DNA of 64,000 bases from Cymbidium sinense (taxonomy: Eukaryota; Streptophyta; Magnoliopsida; Asparagales; Orchidaceae), in NCBI GenBank assembly GCA_021442155.1, contig CM038228.1:88121737-88185736 (forward strand). Direction: 5' to 3'. Of this stretch, positions 1-64,000 are shown piece by piece; position 1 is the stretch's first letter; every line of letters begins with the position of its first letter. A program made the position numbers and the translations under genes. The notes below the pieces were generated by a model. That model saw only the letters and a program-made list of their open reading frames with translations, searched no databases and was not told the DNA's origin.

Positions 1-13
1 GCCCAAAGATTTC

Positions 14-31
14 TAGGGACTCCACTGGGGA
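14..31 (+). promoter_or_regulatory. Primer binding site of element C (tRNA-Arg type, decayed)
   Basis: These 18 bases resemble the complement of the 3' end of plant tRNA-Arg(ACG) including CCA (consensus TGGCGACTCCGCTGGGGA), with 15 of 18 matching. Tat/Ogre elements commonly use tRNA-Arg as primer (family knowledge). The window therefore opens at the junction between a 5' LTR lying outside it and element C's internal region. The bases just after it contain a TTTCCATCTTTGG-like motif that also follows the other two primer sites in the window. Confidence 0.7.
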
Positions 32-986
32 CATAATTCTCTTTCCATCTTTGGCTAGTCATATATGTGCTATAATAGCAACAAGATATTTAAAAATTCA
101 AAAAAAAAAATGGTGATTTAAATGTATAATCAATTCAAATTGCTAATGTATGAGGATCTATGTAGAATGAATTATTCTGTAGAGTATATTTTTATTACAC
201 TATTATTTTATTTTGTAATACATCTGCATTTTGAAAGTATGGGATAAAATAATCATTACTAATTACTAATCCTCATCTTTTACTTTTGTAGAATGGATCT
301 AAAGAGCACTCCTTTCACTGTTCAACTAGGGTGTGGTGCAAACATCTGTCTAGCCAATGCCATCATCAATAGGAGATGTTGGGGCTACCATTCAATTTGG
401 TAGCTTGAATTTCCTTATAGTAGCTTTTGAAGTACACTGGTACACTCGTCGAGGCCATCTTTGAAATGCCTTAGGTTCAGCTCTACTCACTATGCTCATG
501 TAGTCGCAACCAACTACTATTAAGCAGTTCTCTTGATAGAGAACTTCAGTCTTTAAAAGACTAGGTCAATCTGAAGCCCCTATGATGAAGAGAACCGTTA
601 ATGGGAAAACTGTGTCTTTAATGTCTCATGGTACAACTACTTCACCGATTGAACCTTCTGTACGTGAAAACATGATCATGAAGCTTCCTCATCAGGAAGC
701 AAATTAACTATAAGACAGAGAAGAAAAAGAAATGCTGAGCTAAGATTTCAGCAAATCCCATTTGAATGACCCAGTGAACAAACAATAATGCCACTAGAAG
801 TAAGTATTCCTACCCATAACAACTTTGACAATTTAAAATGGGTAAAAAATGAATAGCTCTACTGGTGAGGTGAAGCAGTCTTTTTAGACTCAACAACGTC
901 AAGCTCCACCACTATAGAGGAGATAACCTAAAATATTGTCTGTTTGAATACACAACGTCCTTAAAGTAATCAAGGAAAGAGGCTTA
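32..986 (+). other. Leader and possible 5' gag/ORF1 remnant of element C
   Basis: No long open frame is visible. The stretch lies between the primer site and recognisable gag. It contains small hairpins, for example GCTACC/GGTAGC around 384-404 and GTTCTC/GAGAAC around 527-544, and many stops in every frame. It could hold a degraded upstream ORF like the one known in Ogre elements, but I cannot show that. No hairpin array like that of element A is present. Confidence 0.4.
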
Positions 987-3349
987 ATGAAAAGAAAATT
1001 TCAAAGGCATGTGGTTATTGAAAATACTGAAGCTCCACCAAGGAGATTATCATCTATTATGGTAACCAGTCATCGAGTCAAGTATGCTTCATGCGGTGAG
1101 CATCATAGCGTGACACTCGAACCACGTGTCAAAGAATCCACCGAAAGGTCCCAAATCATGAAGAATGGAAGAGGTGTGACATCTGATACACATATTCAAA
1201 ATCAATCTCAAAAATAACCCATCATATGTGGATACCTAAAAGAAGGGATATCACTGCTAAAAGACATGATGGTCGACACCCTAGAGAATTCTCTAGGGGA
1301 TCCCATTATCGATCAGATTCACTCCCACAAGAGATAGTTGACTTTGATCACAGTCCTTTAATGGAAGAAGTGTTTATTCTGTACACTGAATCAAAGATCC
1401 ACTAGAAACATTGATCAAAAGTTCATGTGCAAGAAGAAATAATGAAGAGAACACAATGGAAGTGGAAGTCATCTATATTGTTAGAGATATAGATGAACTT
1501 TCTGCTCAGCACCATCAGCATCAACATGGACCCAGGGAAACCTAAACCTGAATTTGATATTTATGAAAGCAAGTAAAAGATGGATCTTCAATCTCTACTG
1601 AAGAGAAAGAAGAAGAAGATCAAAATGAGAAAGAGATCATGGGTGTTGAAGTTGTTTATATGGTTGAACTAAGAAATGATCAACGATACATGCTTTTATA
1701 ATTAGCATCATTGTTCAAATACCTATCAATAAATGAATGCACAAGGAGAAAGATAATCAAGTTCTTCCCCTAAAGATGAGCAAGGAACAAAACATCAACA
1801 AGAAATAGAGGAAGAAGAAGAGCTTGTACTTATTGACACTATGGCGCTAGCTAGAGAATAAAGAGAAATGCAGTGTTAAATAAAAATCAAAGATAAAAAA
1901 ATTGCATAGATTGGTACCAAGATGAATGATATGATGGTACAAATGAATATCATGATGGATATGTTGTAGAAAAATATCACATCAACTGCGACTTATTGCT
2001 AATTAGCGGGTATCTAAATAAAGTAGATCTATACAGGTCACTCTAAGTACCAGGAGTTCTGTGGTACATGCACTACATGAGGGAATGAGGATTAATAACT
2101 ACCACTTCAATTGATAATTCAAAATATGGCAGACACCTAGAATGGTAATTTTCGGTAAAATAATAATCAATGAAAAGATAAAGGAAGTTATAACTTCAGA
2201 GCAAGCTGAAAAGTTGGTGAGTAAGGGTCACCCTTACCCAACTGAATATGATCAAGTATCATACCCAAAAGGTTACTCAGTGCTAAAATTTAATACTTTT
2301 AGTGGGCTTGGTAACCCAAAGCAACATCTAGCCCAATTTAAGGCTACTTGTGGTAACACAGGAGGGAATGATGCATTGCTTTTTTGGTTGGTCAGCAGAC
2401 TGACCTCAACTACTTTCGAGTGGTATGCAGAATTGTCAAATGATTCAGTTAAAACTTTTGCTGAGTTAGAGACAATATTCATGAAGAGGTTCGCCGGTTA
2501 GAGAAAATAATAATATTTAAAAAAGGAGAAAAGATGAGTCAGTGATAAAATTCATAAGTCGTTGGCATAACCTAAGTATGAAATGTGAACAACAAATAGG
2601 AGGAAGAACATGTGATCTAACTGTTAATGGACAATTCCAAGACTTGCTTGATAGGGTGGCCAAATTTAAAAATCTGAATTGCCCTAAGTCTAAAATCTAT
2701 ACAGATAAATCAAAGGAAAACAAGCTTTCAGACTCAAGAAAAAATGAAACCCATGCCACTTCCTATAGCCCAAATGGTGAAAAATGAGTAATATATAATG
2801 TGGATAAAGGAAAACAACCAATGTATGATGATGATAAGGGAAAGAAGCTTGTCTGTTCTAATCCACAGCCAAAATTGGTATTGAGAGGCAATGATAAACC
2901 TAAGACTTTTCAATGTGGTGGAGAGCATCAAAAACAAACAACAAGAGATAATGAGCGAATGCAACTATCTCTTAAGAAAAAGATGAACAAAGAATATTCC
3001 TTTAGAAGGGACAGTGTGGGTAAATTATTTCGGCAAGAAGAAAAAGTTGGTCTAAAATTATCAAAAATTAAAATACCTGAAGAAGCTGATCAAGTCAATA
3101 ATCCAAATTACTATCCCTATCATCAGATGATCAGTCATCCTATTGAAGATTATTATGTCTTCAAAGATTGGTTATAAAGGAAGTATCGATGTGGTGAATT
3201 TACATTATCTGATAGTGTTCTAGTCAACCCAAAAAAAGAGACTACAATGATGATTACATGCACTTCCGTATCATCCATTAAAGACAAAAAGAAAGAGAAA
3301 TCAGTTCAAAATGGGAACAGCTAGATCTGAATATCTGTAGTTAAAGGCG
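987..3349 (+). pseudogene. gag: Broken gag of Tat/Ogre element C
   Basis: Remnant of the capsid/nucleocapsid polyprotein that would package element RNA. The fragment at 987-1217 is open but not recognisable. The frame at 2142-2501 carries the clearest capsid signature (Retrotrans_gag family): GNPKQHLAQF near its centre and FEWYAEL about 30 residues before its end. It continues with a frame shift at 2542-2787 (FISRWHNLSMKCEQQ) and at 2800-3177, which holds the late-gag region typical of this lineage, NPNYYPYHQMISHPIEDYYV. A stop at 3175-3177 breaks that tail and the same frame then reads on to about 3320. Several frameshifts and stops make it non-functional. Element B begins at 3350, and coding sequence of the same type resumes after 59076, so both halves probably belong to one element. 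Confidence 0.8.
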
Positions 3350-6300
3350 TGTTGACCTCATTTTTGAATGAGGTTAATATTAACATGAAATCAATAATTA
3401 GGAGGTTCTAATTTCAATTAGAAACTTCCTAATTCAGTACTTAGGATACTACACTTAGTGTCCTAAGAAATCAACTTAAATTTTCAATTTGGATTAATTC
3501 AGATAAAATCCAATTAATTCAAATTGAAATTTAATTGAAAAAAATTTTAAAATCAATTAATTAAACTCTAAATCAATTTATCATTAATCCAAAATGATTA
3601 AAATCCAAATTAAACTTAATTTCAAATTCCTTTGAATTGATTTTGAATTGGATTAAGCTAAAATCAATGCACTTGATTTGGAATCAAATTCCAACCTAAA
3701 TCAAATGTACTCCAACATGAACTAAATTGGGCAGCACGCATTAGCCTAAGGCTATATGATGATGCCATAATCCATAAAAATCCAAAGGATAAAAAAAACC
3801 AATTTTTTTCTCTTTCGATGCAAACAACACCTCACCCACTCTTTCTCTTCCCATGAGAAAGAAAACAAAAGCCACCTCCCCAGAGAATGGATGCCTTCAA
3901 GTGAAGGCAAGCAATTAAGGCAGGAAGAAACCTCTAAAAGTTTGCCCAAATTCTAGCTAACCAAGGAGGAGAGAAAAAAGAAGGGAAAAAGAAGAAGAAG
4001 ATGTGAAGGTGAGCTCTTGGCCAAGTGTAGAAACCAAGCAAGGAAGCTCCCTACCTCTTATGTGAACATTCCAATATGCTCACAAGACCAAAGGGACTTG
4101 ATCTCACACCTTAACCCGCCTTGCCGCCGCTGGTGGCCAGAGTTCGGCCACCAAAATCCTCACATCTAGAGCTCTCGGCCAACAATGGAAAGTGGGGAGG
4201 GGAGGTCTATTCCTTCCCCACTTTCATTCTAAAAGCTTCGCCAAGGCAAGGGGAGAAGATCCCGATGACAATCCGACCCCCTCGCCGCTAGCACACTGGA
4301 AAATGGACGAAGGCCACAAGCCCCTCCAATGGTGAAATCCAAGATGGGGATTTTTACCTCAAATTGAAGCTACCAAAATGTTCTAGAGCTTATGAAGATC
4401 CAAAATGAAATCCTACCCGACCCCCTTGCCGTCGGCAAGCTAGAAAATGACCAACGCCACCTCAAACTGAGTGTGCGTTGGTATAGGGAGAAATCCATGG
4501 GGAACCAAGCCACCAAACTTAGTGCACATGTTTGTTGGGTCAAGGTAAAGCTAATGGGATCGGTCTCAGCATCGGCGATTGCTGGAATCTGGGTATGCAC
4601 TTTCTCCCTCCCTCTAGGCTATCAGTTTTGGAGCTTTATGAAAGAAATTCATTTCTAATTGGATTTATCCATATGGATGGGTTCTAGATTAGTCACTGGT
4701 CATTTTGGGATCAAAATTAGGGTTTGATTCATCGGTGAATGCTGGAGATTAGCAAGAAATCATGGATGGTGTCCATTTCTCACCGACGAACTTCAGAATT
4801 TAACCCGACCGTCTCATCCTTCTCTTATGATTGAACGACTCCAATCTAGGTGAACCATTAGATTAAACCACTTAGGAACCCCTCAGGCTTATGCAGCAGC
4901 CATGTGGGATTTGCTTGGACCATTGATGTGGGGCCACACGGACAGACACGCCACGTAGGCGTGTGCCACGCGGCTTGCGCGTGGACCCCTCACTTGAAAC
5001 CATTCGTTATCTATTTTAAAATATTTAAAAATCACAGGAAACTTATAAAATTCATAGAAAAATAAAGAAAATCAGAAAAAGACAAATGAGAGCTCTATGG
5101 TTTCATCTTGATGAGAGGAATCCATAGAAATTAAAATCCCAATTTTATTAGGTATTTTCCCCTTGATTTGGGTTTAATTGAAAAATATTAAACCCTAATT
5201 ACTCTCAAATTAATAATCCAATTAATTTGAAACTTTGGGGAAATGAAATTAAGCATAAAACACACCTTAAATGAATTTTTTGGAATTTAATTCTTTGAAT
5301 TCAAAGGAAATAAAAATTTCATATGCTTAACACTAAAATTAATCAAATTAATTAATCCTTAATGATTAATTAAGGAATTTTAATCTAATAACCATAAATC
5401 ACCCTAATGAACTTCAGTGAACATTAAAACATCACTTAAACTCAATTAAACCTAATAATCCTTAAATTGACCTAATTAAGCAATTAAATTAATTAAATAA
5501 CCTGAATTTAATTAAATCATAATAAATCAACTAGTTAACCAAAAATTATGAATAAATAGTCATTGGAAAAGTATTTCAGTGAAGAATTTATGAAAAAATA
5601 AAACCCTTAACTGAATCTCAATAAATTAGGCTTAATTTAGGTTTTAATGAAATCATTAAAACCTTAATTATTCCCTAATTACAAATCTAATCAAGATGAA
5701 ACTTTTGAACATTTGAAATTAGCATGTAACCCCACTTGCCAGAAAATTTTCAATCCCAATTGATATCTGGATTCAGAGTTGTTAAATTTCTAAATCCTTA
5801 GGTCCATGTTAATCAAATAATAGGTTAAGAAAAATAATTAATCTATTAAATTAAATGGTAATTCAAATCAATTTCAATCAAACATAAGAAAATTATTAAG
5901 GAACTTCTCTAAGTTTCTTAGTCAATTAAAGTGATCAAATTCAATCTTAGGTTAATTAAGTAAAACCTTAGGTTGACAAAATTATTAATTAACTTAAACC
6001 TTAATCTTTGAATTAATAAAATTTAATGAAACCACTCATATCTAATGAATTTAAAAAATGAATCTAAAACTTAGGTAATTAAATCAGATCAAATAATTAA
6101 CTCAAATGCTTTAGGTTAAGCATAATCCATGAACAAACCTAAGGTACTAATTCATATTAATGAACTTAAACCTTAAGCTTACAAATCCATGATTTAATAA
6201 CTTAAATTAAATGAATGAAATCAAACTTTAATCTAAACTCTTTAAATTAACATAAGCCAAATCAAATGAAACCCATATAACTTAATTCAAAATGAAATAA

Positions 6301-8756
6301 ATCATAACTTAATCAAATCAAACAAAGTAATTCAAACAAATGAGATAATTCAAATCAAATCTAAAAAGAAAAGAAACATAAAACCAATCCAAATATAAAT
6401 AATAATAAAAAGATTAATTAAGATACTTAAGAATCTTAGTTTGACTTTTGAAAATTTCATTAGGATTTAGGATGTGGAATAAATTGAGTTTCACTTAAAA
6501 AATGAAATTCATTCTATTTCTCATTCTTGAAAACCTATACAACTTAAATAAAATAAAATGGAATAAAAATGGGAATTAAATCACTAAACCATTTGAATTT
6601 GAAACTACCCAAAGGTAAAAATTAAACAAAATCAAACTTCAAATTGAAACTTGAACTAAAAAGGCTTAGCAAAGACTTACCACACAAGCCCAACTTTTGC
6701 ACACACAAGATTACTTAGGTCACGAACTCTAGATCTAGGTTAGATCATTCTATGATTTTCTTTTAATCTCCTGTGATATATTGTGCTGTGATTCACATGT
6801 CTATGTGGTGTATGGCTTTAGACTGGATTCCTAGGCATGTTTGCTCATTTGACTGGATGTTAGGGCATTCTTTCTAGATTTAACACTATTTTTTGCAGGG
6901 GGCTGTGTTAAAGGGATCACTGTAATAAATAAATCATAAAATTATTATTTGCTTGGTCTGAAAATCCCTTACCATAGTCCATAGGATAAGTGGGCTTGAC
7001 TAGCAACTAATGCTAAGTCCGTATGTTTAGGAAATATAAACTGCTTTGTGTGCTGTGTTTATTTCCTAACATCTATTTTGCAGGGCTTAGGATTTCTTTT
7101 GAATTTTAAATGTAAATTTGAGCTTAGAATTACGTTAGGATCTATGGGGTCTAGGATTAGCAGGAGCTGACCCAAGTAGGAGATGGTGTGGCGGTCCCCT
7201 GTGGAGCCCGATGGATGTTCCTGTCGAAGGAGACTTTCCTAGAAAGAAAACCCATAAATCTAAAACTTATAGTTCTAGGCCGGGTTGTATAAGGGCAGAA
7301 CTCAACTGGCTATTTTTATTTCTTTCGGGGTGTACGATAGTACCCGGATGCATCAGCCTTTTTCTTATATAATTTAATTTGGCTTAATTTATTTTGGGTG
7401 CACAATAGAAACAACATGCTTTTCTTAGGTTTCTTTCTATGCTGTGTTTGTGCTGTGATGAATGCCTAGACGTAGGCTCGTAGGATAAACTAAATTTTCT
7501 ATCCAACTAAATCAATTGAAACATAAAAATAAATACAACTCATAATCTTCATATGAAAGCCTAGGTATTAAAACAATATAAAATATGTAGCAACCCCTTT
7601 GCTGGATGTTTTAACATCTTGCATAAATCATATTATTTCACTCTTGATTAATGAAGAACTTCCATCTTTGCTAGAGAACTTGGGCTTGACCTTTGAGAGC
7701 CTATGATGGAAGTACACCTTCTTCTATTCTGATTTGGCCCATAAACTTTCTAATTGCATGCATTAGGCATATATTATATTCCTATGGCCTAATTGAATCC
7801 TGGGTCAAAATTTATTAAATTCTAAAAAATATGCATTAGTTAGATGCATCTTCATACCCTACATGATCCTAAGGATTAGGGAGAGAGTCTAGGTTCATAG
7901 ATTCCTTTCCTAAGAATACAACAACCTAGCCATCTTGCATTCATATGACTTAGCCTCATGGTTGTAAAATATGCATAGGTGGTGTTAGGTGGCAGCCTTA
8001 TCCAGGTAGGTTGTAAGTCCAGAAGAATCAGGGATAGGTTAGTTCCCTCAAGTGAGGAGAATGACTAGAAAGAACTAGGTTGAGCATCTGACTTGTGTCA
8101 GAAGCACCTATAGATTAGGTTCTGAAGCATCCTTTTAGGAATAAGTCTTCAACCCTAGGCATTTCTACAATCTTATGTTGCTAGAATCTAAGCCCTAGAT
8201 TTTTAAGAAAATGATAACTCAAAATCTAAAATTAAATCCCAAATTTGAAGCCCAATCATAGGATAGGTGAAATGTCTACTAGGCATCCTAGTATTAATTG
8301 ACATTTCCTTCTCTTTCCCATTTGACTCTTGAAAATCACTCTCTCCAATTTAGACCTCTCCCAATTGAATTTCAAAAAATCAATCCTTTGAAAGCTACCT
8401 TAGCAGTCTTTAGAAATAACCACTTATTTCTTTAATCGAGAGTATTCTTAGGAAGAGACCCTTCCTAAGATGTAATTAACTATAGAGGCTTTGCCTTTAT
8501 AGGGAACCATGATCCTAGGATAAAATAAACCCTATTCTACTTTTCCATGTAGTTCAGGAGAAAATACTCTAGTACATGAAAGACCCAATAGCCTAAGGAG
8601 TCTTTTATTGAAATGATTGAATCCATTATAGGAGGACATGTTTATCTTTCATGATAATATGTTTATTCCTTAATGTCATATTTTGTCATCTAAATAAAAT
8701 ATTCCTAAACTCTATGTGGTGTCATTTCTTTTCTCTATTCTAAAAAAATACTAACA
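3350..8756 (+). repeat. 5' LTR of element B
   Basis: Long terminal repeat of 5,407 bp, starting TGTTGACC and ending AACA seven bases before the primer site. It matches the 3' LTR closely in places: between 6061-6180 and its partner near 57520-57638 I count five substitutions and one indel. A GC-richer block lies at about 4000-4990, and an AT-rich block with many TTAATTAA-like words at 5030-6650. The last third (about 6700-8756) is also shared with the LTRs of elements A and D, whereas the first half is specific to B. It contains AATAAA motifs near 6924 and two TTTGCAGGG acceptor-like sites near 6893 and 7077. Confidence 0.8.
3355..3374 (+). other. Perfect hairpin at LTR start (element B, 5' copy)
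   Basis: ACCTCATT (3355-3362) pairs perfectly with AATGAGGT (3367-3374) around the loop TTTG, five bases inside the LTR. The 3' copy (54939-54958) has one mismatch. Related LTRs A and D keep a hairpin at the same place with altered stem bases. Confidence 0.75.
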
Positions 8757-8763
8757 TATTTTC

Positions 8764-8781
8764 TAGCGACTCCACTAGGGA
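8764..8781 (+). promoter_or_regulatory. Primer binding site of element B (tRNA-Arg type, decayed)
   Basis: It starts seven bases after the 5' LTR end and matches 15 of 18 positions of the complement of tRNA-Arg(ACG) 3' end. It is followed at once by TTTCTCTCTCCATCTTT, a motif shared with the region after the primer sites of elements A and C. Confidence 0.75.
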
Positions 8782-9865
8782 CTGGTTTCTCTCTCCATCT
8801 TTAGAAATAAAGGGTTATTTCTATATATCGGCAGTGTCCTAGTGTCACTCACCAGTCAAGATTGCATTTCTTTCTGTTGGATACCTAGCCATTTCATTCT
8901 TGGTTGAGCCTATCCAACATCTTGGATAGAGGTTGTAGAACTCTTCATTTATCAAAGTTAAATGATTGGGTCTTAGAACCAAATCTCAAATAAAATGAGA
9001 GGTGAGAGAAATAAATAAAAATCAAGTCATTTTTGTTAGGACCTAAATCTGGTCAAGATGAATTTGAAACCATTCCAATATAGAAAAGATATGTTAAATT
9101 TAAAAAAAGTATAAAAAGTACTTCAAATTTTGAAAAGCAAATCTCCAAAAAAAATAAATCCTCAAAGTTAAACTTATCATTGATCTTACTTTGGCTTTAT
9201 ACTAAAGCTAAAGAGAATCAGGACAGGGTCCTTGAATGGATACCATTTATTCTACTACATTCAAAGATGGCAAACACCTAAGGATGTAGATTAAAATGAA
9301 GGCATTCCTTTAAATCCTAAAAAAAGTTAAATCAAAAGGAGGCATAGTTGTGACTAATACCCCTTTACCACCATGATTGAAGTTTGAATTGCATTTTTTT
9401 TTAAAAAGGATTAATACAAAAAATCATCCCAAAAAGAGAATGCCTTATTGACTTAGGCAGAGGTTGGTTAAGGAATTAAATGTAAAGCTTATATCCTTAT
9501 AGATCAAAAGTTCACATAAATGCAAATCAACTTTAATCTTAATTTTTTTCCACAAGTCCACTAGAATATTGGAAAATTAATTGTTCATTATAATTGACCA
9601 AATATAAGGAGTGACTTGGAGGTAACCTTCTTTTAGACCTTTTCAAAACCTTAAATTCTTAAGAGCTTAGGAGAGAGTCAAAAGAGGAAGATGGCATGAC
9701 ATAAAAAAAGAAGTGATAGGATTTACTTTTGCTCCTAATCAATAGAAGAAAAGAGAGGGTAGTGAAAGAGAATTCTAATTCTCCTGATAAACTTGAAATG
9801 ACTAAAATTTAAACCAAAAAATTTAAATCTCAGCTTGCAATGGAATCTTTGACCAATAAATTTAA
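8782..9865 (+). other. Leader and eroded gag-side interior of element B
   Basis: This stretch is continuous with the primer site and ends where - strand LTR D begins. No frame stays open for more than about 60 codons. A stretch near 9790-9870 reads like charged coding sequence in one frame but has stops. I see no domain. Confidence 0.4.
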
Positions 9866-11094
9866 GAATACTCTTGATTAATGTAAATGATCATTATCTC
9901 CAAAGATTTTGAAAAGGTAGGATTATCAATCGACTGGTTTATTTTTAGAAAGTCAAATGGGATCGATCAAGAGGAGGGAGTTCTTATCGAAGTCAAATGA
10001 AAATAAATAGGGAATTCTTAAGATACTAGGAAGCCTAGTAAGCATCCCAAACTATCCTATGGTTGGGCTTTACATTTTTGAAATTGAATTAATTTTTTTT
10101 GAGTTGAATTTTCATTAGAAATTTAGGGCTTATAATTCCATGATACAAGGTCATGGAAGATGCCTAAGAGATGAGGATTTATGCTTGGAGCTCACAAAGA
10201 GAAGCAGCAAACTCAAAACCTAAATCTAGGGAGCTTTGGCGAGGGCCAAAAGTATGACCTAAATCTAAGGCAAAAATGGGTATTTGGTTTACCTCAAAAA
10301 GAGAGGATAAACCACCCGATTGTTGGACTTACAACCGCCTAGGGGTGGCTGCCAACTAACTCCTCCTATGTTTTAAAATATGTAGGAAAGTTAAATGTTT
10401 ATGGAAGATAACAAGGTTAATATTTATTTAGAAAGAGACTAAGTCTTTAAACACACTCCCAAAGAGACTAGATCATGTAGGCATGCCTTAATGACTTAAA
10501 TACAATGCAAATTTTTCATGTGTTTTATCTTTATTTTGGACAATCAATTTGACACAGACTTTAGGATTCTTTATGCCTAATGCATGAGAAATTAGATTAT
10601 GGGCAAAAATAATAAGATAAGGAGGTGTGTTTTCACCCTTGATCTCACAGGTTAAGCCAAGTTCTCTGGAAAAGGTGGAAGCCCTCCAATCAAGAGTGAA
10701 ATAATATGCTTTTTATACATGATGTTAAAAAAGAAAGTACACATCCAACTAAGGGGTTGCTAATTCTTTTATCTTGATTTTAAAACCTAAGCTTTAGATG
10801 AGGTTATGAGTTACTTATTTTTAATTTGGTTGTTTAATTGGATAGAAATTTATTTTTCTAAGAGCCTAATCGTCATCAGGCCATACATCAAAGCAAGGAA
10901 AAAACTAGATGGCATCTTAATGTGCAAGTTAAACAAATATCAATCAATTTATAAAATTAGCACAAAAGAATAAAAGGCCATTTATGGTTGGGCTCCACCA
11001 CACAAACCCAAAAATAAATTGGGTATACAACCCGGATTACAAATGAATTAATTACAATCAAGTAAAGAATTCATGTTATGGGAGTCTTCATTCT

Positions 11095-11165
11095 TCATTT
11101 CTTCTTTCTTCTTTTCTTCTTTCTTCTTTCTTCTTTCTTCTTTCTTCTTTTTTGTTTCTTCTTTT
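11095..11165 (+). repeat. Pyrimidine microsatellite (TTCTTCTTTC type)
   Basis: Imperfect run of TTCTTTC units. Equivalent tracts occur at the same LTR position at 41570-41632 (same orientation) and 37655-37702 (inverted, purine strand), so it is an LTR component and not a new expansion. Confidence 0.85.
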
Positions 11166-12540
11166 GGTTCCTTCTTTTAGATGGTTAGAATGTGATTGCT
11201 TCAAAGGCTTCACATACTATATAAGCTATAATCTTATAACCAATGTTCATCCTAATCCCACATAACAATCATTCCAAAATCCTAATTGCAAAATTACATG
11301 AAAATGGGAAAAAGGAAATATAACTAACACCTACAAAATAGATATTAGCCAAACAAACCATACAATCCCAAGCATGTATATATATGAATTGGACTTAGCA
11401 ACCCACATATGAGTAACCAAGTCCACCTGGCCTATTTTGTATTATGCTTAGGGGTATAAGCACATGATAAAAGTAGTTATATTTTTATTTATTATAATGC
11501 CCCTTCAGCACAATCCCCTGTAGAAGATATTGATAAGACTAGATCATCCTACCATTAACATGTTTGATTTAGTTATTAGATTGAAATATTTAATGGTTAA
11601 TTAATTATCTTATTCCAAATGGATGTGATTTAATCATATGTTAATTAAGTTTACTTTCATTTTATTTGATTTAATTCGATTAGTGTTAAATGATTATGTT
11701 GAATTTATTTATTAATCGATTTAATTTTTTTAGTTTATTTAATAATTAATTAGTTTCAATTGATTTATACTCATTAAGGGGTTTCATATGATTAGGATTC
11801 CATGCTTAGTGTAAGTTTAGTTATACCAATTTCACTCATGTTAAAGTTTCCTAAATTTGTTTAATTTTAAGTTTGATTTAAGATTTAATCATTTAATTGA
11901 GTTTTATTAGCTCAAATCATATTTAATTTAATTTCCTTGAAGGATGATATTTTTCTGATTTGAGTTTTGATTAATGATTGCTTAAGCGCTATTTCATTTT
12001 TGATGTTGATTTGATATTCAAATTACTTTTAAATTATATTTGAATTAACTCCTTAATTGATTAAACTCTACTCTTAAGTGTTTGTTTGGGTTCATTAGGA
12101 TTTAGAAGATCACATTATTTTTTTAAGAGTCCTAGATGTCAATTGAAGTGATTTAAGCCATTTTGAAGATTTTTGTAAATTTTTGAATTTTTATTTGATT
12201 TATTTTATTAAAATGGACAATCGAAACTTCAAAATTTAATTTCTCCCAATCCAGAAGTCCTTTCTACTTGAAATTTTTAAGGTAGGTGTGTTTTAACTTT
12301 AGTTTCAATCCCTAAAAATTTTAACTTAATCTAACATATATTTTTGATTCAATTAATAAAATTTAATTTTTACTAAAACTCAAATTAAGCTCAAAGTACT
12401 TAGTAAAATTTGGGGATTTTGGATTTGTTGGATTTCTCTTAGAAAGATGAATCCAATGAGCCCCGTTTGCAATTTTTAGTTAAATATTTTATTTTTTATG
12501 AATTTTTGAAGTTTCGGGTGATTTAAATTAAATTTTTTTA

Positions 12541-12840
12541 TAAAAGGAATATCGCGTGTTAGGCGAATGGAAAATGACCAACTCAATCCAATCATGTGGA
12601 CGGTCAATCGATCGCATAATCAGGCCAAGTTTGAGTGATACATGTGATGCCATCTAATCGTACCGCGCAATCGATGTCAGATCGCATCGCGATCCAAATG
12701 CACGAATTACCGAACGCGTGATCGATCTAGATCACATCAGGTGATCTGAAGGCCCGGATTGCACGATCCACGTGTGATTCGAGTCATCCAATCTCATGAA
12801 CCGTGGGATCGAATGATAGATGTAGCCTATCAGATGGTGA
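12541..12840 (-). other. CpG-rich island in LTR D with a G-box
   Basis: I count 24 CpG dinucleotides in these 300 bases, against about 2 in the preceding 300 and about 5 in the following 300. The block is rich in GATCG/CGATC words and contains CACGTG at about 12769-12774, the core of the plant G-box. It occupies the same place in the LTR as the CpG-rich blocks at 34740-34890 and 44461-44640. A promoter role is an inference. Confidence 0.6.
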
Positions 12841-15800
12841 ATAGTATTTTCAGGCTTTTTTAAGGAAAAAATGGGATTTTAAGTGAAAACTTGTTTAAAT
12901 TGACCCATTTTTGCATCGATTCACACCAAAAAAAATTCTATTTTCTAATTGGGATGATTTAAAGTAAAAAAATATAGGATTATCTAGGGGAAATTCCTAA
13001 GATTGCAAGAAAATTAACACAAATTATGAGAAATCCTAAGGTCAGCTAAAGTTTGGCAAAATTTATCTCGTCGGGGATACTTTTTGGTAGCGGTGAAGAT
13101 CCAAGCGAACTCCTAGGTATGTGAATAAGCTTTGGAATGATCTTTGACCCTTGCTCCTTTGAAACATGTCTTTCCGATGTTCTTTGTCATTCATCAAAAG
13201 CAAATATTTATATTTTGAGCTCAAAATGGCTCATAGAGGTGGGGATGGGTTCTTTTGCTTTGGGAGCTTTTGGGGCTAAATGGTGGTGGGAGAAAGAGAT
13301 CTAAAGCTTCATTTCCCCCTCCTTTTATAATGGCCAAAAATACAATCTTTTTTGAATTTTTTGGCTTCAAATTGATTGTCATCTTGCTTGGGGTGGTTGG
13401 GATGGATGAGGGATTAATTGAGCATTTTGGATTTTTTCTCCAAAGTCATCTCTTGCTTCCATATGATCATCTCTATTCAATGAAAATGTTGGGGAGGAGG
13501 TAAGTGCATGTGATAGGAAAAAATTAAATGGGGTTGGGTGGAATCTTATGTGGGGGAGGATCCATGAGGGATTTAAATGGGTTGGATTAGTTTTAGGCTA
13601 ATCCCAAATGGGTTTGGGTCAGGTTTGATTAGCCCTCAATGGGTCTTAACTTGGTTTCAAGGGATTTGGTCCAATTTGGGTCAAATTGACCCATTTGACC
13701 AAATTGGTCAAATTAACTTGGGCTATGAGTTGATTCATGTTTAATTGTCTAATTGAAGATGAATGTTGGCTTTTTTAAATTAATTTAGATTTAATTTGGA
13801 TTTAGGCCAAATTGACCCTTTAGGCCAATTTGGGTTAGGTTGGGTCAAGTTGATCAATTGGGCTTGATTGATCAAATTGGGTTTAATTATGGCTTTATTC
13901 AAGTTCAATAATCAATTTAAAATGAACTTCAACCGTTGGTTGCAATCAATTTGGAATGAACTTCAGCATTGATTGCAATCAATTTGGGTTAGATCATGAT
14001 TTGAACTGATTTGGTCCTTTAGGCCAATTTAGGTCAATTTGGATCAAATGGTCAATTGGGCTTGGTTTTCCTAATTGATTATAATTAATCATCCTAGGGT
14101 GATCAACAATCATGGTGGGAGGTTTTGGTGAGCTTGGTTCAATCCAATTTGGGTTGGATTAGAAGTTGGCTCAAATGAGTCCTTTAAGTCACTTTGGGTC
14201 AAGAAGACCTAAGTGGATCAATTGGTTTGGTTTTAGTTTGATTCAAGTTTAGTTAAATTTAGATATGAGCCCTAGATTGAAATATAAATTTAACAACAAT
14301 CAATTTAGAGTCTAAGGGATTTTGGCTCATTTGAAATTTTCAAGTCAAAAGGGCTAGGTTGGGTTTGGCTTGGGTTAGTTTCAATTTGATTTGATGATTG
14401 TAGGTTTCATTTATATTTGGGTAGGTAAACAAATGAATGATTGATTTAAGAGAAAATTCATTAGTTTTGACTTGATATGGATAGAGTTTGGCTAAGTCCA
14501 AAGAATTTTCCTAAAGGGTTTAGATTGAGTTTGGATTTGATTTTTGATATAGTTTTGGTCGTTTGAATTTGGATTTCATTTATATTTATGAATATAAATG
14601 AAGGAATAATTGATTTATGAAGAGATCAATTGAGTTTGATTTGATCTAAGAGAGTTTTTGTTAAGCTTATGAATGCGGTTCATATGCTTATGAAGGGTTT
14701 TTGGATTTGAATTTGATTTTGGGTTTCAATCATTTGGAGTCAAATTTTAAATTATATTTGGAATTTGAATTTGAATTTGAGATTTATTTTGAGACTTAAA
14801 TCTAGGTCTGATTTGATAAAGTGTATCTAGATTTGGTTTAGGCTATAGGATAAGTAACTTCCTTAAGACCTAAGGCAAAGCCTAGTCTTATGATTAACGC
14901 TTCTAAGTCTCTAAGATTAGGTTAAGTGTTCACCTAATCACTAGATGTGTCTTATGACTAAGGAATCTTAGTGTCTAGAAGATTCCTAAGTCTAATAGGA
15001 TGGGGTTGAGAGCTCACTTCAAAAGTGATGTCAACAGGGATGAAGATCTAACGGCCCATTTCACTACTTTCCTTCACAAAAAACCAAAGAAAATTGAAAT
15101 TATGCTCAGTTTTGAATAGTACCTCACCAGAGGCTATCACCAGCGCTCGAATCTAATGAGGTAGCTTCATCTAGTAGAGACGAGGCTCTGTTGAAAGTAT
15201 CAAGCCTTGGGGATGAGCAGATCTCTCTATGGACCAAGCTCACCTTCAAATCCTTACGGTCTTGATTGAAGTCACCTCGCCCTTGCCTTTGGAACTTGGA
15301 TGAAGCTTGGAGTGAGTTCGATGGAGTCCTCTGATGAATCTTGTAAGAGGAATTGGCTTGATTTGAATTAATGGATGAGACGGGTTTTCACTTGAGCTCC
15401 CCTATTTTTGGTTTAAAGAAATCTAAAATGGGGAAATGGAAAATGCTTAGGAAACCTTGGGGGAGCTTGCAATCACTTCCTCTGAGTTTCTATGCTTCAA
15501 TCGAATAAGAGAGAGAGTAGAATTCAATTGAAATTATGGAAGTATATCTCCCCCTAGATGAATCGGGCGGCCGCAAGCTCCCTTTCTATTTTGATCCAAT
15601 ACACCTCCTTGAGTGGGTTTGTTAGGCCATTTAGGGTGGCATTGCATTCGGTTTGGCAGAGAGGTAGTGGAACACTGTCATGTTCTTGAAATGGGTGGAG
15701 GAATGATTCCCATGTGCCCATGTTCAAGCAAGTGGTCAGTTTTGACCTTGGGTTGGGTTGGGATGACTCAAACCCATTGGGTCATGTGCACCATGTCTAT

Positions 15801-16000
15801 TAGTGACCATTTGGTCCACTAAGAGGATGTCAAGTGTCCATGAAAATGAATTGAGCAAATTCCAAGTGATTTTGATTTTAGGTTACTCTATGGACTAGGG
15901 GTAAATTAGTCATTTGTTCTTGATTTCAGTTTGAATATATTTGGTATGATTGAAAAATGGGTTAGGCCGAATTTCATTGAATTTGAGTTAGTTTAATATG

Positions 16001-16860
16001 ATTTGGCTCATGTTGACCCATTTAGGTAAAAATGGTTCAACTTGGGTCAAGTTGACCAATTGGTCAAATTAGGTCAAACCAAGGGTTGGGACAAGTTCAT
16101 ATGACCATTTGAAATGTTTTGGCATCATTGGTTTGGTTTAATTTGGTTTATATTTGAATTTGATTCATCTGATTTTATTTAGGTCAAATGGGTCAAGTTG
16201 ACCAATTTGGCCTATTTGGGTTAGGTCATGGGTTGGTTTATGTTTGGTTGATCATTTGAAATGGATTGGTATCTTCTTTTCCAATCAATTTGGTTTATAT
16301 TTGATTTAGCTCAATTTGACCTTTTAGGTCAAGTTGGGTTCAAAATTGGCTAGTTGGGTCTAGTTGGCCAAAGGCTTTGGTCAAGTTCAACAATCATTTT
16401 GGAATGTACTTGACCCATTGGTTTCAATCAATTTGGCTTAGATCAAGTTTTAACACATTTTGACTTTTTAGGTCAAGTTGGGTCAACTTGGATCAAGTGG
16501 CTAATTTGGGCTAGGTTAGGCTCAAATGATGGCTTGGTCAAGTTCAAATATTGATCATGAATGAGTTTTGATCAATGGTTTCAATCAATTTAGCCTATGG
16601 TGGATTTTGACTAGTTTAGATTTCATTTTGGTCAAATGTTGACTTGGTCAAATGTTGACTTGGTCAACCCTTAGGTTTAACTTATTTGACCCAATTTGAG
16701 TGATTGATCATCTCATGATGATTGTTGCTCACAATCTGAGGCTTAGGTGTGCTTAGTTCAATCCAATTTGGGTAGGATTAGAATTTAGCTCAAAAGGGTA
16801 CTTTAGGTCACTTTGGGTCAAGTGAGCCTAAATGGGTCAAATGGCTTAGTCAAAGCTTGA
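16001..16860. repeat. GGTCAA/TTGACC-rich block (W-box-like cluster) in A-type LTR
   Basis: At least 20 GGTCAA or TTGACC hexamers occur within about 860 bases, mixed with TTGGGTCAA and CAATTTGG words. The homologous stretch 45760-46580 in the other A LTR shows the same richness, and LTR D (13650-14240) has a similar but not identical one. TTGAC is the core of the W-box bound by WRKY factors (known). Whether it acts as one here is inference. Confidence 0.6.
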
Positions 16861-17493
16861 TTTGAGTTTGATTGAACTCACATATGGACTTATGAATGAA
16901 ATATAAATTCATTTGCAAGTGGTTTGAAGTCAAATGGTTTTGATTCATTTGACAATTTCAACTTCAAAAAGGTGAACATGAGTTTGACTTGGGTTTGATT
17001 TTTGAATTTAATTTTGGTTTGATGATTGGAGTTTGTATTTATATTTGGATTCATGATTGAAGGATTGATTGAATCATAAAGAAAAATCAAGATTTTGGCT
17101 TGATTTGAATTAAATTTGGCTAAGTTCAAGAATTTGACTTGAAAGGCTTAGGTTGGGTTTTGGTTGAATTTGAGTTTGAGTTTTGAATTAATTTTTGGAT
17201 ATTTGAATTTATATTTTATTTATATTTGTGAATATAAATGAGAATATAAATGGGTTATGATAAAATTCCTTCAATTTGAATTGATTTAGATTTGATTTAG
17301 GTTAAGTCCATAAGTTAGAATCAAAGTGACATAGGAAAGATTTTTGAATTTGGTTTGATTGATTTGAATTTATATTTCATTTATATATGTGAATATAAAT
17401 GAGAATATAAATGGGTCATGAGAAAATTTCTTGAATTTAAATTGATTTGGATTTGATTTAGGCTAAGTCCATAAGAGGGAATCAAAGGACTTA

Positions 17494-17495
<2 letters not shown>

Positions 17496-17566
<71 letters not shown>
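17496..17566. repeat. (AT)n microsatellite
   Basis: A pure alternating AT run of 71 bases inside the A-type 3' LTR. The homologous site in the 5' LTR (about 47230-47250) has only short T and A runs, so the repeat expanded after the two LTRs were formed. An apparent 117-codon open frame across it is an artefact. Confidence 0.95.
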
Positions 17567-17569
<3 letters not shown>

Positions 17570-17910
17570 ATGGAATTTATCATAAGCTTCAATCATTTGG
17601 AATTGATTTGACTTTGAGAAAATCAATTTGTTTGTTGGAATTGATTTAAGTTTTGATGTTGATTTGATTTGGAGTTTGACTTGAAGGGAGGAAGTGAGGA
17701 ATTGGTTCAAGCTATAGGGTAGGCAAATTTTCATAACACCCTTAAGGCATGACCTATTTCTATGGCTAACTCTTCTAAGTTTCTAGGGTTGGATTGAGTG
17801 TTCACCTAATCACTAGAACTATCTTAAGACTAAGGAACTTTTAAAGTCTAAGAGAAGTCCTATGTCTAAGATGGAGGGGTTGAGAGTTCATTCTAAAAAT
17901 GAGGTCAACG

Positions 17911-18180
17911 AAGGGCGCCTAATAAATATGGTGTAACTAAAAAGGTACACTGCACGTATTGGTGTTGATCGAAATGATCAACAACACCGAATACAAGCAC
18001 TAAAGAAATGGTCTACTCCTAAACCAAAGTGTAGAAGGAATCTAGAGCTTAGTGCAATGTGACTCTACACATGTCAAGGACATAAGGGAGGGAGGGAGGA
18101 ATCCACTAGGGATAGAGTATGTGAACCTCCCACTAGGGAAATAGGTTCAAATCATCCACAAGGGGATGAGAGGTTAGATT
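17911..18180 (-). other. Pre-LTR region of element A with conserved hairpin
   Basis: On the - strand this precedes the 3' LTR. It contains the stem GGTGTTGATC (17961-17970) pairing with 17976-17988 apart from a three-base bulge. The same sequence context (AACACCAATA, then GTGCAGTGTA) lies at the same distance before element B's 3' LTR at 54861-54900. A purine-rich priming tract directly before the LTR is poorly preserved. Confidence 0.55.
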
Positions 18181-20100
18181 TGATTTTATTTGTTGATTAT
18201 TTTGATTTGATAAACTCCACTGGGGGAGGTTGATTGGATTTGTTTTGTTGAATTTCTTTTAAATTTTTAGAATTTGGATTTTGAGATGGGCCTTGTTGGT
18301 TTGTGATGGATCGCACTGAGTGGGAGCCACGGAGGCCTAGAGCTAACTCAGATTTACCAATCCAAAAGGGTAGTCTACTAAACACATAGTAGGACTAGCA
18401 AACCAAAGGAATGCCTTTGGTATGCAACGATCAATTTAGGGAAGAAAGCACAGGGACTCACATCTTCCACTCCAAAGAATCAGGGGTGATCTATTGTCAA
18501 GAAAATAAATTAAACCCAACCTAGGGCTGGCTATTGAGTGAATACCACTGGGGGACTTAAAATCAGCTCAAAGATAGTCAAGATTAATTTCATTATTTAA
18601 TTATTTTGATGGGTCCCATCGATGCATGGGCGCACTAAGTAGGGGTGTGGTGAGCCCTTCAGTTACCATCCAAAGGAATAGTCTACCAACCACAAGGCAG
18701 GACTAACCAAACAGAGGGATGCCTTTTGATGTGCAATGGTCAAGTTAGGAAGAAAACGTGGGGACTCACATTTCCATAATAAGGAACCACTAGGGTGATC
18801 GGTTGGCGAGGCAACACAATCTACTAGGGCTGACTATTAGTGAATCGATGGGGACTTAGATCAGCTCAAGGATAGTTGATTATTTTTATTTTTTCAATCA
18901 TTTTGATGGATGTCATTGGTTTGCGATGGATCATACCAAGAAGGAGCTTATATTGGTGTAGACCTATCTCAAATTTACTGGACCAAAGGGAGTAGCTTCT
19001 CGGCTAATGGGAGAACTATCTGACCAAAGGAGTGTCTTTCAGTTAGCAATGATCAATTTAAGAAAAGAAAGCTTGAGGACTCACATCTTCCACAATAAAA
19101 GAACACTGGGGTGATCGGTTGCTTTGGGCAACAAATTGACAGACTGACTCATCGGTTCGAGTCATAGAAAGAATGTGTTTTACATCTTCCAAAGCGAATG
19201 GCCTTGGGTGACTGCTTGTGGAAAAATAGATTGAACGACTAAGGGGTACTGAGTGAGTATGACCAAGGATTTATCTTAACTCAAGTAGTCAGGCAATTCC
19301 TATATGGAGTTCTGCTGAAACTACCCTAAAGATAAGATGTCTGCTTGAGAAAAGGGGCCCTTTGTGGGGCTTGAATTCCTAATCCATAAGCAAATTAATT
19401 AATTTATTTATTTAGTTTGTTTATCGTAGACCCTATTGATTTGCGAGGGATCAAATTGAGAAAGAGCTTATATCGACTAGACTATCTCTTTAGAGGAAGA
19501 ATCTGCGCATCTGCTGAACAAATTCTCTAACCACAGGAGTGGCTACTATGAAAGGGGATGTCCAATCCAAGAGTAGATCGGGTAGTGTCTAAATGGGGTC
19601 TCAAAGGACGTAATCCAAATAGAATGCCCACAGGGAATGGGGCCGCTAAGGGCTTGATCCAACACCCTGGAGAAAATGACATGGCAAGTCATATATCAAA
19701 TAGGTATTCAATGTCCAACTCAAGGATAAAGCTCGGGCACTCTTTTTGCCAAGAGTGGTGATTCCATCGAGTGAGTCACTGTCAGCATAGCGAACATCAA
19801 TCAACCTAAGGTGCCCATCGATTTGCAACAATCAGCCTAAGAAGAAAGCTCGAGGACTCACATCCTCTTAGCTGATTCTTTGGGATAGACCGTCTTGGCG
19901 ATGTACTATCCGACCTGGGGCACTCTTGAGTGAATCCCGGGGACTTACATCGACTCAAATGTAGTCAAGAGGAAAGGAGCCTCTGAAGGACTTATCATAA
20001 ACCTCAAATATACTTGACCTAGTAAGATCATGATGATTTGTTCAAGAAGAAAGCTTGGGGACTCACATCTTCTTAAATAAAATCATCAAGAGGTGCATAC
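18181..20100 (-). repeat. Roughly 300-bp degenerate tandem repeats in element A's 3' region
   Basis: About five units start near 18291, 18616, 18906, 19430 and 19815. Each contains GCGATGGATC-like, GGGGACTCACATCTTCC, GATCAGCTCAAGGATAGT and GAATCACTGGGGGACTT elements at constant order. Units vary in length (about 290-520 bp) through indels. Long untranslated tandem repeats between integrase and the 3' LTR are known in Tat/Ogre elements. No protein is supported here; short open frames at 19558-19761 and 19646-19831 only cross the repeats. Confidence 0.7.
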
Positions 20101-20640
20101 TGGCACCACTAAAGGTAATGCCAATATATGCCACTGGGGTAATAAGTAATGCGAAGATTTCTCTCATCAAAATTGAGATAAAGTTATGTGTATTATGTGA
20201 AAATAGGATGCCTCTCTTCACCACCTATGCGGAATTTAATGGTTCCATAGATAGAATCCAGGAATTCCCACTAAGAAAGGATGCCACTCAGGATTTAAAC
20301 CTAACTTAGTTGTGCTAATCAAAATAGGATGCCTCTTGGGTTCTCTTACACCTATTCTAATAGCATCAGGAAATCATGTTTGATTGTGTTTATGTCATGA
20401 AAGAGGGATAGGATTCCTTTGGGGGACTCTTACACGTATCCTAGACACATCATGGCGGATTCGCAAGACAAGCAAACAACGCTTCAAAAGAAGAGAAGAT
20501 TTTGATGAAATGAAATCAAATTTTTATTCTTTTGTTGAAAATTATTTTCGAACATGTTTTATGGGTAATATTTCTTCAAATAGAGCCCATTAATTGGAAG
20601 CATTAGGTGTTTCTCTTTACAATCAATGAGCTGATGGGCT
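20101..20640 (-). other. Spacer between integrase and tandem repeats of element A
   Basis: It holds roughly 80-bp repeated words, for example ATAGGATGCCTCT near 20205 and 20325 and a diverged copy near 20405. It lies just after the end of the integrase-like region on the - strand. Nothing else is recognised. Confidence 0.4.
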
Positions 20641-21900
20641 CAAGCTTTCATCTTTGATGGGTGGTCTCCTTAGACTAACACAAGTTCTCCACTTGGAAAG
20701 ACCTAGAGACCATCTTATTGTGAGCTTGAATCATTTTTGGCCTTATATTCAAGGTTCATGCCCGTAGATTCTCCTCCAAACCTTGAGCTCTTCTAACCAC
20801 AACTTTGCATTCTATAGTGATCGCAATGCTATCCTTAGTGAGAGTTAAACTTCTAAAGGTAGAATGGCTTGGACCCATACACTAAGGAAAATGGGGTAGG
20901 TTGAGTTGGAGTTCAGTATGTGGTGTGGTATGCCTACAAGGCTTCAACCAACTACTCATTCCATTGTAACTTGTTGTCGTCAAGAGTCTTCTTTAATATT
21001 TGGATAAGAGATTTGTTGAATGCTTCTACTAAGCGGTGTAGATGGTGGAGTATCTCTAATCTATACTATGTCTTCTAGCAAAGTTATTGATCTTGGTTCT
21101 TTTGAATGCAATACCATTATCAGATATAATTCGTCGAGGCACCCTAAACTTATATACGATATGGAACCTGAAAAACTGAAGCACATGCTGAGCTGTGACT
21201 TCTCTGAGTGGGATTACCTTTGCCCACTTGGAAATGTAATCGGTGGCAGTTAAGATGAACCAATGACCCTTGGAAGAAAGAGGATCTATCGGACCTCTAA
21301 TGTCGGTACCCCAACACTCAAATGGCCATGAGGCCAATGTAGAGTATAGAATGTTGAGTGATTGATGTAGGACCACACCGTGTACCTGACATTGATGGAT
21401 CTTCTAGCTACATCCATGCAGTCTGTAATCATCGAAGGCCAGTAGTATTCTAGTTTCTTGATCTTCATCTTCATCTTCAAACCAGATTGATGTGCTCTGC
21501 ATAGACCTGAATGTACCTCGATTATAATTTCATGAGCTTCATGTTTATCTAAACAACATAATCACATTTAATCAAAGGACCGCCGGCATAGGGTGCCATT
21601 AACGAGAGCATAGGAGAGAGCTCTCTGTTTCACCTGATGGGCTTTTAACTTTTCTTGAGGTTGTTTGTCGGTGTTTAAATAGTATATGAATGGTTGCCTC
21701 CAATCCAGCTCCTTGTCCTTATAGGCAACGACAACACCTTCAAGAGAAAGTCACTCGAAGAGTTCAGCATCAATAAGGAATAGGACTTGTCTATTTTAGA
21801 CTTTTATTGGAATGGACTTATCTTTCGGGCATACCAATTCTTTAGCAAGTTTGGCCAAAGCATCGCTATTATCTATGAACCTTGTATGGTGACTTGGGGA
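20641..21900 (-). pseudogene. int: Broken integrase of element A
   Basis: The integrase would insert element cDNA into host DNA. On the - strand a zinc-finger tail (LEYYWPSMITDCMDVARRS, near 21480-21400) is followed, after a frame change, by the catalytic core at 21376-21056. The core has GTDIRGPIDPLSSKGHWFI with the first Asp and ISDNGIAF with the second. In another frame near 21030-21010 VEAFNKS follows, carrying the Glu expected of the D,D,E triad. The C-terminal part (SLVYGSKPF, SFQVENL) continues in shifting frames to about 20650. All catalytic codons are visible but at least two frameshifts and several stops separate them, so no active enzyme is expected. Confidence 0.8.
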
Positions 21901-21926
21901 TTTGGGCCAATAGCTTCATGGTATAC

Positions 21927-22230
21927 TCATGATAATGATGAAGCTTGGTGAGAACCAGACTCGGATTTGATGACCAACTCAGAATCCCCAAAGATGTTGA
22001 TGCTCTTGATAAGCACTGTGATAGCTAACTCCAAACCATCAATCAAAGCCTCATACTCAGCTTCGTTATTGGTGTAGGGGTTATAAAGATAGTATGAGAA
22101 TCTCATCACATCGTGGTCTGGAGTTAAGAGAACTATTCTACCCCTGCATTTCCTGGAAGAGTAGATCATGGTGCTTCTTCTTTATGAAAGGAAGCCGCAC
22201 CATCAAAATTCATCTCCCATTAGCGGTTGT
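21927..22230 (-). pseudogene. Second (archaeal-type) RNase H of element A
   Basis: The - strand frame at 22169-21927 contains NNEAEYEALIDGLELA and INIFGDSELVI, the second and third acidic motifs of a type-I RNase H of the RVT_3/archaeal-like class. This additional domain between the RT-linked RNase H and integrase is diagnostic of Tat-lineage Ty3/gypsy elements. The frame closes after the GDSELV motif and the C-terminal half is not open. Confidence 0.8.
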
Positions 22231-22432
22231 CAACCTCCCCTAAGTTCATAATTTGTTCATCAGGGAGATCGTCACTAAGCAGAGAATCAGCAGGAAGTGA
22301 GTGTGCTACTAAAATATCCGCTAGTGCTTGACCTTTTACCACATGGAGGGGTTCGAATGTGATATCAAACTACGAGAGGATCATGGACCATTATGTCAAA
22401 CATCCAGATAGCGTTGGCCGTGTCATGAGATA

Positions 22433-22780
22433 TTATAGTGGATTGGTTCTGGAAATCAAGCTCACCTTATGAGAAAGCATATAGTGTTGTAGCTTCCGAG
22501 ATGCAAAGATCAAAGCTAAACAATATTTCTCAATAGGTGAATAGTTTACTTTAGCAAGAATTAGATGATGGAGTAGTAGAGAGCACTCTCCTTCCCTTGT
22601 CATTGGCTTGCCAATAGAAGCAAGAGAGAGCATCCAATGCAGTAGAGGAGGATAAGTGGCCTTCCCGGGATAGGGGCTGCTAGAACTGGCAGCTGCACCA
22701 AATACTACTTGATATCTTCAAAACATTGCTGGCACTTATCATCCCACTTGAACTTGGCATCCTTTTTGGCAAGTGTTGAG
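22433..22780 (-). pseudogene. RT-linked RNase H remnant of element A
   Basis: The - strand frame at 22633-22433 reads KVNYSPIEKYCLALIFASRKLQHYMLSHKVSLISR, the end of the RNase H domain fused to gypsy reverse transcriptase. The preceding FKWDDKCQQCFEDIK (about 22750-22705) is the standard link from RT thumb to RNase H. A frameshift lies between the two frames. Confidence 0.8.
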
Positions 22781-23931
22781 AATGGCTTGCATCTCCCCAA
22801 TAGCTTGGAAATAAAGTATCTTAGATATGCCAACCGTCCTTGGAAAGATCTGAGTTGAGTTAAACTCTTAGGAGGTGGAATTTCTAAAATAGCTTTGATC
22901 TTTTCTGGATCTATTTCTATTCCCCGGTGTCGGACAACTAACCCAAGGAATTTCTCTGAAGCTACTCTGAATGCACACTTTAAGGGATTCATTTTGAGGT
23001 TTTTTTATCTTAACCATTTGAAAACTACTCTCAAGTCGAAGAGATGGTCTTCCTTTTCTCTTCTCTTGACTACTAGATCATCAATGTAGCACTCAACCTG
23101 ATGATGGATGAGTTTTTTGAAGATTTGAGTCATGACCCATTGCTATGTAGCACTAGAATTTTTAAGTCCGAAAGGCATGACCCTATAACAATAGATTTTG
23201 ATCGGGGTTCAAAAAGTAATGTTTGTTTCATCCTCAGGGGTCATTTTGATTTGGTTGTAGCCAGATGACCCATTCATAAAGGAGAAAATTGCATGAGATG
23301 AGGCGATTTCCACCATTAATTCTAGTATAGGAATAGGAAACTCATATTTAGGATATGCCTTGTTTAAGTCCATAAAATTGACACATATACAAATTTGGCC
23401 ATTCTTCTTCTTAATTGGGATGACACTGGCTAACTAGGTAGGATATTTTTCTTCCCTAATGAAACCAACATTGATCTATTTCTTGACTTTGAAAATGACA
23501 TGTTCAATTTCTAATTGCATGCATCTAGGAGCTTGCTTGATAGGGTTAACACTAGGATCTATTGCTACTTCGTGGACTGCTACATCAAAAGATAATCCGA
23601 TCATCTCTTCATAACTCCATGCAAAGCAGTCCTTAAACTCAGTCAATAGCCTAACTAAGTCATTGATTTCTTCTTCATTGAGCAACGAACTGATGTATGT
23701 TAGGCATGGATTTTCTTCTATCCCGAGGTTGATTTATTTAATCTTGTCAATTATTGAATGAATCTTCTCTTCAAATTTTTGTGGTGCATCTTTGATTTGG
23801 AGATCATCTGGATCATCTGAGGTTTCTGAACACACATCTTCATAAGAGTTGGTTTGGTGTGAAAAGAACCTATCAGACTCTAGGTGGTTGGTGACAACCA
23901 AGCAATAATCTTCATCATCGACTGGACCCAC
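22705..23931 (-). pseudogene. pol: Broken reverse transcriptase of element A (YIDD box kept)
   Basis: This would copy element RNA into cDNA. In - strand order: an acidic linker at 23931-23734; the N-terminal part at 23685-23476 (FKDCFAWSYEEM, DVAVHEVAIDPSVNPIKQAP); palm segments in broken frames (SFMNGSSGYNQIKM near 23280-23240, VMPFGLKNSSAT near 23185-23150); the catalytic box CYIDDLVV near 23090-23065; and the thumb at 22992-22705 (KFLGLVVRHRGIEIDPEKIKAIL). The box retains both Asp residues. Several stops and frameshifts interrupt it. The intactness of short blocks suggests A is younger than C and B. Confidence 0.85.
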
Positions 23932-24262
23932 TGTACCAAATCATAGTCCTGATTTTGATTGTGCATCTCTGCCTGTGTTGTTCCATAGCTTTTTGAGGTA
24001 CTTCGACCTGTGCTTAGATCATGAATAAGTAATCAAACCCTTCTTTGCAAGATTGAGAATACAAGGAGAGTACCAATCAAAAGATAATTCCAATAATTCT
24101 TTATATGAATCATCCTTAAGTTCTACATCAGCTTCAAGACTTCAGGATGATGATCCCAAAAGAATCTCTTCGGCTTCATATCACTGGAAGACTTAGGGGC
24201 TTCCTTAACTACTAAACCTTCAACTTTTGAGATGAAAGTGTTGTTAGAGCTAAGGTTTCTAA

Positions 24263-25400
24263 CTACTGTTTGATAATTTTACGTACATTTGATTCAAACA
24301 CTTTATTTTGTCTGGAGGCCCAGTCTTCATTGTTGTCCAACTCAAGTGTCACCTCCAATGAAATCCTCTGAGAGGGGTTGGCTGATATACTAATCACATT
24401 AGACTCGTCCTCCGAGCTAGATTCCAAGTTTATGTGAATAGTAAGGGTGCTCCTATGAATTGAAACATAACCCTTATTGGCTAATGGCCAATTAGGGGGT
24501 CTTCCACCTTTAGAATTGCCTCTATTTCTGCCTCTGCCTCTGCCTGGTAGAGGTCGAGTCATCCTACCCACATGTCCATATGATGGAATGAACTTTGGGT
24601 GGAATGTGATATGCAGCTCTATTTCTTCTTCAACTTCCTTTTCTTGTTCACTTGGATTTTCATTTTTCTTTTCTTTTTCTTTATTTTTTTCTTTTGAATT
24701 TGAATTTTGTCTAAGTTCACGAGAAATGGTATTTTGAGAAAGATAGTAGGTCACATTCTCATATATCTCAACCTCTCTAACTAAAAATGTCTTTTCATCT
24801 TCTTTGACACAGTACTCAATCCCATCCTTTCTAAACTTGATGCACTGATGGAGGATGGAATCATCTTGTTCTGATGTATCCAAGTCCTATCGAGCAAAGC
24901 GGTGAATGAAGTATTCAAATCAATGATATAAAACTTGGCTTCAATCTTTTCACCTATCTCCAAAGGTAACACTATGGAACCTAAAGCCCTCTCTCCTTGT
25001 TCATTGAATCCTCTCAACATCATTCAATCTCTTTGGAGTGTGGAGATGTCGGTCAATAGGCAAGGGTCTTTAGACTCATAATATTCATCATTGCACCTCG
25101 ATGGTGAGAACTCAAGTGCAGATCACCCATGTTATAATGTAGAGGGGACGGTTGTGCTCCATGTCCCCCACAAGTAGGTCTTCATCTGTGAAAGTGATCC
25201 CCTGAGCTTCTCTGGAATAATGTGCCTCCTCTCCAATAGTGGTCAACTAAGCTAAGCATATCTTAGGATCAAAGAGAGCCTTGATTAATGATTCCCTCAT
25301 CTCTTTTGGTAAGATAAGGGCATTGTATATGTTTTGCTTAGATGGTAACTTTCTTAGGTGAGAGAGGACATTGTAGTCCACCTTGGGCTTATCCTCCACA
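24263..25400 (-). pseudogene. Broken protease and linker of element A
   Basis: Upstream FTDEDLLVGDMEHNRPLYI (about 25195-25140) is the Tat consensus before the aspartic protease. The active-site region expected next is damaged: the frame near 25100-25070 reads HHRGAMMNIMSLKTLA with the catalytic Asp codon gone. The C-terminal protease part is open at 25023-24781 (MMLRGFNEQGERALGSIVLPL, TWIHQNKMIPS). A frameshift near 24850 moves into a 206-codon frame (24883-24263) holding KFRKDGIEYCVKEDEKTF and then a charged KEKNKEKEKKNE linker rich in Glu, Lys and Gly-Arg, which joins to RT. Confidence 0.75.
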
Positions 25401-27140
25401 AGCATATCTAAGGGTGGAGCATCCCGTGGAGGTCTTCTCGATCTCTAAACCAATGACTTATTGTTTCCCTATCTTGAGGTCTGCCTAGGAGGTAGAACCC
25501 TGCCACTATGGAGGTTGACTTCGGTGATCTCTTATGATAGGGTAATGGAAGGTTCTACCTGCACGTCAGGCTCACCTATAGATTCTCCTATGGGATCTTT
25601 AGAATCAAATGATTCCAAGTCTATCTCAAGAGGCGAACCCATAGTATTCAGAGTAGGAAAATCCAACTTTGAATCAGAAAGATGAAGATCAAAATTATTA
25701 TAGTGGTTGTTTAGACTTGAAGAGTTATCTTTACGAATAGATTTAGAAAACCCATCAGAAGTGACACAGATGTAATTCAAACTAGCTTTATTCTTCAATT
25801 TATTAGATTTGATAGGAGGTACATAGTAGAAATCAAGTAAAGTAAGAGGGGATTTGATGCCCCTCCAGATACAAATATCTTAGAAGAAGAGCTAGCTGAA
25901 GTAGAGGGTAGTAGCTGAAAGACTTGGTCAAGGACTGGTTTGGGCTATCTAATCAGGCTGCTCCTCGATGATCCCCTTTCCACGAGTTAGTCGGCAACTT
26001 GCAAACCTTCCTTTATGTTGGAGGTTTTAGGCGGCTACACAAGGAAAGTTTCTTCATTTTTAATATAATTTTCTTAGAGGTTTTGGATAAGGATATATCC
26101 CAACCTACTTTGGTTTTGGAAGGATCACAAGTATCCCCAAGGATTATCCTAATGGTACTGGATGGTTGTTCCACAAGGTATTCCTTGGGATGAACTATAA
26201 CAGTCTTGAAGTATGTTCAGTCCCTTGGAATCTTCCAAAACATGACATAGTATACGGTGGTAGGAGCAAAAGTTAGGATCATAGCTTTTACCTACTTCCT
26301 CCGGTCTTCTAGGTTCAGGTAGCTGAAAACTAGGCTTCTTTAAGAGATTCTTAAATATATTCTTGATTACCTTCCTCTTAAATGAATAAGGCTTGTTAAG
26401 TTTATCTAAAAGAGTAGGTGGACCATAGCTACGCGGTGGATGTAGCTGCTACTAATGATGTGAGGAGGAGGTGGTGCACATGGAGTTGTATGGCGGTGGG
26501 GCTTCCTGGTGGTAGAGGAGAAGGAGAGAGGTCTTTCAAACTGCTCTCTGGCTGGTTGGTTCCCCTTATCTACTGCTATCATTGCACCTGGTTTCTTCTC
26601 ATATACCTTCTGCGGCTTCAGCTTTGTTGGTAAATCTGGAGAAGGGAATTATTTGGCTTCTCCTTGCAAGCTAGCCACCTTGTTGGTTAATTTCTCAAAA
26701 GTTTTGATGGTGAAAGCTTTGAGCATGAAGGCGGCCATGGATATTCTTAAGCAAAATATGATGGCATCTTTGATTTGACTATTGTTCACATTTCATACTC
26801 AAATTATGTCATGAGAATAATCAATGAGGGACTCACAGATTTTGTTGAGCCACAATGAGATGCTACTGACCCTTTGAGCTCCAACAAATCTCTTGATAAT
26901 TGCTCCAACTCACAAATGTCTTCTTGAATTATTGGGAAGTTTAGCCTCAAATGTTATACTAAACTCTTGACAAGAGATGAAAGAGTAAAGTGTCATCTTT
27001 GTTGCAAAACTAACTCTGAAATGTGCAATGTGATGTCTTGGGTACCCACTTTCATCTAAGCTCTTGAAAGAAGGAGGCATGAAACCCTTAAGATATTGGA
27101 TTGCATCAAATTCCTCTGAGTAGGGTCTACCCTTTGGAAC
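25401..27140 (-). pseudogene. gag: Broken gag of element A
   Basis: On the - strand capsid-like words occur at about 27130-26780 (GYPRHHIAHF, KLPNNS) in changing frames. Then come TIKTFEKLTNKVASLQGEAK near 26720-26660 and the late-gag block PEPRRPEEVGKSYDPNFCSYHR near 26320-26245. These are in the order found in element C's gag. The open frame at 25798-25532 (KASLNYICVTSDG at its start) lies between gag and protease and is not assigned. Stops are frequent, so the gene is dead. Confidence 0.75.
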
Positions 27141-29173
27141 TGATGATCCTCCTCAAGCTTAAGCCAACGCTTCTCTCACCTACTGCTCAATCATGCTCTT
27201 GATATCTTTTTTTTCTATATGGAGGTACTATCCACTACCTTCCTATACATGTTAGTGCTACATTGCTCTACTTGAGGTAAAGTCTTGGATGGATCCAAGA
27301 CATGCACCAACTCTGGCTAACTAGTCTCATCTATAGTAGGATGGACTACCTGTTATTGGTTTTGATGTAAGATAGCTGCTAGCAGATCTTCGAGCCTCTT
27401 CTCCATCCTATTTATTTTTTCATCCTTTTACTTTATCTGCTGAAGGAGGTGTTAGATCGAATAGGCTATTTCTTCCTGATCGGCCTTAGCTCCTTCCATA
27501 GTATGCTACTCTCTAAGGAGGGATCCCCTAGTGTCTATCATGTAAACCACTACTAAATCTCCAAATAAATCATCTTCATTGGGATCAAGCTAATCTTCTC
27601 CTCATCAGACCAATCATATCCTAGGATCTCTTTCTTCTCCATGAGATAATGGGCTACTATATCATCTAGGGAATGATTTGTCTAAACTGGCACAAATGAC
27701 TTTGGCTAACCGGTGGTGGGATCACTATCATGTACTATGAGGCACCGTACCTCCCCTGCTACTAAAGAGTTAACCCCTTGAGGGCTATACTCGCTAGAAG
27801 AAATACTCTCCTGAATATCACTGAATCTGTATGGGGTGAAACTCCTAGGAGGATCTAACATCATAGGTGCAACCTCACCTTCTCCCTCGACAGCTATCTC
27901 CATACATATTGTGGTGGTGGTGGTGATGGGATGACTCGATGAGTCTCCATTCCTTCCTCATGACTAGGCAGGTCAGTGAGAGCTTGACCTCACCATAGTA
28001 GGCAGGGTGTAGATGGAATGAGATCCTTGGCAGTGGATCACCGGGTCCTCTTCTCCCTAGATATGGCCTTCATGGCCTTTGGTGGAACTGGAGATGCCGA
28101 AACATGGATTGGAGATGGTGGATGGGGGGTAGAGTGGTGTGGCAGAGACACCACCGACTCTCTCTGAATAGGAGTTGCTCTCCTATGATGGGTAGTCCCC
28201 ATGAGCAGAATGTTATCAGTATGATCGATCGGTAACCGTCGAAAATCAATAAGCGTGAGGCTGACTCTCTCTCACTCTCGGCTGGTAATGTGAACTAAAG
28301 TATGGGCCTCCTTGGCCCTCTCCTATCTAAGATGCTTCCCCATGTTGTGGGGGATAACGGACCTCAAATCAAATGAGCCACTGAGATCATCGAGGCTCTG
28401 CACTCAATGAGGGCAGAAGGCGGCATATGACCCCTCCTCTCCTGGGTGTGGCTAAACTATGGGAGGTGAATCAAAAATCCTCCTGACATCCTCTCTATCA
28501 GACCCAGAGAGAGGATGGAACTAGTTTATTGTAACCAGTAGGAAAACCATCATGGGAAACCCCTCAACAACAGACTGTGTGGCTGCCTCCATCTCCCTAA
28601 CAATGCGAGTGTGGTACCGCTTTATCATGCGATTCTTGTTTCTTTTTTGGGTCCTAGTAGGGTGAGCAGAGTAAGAGCTAGACCTAACCTCAAAAGCAAT
28701 GGAGACAATCCCTAATATCAGGGGAGCCTTCCCCTTAGAAGGTGCTAGTGAGTGGGTGTTTTCCACATTAGGGGCAACATGAGAAACACGTGCACATTGA
28801 CACTTCTATTGTGGGAACTTCCATAACCTTCCTCCTCATCGAGGGAATCTCAGATCGGCGGCATGTCAACTGAATGACGGCGACCACTGTGCTCTATACT
28901 GGTCATGAGGGAGGTCCCCTCACATGTAATCTGCCCCTCAAAACACCAAAATATGAGGTGGGCATAGTCAGGAGGGAGGTTGGATCTAAGCAGATCCATC
29001 CCATGGGGAAAAGTAAACACATATCTTGGCGCTACCATTGAATCAAAATGTACTGAACTGGAAAAAACTAACTGAAGGTGACTAAAACTATAATGTGAAA
29101 ACATACTTGAATCAAATTTTCTTGCTTTATTGATTTTGAATTCAAATTTAGAATTTGAACCCATACTCAACAT
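27141..29173 (-). pseudogene. Region upstream of gag in element A, possible extra ORF
   Basis: The first - strand frame after the hairpin leader is 29173-28850 (107 codons, starting MLSMGSNSKFEFKINKARKF), followed by 28766-28521 (81 codons, Ser/Arg-rich start then RMIKRYHTRIVREMEAA) and 27903-27706. Base composition is less AT-rich than the neighbouring leader, as expected for former coding DNA. Ogre elements carry an ORF of unknown function upstream of gag; this may be its remnant or the N-terminus of gag. I do not recognise a domain. Confidence 0.45.
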
Positions 29174-29252
29174 CTTGAAAGTGTTAAGTCGAGCTCAAAT
29201 GATTTAGAAGAGATTTTGAGATTTTATTGGAAAGAGGAATTTTTTTAATGTA

Positions 29253-30450
29253 GAATCCACTCTCAACAAATTTGGGTATGTTGAAAATGGGTTCAAATAT
29301 TTTTTTTAAGAGATGCTTTCATAGGTTCATGCTTGAATTTTGATTTTTTATTTTGAGGACCCTTTATTTAACAAATTTGGGTATGTTAAAATAAAGGGTC
29401 AATTGATTTTGCATTTGATTTGTGATTTTTGGAATCTATTACTTAGAAAATTTAAGTATGCTAGGTGAGGTGTTTGAAAACAATTTCTTTTTTTTTCCTT
29501 TATTTGCTTTATTTTATGAATCATTTGTGATTTGAAAATGAAATTTTTATTTAGCAAATTTGAGTATGTTAAATAAGGAATCCAAGTGTGTTTTGTGTTT
29601 TGGAAAATTTTAAAAATAGAACCCTTAGCAAATTTGAGTATACTAAGAAAATCCTAATGTGTTTCTTTTATTTTTTAGAGATTTTGATTTTGAAAAATAG
29701 GATCCTTAGCAAATTTGGGTATGCTAAAGAAATCTTAATGTGTTTATTTTCTATTTTTGGATTTTATTTTGAAAATGGAGACTTCACTTTAGCAAATATT
29801 GTATGCTAAAATGAAGTTCCAATGTGTTTTGATTTTTTGTGAAATGGAGATTTCACTTAGCAAATTTGAGTATGATAAATGAAATTCCAAAAGTTTTTCA
29901 AAATTTTTGTTTTTGAAAATGGAGACTTCATTTTAGAAAATGTGGTATGCTAAAATGAAGTTCCAAAAGTATTTTGAAAATTTTTGTTTTTTGAAAATGG
30001 AGACTTCATTTTAGCAAATGTGGTATGCTAAAGAATGAAGTTACAAAAATGTGTTTCAAATATTTGTGTTTTGAAAAGGGAGACTTCACTTTAGCAAATG
30101 GGGTATTCTAGAATGAAGTTTCAAATGTGTTTTGAAAAATTTTGATGTGTTTTGTTAATTTTGAAAAGAGAGATTTCCACTTAACAAATTTGGGTATTTA
30201 TATGGAAATCAATTATGTTTTATTTTTCAAAGATGTATTTTCATGTGTGGTTATTGCTTTTGAAAGAGAAAATTTCAACCTAATCATATATGAAATATGT
30301 TAAGTGGCATTTCAAAATAATGTCATTTTATTTGGAAATGACATCTTCATTCAATAAATTTGGATATATTGAATGAAGATGTTCATATGTGCTTTTTGAA
30401 AGTTTTATTTTTTTAATTTTGATTGGAAATGAAACTTCCATTCAATAAAT
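29253..30450 (-). repeat. Array of about 15 stem-loops with unit-specific, self-complementary stems
   Basis: Units are spaced about 70-110 bp. Many have the left arm, a loop close to AATTTGGGTA or AATGTGGTA, and the right arm. The best are 30341-30356 with 30367-30382 (16 of 16 pairs, loop AATTTGGATA), 29358-29373 with 29384-29400 (16 pairs, one bulged base, loop AATTTGGGTA), and units near 29779-29818, 29924-29962 and 30001-30042 (13-14 pairs based on ACTTCATTTTAGCA). Weaker ones lie at 29253-29294, 29431-29473, 29547-29576, 29624-29660, 29700-29734, 29848-29888, 30082-30121, 30171-30212 and 30270-30313. The spacers carry GTGTTTTGAAAA-like words. The last unit (30434-30450) is cut by the LINE poly(A). 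In element sense it lies between primer site and gag. Confidence 0.8.
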
Positions 30451-30479
30451 TTTTTTTTTTTTTTATGTTTATTGAACAA

Positions 30480-33180
30480 GGTCCTTAAAAGGGATAAACT
30501 CTAGAATTTCAAAGAGCTACAATCATTTAAATTAAATTTAAGAGTAAAGAAAGCATAAAACAATCAAAGATACAAGAATTGACATAATAAGCTAAAAACA
30601 AGAATAAAGCCAATATGGGATTGAATGCATGATAACTGAGCAAAAAGGAGAGAATAACGCAATGTTATAATAAGAGGATTAAAGTTAAGGTATCTGAACA
30701 AAGTTTGAAGAAAATATTTTTATGGTATGAAAATAAGGAGATAGAAGGCTCAGCTCAATCACATCTGAAAACAGTATGAGCATCAAACTTTGAAGGGTTT
30801 TAACATGAGCTACTATGAAACCAATAGGGAGTGAGATCATTTGACCATCATAAAACAAACTGAGAAGGTAGCATATTTGTCTCATCATATAGAAATTAGT
30901 TGGAGGAGACAACTTTGAAATCTGTTAGATAAGTCAATGAGCCTATAATTAAAGCATCCCAATCACATGATATGTAAATGAAAGTTTAGGAAAAAACGAA
31001 AACAATTAGTTGATGTCACACAGAAAGACAATGTGGAAATGACATAGCTCAGGGAATGGGTGCAACCAACCAATATTGGTAGAAAGAAAAGGCAGTTAGA
31101 GCGGCTCAATAGCAAGATTCAAGGCCACCATTCAATAATCGGATCAACCTCAATCAGAACAAAAGTAAAGGCAATAATGACAAGGCAGAAGGGTAAAGAT
31201 AATACCACTTTTTTGAAAAAACATCATAAAGTTCATCAAATCAGGTAGTAAATGAGATCAGAAAGGAGATGAAAATTTATTGAAAATAAAGAAAAGAAGC
31301 ATCCATAAAATAAAATAAGATAAAATGGGTGTCAATATTATTTATAAGAATAGGAAAACAAGGCAACAAATAGCCAAAGTAAAGAAGTAGGAAAATGATA
31401 AAAAATCAATGGCGCAAGGGAGAACATAATACCATAATTGAGATAGGAAATGATAAGCCAAAACAAACATAAAGACATAATAACGGGCATTATTTTAAAC
31501 CCATAATATGAATCTGCTTTGGAACCAAGCCAAACAAAGTAACCTCATGTAATCAGGATTAAGAAAACGGTCAATGAAAGGTAAATGAAAGTCATAGCTA
31601 CCACAAAAATTATAGGATTAAAGTCTGTGACATATTAAGAGATATAGGATATGACTCCCAAGAACAAATCGATTAGTAATGAAAAAGCTACACATAAGGA
31701 ACATTCATACAGCATCAACAATATCCCAATTAAGACAATTCTTGCGAAATACCCCAGCCATGTAACAATCATTAATTACTCCATAGGTTAGATTTAAACA
31801 GTTGATTGAGGTGATTTCACTTACTAAGCACTAAAGGGATACTACAAGAGGTTAAGGATAGTAGGCAATGGATAAACCAAATCCACAAACATCCAAAACC
31901 TTAAAACATGATAACATCGACTATAGTACCTCAGTAAATGACACTCCAATCAAAGGTAAGGCAAACCCAATAGAGGGGATTACAATATAAATAATGATAA
32001 ATATGATTTATTTAAATTAAACCCAATCCATTGATTACAAGGCTTTAGCAATCATTATAAATATGCTTAGCGATAATAATCTAAGTTTAAAAATAAGTGA
32101 ATAAACTGTAAGCGGCAAAAGCAAAAGAAAAAATGAGCAAATCTTCAATGACAACCATAAACTAATCCAATGTTGACAATCAGTTAATGTACCAATGGTA
32201 GGTGGGAGAGACTTCATTGCAATCAATAATTTAAAAAGTAAAATTCAAGATCGAGCTTGCTGACAAAAGGTAAGAAAAATGGAAATAGAATAAAGGTAAA
32301 GAAAGCTACCACTAAACCCATAGAAAATAATCAAATCAATAAACAACCATGGCAAACCTTAAAAACCAAAATTTAATTAATTAAACCATTGAATAGAGGT
32401 GCTTACACAAAATCCCAATCACTAAGGAAAGATATGAAGCTTATCCAAATTTGGTATCGGCAAAACTGAACCATAATCAAAAAGAAGGCATATGAGCAAG
32501 GGTCAAGTAGGCTGCAGCCATAATAACAACAGCCTAAACACCAATCATGTAAGTAGGTAGTGCAGGAGGAAGTCCAAAGAAAGCAGAAATAAAATAAATA
32601 ACAAATAAAACTAAAGCAAAGTTCATGTATCAACATCATTATAGTTGATAGTTGATCCCAAAGAGCCAATAATCACATGAGTAGTAATCCACCGTTCATG
32701 TAACTAAGGCATTAATTACCAACATAATTCCATCCATTCAAAGTAAATAAAATAGTGTTAAGAATCAAAAAGTGGTGGTATTGGGTTGAGAATAGCAAAA
32801 GGAAGGATTCAGGGTCTAATACATACCCACCTAAGAACATCTTTAAAAAAACCAAAAAAAATCCAAAGCGGCCAAGGACAAAACCCATCAAAAAAAAAGA
32901 ACCAAAGTATCTGCATAACTAGATGAGCAAACCTAATAGGGCGTTGATCAAAACCCATCAATCGAATGTCCACAATCGACAGGAGATCAATGAGACAAGA
33001 GAAACTTTAGGTTCATTTTAAAATTTAGCGAACAAAAGTTAAAAATAATAGGAAATTTAACATTACCAAGATAGACTAGGACATTGGGAAGGATACCAAA
33101 TAAAAAAATAGGCAATGATATCTATTAGTATCCATAAAGAACACAAGGAACAGAAAACCAAAAAAAAAGGCAAAGGGAGA
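30480..33180 (-). other. T-rich 3' part of the LINE, no coding domain recognised
   Basis: Strongly T-rich on the - strand and lacking recognisable protein motifs. Short hydrophobic open frames (30912-30685, 32226-32035, 32669-32403) follow from the T-richness. It could be LINE 3' UTR or captured flanking sequence. Confidence 0.4.
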
Positions 33181-34540
33181 ATTAGATTCGTAAGGAAAGT
33201 TGTCCAAGTAACAGACCATAGTATTTGGGTAATGTAAATTGATCAAAGAATATGATATTGTCTAATCTATTGATTTGCAAGGTAATGTTAGTTACCTTAC
33301 CATGAAATATGAGTGATGGTAAAATTCAGTGAGAGAAGAGCCCTAGTTTGCTTGAGGAGGTAGTACAAATAAGCGTTGCTCATATTGGTAGAGTCAAGGT
33401 CGAAGAGCATCCACCTCTATCCAAATATTGATCATTTTGAAGACAAATTTCTAGAGCTTTGTGGACAACCATAAGCTGATAAAGAACGATCTTTGGAAAT
33501 AAGGGGATAAGCAAATGCACATAGAACAATACCCTTAGAATAAAATGCCTCCACAAGCCATTATGAGAGAGCCATCATTATTATTTTAATAATATGATCA
33601 AGAGGTTTTTCCAAAAAAACCATTCTATCATTTGATGAAAGAGTAAGGTTGAGGCCCAATTTATTAGCGGATTTACCTTTAAAATACTTGTGATGGATTA
33701 AATTGGCTTTAAATAAGTCACAAATTTTGTTTTAGTTCTAGATAATCCTCATGTGATTCATTGAATCCCACAATGTTTAATTTGGTCCATCCATATGAAC
33801 CAAATAAAGTAATGGCGAATATGATTTTAATATGACCTTTAATTTTTTGCTGTCAAGAAAAACTTCAAGAAGTTGATATAAAGTAAAAGAACAATTAAAA
33901 TTGATAGTGTTGAATAGATTGTCATACCAAATCCAAATTTTAGAGGCAATAGTCCATTAACAAAAACATGGTTAACATTCTCAATATGGGAACAACATTG
34001 ACATTTAGAGGGTAAATAAAACCCTTTACCCCAAACAAAGAGTCAACAGGAATAAAGTTTTTTGCCAATTAGAGTAAGAAGAGGGATATTGCTATTCCAA
34101 ATTTTGGAGAACATAATAGAAGAATCGATTGTCTTTAATGTGAATCCACACATTTTAAGGTTGAAATCCCATTATGAGATAACTTAAAGATAATTCATGA
34201 TTGTTAGTGATAGGAATACTAGTAATCATATTTAAGAAAGTGGAAGGAATAGAATAATTAATCTTACTAGTGTTCCATGTGGTTTTGCCATAATGAATTA
34301 ACTCTAATAGCGGAGGTGGAGTGTAGAGTAAGTCATCAATGGAGCAGAACCACTCAATTGTCTTAAAAAAAGAATTGCATTTACTAAGGATTCTGATCCC
34401 ATTTTAACAAAGTCTTCTCCACAAGAATGCACGATTTAAAAGGACAAATGAGAGGATGTTTATGCAATATTTAGAAGTCATGAAATTAAGAAAGACTATT
34501 TTTGCTCCTAAAGTTCCACCAAAGTTTGTAGGAAGGCATG
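33180..34540 (-). pseudogene. LINE ORF2 C-terminus: zf-RVT and RNase H-like remnant
   Basis: Reading the - strand with frame changes from 34440 leftwards gives the usual plant LINE order. First a linker (SLVNAILFLRQ, TPPPLLELIHYGKTTWN), then FLNMITSIPI, then a zf-RVT motif at about 34010-33960 (SKCQCCSHIENVNHVFVNG, with CxxC and His kept and the final Cys replaced). A decayed RNase H-like domain follows, with SKDRSLSAYGCPQSS near 33500-33450 and LNFTITHIS-like words near 33330-33300. Many stops are present. The reverse transcriptase core itself is absent. Confidence 0.7.
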
Positions 34541-34545
34541 GATAA

Positions 34546-37500
34546 CTTCTTTGATGGATTTACATCTGATTCTATCCAAGCTCAATCGAGCTTAGATCTT
34601 GCCCTAAAGGGTGGACGGATGTCCTCTCCCGCAAGGAAGATCAGTGATGGATCATGGGCCATCCATCCGCACATTTGGATGGACGACCATGATCAAGATG
34701 CATAGGATATTTGATTTAATCCTTTAATACCACGGGCTTAATCTCAGTCGTATGATCTTTGATCACGGATGGGGAGAAAGCGCGTAGCGTCGCCGCTGAC
34801 ACGATGTTATGATGTGACAACTTAAATAGCCTCTCCCGTCATGCCACGTGGAAAGCGCGCACCACGTCAGCCTCCACATGGTGTCGATGGGATTAGCTAT
34901 TTAATTAGGGGATTTATTTAACTATCCTTAATCATGGAAACTTCATAATTGCATAACTTATTCTAAAAAATTCCTAAAAATACAAAGTAAAAAAGCATTG
35001 GAAAGATAATTCAAGGAAAATATTCTAAAATTAATTTCACTAGATTTTGATTAGTGTTATTTTCTTAATTAGGGTTTTAATGAAAACTTAATAACTCTAA
35101 TTACTCCCTAATTATCCCACTGATTAATTCCAAATTTTCTTGGGATTTATTGATGGATTAATTAAGGGAATCAATTTATGAATCCTTAATCACTCTCTTA
35201 ATGTAATTAAGAGTAATTAAGCATATGAATAGTTATTTAATCCCTTTATTAAGTTATTTAAGCCTTGCTTAAGTATAGAAGAGGTTTGTGGAATGGATTT
35301 GGGGAATTGTTTCTAAGCCAATCTCTAAACCCCTTTCCTTCCTTAATCCAAACTTAATTAAGGGATAATCCCCTAATCACTTGCTTAATAAATTTGATAA
35401 AATTTTCAAAACATTCTAGAACCTAATCAATCCATCTTAGGTAGGTGCTTATGTGTTCAATAACCTAAGTAGCTCAAGGAAATCAATCCAACCTACATAT
35501 GTGGGAAGGGTTAGGAAAGTACTTAAATTAAACCCATTAACTTAATTAATCATTAATTGTGAGTCAATTGCATCAGGAACCTTTCTTTCCTAGGTGCATT
35601 GCTGATTTAAATTCCTTTTGTGGTTTTATGTCATATCATTGGCTCATAATTATTTGATTAAATATGTTAAAGTGGTATAGGTAAGGGGTAATTAACACAT
35701 TTAATTCACACCTTAACCTAACCAAAGCATAAAATTGATCTAATAACCTAAGAATTAAACTAAAACATCATACACATGTGGGAATGAGTTAGGACTAGCA
35801 AACTCATCTCACATTTCTCAAATTGAAATTAAACTCAAACAAAATCCAAACTCTCTTTAAAATAAATTTGATTTACTTTAAATAATCATATTCATAGGAT
35901 TGTCTTTATAAATTAATTAGGGTGAATGAATTTACATGCTTTCATCACTTTATTTCTTTCCTAATATGCTAAATGTGTATGCCATATGAGAATCATGCAT
36001 TCATGCTTTTTGAAAATCAAATTAAAAATGAAATGTCTCCTTTATGTCAAATTGCATGTTTTGGCTAAAGTAAAAAATATGAATGGCTATTATCACTATT
36101 AAAGCAAAAAATTATTTTCAAAACCCATAAATAAAACATAAAAACTGAAAAGTATGCTACTTATAATTATTTATTAGCTTGCATGTGAGTAAAATATAGA
36201 GATGTGCATAGTGTGGCTTTCCTTCTCTTTTCTTTTGGCATAGTTTTGAATAAGATTTGGCAAAGTGTATAGTTCATTTGAAAAGAACACAACACTTTCT
36301 TAGATCCACTCCTATTCATTCCTATGTCATTACTTAGGAAGGACATCCACACTTACACATATAAATTGCATAAACAAATCAAACAAACAAAATACAAATT
36401 TTTGCATATTTCTTTTTCCATTTATTTCTTTTGTACATGTGTATGTATTTAAGGAAAGTGATATTTTAGTCTGGACAACCCTAGGGTTGTGAGGCTTTAA
36501 GTAGCCCTAAGTAGGTCTGTACCTTACACCCCTGGTGCTAACAATGGTGTCGTATTAACTTATGCCTTTCATACATATATGTGTGCATATGAAAAATGGA
36601 TAAAAGAATCCCTCTACTTAATGAAAATCATGCATCATAAAGCATCCAAATTTTCTTAAGTAATATCACTTAGCATTCATTATGAAAGTGTGTTAAACAT
36701 CCCCATTTATATGTATAGATATGCTTAGGATTCATATATGCATGTTATACATGTTGGGAAAGAAATAAAGTGTTATGTGTTTTGTGATATTAATTCACTT
36801 TACTTAATCTTAAAATGCCTTTCTCTTTGAATAAGTTTGTTTAGGGAAAATCTAAAGTTAGGATAAATTAAAACACATAATAAAATATTCACTAAATAAA
36901 ATCAAACATGAATCTACTTTAGAAATTACTTAAGGTAGGGAAGGAAAGAGAAGTTCTCTTCTCTTTTTCCTCTCTTTACAACTTAGTAATTAATTGTAGG
37001 ATTCACTTAAACCAAATCAAAAATGCAAAATAAAATCAAACAAAGCAACTAAATCACTTAAATGAAACCACCCTCTAAGTTGAACATTCTCATACTTAGA
37101 AAACTTCAACCTTAAAGTCTAGCTAAGCATACCACACAAATCTTAAATAGCACACACATTAGGCTAAGTCACTACTTCTAGTCCTATGTTAGGGTGGTGC
37201 ATGGTTTGATGTTTATTTTTTATTTGTGATGTGATTTTTTAGTCTGGATGTTAGAGTGAATGTGTGTAGAATGAAGGTAGGATGATTTAGTCTAATCATT
37301 ATCTTCTGCAGGGGATTATGCTTAAGGGGCAATGTAATAAAAATATAAAATTACTTTTGCTGTGCAGGAGCCCTAAGAATAATCCAATAGGCCAGGTGGA
37401 CTTGATTACTTATTTTTAGGGTGCTAAGTCCAATGTACATACTTGGGATTTGTATTATTTTTTTAGCTCATCTTTGTTTTGTAGGTGTTAGTTAGATTTA

Positions 37501-39310
37501 CTTTTTCTTTTCATGTAATTTTGTTATTAGGATTTTAGAATGATTGCTATGGGGAATTAGGATGAGCATTAGTCATAAGATCTCATCTTATGTACCATAT
37601 GAAGCCTTTAGAGCATCCACCTTCCAACCATCCAAAAGACGGAACCAAAAGATGAAAGAAGAAAGAAGAAAGAAGGAAGAAGAAAAAAGAAAAGAAGAAG
37701 TGAAGACCCCCCACCATAACATGAATTCCTTTCTTAATTATAATTAATTCATTTGTAATCTAGGTTCTATAAGGGTAGAGCTCGGCTACCCAATTTGCTT
37801 TCAGGTTTGTGCGGTGGTGCCCGGCCACACATGGCCTTTTATTCTTTTGCGTTAGCTTTATAAAATGATTGATATTCTATTTAACTTGTGCATTAAGATG
37901 GCATCTTTTCCTAATTTCTTTCTTGCTTGATGTATGGCCTGGATGATGATTAGGCTCTTAGGAAAAATAAAATCTTTTACCAAATTAAACAACTCAAAAT
38001 TTGAAATGAACAACTCATAACCTTATCTAAAGCTTAGGTTAAAAATCAAGATAAAAGAATTAGCAACCCCTTAGCTGGATGTTGTCATTTCTTTCCTAAC
38101 ATCATGTATAAAAACATATTGCTTCACTCTTGATTGGAGGGCTTCCACCTTTTCCAGAGAATTTGGCTTGACCTGTGAGAGCCATGGTGGAAACACACCT
38201 TCTTATCTTGCTAATTTTGGCCCATAATCTAATTTCTCATGCATTAAACATAAAGATTCCTAAAGCCTGTGTCAAATCGATTGTCCAAAATAAAAATAAA
38301 ACATATGAAAATTTTTCATTAGATTTAAGTCATTTGAAGCATGCCCTTACATGATCTAGTCTCTTAGGGAGTGTGTTTACGGACTTAGTCTCATTCTAAA
38401 TAAATAACAACCTTGTTATCTTTCATAAACATATGACTTGCCTACATATTTTAAAATTGTAGGAGGAGTTAGTTGGTGGCCACACCCAGGTGGTTGTAAG
38501 TCCAAACAGTCAGGTTGATTATCCTCTCTTGTGGAGGTAAACCAAATACCCATTTTTTGCTTTGGATTTAGGTCATGCTTTTGGTCCTCACCAAAGCTCC
38601 CTAGATTTAGGTTCTGAGGTTGCTTCTCCCTTTTGCGGGCCATAAGTATAAATTCTCACCTCTTAGGCATTTCCATAACCTTGTACTATAGAATTGTAAG
38701 CCCTACATTTCTAATAAAAATTCAACCCAAATAAATTAATTCAATTTCAAAAATGTAAAGCTCAATCACAGGGTAGTTTGGGATGTTTATTAGGCTTCCT
38801 TATATCTTAAGCATCCCCTACTTATTTTCATTTGGCTTTGATAAGAACTCCCTCCTCTTGATCAATCCCACTTGACTTTCTAAAAATAAACCAATCGATT
38901 GATAGTCCTACCTTTCAAAATCTTTGGAGACAATGGTCATTTACCTTAATCGAGAGTATTCATATGGAATCCTATTTCTTATGATGTCATTAACTATGGG
39001 ACCTACCCCTATAGGGAACTTAATGAACCCGATTTAAAATAAACCTACTTTACTTTTCAATGTAAAGTAGGGGAAGAATCTCTAGTATTTTCTGAAGAGT
39101 CATAGTCCTTAGGAGTCCTTATTGAGGTGATTAGGTCCATTGTAAGGTGATGACTTTTATCTTTGAGATAGTACACCTTTTCTCAATGTCGTACCCAATC
39201 ACTCTAATAAGAACATCTGTGGATCTACATGGCATCCCAACAAGACATTTTTTATTTCTATTTTCTTTTATCCTCTCTTCCAAAAGGGGATAGATGAAGG
39301 CAGAGATATA
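34546..39310 (+). repeat. Partial A-type LTR in + orientation (arm of a giant inverted repeat)
   Basis: Its sequence is the reverse complement, co-linear throughout, of 39972-44790 in A's 5' LTR. It shares the CpG-rich block (34740-34890 with 44461-44640), the LTR tail around 37760-37840 (TATAAGGGTAGAGCTCGGC and GTGGTGCCCGGCC words), the purine microsatellite, and the final block with AAGTAGGG and GATGAAGG words. The first 2.8 kb of the LTR are missing at the left, where the LINE abuts. The last few bases are missing at the right, where element A's hairpin leader resumes. Confidence 0.75.
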
Positions 39311-39700
39311 AAAATTTTTCACCACAAGAGGTTTCATATGTGCTTTTTGAAAAGGTGAAAATTCTAACTTAACACATGTGGAATGTGTTGAGTGGAATTT
39401 TGCAGTTGTGATTTTTCTTGAAGATGTAACATCCATCCAATACATATTGAATGAAAAAACCCATCTTCAAATTTTTTGCTTTTTGAAAATTTATGGTTGT
39501 TGGAATTTTATTTTTGAAATATTTCTACATGTAACAGTTATGAAAATTGTTAGATGTAGTGCAAATATTTTATTAAATGTATCTTGAAAAAGTGCTTTTG
39601 AAAAGTAAGCCTTTTATGAAGGATTTATTTTATCTTTATTTTTAGAATGAACCTTTCCTTACAATAAAAATGGTAAGGAGGAAGTCTTTTAATCATTTTC
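39311..39700 (-). repeat. Continuation of element A's hairpin array
   Basis: The array resumes with the 20-base word at 39333-39352, identical to 30382-30401 and in the same orientation. Stem-loops occur at 39358-39401 (AAAATTC with GAATTTT plus CTTAACACA with TGTGTTGAG), 39517-39570 (arms 39517-39536 and 39548-39570, about 18 pairs) and around 39649-39685 (CCTTAC/GTAAGG). A weaker one lies near 39430-39455. This shows that 30451 to about 39321 is an insertion into one continuous leader. Confidence 0.7.
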
Positions 39701-39926
39701 TTTTTATTACATTTTTATTTCCATCCATTTGGGGAACCCAACAAGGGTTTTAAGATTAACACGGGGTGAGGTCCTAAAACCTAAAGATGTTATCTAGCTT
39801 AACTTTAGAATGAAATAAGCTAAGTGCCAATAAAAAGAAAGATAGTCTTAGATTCACACCAAAGTACAAACTCACTATCGATACTTGGAGACAATGATCA
39901 TTTACCAAAGATGGAGAGAGAAATCA
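39701..39926 (-). other. Leader of element A next to the primer site
   Basis: In element sense it follows the primer site with TTTCTCTCTCCATCTTTGG (39904-39922 complement), which is shared with elements B and C, then enters the hairpin array. No open frame of note; the apparent + strand frame at 39824-40009 crosses the primer site and LTR end. Confidence 0.55.
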
Positions 39927-39944
39927 TCCCCAGCGGAGTCGCCA
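39927..39944 (-). promoter_or_regulatory. Primer binding site of element A (tRNA-Arg, perfect)
   Basis: On the - strand it reads TGGCGACTCCGCTGGGGA, complementary over all 18 bases to the 3' end of plant tRNA-Arg(ACG) with CCA. It lies about eight bases inside the 5' LTR boundary. The perfect match contrasts with the 15 of 18 in elements B and C and fits A being younger. Confidence 0.9.
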
Positions 39945-41473
39945 AAAAAATCTGTGATGAAAATCATTCTATACATCTCTTCCTTCATCTATCTCCCTTT
40001 TCTTTTTAGGGAAGAGAAGGATAAATGAAAACATAAATATATATAATACATCTTGTTGGACACCACATAGATCCGCAAAGGTTCTTATTGGGGTGATTGG
40101 GTATAACATTGAGGAAAGATGCACAATCTTGAGAGATAGAAGTCACCAACCTACAATGGACCTAATCACCTCAATAAGGACTCCTAAGACTATGGGTCTT
40201 GAAATGTGCCAGAGATTATTCCTCTACTTTACATGAAAAAGTAAAGCAGGGTTTATTTTAAACAGGTTCATTAAGTTCCCTATAGGGGGATGCTCCCATA
40301 GCTAATTATATCCTAAGGAACAAGAATCCTTAGGAATACTCTAAATTAAGGTAAAATATCATTATCTCCAAAGATTTTGAAAAGGTAGGACTATTAATCG
40401 ATTGGTTTATTTTTAAGAAGTCAAATGAGATCTATCAAGAGAAGGGAGTTCTTATCATAGCTAAATGAGAACAAGTAGGGGATGCTTAAGATACTAGAAA
40501 GTCTAGTAAGCATCCCAAACTACCCAATGGTTAAGCTTTATATTTTTTAAATTGAATTAATTTATTTGAGTTGAATTTTCAATAGAAATCTAGAGCTTAC
40601 AATTCCATGATACAAGGTCATGGAAGATGCCTAAGAGGTGAGGATTTATGCTTTTAAAGGAAGTAGCAACCTAAATCTAGGGAGCTTTGGCGAGGGCCAA
40701 AAGCATGACATAAATCTAAGGTGAAAATGGGTATTTGGTTTACCTCCATAAGAGAGGATAAACTACCCGACTGTTGGACTTACAACCACCTAGGGGAGGC
40801 TACCAACTAACTCCTGCGGTTTTCAAATATGTAGGCAAGTCAAATGTTTATGCGAGATAGTAAAGTTGTTATTTATTTAGAAAGATACTAAGTCCTTAAA
40901 CACACTCTCTAAGACATTAGATCAGGTAGGGCATGCTTTAATGACTTAAATCTAATGCAAATTTTTTATATATTTTATTCTTATTTTGGACAATCAATTT
41001 GACATAGGCTTTAGGATTCTTTATGCCTAATGCATGAGAAATTAGATTATGGGCAAAAATAGCAAGATAAGAGGTGTGTTTCCACCATGGCTCTCACAGG
41101 TCAAGCCAAGTTCTCTAGCAAGGGTGAAAGCCCTCTAATCAAGAGTGAAATAATATGCTTTATATGCATGATGTTAGAAAAGAAAGTATACATCCAGCTA
41201 AGGGATTGCTAATTATTTTATCTTGATTTTATAACCTAAGCTTTAAATGAGGTTATGAGTTATTTATTTTTAATTTAGGTTGTTTAATCGGATAGAAAAT
41301 TTATTTTTCTAAGAGCTTAATCGTCCAAGCCATACATCAAAGCAAGGAAGAAACAAAGAAAAGATGACATCTTAATGCGTAAGTTAAACAAACATCAATC
41401 AATTTATAAAATTAGCATAAAAGAATAAAAGGCCATTTGTGGTCGGGCTCCACCGCACAAACCGAAAACAAAT

Positions 41474-41508
41474 TGGGTAGCTGAGCTCTACCCTTATACA
41501 ACCCGGAT
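41474..41508 (-). other. Conserved TATAAGGG and GGGTAG/CTACCC block in LTR
   Basis: On the - strand a TATAAGGG word runs directly into GGGTAGAGCTCAGCTACCC, whose ends GGGTAG and CTACCC are complementary. Counterparts: 37766-37796 (+), 7280-7310 and 58720-58755 (+, element B, partly decayed), and 11017-11035 in LTR D (partly deleted). Role unknown: the first part looks TATA-like, the second is a potential stem-loop. Confidence 0.45.
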
Positions 41509-44460
41509 TACAAATGAATTAATTACAATCAAGCAAGAAATTCATGTTATGGGGGTCTTCATTCTTCATTTATTCTTTCTTCTTTCCTTCTTTCTTCTTT
41601 CTTCTATCTTCTTTCTTCTTTCTTCTTTTGGATGGTTGGAATATGGTTGCTCCAAAGGATTCACATGGTACAAAACATGTAATCTTATAACCAATGTTCA
41701 TCCTAATCCCCCATAACAATCATTTCAAAATCCTAATTGTAAAATTACATGAAAATGGGAAAATGAAATCTAACTAACACCTGCAAAATAGAGATTAGCC
41801 AAACAAACCATACAATCCCAAGAATGTATATATATGAATTGGACTTAGCACCCCACATATGAGTAACCAAGTCCATCTAACCTATTTTAAATTATGCTTA
41901 GGGGTATAAACACCTGCACAACAAAAGTACTTATATTTTTTATTTATTACAATGCCCCATAAGCATAATCTCTGCGAAGATAATGATTAGACTAGATCAT
42001 CCTATCATTCATTCTTTGCACATTCACCCTAACATCCAGACTAAAATATTATATCAAAAAATAAAAACAATGCATCAAACCATGCACCACCCTAACCTAA
42101 AGCTAGAAATGGTGACTTAGTCTAATGTGTGCTTTAAAAGGTTTCTATGGTATGCTTAGCTATGGCTTTAATGTTTAGATTTTCTAAGTATGAAATATGT
42201 TCAACTTAGATGGGTGATTTTATTTAAGTGATTTAGTTACTTTAGTTGATTTTATTTGTGTTTTTATTTGGTTTAAGTGAATCCTATAATTAATTACTAA
42301 GTTGTAATGAGAGGGAAAAGAGAAGAGAATTTCTCTTCCTTCCCTACCTTAAGTAATTTCTAAAGTAGATTCATGTTGATTTTGTTTAGTGAATGTTTTA
42401 GTATGTGTTTTAATAAATCCTAAGTTTAGATTTTTCTTAAACAAACCTATTCAAAAAGAAAGGCATTTTAAAATTAAGTAATCTGAATTAATATCATAAA
42501 AACATAACACTTTATTTCTTTCCCAACATGTATAATATGCATATGGATGAATCCTAAGCATATCTATACATATAAATGGGGATGTTTAGCACACTTTCAT
42601 GATGGATGCTAAGTGATGTTACTTAATAAAATTAGGATGCTTTATGATGCATGATTTTCATTAAGTAGAAAATGGTTATTCTTTTATCCTTTATTCATAT
42701 GCACATGTGTATGCATGAAAGGCATAAGTGAGTACGATGTCATTGTTAGCACCAGGGGTGTAAGGTAAAAGACCTACTTAGGGCTACTAAAGCCTCGTAA
42801 CCCCTGGATTGTCCAGGCTAATATACCACTTTCCTTAAATACATATGCATGTACAAAAGAAATGAAAGGAAAAAGGAAAAATCCAAAAGTTTATGTTAAT
42901 TTGATTTTGGTTTGTTTATGAAATTTACATATATAAGTGTAGATATCCTTCTTAAGTAATAACATAGGAATGAATTGGAATGAATTTAAGCAAGTGTTCT
43001 ATTCTTTTCAAATGAACTATACACTTTGCCAAATCCTATTCAAAACTATGCTAAAAAAAGGATAATGAAACCCACACTATGCACATCTTTATATTTTACT
43101 CACACACAAGCATATAAATAATTATAAGAAGCATACCTTTCAGTTTTGATGGTTGATTTATAAGTTTTGAAAATAATTTTAGATTTAATAGTGATAATAT
43201 CCATTCATATTCTTACTTTAGTCAAAACATGCCATTTAACATAAAGGAAATATTTCATTTTAATTTTAATTTTTTTAAAGGAATGAATGCATGATTTTTA
43301 TATGACATACACATTTAGCATGCTAGCAAAGAAATAAAAGGATGAAAGCTTGTAAATTCATTCACCCTAATTAATTCCTAAAAACAATCCTATGGAATAG
43401 AATTATTTAAAGCAAATCAAATTTCTTTTAAAGAAATTTTTTTTTATTTGAGTTTGATTTCAATTTGAGAAATGTAAGAAGGTTTGTTGGTCCTAACCCA
43501 TTCCCACATGTGTATATCATTTTTGTTTAATTTTTAGGTGATTAGATCAATTTTATGCTTTGGTTAGGTTAAGGTGTGAATTAAATGTATTAATTACCCC
43601 TTACCTACACCACTTTAACAAATTTAATCACATAATTATGAGCCAATGAAATGACATAAAATCACACAAAGAATTTAAATCAGCAATGCACCTAGGAAAG
43701 AAAGGACCTAATGCAATTAGCTCATAATTAATGATTAATTAAATTAAAGGGGTTTAATTTAATTACTTTCATAACCCTTCCCACACATGTGAGCTATATT
43801 TTGATTTCCTTAAGCCACTTAGGTTATTGAACACCTAAGCATCTACCCAAGAAAGAATTGATTAAGTTCTGGAATGTTTTAATTTTAAAATTTTGATTAA
43901 TTAAGCCATTTAATTAAGTGATTAGATTAGTTAATTAATTTTTCACCTTAATTAGATTAATTCAAATGAAATAAACTTAAGAAAAAAATATATGGGAAAG
44001 AACCCCTAATCTCATTCTCTAAGTCCACTCACTATTCTAGACTAATTAGCAAAATTAATTAGTGGATTTATTACTATTTAAAAGATAATTAATCATTTAA
44101 TGAATTAAGAGAGTGATTAAGAATAAGCCAAGCAATTTCCTTAATTAAGCCATTAATAAATTCCAAGAAAATCATGAGAGGTAGAGGTCATCCCATTAAT
44201 CATTTCTCAGAAGTTTGGAATTAATCAATGAAATAATTATGGAGTAATTAATGTAATTACATTCCCAATAAAATCCTAATTCATAAAATATCACTATTCA
44301 AAATCAAGTGAGATTAATTTTAAAATATTCCTCTCTGAATTACCTTTTAATGTTTTATATTTTATATATTTTTTTGATTTTTCTATAATTAGTTATGAAT
44401 ATTTGATGTTTCCATGATTATTAAGTAATTAATCTCTTAATTATATGGCTAATCCTATTG

Positions 44461-44640
44461 GCACCACGTGGAGGTTGATAGAGCGCACGCTTTTCATGTG
44501 GCATGATGGGAGAGGCCACTTAAGTTATCACATCATAGCCGCGTCAGCGATGATGCTACACGCTTTCTCCGCATCCGTCTGATCAAGGATCAGACCACTG
44601 AGATCGAGCCCGTGATATTAATAGAATTAAATCAAGGATC
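44461..44640 (-). other. CpG-rich block with G-box in element A's 5' LTR
   Basis: It holds CACGTG at 44465-44470 and CpG-rich words such as GCGTCAGCGATG, and is mirrored at 34740-34890, where about 14 CpG occur within about 150 bases. This is a likely transcription-control region of the LTR by position and composition, which is inference only. Confidence 0.5.
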
Positions 44641-47472
44641 CTACGTGTCTTGATCATGGACGTCTATCCAAAACACATGGAAGGACGACACAAGATCCAT
44701 CCCTGAGCCCAACTATGGGAGATGGCCACCGTCCATCTTCCATGTCATGATCCAAGCTCAATTGAGCTTGATTGAGCTCAAACTCAACCCACACCATCAT
44801 CATGCAAGGAGATAAAGATATAACAATCCATTTCACTTGGGGTGAAACTTTCCTTCACAAAGGACCAAAGAAAATTGAAATTATGCTTGGTTTTGAATAG
44901 TACCTCATCGGAGACTATCACCGGGGCTCAAATTGATGAGGTAGCTTCATCTAGTGGAGACAAGGCTCTGTTAAAAGTTTCAAGCCTTGGGGTTGAGTAG
45001 ATCTCTCTATGGACCAAGCTCACCTTCAAATCCTTGTGGCCTTGATTGAAGTCACCTCTCCCTTTCCTTTAGAACTTGGATTAAGCTTGGAGTGAATTCG
45101 ATTGAGTCCTCTGATGAAGCTTGTAAGAGGAATTGGCTTGATTTGAAGTAATGGATGAGATGGGTTTTTACTTGAGCTCCTGTATTTTTAGTTTAGAGAA
45201 ATCCAAAAATAGGGAAATGGAAAATGCTTAGGAAACCATGTGGGAGCTTACAATCACTTTTTTGAGTTCTATGCTTCAATCAAATAAGAGAGAGTAGAAT
45301 TCAAGTGAAATTAGGGGGAGTATATCTCCCCTAGGTGAATCAGATGGCCACAAGCTTCCTTACCATTTTGATCAAATACACCTACTTGGGTGGGTTTGTT
45401 AGGTCGTTTGGGGTGGCATTGCATTCAGTTTGGCCAGAGAGAGGTAGTGGAAGAGTGCCATGTGCTTGAAATGAGTGGAGAATGATTCCCATGTGCCCAT
45501 GTTCAAGTAAGTGGTCAATTTTTACCTTGGGTTGGATTGGGCTGACCCAAACCCATTAAGTCATGTGCACCATGTCCATTAATGACAATTTGGTCCACTT
45601 GACCAAATTCCAAGTGGTTTTGATTTTAGGTTACCCTATGGCCTAGGGTTAAAATGGTCATTTGTCCTTGATTTTAGTTTGAATATGTTTGGTATGATTG
45701 AAAAATGGGTTAGGCCAAGTTTCATTGAATTTGGAGTTGGTTTGATATGATTTGGCTCATGTTGACCCATTTAGGTCAAAATGGGTCAACTTGGGTCAAG
45801 TTGACCAATTAGTCAAATTGGGTCAAACCAAGGTTGGGTCAAGTTCATATGACCATTTGAAATATTTTGGCATCATTGGTTTGGTTCAATTTGATTTATA
45901 TTTGAATTTGGTTCATTTGATTTCATTTAGGTCAAATGGGTCAAGTTGACCAATTTGACCCATTTGGCCTATTTGAGTTAGGTCATGGGTTGGTTTATGT
46001 TTGGTTAATCATTTGAAATGGATTGGTATCTTAGATTTGGCTTAATTTGACCTTTTAGGCCAAGTTGGGTTCAAGGTCAATTGAACTAGGTTGGGTCTAG
46101 TTGACCAATTGAGGCTTTGGTCAAATTCAACAATTATTCTTGAATGAACTTGACCCATTAGTTTCAATAAATTTGGCTTAGATCAAGTTTTGACACATTT
46201 TGACTTTTTAGGTCAAGTTGGGTCAACTTGGGTCAAGTGGCCAATAGGGCTAGGTTAGGCTCAAATAGTTGCTTGGTCAAGTTCAAACATTGATCATGAA
46301 TGAGTTTTGATCAATGGTTTTAATAAATTTGGCCTATGGTAGATTTGGCTAGTTTAGATTTCATTTTGGTCAAATGTTGACTTGTTCAACCCTTAGGTTT
46401 GACTTGGTTTGATTTGAGTGATTGGTCATCTCATGATGATTGTTGCTCACAATGTGAGGCTTAGCTGGGCTTAGTTCAATCCAATTTGGGTAGGATTAGA
46501 ATTTGGCTCAAATGGGTACTTTAGGTCACTTTGGATCAAGTGAGCCTAAGTGGGTCAAATGGCTTGGTCAAAGCTTGATTTGAGTTTGATTGAACTCACA
46601 TATGGACTTATGATTGAAATATAAATCCATTTGCAAGTGGTTTGAAGTCAAATGGGTTTTGATTCATTTGACAATTTCAAGTTCAAAAGGGTGAACATGA
46701 GTTTGACTTGGGTTCAATTTTTTAATTTAGTTTTGGTTCGATGATTAGAGTTTGTATTTATATTGGGATTCATGATTGAAGGATTGATTAAATCATGAAG
46801 ATAAATCAAGGGTTTGGCTTGATTTGAATTTGATTTGGCTAGGTTCAAGAATTTGACTTGGAAGGCTTAGGTTGGGTTTTGGTTGAATTTGAGTTTGAGT
46901 TTTGAATTGATTTTTGAATATTTGAATTTATATTTCATTTATATTTGTGAATATAAATAAGAATAAAAATGGGTTATGAGAAAATTCCTTGAATTTGAAT
47001 TGATTTAGATTTGATTTAGGTTAAGTCCATAAGATAGAATCAAAGTGACTTAGGAAAGATTTTTATTTGGATTTGAATTTTGAATTTGGTTTGATTGATT
47101 TGAATTTATATTTCATTTATATATGTGAATATAAATGATAATATAAATGGGTCATGAAAAAATTTATTGAATTTAAATTGATTTGGATTTAATTTAAGCT
47201 AAGTCCATAAGAGGGAATCAAAGGACTTAGGAATTTTTTAAAAAAAACTTGGAATTTCAATCATAAGCTTCAATCATTTGGAATTGATTTGAGTTTGAGA
47301 AAATCAATTAGGTTGGAATTGATTTAAGTTTTGATATTGATTTGATTTGGAGTTTGGAGTTAGTTTGATTTAGAGTTTGACTTGAAGGGAGGAAGTGAGG
47401 AATTGGTTCAAGCTGTAGGGTAGGCAAATTTTCCTAACATCCCTAAGGCATGACTTATTCTATGGCTAACTC

Positions 47473-47477
47473 TTCTA
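47473..47477. repeat. Target site duplication, left copy (TTCTA)
   Basis: It immediately precedes the TG of the solo LTR and is identical to 49516-49520. The uninterrupted homologous site at 17771-17777 in the other A LTR reads CTTCTAAG. Confidence 0.95.
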
Positions 47478-49515
47478 TGTTGGCTTAATTAGCCTCATGT
47501 TTAATTCGATTAATTTTGATGATAACAAACAAATGCTTGGATGTTCTAATGAATATTTTTATGTATTTGGATATATCAATTGCTAATTACATATCCAATA
47601 CATCTCATAATATGTTTGAGAGAAATTGCATGAGTAGAAGAATGAAAAGGATAATGTGAAGCTCAAGATACAATATTTTGGGTTATATGACTATTCATAT
47701 GAGTTCATTGGCATGAATTAATTTGCTCAAACTTAACATATTATTTTAATGAGGTTAATTTATATAAATATTTATTTAATTAATATTCAATTATATGTTT
47801 CATACATAGCATTAAAATTGTCAAAGTAATAAATGATAAAAATTATTAAGTATAATTATTTTATTTACTTAATATAATTAAGTATTTTAATTTAATTTGC
47901 TGGTTATAAGATAACTAACATATTTATGATTATATATAAATTATATCATAATTTTTAAATGTCACATGTCAAAATTAACAAAAAATATATATAATTTTGT
48001 ATTTTAGCCAAAGTCATTTTTTAATCAAAGAATTCATATATGATTTTATCTCCAACAGATTCCTTGAATTTTTTCCTTTAACTTAAGAGGTTACATGACC
48101 CACTTTTGATTAAAATTGAATTTATTATGATTTTCTAAACATTAGCTGATTTTTATAATGAATGCATGCTACATGCTTTGAATATATTAAGAGCCATATT
48201 TGATTACTTTTGTGAATAGCCAAATTTTGGCTGTTAAATTTAATATTTATTTAATATAAATTATATTTTTATTGAATATTAAATTATTAAATGATAACAT
48301 GAGGTTTGCATGATATATTTTTTAAAATATGATCTTCTTGCCTATAAATAGTCATTCTCTTCATGAAAGTATTCCTCATTCAAAATTCAAAATCCCTCCA
48401 GCAAATCTAAGAGAAAAACTCTTGGATTTTTCTTCCAAGTGTTCTCCAAATATTGCAAGATCAAATCCTTGGTTTGGAAGCTTCAACATCTTCAACTAAG
48501 CAAGCCTTCTCAAATTACTTGAGTTTGTTTTCTTGATTTTAATCTTCTTTAGTTGTTCATGCTATTTTCACCATCTATTTATTCTTTCCAATTTATACTT
48601 TTTGGTGGATTAGTCTTTGGACATTATTTTTCACTTCAAAGTTTCTCACTCATTTTTTTGTGATAAACTCTTGTGATTGTTTGTAGGATCTATTTCAACT
48701 TGCTGAAAATTTTAACTTCCTATAAATTTATTTTGGTTTCTTGAAATATTTCTTCATTAGTCTTATTTTGAAAGATCATTTATTCTTAGATCTATTTTAG
48801 AAGTATATTTTAAGCATTTAAAATAAATTATTGTGCTAAATTATTTTTATTTACTAGATCTCTCTTTTAATTAAAAGCTTACTAGCATACTTAGATCTAT
48901 CATATCATTTTATTTAAGTACTTTGTGATCATTAGCATTAATTGAAAGAATCTTTTGGAAAAATAAAATAAATTATTCCTTGCTGAAATTTATTTTATTG
49001 TGTAAAAGAATATTGTGAAATTATTTTGAAATCATTTTTAAACATCTTAGTAAGATCACTTTAAGATATTTATTTCAATATTACATGAGCATATTATCCA
49101 AAATTTTTAAGTTGTAGTGATCATTTATAAGTTGTGAGATCATTGGACTGGTATATTTGTGAGAGATTTATTTTATCAAAATTTATTATTTTGTATTTTT
49201 TTTTTTTGTAAAACTTATTTTGGGGTTACTCGCCCATTTCTAGAGAATATATTGTTGTAGGGGTTGTACTATTCGTTATAGAGAGTACTATTTGTAAGCT
49301 ATTTTACATTTGGTAGTGTGGGCGTGGTAGGTTTGGGTTTGGAATCGTAAAATTGTGTGCCTCTCTCTTTACTTCTGCCTTTTATTTTTTCATTAAGAAT
49401 TATATCCTGTCATTATAAAATCAAAAATTAATTTTCTACAAAAAAATTAAAATTTAAGATTTAAGTTTTAAAATTTGTAACATCACCCAATTCACCCCCT
49501 CTATAGTGACTCACA
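47478..49515 (+). mobile_element. Copia-type solo LTR (2,038 bp)
   Basis: It begins TGTTGGCTTAATTAG with TGATGATAACAAAC about 45 bases in, and ends CACCCAATTCACCCCCTC then GACTCACA. Both are hallmarks of SIRE/Maximus-like Copia LTRs (family knowledge). Flanked by identical TTCTA, it splits an A-type LTR whose uninterrupted counterpart exists at 17761-17830. Only one LTR and no internal domains are present, so it is a solo LTR left by unequal recombination. A perfect duplication suggests it is one of the youngest events here. Confidence 0.93.
48343..48350 (+). promoter_or_regulatory. TATA box of the Copia-type LTR
   Basis: TATAAATA lies mid-LTR, followed about 15-30 bases later by TCATGAAAGTATTCCTCATTC, a typical R-region start context. 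Transcription would begin near 48375 (inference). Confidence 0.6.
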
Positions 49516-49520
49516 TTCTA
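49516..49520. repeat. Target site duplication, right copy (TTCTA)
   Basis: It immediately follows the CA end of the solo LTR and is identical to 47473-47477. Confidence 0.95.
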
Positions 49521-49644
49521 AGTTAGGTTGAGTGTTCACCTAATTACTAGAAGTATCTTAAGACTAAGAAACTCTTAAAGTCTAAGAGAAGTCATATGTC
49601 TAAGATGGAGGGGTTGAGATCTCATTCTAAAAATGAGGTCAAGA

Positions 49645-50930
49645 GACATTAAAAAAAAATGGCAAATAAGTCATCCTGAAAATGTGATGTTTTGCCCATC
49701 TTAGAGAAGTTGCTTGCAAAATCAAGCATCATAATGCTATATTAAAAATAATATAAAATATGAAATAAAATAAAATCCAAATAAAAAAAGAAATGAAAGT
49801 AAAGCAAGGCATTACATAATCATGTAATTTGCCTTACTTAACTATAAGCAACTTCCTATTGTGACATTCCATTATGAAAAGGTTTTAGGGTTATCTTCTA
49901 TGATGAAGATAGACTATTAAGAGCTTATTGACATTTTAGTCAATGTGGAAAATTCAAAAGAAGAAAATCTCCAAAACACTTGTTTGATCTGGGTGCATCG
50001 GTCAACATCAATTATAAATATGACAGTGAATTTATATATGCCCAATTCTAATCAAGCTTTGATAAGATGGTGCCATATAAATTCAATCAAATAAAGAAAG
50101 AAGTTTTTAGCTTCATGAAAATTCAATCTTAAAAACTAAACCTAGAAAGAGAACTTAACTTCAATCACATTGTTGATTAAAGATAAAAATTCAAACATAA
50201 AAGAGCAACTTAGGAATTCATGAGACATCTTTAAATGCTCTTGGATGGTCCTATCCATCCCAAATAATAAAAAAAGGAATCAAATGAAAATAAAAAAAGA
50301 AAAATATTGATTATGGAAGGATGTTCATATTCATCCTAAAGTTTTGAGTCTTTAGGAATATCATTCAACTACTCCTAAATGACATCACTAAATATTTGAT
50401 TCCAATAAAAAATTCTAATTTTAGAAGTGTAAAGTTTACAATGAAGCCATTATGCCAATCTTAAATGACCCACTCCACTAAATAATTTTGAATTCTAAAG
50501 TGTAACATCTTTAAAAAGCATTTATTAATTTTAAATAGCTTTACAAGATTTGTTGTTCCATGAAAAGATGAAAAAGAAATAGAAATGTTGGATCATATTA
50601 TATGATCAATCAAGCAAATACTTGAATCATATCAAAAATTCAATCAATAAAATATTGTATTTGGATAAAAAGTCAAATACATCAAATTTCCTAGCAAATC
50701 ATTTAGTGGAGTCATTTTATAAAGAGTGCAATGTTATGGAAATGAGTCAAATACATCTATCTTCTTAGTGAATCTTGTAACTAGGAAAATTACCAAGTGT
50801 AACCTTTCATAAAGAAATGAAATCAGAATATTACCAAAAGAAAGAAAGAAAGAAAAGTAAAGGGATGGAAGGATTATATCAAGAGCAAAAGGATGAAGCC
50901 TAAAATTTCTAATCATGTTGACATTTTTTG
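49645..50930 (+). pseudogene. Eroded protease-side interior of element B
   Basis: Element B resumes here after element A. One frame near 50000-50045 reads LFDLGASVNINY, resembling an aspartic protease active site (D-x-G-A-S), in a context full of stops. Rightward, frames are short and no other domain is certain. AT-richness is extreme in places. The gag and most of pol expected for a Tat element are missing, so large deletions occurred before or during element A's insertion. Confidence 0.4.
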
Positions 50931-51425
50931 ACTTTAAACTACTCCACAGCAAAATAAAGTGGTAGGGTTAGAAGTCAAAAATTGTCCATAGCTAAACAAG
51001 AATAATCATATATCTCATACTTTGTCATTTTTTCCTTTGCCATGATTGAGTGAGCTCGCTTGGTGATTAAATAAAAAGATAGTGGATCTTCTTTTCCAGG
51101 AGTTCATATCTTTTGAATGGCAGAGATTCTATGTATACTCTGATTCCATTACAAATGAAGCAAAAATACCCAATGTAAATTGACATTTTGATTTTAAAAT
51201 TCTCCACGTCAAAATAAAGTGATAGGGTTAGAAGTCAAAATTTATCCCTCACTGAACAAAAATAAACAGATACCTCATACTTTGTCATTTTAGCCTTTGC
51301 CATGATTGGGTGAGCTCGCTTGGCAGGATTAAAAAAAAGATAGTGGATCTTCTTTTCCAGGGGTCCATATCCTTTGTATGGCAAAGGTCTCATTGAGTAT
51401 ACTCTGATTCCATTGCAAGTGGCCT
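50931..51425 (-). repeat. Direct repeat of about 245 bp, two copies, with tRNA-iMet primer-like motif
   Basis: Copies at about 50931-51180 and 51181-51425 share ACTTTGTCATTTT, TGAGCTCGCTTGG, GATAGTGGATCTTCTTTTCC and TACTCTGATTCCATT. The last word is, on the - strand, close to the TGGTATCAGAGC primer site used by Copia and TRIM elements. This could be a duplicated piece of such an element; no TG/CA ends or protein support it. Confidence 0.45.
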
Positions 51426-52740
51426 ATAACCATAAATAATAAAAGTTATGGAGTTGTAGAGCCATTGCAAGTTACAAAGATTAAGTAGTCTGGGTCCTAA
51501 CTTTCTTTTCAAAAGGCACTCTAACACATTGCATGAATGTTGTTTAGATGTGTCTGGAGATTTATATAGTCTTCAAGTTCAGGATGCACCCTTAAAATTT
51601 GAAGAAAAATCCAATTCTATAATTGACAAGTTGATATCAAGGATCTAACTCTTTAATGAGTTAGCTATCGATGATTTGAACAAGCCATCTTTTGGGTTTA
51701 AAGACTACTTTATCTGGAAATAAATTGAAATAATCTCTAGATGTAGCGGTCTATAAACTTAAGCTTGATGCCATTTTAATAGACTAAGTCTTCCCTTGAT
51801 GACTGCGGTCAAATTCCAAAAGAAAAGCAAAATTTGTGCTAAATTAAAAGCTATTAAATGATGGTTGTACATGAGAAGAAAACATTCTTCTTAGTTATCT
51901 AACATCATTATATGACCCACATCTTGGGATTAGGGTAAATCCTTTACCTTGAAAATGGGTTCATATTACCCATATTTTGTTTCAAAATCAAAAAGACTTT
52001 CATGCATATGATTATCCTTCTTATGGATAACTTATCTAAAAATTGTAAAATAAGATAATTCTAGAAAAGAAGAATTAAAAGCATATAATATGACATTCAG
52101 AATCCTTGCAAGAATGTTCTGTTATAGAGTCATATCATTTAGTCTCAACATATTGGGGCAATTTAGCAAAAAGGGTCATGATCAAGATTTCTTATAATCT
52201 CACTTTTAATTAAGTAGAGGGTTATATTGAAAATCTTGCCAAAAAAGAGAAGAAAATAAAAGAAACTTCAATATGACTTTAAGAACAATCCTATTACTAC
52301 ATATAGAGTCTTGAAATTTACTTTTGAAGTAATTTCAAAGACCTTGTAGTAAAATGTAGAATGATAAAAAAAAATGTAAAAATAAGAAATTAATCAAAGA
52401 CATTTATAAAATTTTATTTCATATATCCTTTACAAGAATAACAAATCAACTAAAGAAATTCAATTTCAAACTTATAGGGAGAATCTTCATTTCTTTGATA
52501 AGTTAATTCTTTTAATTCCCTTATTGATTAGGGATAAAAATGTTTTGTCTCCATGAGAATCCAAAAGATTATCTTGATTCTCATTCACTTTAGAAAGCTT
52601 TAAAGGAATCTCTTGATCTTTATTGAATCTAAGAGAAGGCCTTATATGCTATTGATTCAAGTCAATAAAGCTAAGATGAAATACATATCCAAACAAAAAG
52701 AAAAATAAATTTCATTTAAGAAGCATTGGTTGACTTTGAT
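51426..52740 (+). pseudogene. pol: RT-start remnant and eroded pol tail of element B
   Basis: Near 51700-51790 the frames give KDYFIW and, after a shift, SLDVAVYKLKLD, matching the N-terminal RT block DVAVYKLTI seen in element C (about 61600). Beyond about 51800 the sequence keeps no recognisable RT palm, RNase H or integrase motif. The element is therefore internally deleted and dead. Confidence 0.5.
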
Positions 52741-53150
52741 TCTTACTGCCTAAAGAACTACATAGTCACATGTAAGCTCAAAGAGGTAGAATTCTCAGGT
52801 TAGTATCCTATGATGTCTTTCCTTCAGTGACATAGACAGCTAGCATGGTCCATTGTAACTTTGAGATAAAAAGAAGAAAGAAATAAAAATGATGAAATTC
52901 TATGCTCATGGCATAGTAAAGCATTGGGTCCAAAATATACCCAAGTCTTCCCTCAAAATAACTGCTAACTCTTTGAAACCTTCTTCACTAAACTTCTTCA
53001 TGTGTAAGGAGTATTATGAAATCAAGAAATGGAAGCAAACCTTTCATTACCCTTTCATCAAGTTAGACTAATCAAGTAAGGCTTAAGTCCATGAGACTCT
53101 TGCTTATTAGTCAAAACTTTTGGGGATTAGGAATAAGTCACTTTGACTCC
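52741..53150 (+). other. Post-pol spacer of element B
   Basis: It contains AACTACATAGTCACATG and related words that mark the end of coding in Tat elements, and a 60-codon open frame at 52889-53071 without recognisable similarity. It leads into the tandem repeats. Confidence 0.35.
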
Positions 53151-53380
53151 TTTTCCTCATCCATATCACCTATAGGTTAGGAGCAAGCCCTTTATGGCAC
53201 CTTTATGACTTGAGATATGGGCCCTCTATGGCACCTTTCTCATGTCTTTCTAGGTTTGTAGTATGCCTTTGTGCACCATTCCCATGAAAAACTATCTTTG
53301 TAGGTTTGGAACAAGCCCTTCGTAGCACCATTCCTACTTTTCATAAGTTTGGAGCAAGCCCTTCGTGGCACCATTCCTAT
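53151..53380 (+). repeat. Short tandem repeats of about 55-60 bp in element B
   Basis: About four units carry AGGTTTGGAGCAAGCCC, TTCGTGGCACC and ATTCCTA-like words. They stand directly before the longer repeat family. Confidence 0.7.
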
Positions 53381-54335
53381 TTTTATGTACATGATTGGAT
53401 AAAGTCATCAAGGCCCCTTTCATGTTACGGGCAATTTGATTGGTTCAAGTCTTTATGACCCCTTTCTAATAGCCAAAAAGATATAAGTCCTTAGTCGGCA
53501 TTCTTTCTAATCATCTAAGAGTAAGTCTCCAGTCTGCATCCTACATTTGTATACATGATTAGATCAAGCCATCAAGGCCCCTTTCATGTTACACAAGTTA
53601 GATTGGATCAAGTCTTTATGACCCCTTTCTAATAGCCAGAAAGATATAAGTCCCTAGTCATCATTCTTTCTAATCATCTAGGAGTAAGTACACAGTCAGC
53701 ATCCTACCTTTGTGTACATGATTGGATCAAGCCATCAAGGCCCCTTTCATGTTACACTGGTGAGTTAGATTGGATCAAGTCTTTGTCATCGCTTTCTAAT
53801 AGCTAGAAAGATATAAATCCCCAGTCAACATTCTTTCTAATCATCTAGGAGAAAGTCCTTAGTCGGCATCCTACTTTTGTGACCCCTTTCTAATAGCCAG
53901 AAAGATATAAGTCCCCAGTCAGCATTCTTTTTAATCATCTAGGAGTAAGTCCCTAGTCGACATCCTACTTTTGTGTACATGATTAGATTAAGCCATCAAG
54001 GCCCCTTTTATGTTGAGTTAGATTGGATCAAGTCTTTATGGCCCCTTTCTAATAACCAAAAAATATAAGTCTCCAATCGGTATTTTTTCTATTCATCTAG
54101 GAGTAAGTCCCCAGTCGGCATTCTACTTTTATTTACATGATTGGATAAAGCCATCAAGGACCCTTTCATGTTACACAGGCGATTTAAGCTGGATCAAGTC
54201 TTTATGACTCCTTTCCAATAGCCAGAAATATATAAGTCCCCAATCATCATTCTTTCTAATCATATAGGAGTAAGCCCCCCAGTTGGCATCCTACATAGAA
54301 GTAAGTCCCCTAGTTGGCTTCCTATTCAAAGAACT
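53381..54335 (+). repeat. Tandem repeats of about 166 bp in element B's 3' region
   Basis: Unit starts lie near 53461, 53626, 53792, 53883, 54043 and 54211. Each unit has CCTTTCTAATAGCCAGAAAG, AAGTCCCCAGTCGGCAT (twice), TAATCATCTAGGAGTAAG, TGTACATGATTGGATCAAG, CCATCAAGGCCCCTTTCATG and GATTGGATCAAGTC. The unit starting at 53792 is shortened to about 92 bp and the last is truncated. The position between pol and 3' LTR matches the tandem repeats of element A, but the sequences are unrelated. Confidence 0.9.
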
Positions 54336-54860
54336 AAGAAATATAATCAAGTTGTTTAAGTCCCCATTTCTTTGGACTACTCAAATAGGATTCCATGTGA
54401 CCCTTGTTTAGTAGTCTAAGTGCTGCGGATTAGGATCAATCATTTCAAGCCTCTTCTCCCAAGCATAGCTATTCATATTGGATTAAGTCTTTATGATGCC
54501 TTTCTAATAGCTAACCCGATAAGAGTAAAACCCACATTGGTATCTTTTTTTGGTTAAATACATCAGGTTGTTGGGATCAAAGTAAGTGTCCACATTGGCA
54601 TCCTTTCCAACTACCATTCTCAAGCAAGAGTAAGTCCACTGATGGCATCTTCCTTGAGCATAGTGATTGCATTGGGAATTGATCATTCTTTATTTCCATT
54701 CTTAATAGCATTCTTATTCATCCTAGAACTTAATGAAGTTAAGTTTCTAAGAATGAATCACACTCTAAAGCAAAGATAGGTATACATATACCTATCTTTC
54801 ACAATCAAAATCAAAACAAAATCAAAAAAATGAATTGGAACGCCAAGTTTATGCTTGTAT
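54336..54860 (+). other. Spacer between repeats and 3' LTR of element B
   Basis: It continues with diverged GTAAGTCC words to about 54640, then AT-rich sequence. A short direct word TATACATATACCTATC lies near 54780. No gene is seen. Confidence 0.4.
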
Positions 54861-54879
54861 GTTGATCAATCCGGTCAAC
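54861..54879 (+). other. Pre-LTR hairpin of element B
   Basis: GTTGATC (54861-54867) pairs with GGTCAAC (54873-54879) with one G-T wobble. The following AACACCAATATGTGCAGTGT also occurs at the equivalent site of element A (complement of 17947-17968), 55 bases from the LTR. Confidence 0.6.
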
Positions 54880-54919
54880 ACCAATATGTGCAGTGTATTC
54901 TGGAAGACTCACTACACAT

Positions 54920-54933
54920 ATTGGGGGTTCATT
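54920..54933 (+). promoter_or_regulatory. Polypurine-like tract before 3' LTR of element B
   Basis: ATTGGGGGTTCATT directly precedes the LTR TG. The G run is where plus-strand priming would be expected, though the tract is short and interrupted. Confidence 0.5.
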
Positions 54934-57900
54934 TGTTGACCACATTTTTGAATGAGGTTAATACTAACATGAAATCAGTAATTAAGAGGTTCTAATTTCA
55001 ATTAAAAACTTTCTAATTCTATACTTAGGATACTACACTTAGTGTCCAGGGAAATCAACTTAAATTTTCAATTTAGATTAACTCAAATAAAATCCAATTA
55101 ATTCAAATTGAAATTTAATTGAAATAAAATTCAAAATCAATTTATTAAACTCTAAATCAATTAATCATTATTCTAAAATGATTAAACTCCAAATTAAAGT
55201 TAATTTAAAATTCTTCTGAATTAATTTTGAATTGGATTAAGCTAAGATCAATGCACTTTATTTGGATTCAAATTCCAACCTAAATCAAATGTACTCCAAC
55301 ATGAACTAAAATGGCTAGCACACATTAACCTAAAGCTATGTGATGATGCCATAATCCATAAAAATCCAAAGGAAGAAGAAAAAAACAAAAATTATTCTCT
55401 TCCCATGCAAACAACACCTCACCCACTCCTTCTCTTCCCATAAGAAAGAAAACAAAAGCCACCTCCCAAGAGAATGGCTGGCTTCAAGTGAAAGTAGGAA
55501 ATTAAGGCAAGGAAGAAACCTCCAAAAATTTGCCCTGATTCTAGCCAAGCAAGGAAGAGAGAAAGAAAGAAGGGAAAAAGAAGAATAAGTGAAGGCGAGC
55601 TCTCAGCCAAGTGTAGAAACCAAGCAAGAAAGCTCCCTACCTCTCATGTGAACATTCCAATATGCTCACAAGACCAAGGGGAGTTGATCTCACACCTTGA
55701 CCGGCATTGCCGCTACAGGTGGCCAGAGTTCAGCCACCAAAATCTTCACATATAGAGCTCTTGACCAACAATCGAAAGTGGGGAGGGGAGGCTTATTCCT
55801 TCCCCCATTTTCATTCTAAAAGCTTCACCGAGGCCAAGGGAGAGGATCCTGACCAAGACCCAACCCCCTCGCCGCCGGCACGCCGATGAACGGACGAGGG
55901 CCACAAGCCTCTCCAATGGTGAAATCCATGATAGGGAGTTTTACCTCAAATTGAAGCTGCCAACATGTTCTAGAGCTTGTGATGATCCAAAATAAAAACC
56001 TACCTGATCCCCTCATCACCGGCAAGCCAGAAAATGACCAACCCCACCTCAAACCGAGATTTTGTTGGTCTAGGGAGCAATCCATGGGGAGCCAAGCCAC
56101 CAAAATTCATGCACACATTCATTGGGTCAAGGCGAAGGTAATGGGATCGGTCTCATCACCGACGATCGCCGGAATCTGGGTATGCACTTTCTCCCTCCCT
56201 CTAGGCCGTCAGTTTTGGAGCTTTATGAAAGAAATTCATTTCCCAATTGGATCTATCCATATGGATGGGTTCTAAATTAGTCCCTAGTAGTTTTGGGATT
56301 GGAATTAGGGTTTGATTCACTGGAGATTAAGGATAAATCATGGACAGTGTCCATTTCTCATCAGTGAGCTTCAGGATTTAACACACCATCTAAACCTTCT
56401 CTTAGGATCAGATGGCTCCGATCTAGGCGAACCATTGGATTAAACCACGTAAGAACCCTTCTGATTGATGCGGAATGTACAATGATGGACCATCGATGAC
56501 CACACAGACAAACGGGCCAATAGGCATACCACATGGCCTGCCGCACAACGTGGACCCCTCACTTAAAACGTTGGTTAACTGTTTTAAAATAAATAAAAAT
56601 CATAGGAAACTTATAAAATTCATAAAAAAAAATAAAGTAAATCAAAAAGAGGCAAAAGAGAGCTCTATGGATTCATCTTGATGGGAGGAATTCATAGAAA
56701 TTAAAATCCCCAATTTTTATTAGGTATTTTCACTTTAATTTGGGTTTAATTAATAATAATAAACCCTAATTGCTCTCAAATTAATAATCCAATTAATTTG
56801 AAATTTTGGGAAAATGTAATTAAGCATAAAACACACCTTACATGAATTTTTGGGGATTTAATTCTCTGAATTCAATGAAAATTAAAATTTCATATGCTTA
56901 ACCTTTAAATTAAGCAAATTAACTAATCATTAATAAAATAATTAGTGAATTTTAATCTAACAACCTTAAATCACCCTAATGAACTTCACTGAACATTAAA
57001 ACATCACTTAACCTAAATTAAATATAATAATCCTTAAATTGACCTAATGAAGCAATTAAATGAATAAAATAATTCAATTTAATAATTGAATCTCAATAAA
57101 TTAGGCTTAATTTAGGTTTTAATAAAATAATTAAAACCCTAATTACTCCCTAATTATAAATCTAATCAAAATAAAACTTTGAACATTTGAAATTGGCATG
57201 TAACCCCACTTGCCAAAAAATTTTCAATCCCTTGATCTTTGGATTATGAGTTGTTAAATTTCTAAATCCTTAGGTCAATGTTAATCAAATAATATGTTAA
57301 GGAAATTAATTAATCTATTAAATTAAATGGTAATTCAAATCAATTTCAATCAAACATTATTAAGGAACTTCTTTTAAGTCAATTAAAGTGATCAAATTCA
57401 ATCTTAGGTTAATTAAGTAAAACCGTAGGTTAACAAAATTATTAATTAACTTAAACCTAAATCTTTGAATCAAAAAAATTTAATGAAACCACTCATCTCT
57501 AATGAATTTAAAGAATGAATCTAAAATTTAAGTTAATTAAATCATATCAAATAATTAACTCAAGTGCTTTAGGTTAAGCATAATCCATGAGCAAACCTAA
57601 GGTACTAATTCATATTAATGAACTTAAACCTTAAGCTTACAAATCCTTAATAACTTAAATTAAATTGAATGAAATCAAACTTTAATCTAAACTCTTTCAA
57701 TTAACATAAGCCAAATCAAATGAAACTCATATAACTTAATTAAAAATGAAACAAATCATAACTTGATCAAATCAAACAAAGTAATTCAAACAAATGAGAT
57801 AATTCAAATCAAATCTAAAACAAAGAAACATAAAGCCAATCCAAATAGACAACATCAAAAGGATTAATTAAGATACATAAGAATCTTAGTTAGACTTTTT

Positions 57901-59075
57901 GAATTTTCATTAGGATTTAGGATGTGGAATAAAGTGAGTTTCGCCTAAAAATAAAATTCATTCTATTTCTCATTCTTGAAACCTATACAACTTTAATAAG
58001 ATAAAATGGAATAAAAATGGGAATTAAATCATTAAACCATTTCAATTGAAACTACCCAAAGGTAAAAATTAAACAAAATCAAACTTCAAATTGAAACTTG
58101 AACTAAAAAAGCTTAACAAAGACTTACCACACAAGCCCAACTTCAGCACACACTAGATTACTTAGGTCATGGACTCTAGATCTAGGTTAGATCATTCTGT
58201 GATTTTCTTTCATTCTCCTACGATATGTTGTGTTGTGCTTAACATTTCGTGGTGTCTTGCTTTAGACTGGATGCCTAGGCTTGTTTGCTTGTTAAACTGG
58301 ATGTTAGGGAGTTCTTTCTAGATTTAACACTATTTTCAGCAGGGGACTGTGTTAAACAGATCACTGTAATAAATAAATCATAAAATTACTATTTGCTTGT
58401 AGGTGCTGAAAATCTCTTAACATAATCCATAGGACAGGTGGGTTTGACAAGCAACTAATGCTAAGTTCATATGTTTATGAAATATAATATGCTTTATGTG
58501 ATGTGTATTTTCTAACATCTATTTTGCAGGGCTTAGGATTTCTTTTGAATTTTAAATGTAAATTAGAGCTTAGAATTAGGTTAGGATCTATGTGATCTAG
58601 GATTTGCAGGAGGTGACCCAACCAGATGGTGCGATGGTCCTCTGTGGAGCCCGATGCATGTCCCTGAAGAAGAGACTTTCCTGGAAAAAAGACTCATAGA
58701 TCTAAAACTTGTAGTTCTAGGTCGGGTTGTATTAGGGCAGAACTCGGCTACCCCTTGTTCTTTCCTCCAGGGTGTATAGTAGTACCCGGCTACATCGACC
58801 TTTTTCTTATATAATTTAATTTGGCTTGATTTATTTTGGGTGCATAATAGAAATAATATGTTTTTCTTAGGTTTCTTTCTGTGCTATGTTTATGCTGTGA
58901 TGAATGCCTGGACGTAGGCTCATAGGATGAACTAAATTTTTTTCTTAACTAAATCAATCGAAACATAAAAATAAATACAATTCTTAATCTTCATATGAAA
59001 GCCTAGGTATTAAAATAAGATTAAATTTTTTATGTGGTGTCATTTCTTTTCTCTATTCCAGAGAAAGCACCAATA
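54934..59075 (+). repeat. 3' LTR of element B (internally deleted)
   Basis: Same order as 3350-8756 but 4,142 bp long. The largest difference is loss of the stretch equivalent to about 7585-8712, so the text jumps from the AAGCCTAGGTATTAAAA block to TATGTGGTGTCATTTC near 59035. The start hairpin has one mismatch and the final CA is mutated to TA. Beyond 59075 the sequence is element C coding DNA. Confidence 0.8.
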
Positions 59076-60890
59076 GTGTTAAGTGGAAATCACCACTTAA
59101 ACCTATATTGGACTTAAGAGAAATGCCTAAGCTAAGCATTTGGGCTTCTCAATGGCATTTTGATAAGGCTACTTCATCACAACATGAGGAGCAGCCCACT
59201 AAATGTAGGCCTCATAAATCTAAGATGTTGGCTAAGAAAAAGAAGATCAAGAAGAGAACTACAACTTAAAATATTACTAACAATTTAGAGGAGTATCACT
59301 AGCTGACAAGACAACCATTTAAGCTTGCAGACTTTATGTCTAAACTTCCCATTATTGAATCGAATGAAGAAGATAATGGTGAATCTTATCTAGCAGAGAC
59401 ATGCTAAATCATTTATGTGATATCATATGTTCGTCAGCATTAGTTACTCCAAAATGACAAGGGTAAGCAGACAGACTCGACCAACCCATCAAAATTCTTA
59501 TCAAAAAAATAAGAAGGGCCTGAGGAGTTAACATCTGAATTTTGTTAATGACTCAACAAAAAGATAGCAGTTCAGATGAAGATTTATGTTTTCCCAATAA
59601 AGAAAAGTTAAACTCATCGATATCATCATGTATTAAATGTATGAAGTTGAAAAATGAGTCTAACTCTTTTCGTCAATCCTTTAGAATAAGAAACAAATTT
59701 GAAGAAACACCTCTTTAGAGGAATCTAAGCAAGATAAGGTGATTCAAGTTTAGTTGAGAAGTGGTAAAGTTTACCACCTTCATCAAAGAAGGAAAATGCA
59801 AATAAAGACAAAGGCAAACAAATTGAAGTCAATGAAGATATCATTCCTAAAAATCCTAAACTAAAGCCTAAATCAAGCGAAAAGATATATTATAATATTT
59901 TAACACATCTGAGAAAGATCTATGCATAATTAAGTGTGTACGAGGCTCTTTTGATGTCAAAAGACCTCTGAGAAACTTTAATATAGGCTCTCAAAGATCC
60001 AGAAAGTTATGAAGCATACTTTGCCAAAAAAAAATGCATGACTGAATCATTGTAAACTCAAGATCTCCCAATAGTTATATTTTCTGAAGAAGATCTTATG
60101 TTGGGAACAGTGGATCACAACCATCTATATGTTATTGTAGAGAGTGATGGCATCTCGGTCAATCAAATACTAATTGATCCAGGTTCTTATATCAATCTTA
60201 TGAGTCTAAAAGTATTAAGAGGATTATCACTTAATATTCAACATCTTGGGAGGGATAAGTTGATGGTTCATGGTTTCAATGAGGAAGGGTAGAAAACCCT
60301 AGGTTCTTTTATTCTCCCACTCAAGTTTTGAGATTTATATACAGAAGCTAGGTGGCATGTAATCGATACATCATTTAGAGCTCTCTTAGGTTGACCATGA
60401 CTGTATGAGTATGGCATGGTCCCATCAACTATGCATTAGTGTATGAAGTACCTAAAAGAGGGTGAAGAGTTTAGAATTCCTGGTAACCTACAACCATTCT
60501 CCATCCACGAAGCAAAGATCTATGAAGATGCAAAATATTTCATCCCTAAAGAGCCTAAGCTAATAGAGCTTCTTGAAGTGGTAGCATCCACTTCAGGAAC
60601 TAAAAAGCAATTTCACAAGGTGAAAGAGCAAAAGCAAAGAGGAAGAAAAAAGGCCATGTCAACTTTCCCTAAAGCATTTGACTTTACACCTAAATCAAAA
60701 AAATTAGTTCCTCGTTTGGGAAGTGACACACAAGAAGAAGATATTCTTGTCAAACTTAAGGGAACTTGTAAACTTTCAAGAAAGGAAAAGTATGAAATAA
60801 TTGATTCTGATTCAGACTATCACTTTGAATCTACTTATGAAAATAGAGTTTAGATGGTCACATCAAGAAGGATAGCTCATTTGGCAGTGT
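59076..60890 (+). pseudogene. Broken gag-pol junction and protease of element C
   Basis: An early frame to about 59268 is Lys-rich (KCRPHKSKMLAKKKKIKKR). Further on, LSVYEALLMSKDL, ALKDPESYEAYFAKK (59938-60030) and FSEEDLMLGTVDHNHLYVI lead into protease at 60098-60292. There the active-site segment reads QILIDPGSYINLMSLKVL, keeping the Asp but with Pro-Gly-Ser after it. GFNEEG ends that frame at a stop (60290). HVIDTSFRALLG follows in another frame, then the 136-codon frame 60443-60853 with KYLKEGEEF, AKIYEDAKYF and a charged linker toward RT. Confidence 0.8.
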
Positions 60891-62400
60891 TAAAGGAATC
60901 TTTCAAAATTATACCCATCCCTCAGCAGTACTTCAAATAAATTGCTCCACTAGAGGTTCAAAATATTAAAGAATTGATAACTTTCTATGTGCCGCCATTG
61001 AATGAGAGTGACAAAACAGGAACTCTATTTTATAAATCTGAAGAGTCTCAGACTCACAATTTTGATTAGTCTACTCAACATAAAAATTTTGATGAGATAG
61101 TGCCAACAAGAATACCAATATACTATCCACAGATTCAAAGAATGATGAATAAGCTTAGAATTCATATTGGAACTACTAAACATAGAACTAAAATCTTTAA
61201 TAGGATGTGGAGCCAAAGAAGTCCTCAAGCATCACGAAGAAGTGATAAGTTTATCACTAAAGGTTTTGGGTTCATCCACAAACCTCATCACGATAAAATT
61301 TGTTATAATATAATAGAAGCTGAGATCAAAATTAATAGTGACAAAGAAGAGGATCTCCATGAAATTATTCTTACAAATGGTGAAGAAGTAGAAGCCAAGC
61401 CTGAAGAACTTGAAGATGGTGGACAAACAGCTACTATGGACGAACTTAAAGAAATTAACATAAGAGTTGAGGATGATTCACGTCCAACTTTCGTCAGTGC
61501 CCTTCTACCTGACGAGAAAGTTGAATAGCTAAAAATACTATTGTGTGAATTGAGGGATTATTTTTCCTAGACATATTCAGAAATGTCATGCTTATCCCCT
61601 GATGTAGCAGTTTATAAACTTACCATTAAACCAGATACGATGCCTGTTAAGCAAGCTCCTCGGCTAATGAGATTGGAGATTGAAGAATAGGTAATTACAT
61701 AAACTAAAAAGTTGATTGAAGCAAGCTTCATCCGAGAGAAGAAATATATAGATTGGATAGCAAACATTATCCCAGTTAGGAAGAAGAACGATCAAATCTG
61801 TGTCTGCATTGACATTGGGACCGAAATAAGGCATGCCCAATAAATGACTTTCTGCTTCCAATATTAGAACTATTAGTGGGCAATACTTTCAACTATGATA
61901 TGTTCTCATTCATGGACGGATCATCAGGATATAATCAAATCAAGATAGCTCAAGATGAGAAGCACACATCATTTAAGATGTCAATTGGTATATACTGCTA
62001 CACAGTCATGCCCTTCGGATTGAAGAATGCTGGAGCTACATACCAAAGAGCCATGATGCATATTTTTGATGAGTTGATTCACCAGAAGGTGGAATATTAA
62101 GTTGATGATTTGGTGGTGAAGAGCTTAAATCATGAAAATCACTTAGAAGACTTGAGAATTGTATTGGAGAGAATCAGAAAATATAATCTCAAGATGAATC
62201 GTCTAAAATGTACATTAGGAGTGTCCTCTGGAAAATTCCTTGAGTATATTGTATGTCATATAGGAATTGAAATTGATCCTACTAAAATCAAGGCAATTGT
62301 GGATATGCCTCCATCGAAGAGTTTACGTCAGCTCCATTCTTTATAAGGACAGCTTGTATTTATTTGTTGATTTATATCAAACCTATCAGGATGCTGTAAA
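60891..62400 (+). pseudogene. pol: Broken reverse transcriptase of element C (stop inside the catalytic box)
   Basis: A 142-codon acidic linker frame (61100-61528) ends in DDSRPTFVSALLPDEKVE. RT begins near 61530 with LRDYFS and LSPDVAVYKLTIKPDTMPVK, followed by broken palm sequence. The open frame 61876-62100 has FMDGSSGYNQIKIA and MPFGLKNAGATYQRAM. Its stop, TAA at 62098-62100, stands immediately before VDD of the YxDD box. The thumb continues at 62110-62346 (CTLGVSSGKFLEYIV, GIEIDPTKIKAIV). The copy is clearly inactive. Confidence 0.88.
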
Positions 62401-62840
62401 TCATTTGCAAAGTTGATGAAGAAGAATGCTCCATTCAAATGGGACAAAGAGTGCCAACAAGCCTTCAATAATATTAAAAGCTACCTATTAAACTCACCAA
62501 TCCTTGTAGTGCCAACTCCTGGAAGCCCCTCATTCTATATAAAGCTGCATTAGAAGAGTCCCTTGGAGCATTATTAGCACAACACAATGAAGATAGTAAA
62601 GAGAATGCTCTTTATTATATCAGTCGAAGATTAATAGGAGAAGAAATGAGATACTCTCCAATAGAGAAGCATTATTTGGCATTGATCTTTACAGTCCAAA
62701 AGCTCTGTCATTATATGTTATCTCATAATATTACCCTCATCTCAAGGATCGATCCGTTAAAGTACTTGATGATAAGACCAGTATTAATAGGTCGCTTGGC
62801 AAGATGAGCAGTATTGCTTCTACAATTTAATATCACATAC
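62401..62840 (+). pseudogene. RT-linked RNase H remnant of element C
   Basis: Frames carry APFKWDKECQQAFNNIKSYL, then ALYYISRRLIGEEMRYSPIE and HYLALIFTVQKLCHYMLSH, the standard order of the RNase H domain fused to gypsy RT. A stop and a frameshift lie near 62550. Confidence 0.8.
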
Positions 62841-62959
62841 ATTTCCACAAAAAGTAGTAAAGGGACAAATCTTAACAGATTTTCTTACTGCACATCCCAT
62901 CCCTGCGGACTCTTCTCTTAATGACAATTTTTCTAATGAGCAAATTATGCTCATTCATG

Positions 62960-63432
62960 AAAGAGAAAAATCATAAATTTTGAAATGTACTTTGATGGAG
63001 CTTCATCGATCAAACAAGTCCAACCTCTAAATTTTCCAAGGGCAAGAGCAGGAATCGATCGCCTTCATAACACCAGAAGGTGGGATAATGAGAAGATCAT
63101 ATAGGTTGATCGAGCCAAGAACTAATAATGAAGCTGAGTATGAAGCATTACTAGGTCTTGAAGAAGCTATTTTCATAGGCATCCAAAACTTGCATATTTT
63201 CGGTGATTCTCAGCTTATTATAAATCAAGTACTTGGCATTTATAAAATCAACAAGCTTGAGTTAGTTTTCTATCATAAGCGAGTTCTCGAGCTTATAAAG
63301 CAGATACTAAATATCACATTAACTCGAGTCTCTCAATCCAAAAATAGCAAAGCAGAATGCTTAGCAAAATTAGCTAAAGAAATGGCAGGTATGAATGGTG
63401 ATTATGTCATGATCGGCATATCTACTCAATGA
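62960..63432 (+). pseudogene. Second (archaeal-type) RNase H of element C
   Basis: The open frame 63088-63432 contains RTNNEAEYEALLGLEEAIF, NLHIFGDSQLIINQV and, near the end, SKNSKAECLAKLAKEM, covering the second and third acidic motifs and the tail of an RVT_3-type RNase H. The first acidic motif (MYFDGA-like) lies upstream near 62990 in another frame. This domain places C in the Tat lineage together with A. Confidence 0.85.
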
Positions 63433-64000
63433 GTTCTAGAGGCAAGAAAGTATCAATGCCCTCAAGTAGAGGGGTTATCAAATTTGACCCAGCAGGATGT
63501 GACTCAGGTTGCTCCTCATCCTTCTCAAAATAAATAAGGAATTATACTTAGAAGAGCTAAGAATGACATCGCTTTAGAAAAGCAGTGGGAAGCCTTTATT
63601 GTAAAAGAGCCACATGATTGGAGGCAACCCTTCATCGACTACTTTAAAGAAGGTAAATTACCAAATAATAAATCACTGAAAGCTCAAATCGAGAAGAGAA
63701 TGTTGCATTATGCTTTCATCAATAACACTTTATATCATAGATCCTTTGAACAAATGTTGTTATGATGCCTAAATACAGAGGAAGCTAGCAAAGTGATGGT
63801 TGAAGTTTATGAAGAACTTTGTGGTGCATATCAGTTAGGTCCCAAGATGGTAGTAAAGATCAAAAGGATGGATTATTAATGGTCATCTATGGTGAGAGAC
63901 TGTATGAATCATGCTAAAAAGTGTCATGAATGTCAAGTACATGAGAATATAATCCACCAACCTCCAAATCCACTACACCCAACAATAGCATCTTGGCATT
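63433..64000 (+). pseudogene. int: N-terminal part of integrase of element C (truncated by window end)
   Basis: The pre-integrase linker DWRQPFIDYFKEGKLPNN (about 63620) and LKAQIEKRMLHYAFINNTLY precede the zinc-binding region. In that region VYEELCGAYQLGPKMV near 63810-63850 has Tyr where the family has His at both metal-binding positions, while CHECQ near 63920 keeps both Cys. Stops occur at about 63760 and 63878. The catalytic core lies beyond the window. Confidence 0.85.

Follow-up and report, generated by a model that had tools for sequence, protein, structure and literature searches.

Retroviral leaders carry a few different hairpins. The hairpin array considered in this study resembles the retroviral psi/DIS leader in that it lies between primer site and gag and consists of stem-loops in sense RNA, and a marking of genomic RNA is what we infer for it here; distinct from psi/DIS, it comprises up to 20 tandem units of one loop type, with stems that covary between units. 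Coronavirus SL5 represents the case of several 5'-leader stem-loops that share one loop and are discussed as packaging signals; these hairpins, however, are few, are not arranged in tandem and belong to an unrelated virus. Fungal mitochondria have double-hairpin elements, in which hairpins recur with a constant loop on variable stems, but as dispersed mobile DNA. Among plant LTR elements, BARE (Ty1/copia) is described as having conserved dimerisation and packaging signals together with separate RNA pools; it belongs to a superfamily other than that of the element analysed here (E1), and no hairpin array is mentioned for it in the accessible portion of the source (PMC3735527). Of the same lineage as E1 are the Tat/Ogre elements with hypervariable tandem repeats in the 3' UTR downstream of gag-pol, for which an origin in abnormal strand transfer or recombination in replication was hypothesised (PMC7004042). 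The repeats of E1 are instead located in the 5' leader, each of them a hairpin, and the word hairpin is absent from the main text of PMC7004042. For a tandem array of loop-conserved, stem-covarying hairpins in the leader of an LTR retrotransposon, no described counterpart was found in a literature search made mostly without subscription papers, in line with an earlier note on this DNA whose author, a sequence-reading model, knew of no such system.

The DNA analysed (hereafter, the window) is a stretch of 64,000 nucleotides from the orchid Cymbidium sinense (contig CM038228.1, positions 88,121,737 to 88,185,736). It is a nest of long LTR retroelements, with W outside E0 and E0 outside E1, the ends of the nested elements being approximate. 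In W, the outermost piece, a motif resembling a primer site lies at +14 (3 mismatches); as read by eye, gag-like text extends up to about 3349 and pol-like text resumes past about 59060. E0 sits within W, with LTR copies at 3350-7584 and 54934-59026 and a primer-like site at +8764 (3 mismatches). E1 in turn sits within E0 on the minus strand, and the hairpin array is its leader, which runs from the primer site at 39944(-) to the gag-side ATG at 29038(-) and is filled by stem-loops (Table 1). The primer-site motif TGGCGACTCCGCTGGGG is one that we take to be of the Ogre type, complementary to tRNA-Arg. The LTR start at 39953 adjoins it, and the LTR, extending to about 49642 with nested insertions possible inside, is very long, as in Tat/Ogre. 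A tRNA-Arg primer site and very long LTRs were both described in orchid Ogre-like elements (PMC9289625). The left LTR copy at 9862-17908 is possibly the 3' LTR of E1. On the minus strand the RNase H piece stands ahead of the integrase piece, the order of Tat/Ogre, with an integrase score below cut-off and the genes broken; for the gag start (28850-29038) the protein database yielded no homologue. Judged by primer site, LTR length and pol order, E1 is a Tat/Ogre-like Ty3/gypsy element. The succession of primer site, array, ATG and, beyond it, RNase H- and integrase-like pieces agrees with the placement in a Tat/Ogre leader that had been claimed earlier. The leader is split by an insertion, in which the match to the E2 LTR stops at 39326, with array text picking up again at about 39334; for 30456-34576 there was no match in the compared parts of the window.

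Table 1. Parts of E1 and hairpins of its leader, by position in the window
Feature	Position	Strand	Basis or remark
E1 5' LTR, outer boundary approximate	39953..49642	-	matches 34577-39326 (inverted) and pieces of 9862-17908 (direct)
E1 primer-binding site TGGCGACTCCGCTGGGG	39928..39944	-	exact motif; sole 0-mismatch site of three in the window
Splice-donor-like GGTAAA directly past primer site	39901..39906	-	GT kept in 20/22 copies with flank found (39 scanned); speculative
Primer-side leader hairpin TAGCTTA/TAAGCTA	39795..39822	-	stem finder score 7; longer homologue in L045, L052, L058
Primer-side leader hairpin GGTTTTAGGA/TCTTAAAACC	39746..39781	-	stem finder; L012, L024, L045, L058 carry a homologue (up to 12 bp)
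Primer-side leader hairpin CTTCCTCCTTAC/GTAAGGAAAG	39653..39684	-	by eye; stem finder favoured overlapping 39663-39719; homologues in L045, L058
U18 (CTACATCTAACA/TGTTACATGTAG)	39522..39570	-	fold z -3.45, 0/200 shuffles
U17	39418..39472	-	fold z -4.88, 0/200 shuffles
U16 (CACTCAACACAT/ATGTGTTAAGTT), other loop	39356..39403	-	fold z -5.65, 0/200 shuffles
Insertion splitting E1 leader, outside array	30456..39326	+	includes on its right (34577-39326) E2, an inverted LTR akin to that of E1
U14, type I (TTCATTCAATA/TATTGAATGAA)	30338..30386	-	fold z -6.55; covariance-model E 1.3e-5
U13, weak, diverged loop	30270..30316	-	19/200 shuffles fold equally; missed by covariance model
U12, in type K position	30170..30212	-	fold 0/200; covariance model 2e-5
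U11, type G	30080..30122	-	fold 0/200
U10, type G	30003..30041	-	fold z -6.58
U9, type G	29920..29965	-	fold z -5.83
U8, type G	29845..29889	-	fold 2/200 shuffles; covariance model 7e-10
U7, type G	29776..29821	-	fold z -7.49
U6, type G	29697..29736	-	covariance model 1e-12; fold 0/200
U5, type G	29616..29655	-	covariance model 6.9e-7; fold 1/200
U4	29542..29581	-	covariance model 1.6e-7; fold weak, 25/200
U3, decayed	29435..29473	-	covariance model 0.21; fold 10/200
U2, type A (GACCCTTTATTTTAACA/TGTTAAATAAAGGGTC, one bulge)	29358..29400	-	fold z -6.19; covariance model 3.8e-9
U1, type C (CCCATTTTCAACA/TGTTGAGAGTGG)	29254..29293	-	fold z -5.17; covariance model 2.9e-7
Last leader hairpin ahead of gag, other loop (CTTTCAAGA)	29152..29199	-	by eye; L012 homologue scores 14
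Coding start downstream of array (MVAPRYVFTFPHGMD...)	28850..29038	-	ATG at 29038
RNase H piece, E1 pol	22433..22717	-	PF17917, 27.5 bits, cut-off 24.8
Integrase piece, E1 pol	21056..21403	-	PF00665, 29.4 bits, below cut-off 32.6

The recurrent stem-loops first noticed by eye number 14 at 29254-30386, three of them weak, with further ones at 39356-39822, and they exceed what shuffled sequence offers. A unit is built from a stem of about 10-19 bp and a loop of 9-10 nt, UACCCAAAUU or a close variant, with an A-U closing pair. Since the sense of the element is the minus strand, it is the RNA loop that reads UACCCAAAUU; the conservation of the loop was recognised correctly in the earlier note, while the sequence quoted there is the reverse complement. 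Both long stems it singled out exist, the one at 30341-30382 as part of the hairpin 30338-30386 (score 17.5) and the one at 29358-29400 with one bulge (score 14). In 29240-30455 there are 12 stems scoring at least 10, compared to a mean of 4.95 in dinucleotide shuffles, none of 300 of which reached 12. At higher scores, too, in the kind of shuffled control that the same note had suggested, the array was rarely matched (stems scoring at least 12, 4 of 300 shuffles; at least 14, 2 of 300). The stretch 39327-39900 has 4 stems of at least 10 (shuffle mean 1.13; reached by 1 of 300), and the sub-stretch 29240-29500 is weaker when taken alone (2 stems of at least 10, equalled in 30 of 300). Folded singly as sense RNA, 12 of 17 hairpins beat all 200 shuffles; the other five are 29612-29660 (1/200), 29845-29890 (2/200) and the three weak ones at 29430-29480 (10/200), 30270-30316 (19/200) and 29536-29586 (25/200). 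The tile holding the 29240-30455 array ranks first of 52 window tiles. Hairpin-rich tiles are present elsewhere in the window too; in two coding tiles of E1, weak stems (score 8) are in excess over shuffles (7/300 and 6/300), while stems scoring at least 10 are not. What sets the array apart from other hairpin-rich tiles is the repeated loop in combination with compensated stems. Arm scores at loop motifs range from 6 to 17 for the 11 motifs in the array and from 0 to 6 for the 21 elsewhere in the window. Across 28000-41000, Rfam gave no match at gathering score, and viral contigs contained no exact match to one loop pattern.

Two queries directed at the E1 leader were run against the genome from which the window comes (3.53 Gb, 2174 contigs). 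A hairpin query gave 1397 first-look candidates, the best 40 of which were scored, and all 39 matches other than the window were fetched (first set). A leader query of 39700-39900, outside the repeated-loop part and including two primer-side hairpins with other loops, gave 3886 first-look candidates, the best 40 again being scored; 20 of the 39 other matches listed were fetched (second set). The genome copies are thus best-scoring matches and not a random sample. The array, which the earlier note had proposed to look for in related elements of the genome, is carried by all 20 copies of the second set; it is a family trait of the E1 family. Starting on the primer-site side, a leader typically presents a set of single hairpins bearing other loops, after these I-K-G(n)-A-C, and on the gag side a last hairpin whose loop is different again; individual units are absent or untyped in many copies. 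Type I has the stem TTCAATA/TATTGAA and occurs up to four times per copy; type G (TTTAGCA/TGCTAAA) occurs as a run; type A has TTTAACA/TGTTAAA and type C TTCAACA/TGTTGAA; the most frequent version of type K contains two mismatches. Loop motifs per copy range from 1 (L031, a single weak motif) to 18 in the first set and from 7 to 20 in the second. The leader stretch of L045, 2546 nt long, has 28 listed stems scoring at least 8. ATG triplets, the gag start included, number 17 in the leader stretch of L038 and 31 in that of L045. A covariance model (R1), trained on 12 out of 24 listed units (type G, loop of 10 nt), recovered 12 array hairpins on the window's minus strand at E values between 1e-12 and 0.044, with U3 at 0.21, U13 missed, and nothing outside the array below E 0.07 in the window. 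A counterpart model based on sequence alone (R2) likewise recovers many units, with 303 matches at E values of 1 or less where R1 has 392. The number of stems in the E0-family leader (8781-9480, L070-L079) surpasses every one of 20 shuffles in 7 of 10 copies, that of the window included; for the three copies listed these are single unrepeated hairpins (5-10 stems scoring at least 9 in 1400 nt, shuffle means 3.1-4.3). The listed E0-family hairpins being single and unrepeated, the repeated loop is not seen outside the E1 family, with E0 as the sole other family compared.

The stems change between units and yet pair, as claimed earlier; that they differ completely was too strong a statement, since they fall into related types. 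In the window, the arms of one unit pair with a score of 10.7, as opposed to 6.7 with arms of other units (0 of 20000 permutations; n = 17 units, with U13 and U16-U18 chosen partly by eye for pairing), and the result holds also for outer arms alone and for U1-U14 alone. Cognate arms paired better than swapped arms in all 33 copies that hold 6 units or more (first set of 39 copies plus the window, the window counted; 0 of 500 permutations each) and likewise in all 20 second-set copies (19 with 0 of 1000 permutations, one with 1 of 1000). A stem score of at least 7 was present under 230 of 247 loop motifs in the second set, compared to 59 of 1235 with shuffled arms. The regular expressions for the loop were self-made, so that loop conservation is partly built into motif-based counts; in a loop-blind check, 163 out of 348 stems of the leaders had the motif at their apex, compared to 279 out of 4000 19-nt windows drawn at random. 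When arms are swapped only within a type, the cognate arms win in A, in I and in G (120 of 269 units sampled; 0 of 2000 permutations), whereas C and K exhibit little or no cognate advantage (70/2000 and 2000/2000).

Among 173 distinct arm pairs (first 20 copies plus the window), positions 2-9 are Watson-Crick paired to 74%, compared to 18-30% when the register is slid by 1-3. Unit types were further compared in sets of 10 and 11, hand-chosen from 281 distinct arm pairs (first set plus window) and from the second set. For the 11 types, among which neither the A type with its bulge nor the G type with a 9-nt loop was included, 95.5% of cells are paired, as against 26-46% in slid registers; 24 cells have a two-sided change, and 7 of 10 pairs are changed on both sides. 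Three of five measures beat all 500 letter shuffles; pairs with two-sided change (51/500) and further pair types (216/500) were not above them. For the 10 types, compared pairwise over 9 pairs, two-sided changes that keep the pair number 108, one-sided changes 47 and two-sided changes that lose the pair 7, while swapped right arms gave averages of 19, 155 and 42 for the same three classes, none of 195 reaching 108. Against a tree-based null, the ungapped arms are 0.708 Watson-Crick, compared to at most 0.634 in 100 simulations (0/100). Covariation, implied by the initial reading of the stems as compensated, is supported for the structure as a whole and for no single pair (none at E < 0.1); the 24 columns tested are also those from which the tree was derived. 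The central claim that pairing is kept during sequence turnover is borne out by arm swaps, slid registers and tree null alike, and the compensation between unit types is real.

The compensation is old: the orthologous hairpins of present copies have no clear excess of compensation or constraint. In the orthologous C hairpin, compared over 36 copies (window counted), stems were no more constrained than spacers (32 stem sites with 15 singleton variants and 6 shared ones; 123 spacer sites with 65 and 26, respectively). Among 248 nearest-neighbour unit contrasts, 17 two-sided changes were on register, 6 of which preserve the pair, and 8-16 were found in shifted registers; the total excess on register is thus slight, and between near-neighbour units two-sided changes are not in clear excess. 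Departures on the sense strand were G-U in 213 and A-C in 189 cases (75 and 75 as distinct events), and this approximate equality means no strand preference in substitutions. Two candidate signs of selection that were tried, a G-U bias for the sense strand (G-U close to A-C) and a present-day constraint in the orthologous C hairpin or the near-neighbour contrasts, were accordingly not seen. The resident copies would be mostly dead, mutating freely after insertion. Arm repair by the host genome appears not to take place, and so the compensation would have arisen in the replicating lineage rather than in resident copies.

Regarding the strand on which the fold is displayed, predicted pair probability in stems (20 copies) was 0.79 in sense and 0.61 in antisense RNA, predicted unpairedness was 0.91 and 0.47, respectively, in loops and 0.52 and 0.24 in linkers, and each of the three values was higher for sense in every one of the 20 copies. 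In the linkers A accounts for 51% and G for 4% of the letters; in the arms G makes up 16%. A G-poor strand folds less by chance, and base composition alone may thus suffice for the predicted sense folding advantage; the result is to be read as loops that would be displayed in sense RNA, not as selection for display.

From the collective evidence we propose that the array acts in cis as a multivalent signal of genomic RNA, located in the leader of this Tat/Ogre-like Ty3/gypsy element; the chances of this reading being correct we rate as even. It has traits of a packaging or dimerisation signal in its place between primer site and gag, its presence in sense RNA and its stems compensated between unit types. 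Each unit would display a 9-10-nt loop, UACCCAAAUU or a close variant, atop a stem, and a partner would recognise the loop together with the shape of the helix, leaving the stem sequence free to change while pairing is kept. A constant loop over stems that differ and still pair is the trace to be expected of such a partner. The active RNA would be selected for its fold and bound by a protein, and because the array sits between primer site and gag, the element's own Gag would be the likeliest partner, acting in packaging or dimerisation of genomic RNA, with packaging as the likeliest and favoured candidate role. Many equivalent sites would confer avidity. Units would be gained and lost by tandem duplication and deletion, chiefly in the G and I runs, with K, A and C mostly single. 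A complement of the loop, AATTTGAGTA, at 26802(-) in the gag region could be thought of as a kissing partner and is probably due to chance. Alongside, 29153-29173 pairs with 29278-29298 (21 nt, 90% complementary), connecting the last leader hairpin to the first type-C hairpin, possibly as an alternative fold beside gag.

The rival to be weighed foremost is a rewriting of arms without function, in which reverse transcriptase switches onto the opposite arm of a hairpin, thereby perfects stems and creates new two-sided sequence, and tandem duplication spreads the stems. It accounts for the compensation without selection. Template switching was proposed generally as maker and keeper of RNA hairpins (PMC8794818), its role in hairpin upkeep being called less clear by its proposers, and strand transfer in particles was put forward as a source of the Tat tandem repeats (PMC7004042). 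The common I1 and G9 units differ on both sides at five of nine pair positions, and other parts of these elements are likewise hairpin-rich, both consistent with rewriting. Acting alone, however, it does not hold the loop constant across types with differing stems. It also predicts occasional inverted loops, none of which is clear beside 717 loops, picked by motif, in 59 copies (18 motif matches on the other strand are AT-rich look-alikes, as judged by eye), and wobble pairs are common at some positions, as stepwise change would give. We consider arm rewriting without function improbable, while allowing it a real share of plausibility.

Alternatively, the array could control translation or splicing: it would block scanning ribosomes and lie in an intron or be shunted, with full-length RNA kept for copying and the spliced or shunted form making Gag. 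The ATG load of the leaders (17 in L038, 31 in L045) speaks for such control, as do the donor-like GGTAAA past the primer site, the GT of which is kept in 20 of 22 copies, and the acceptor-like TTTATTTTCAACATTGCAG ahead of the ATG (about 29083-29112, minus strand). The splice-like frame would permit a separate gag messenger, as in BARE, which was shown to keep its RNA in separate pools, one of them spliced, the splicing being of another kind (PMC3735527). Yet the acceptor-like AG is kept in only 13 of 28 copies listed, the flanks of the donor-like GT appear as conserved as the GT itself, and a barrier alone would need no single shared loop, making control of translation or splicing unlikely as the function of the array.

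Much more doubtful is a role at the level of DNA or small RNA, with cruciforms formed in the DNA or hairpin RNAs diced to small RNAs. The stems are able to form on either strand, and the balance of G-U and A-C fits a DNA-level structure; nevertheless, the predicted antisense folds display loop and linkers poorly, the resident copies are without stem upkeep, and small RNAs directed against the element itself would presumably harm it. A drift of ordinary tandem repeats can hardly be credited, nor can a chance formation of the hairpins in DNA rich in AT. Such DNA does yield many stems, and other window tiles are hairpin-rich, but 0 of 300 shuffles (stems of at least 10), the arm swaps and the slid registers oppose both readings.

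The multivalent leader signal has a more specific form, tentative and perhaps too bold, which we would think possible without expecting it: a modular RNA code of up to about 20 shared-loop stem-loops, tandemly multiplied, whose stems selection or template switching in reverse transcription would have remodelled in the course of the lineage's existence, acting as an avidity platform that loads genomic RNA into particles. If this were true, the number of units could be a heritable dial for packaging success, with copies of the family competing. How plant LTR retrotransposons discriminate genomic from messenger RNA is poorly known, and the array is a candidate signal for it, repeated up to 20 times per element in what an unverified first look suggests to be some thousands of candidate elements in the genome. 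The many parallel units with a shared loop make stepwise selection and template switching testable against each other.

Lastly, several features of the window outside the array deserve record. A succession of hairpins, TTGACCTCATT/AATGAGGTTAA being one of them, opens both E0 LTR copies (3350-3660 and 54934-55240); in all five measures the LTR start at 3350-4000 lies ahead of every one of 300 shuffles, and the one at 54934-55590 does so in three of five (12/300 and 22/300 for the other two). The first hairpin at the E1 LTR start is similar, by eye, to that of E0. Tandem repeats of about 160 bp at 53375-54296, upstream of the right-hand E0 LTR, occupy the position where Tat elements are said to bear 3' UTR repeats. 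Short LTR tandem repeats with palindromic ATTTATATT units are found at 17178-17565 and 46897-47232, and a 70-bp run of AT dinucleotides (17496-17565) is present in one LTR copy.
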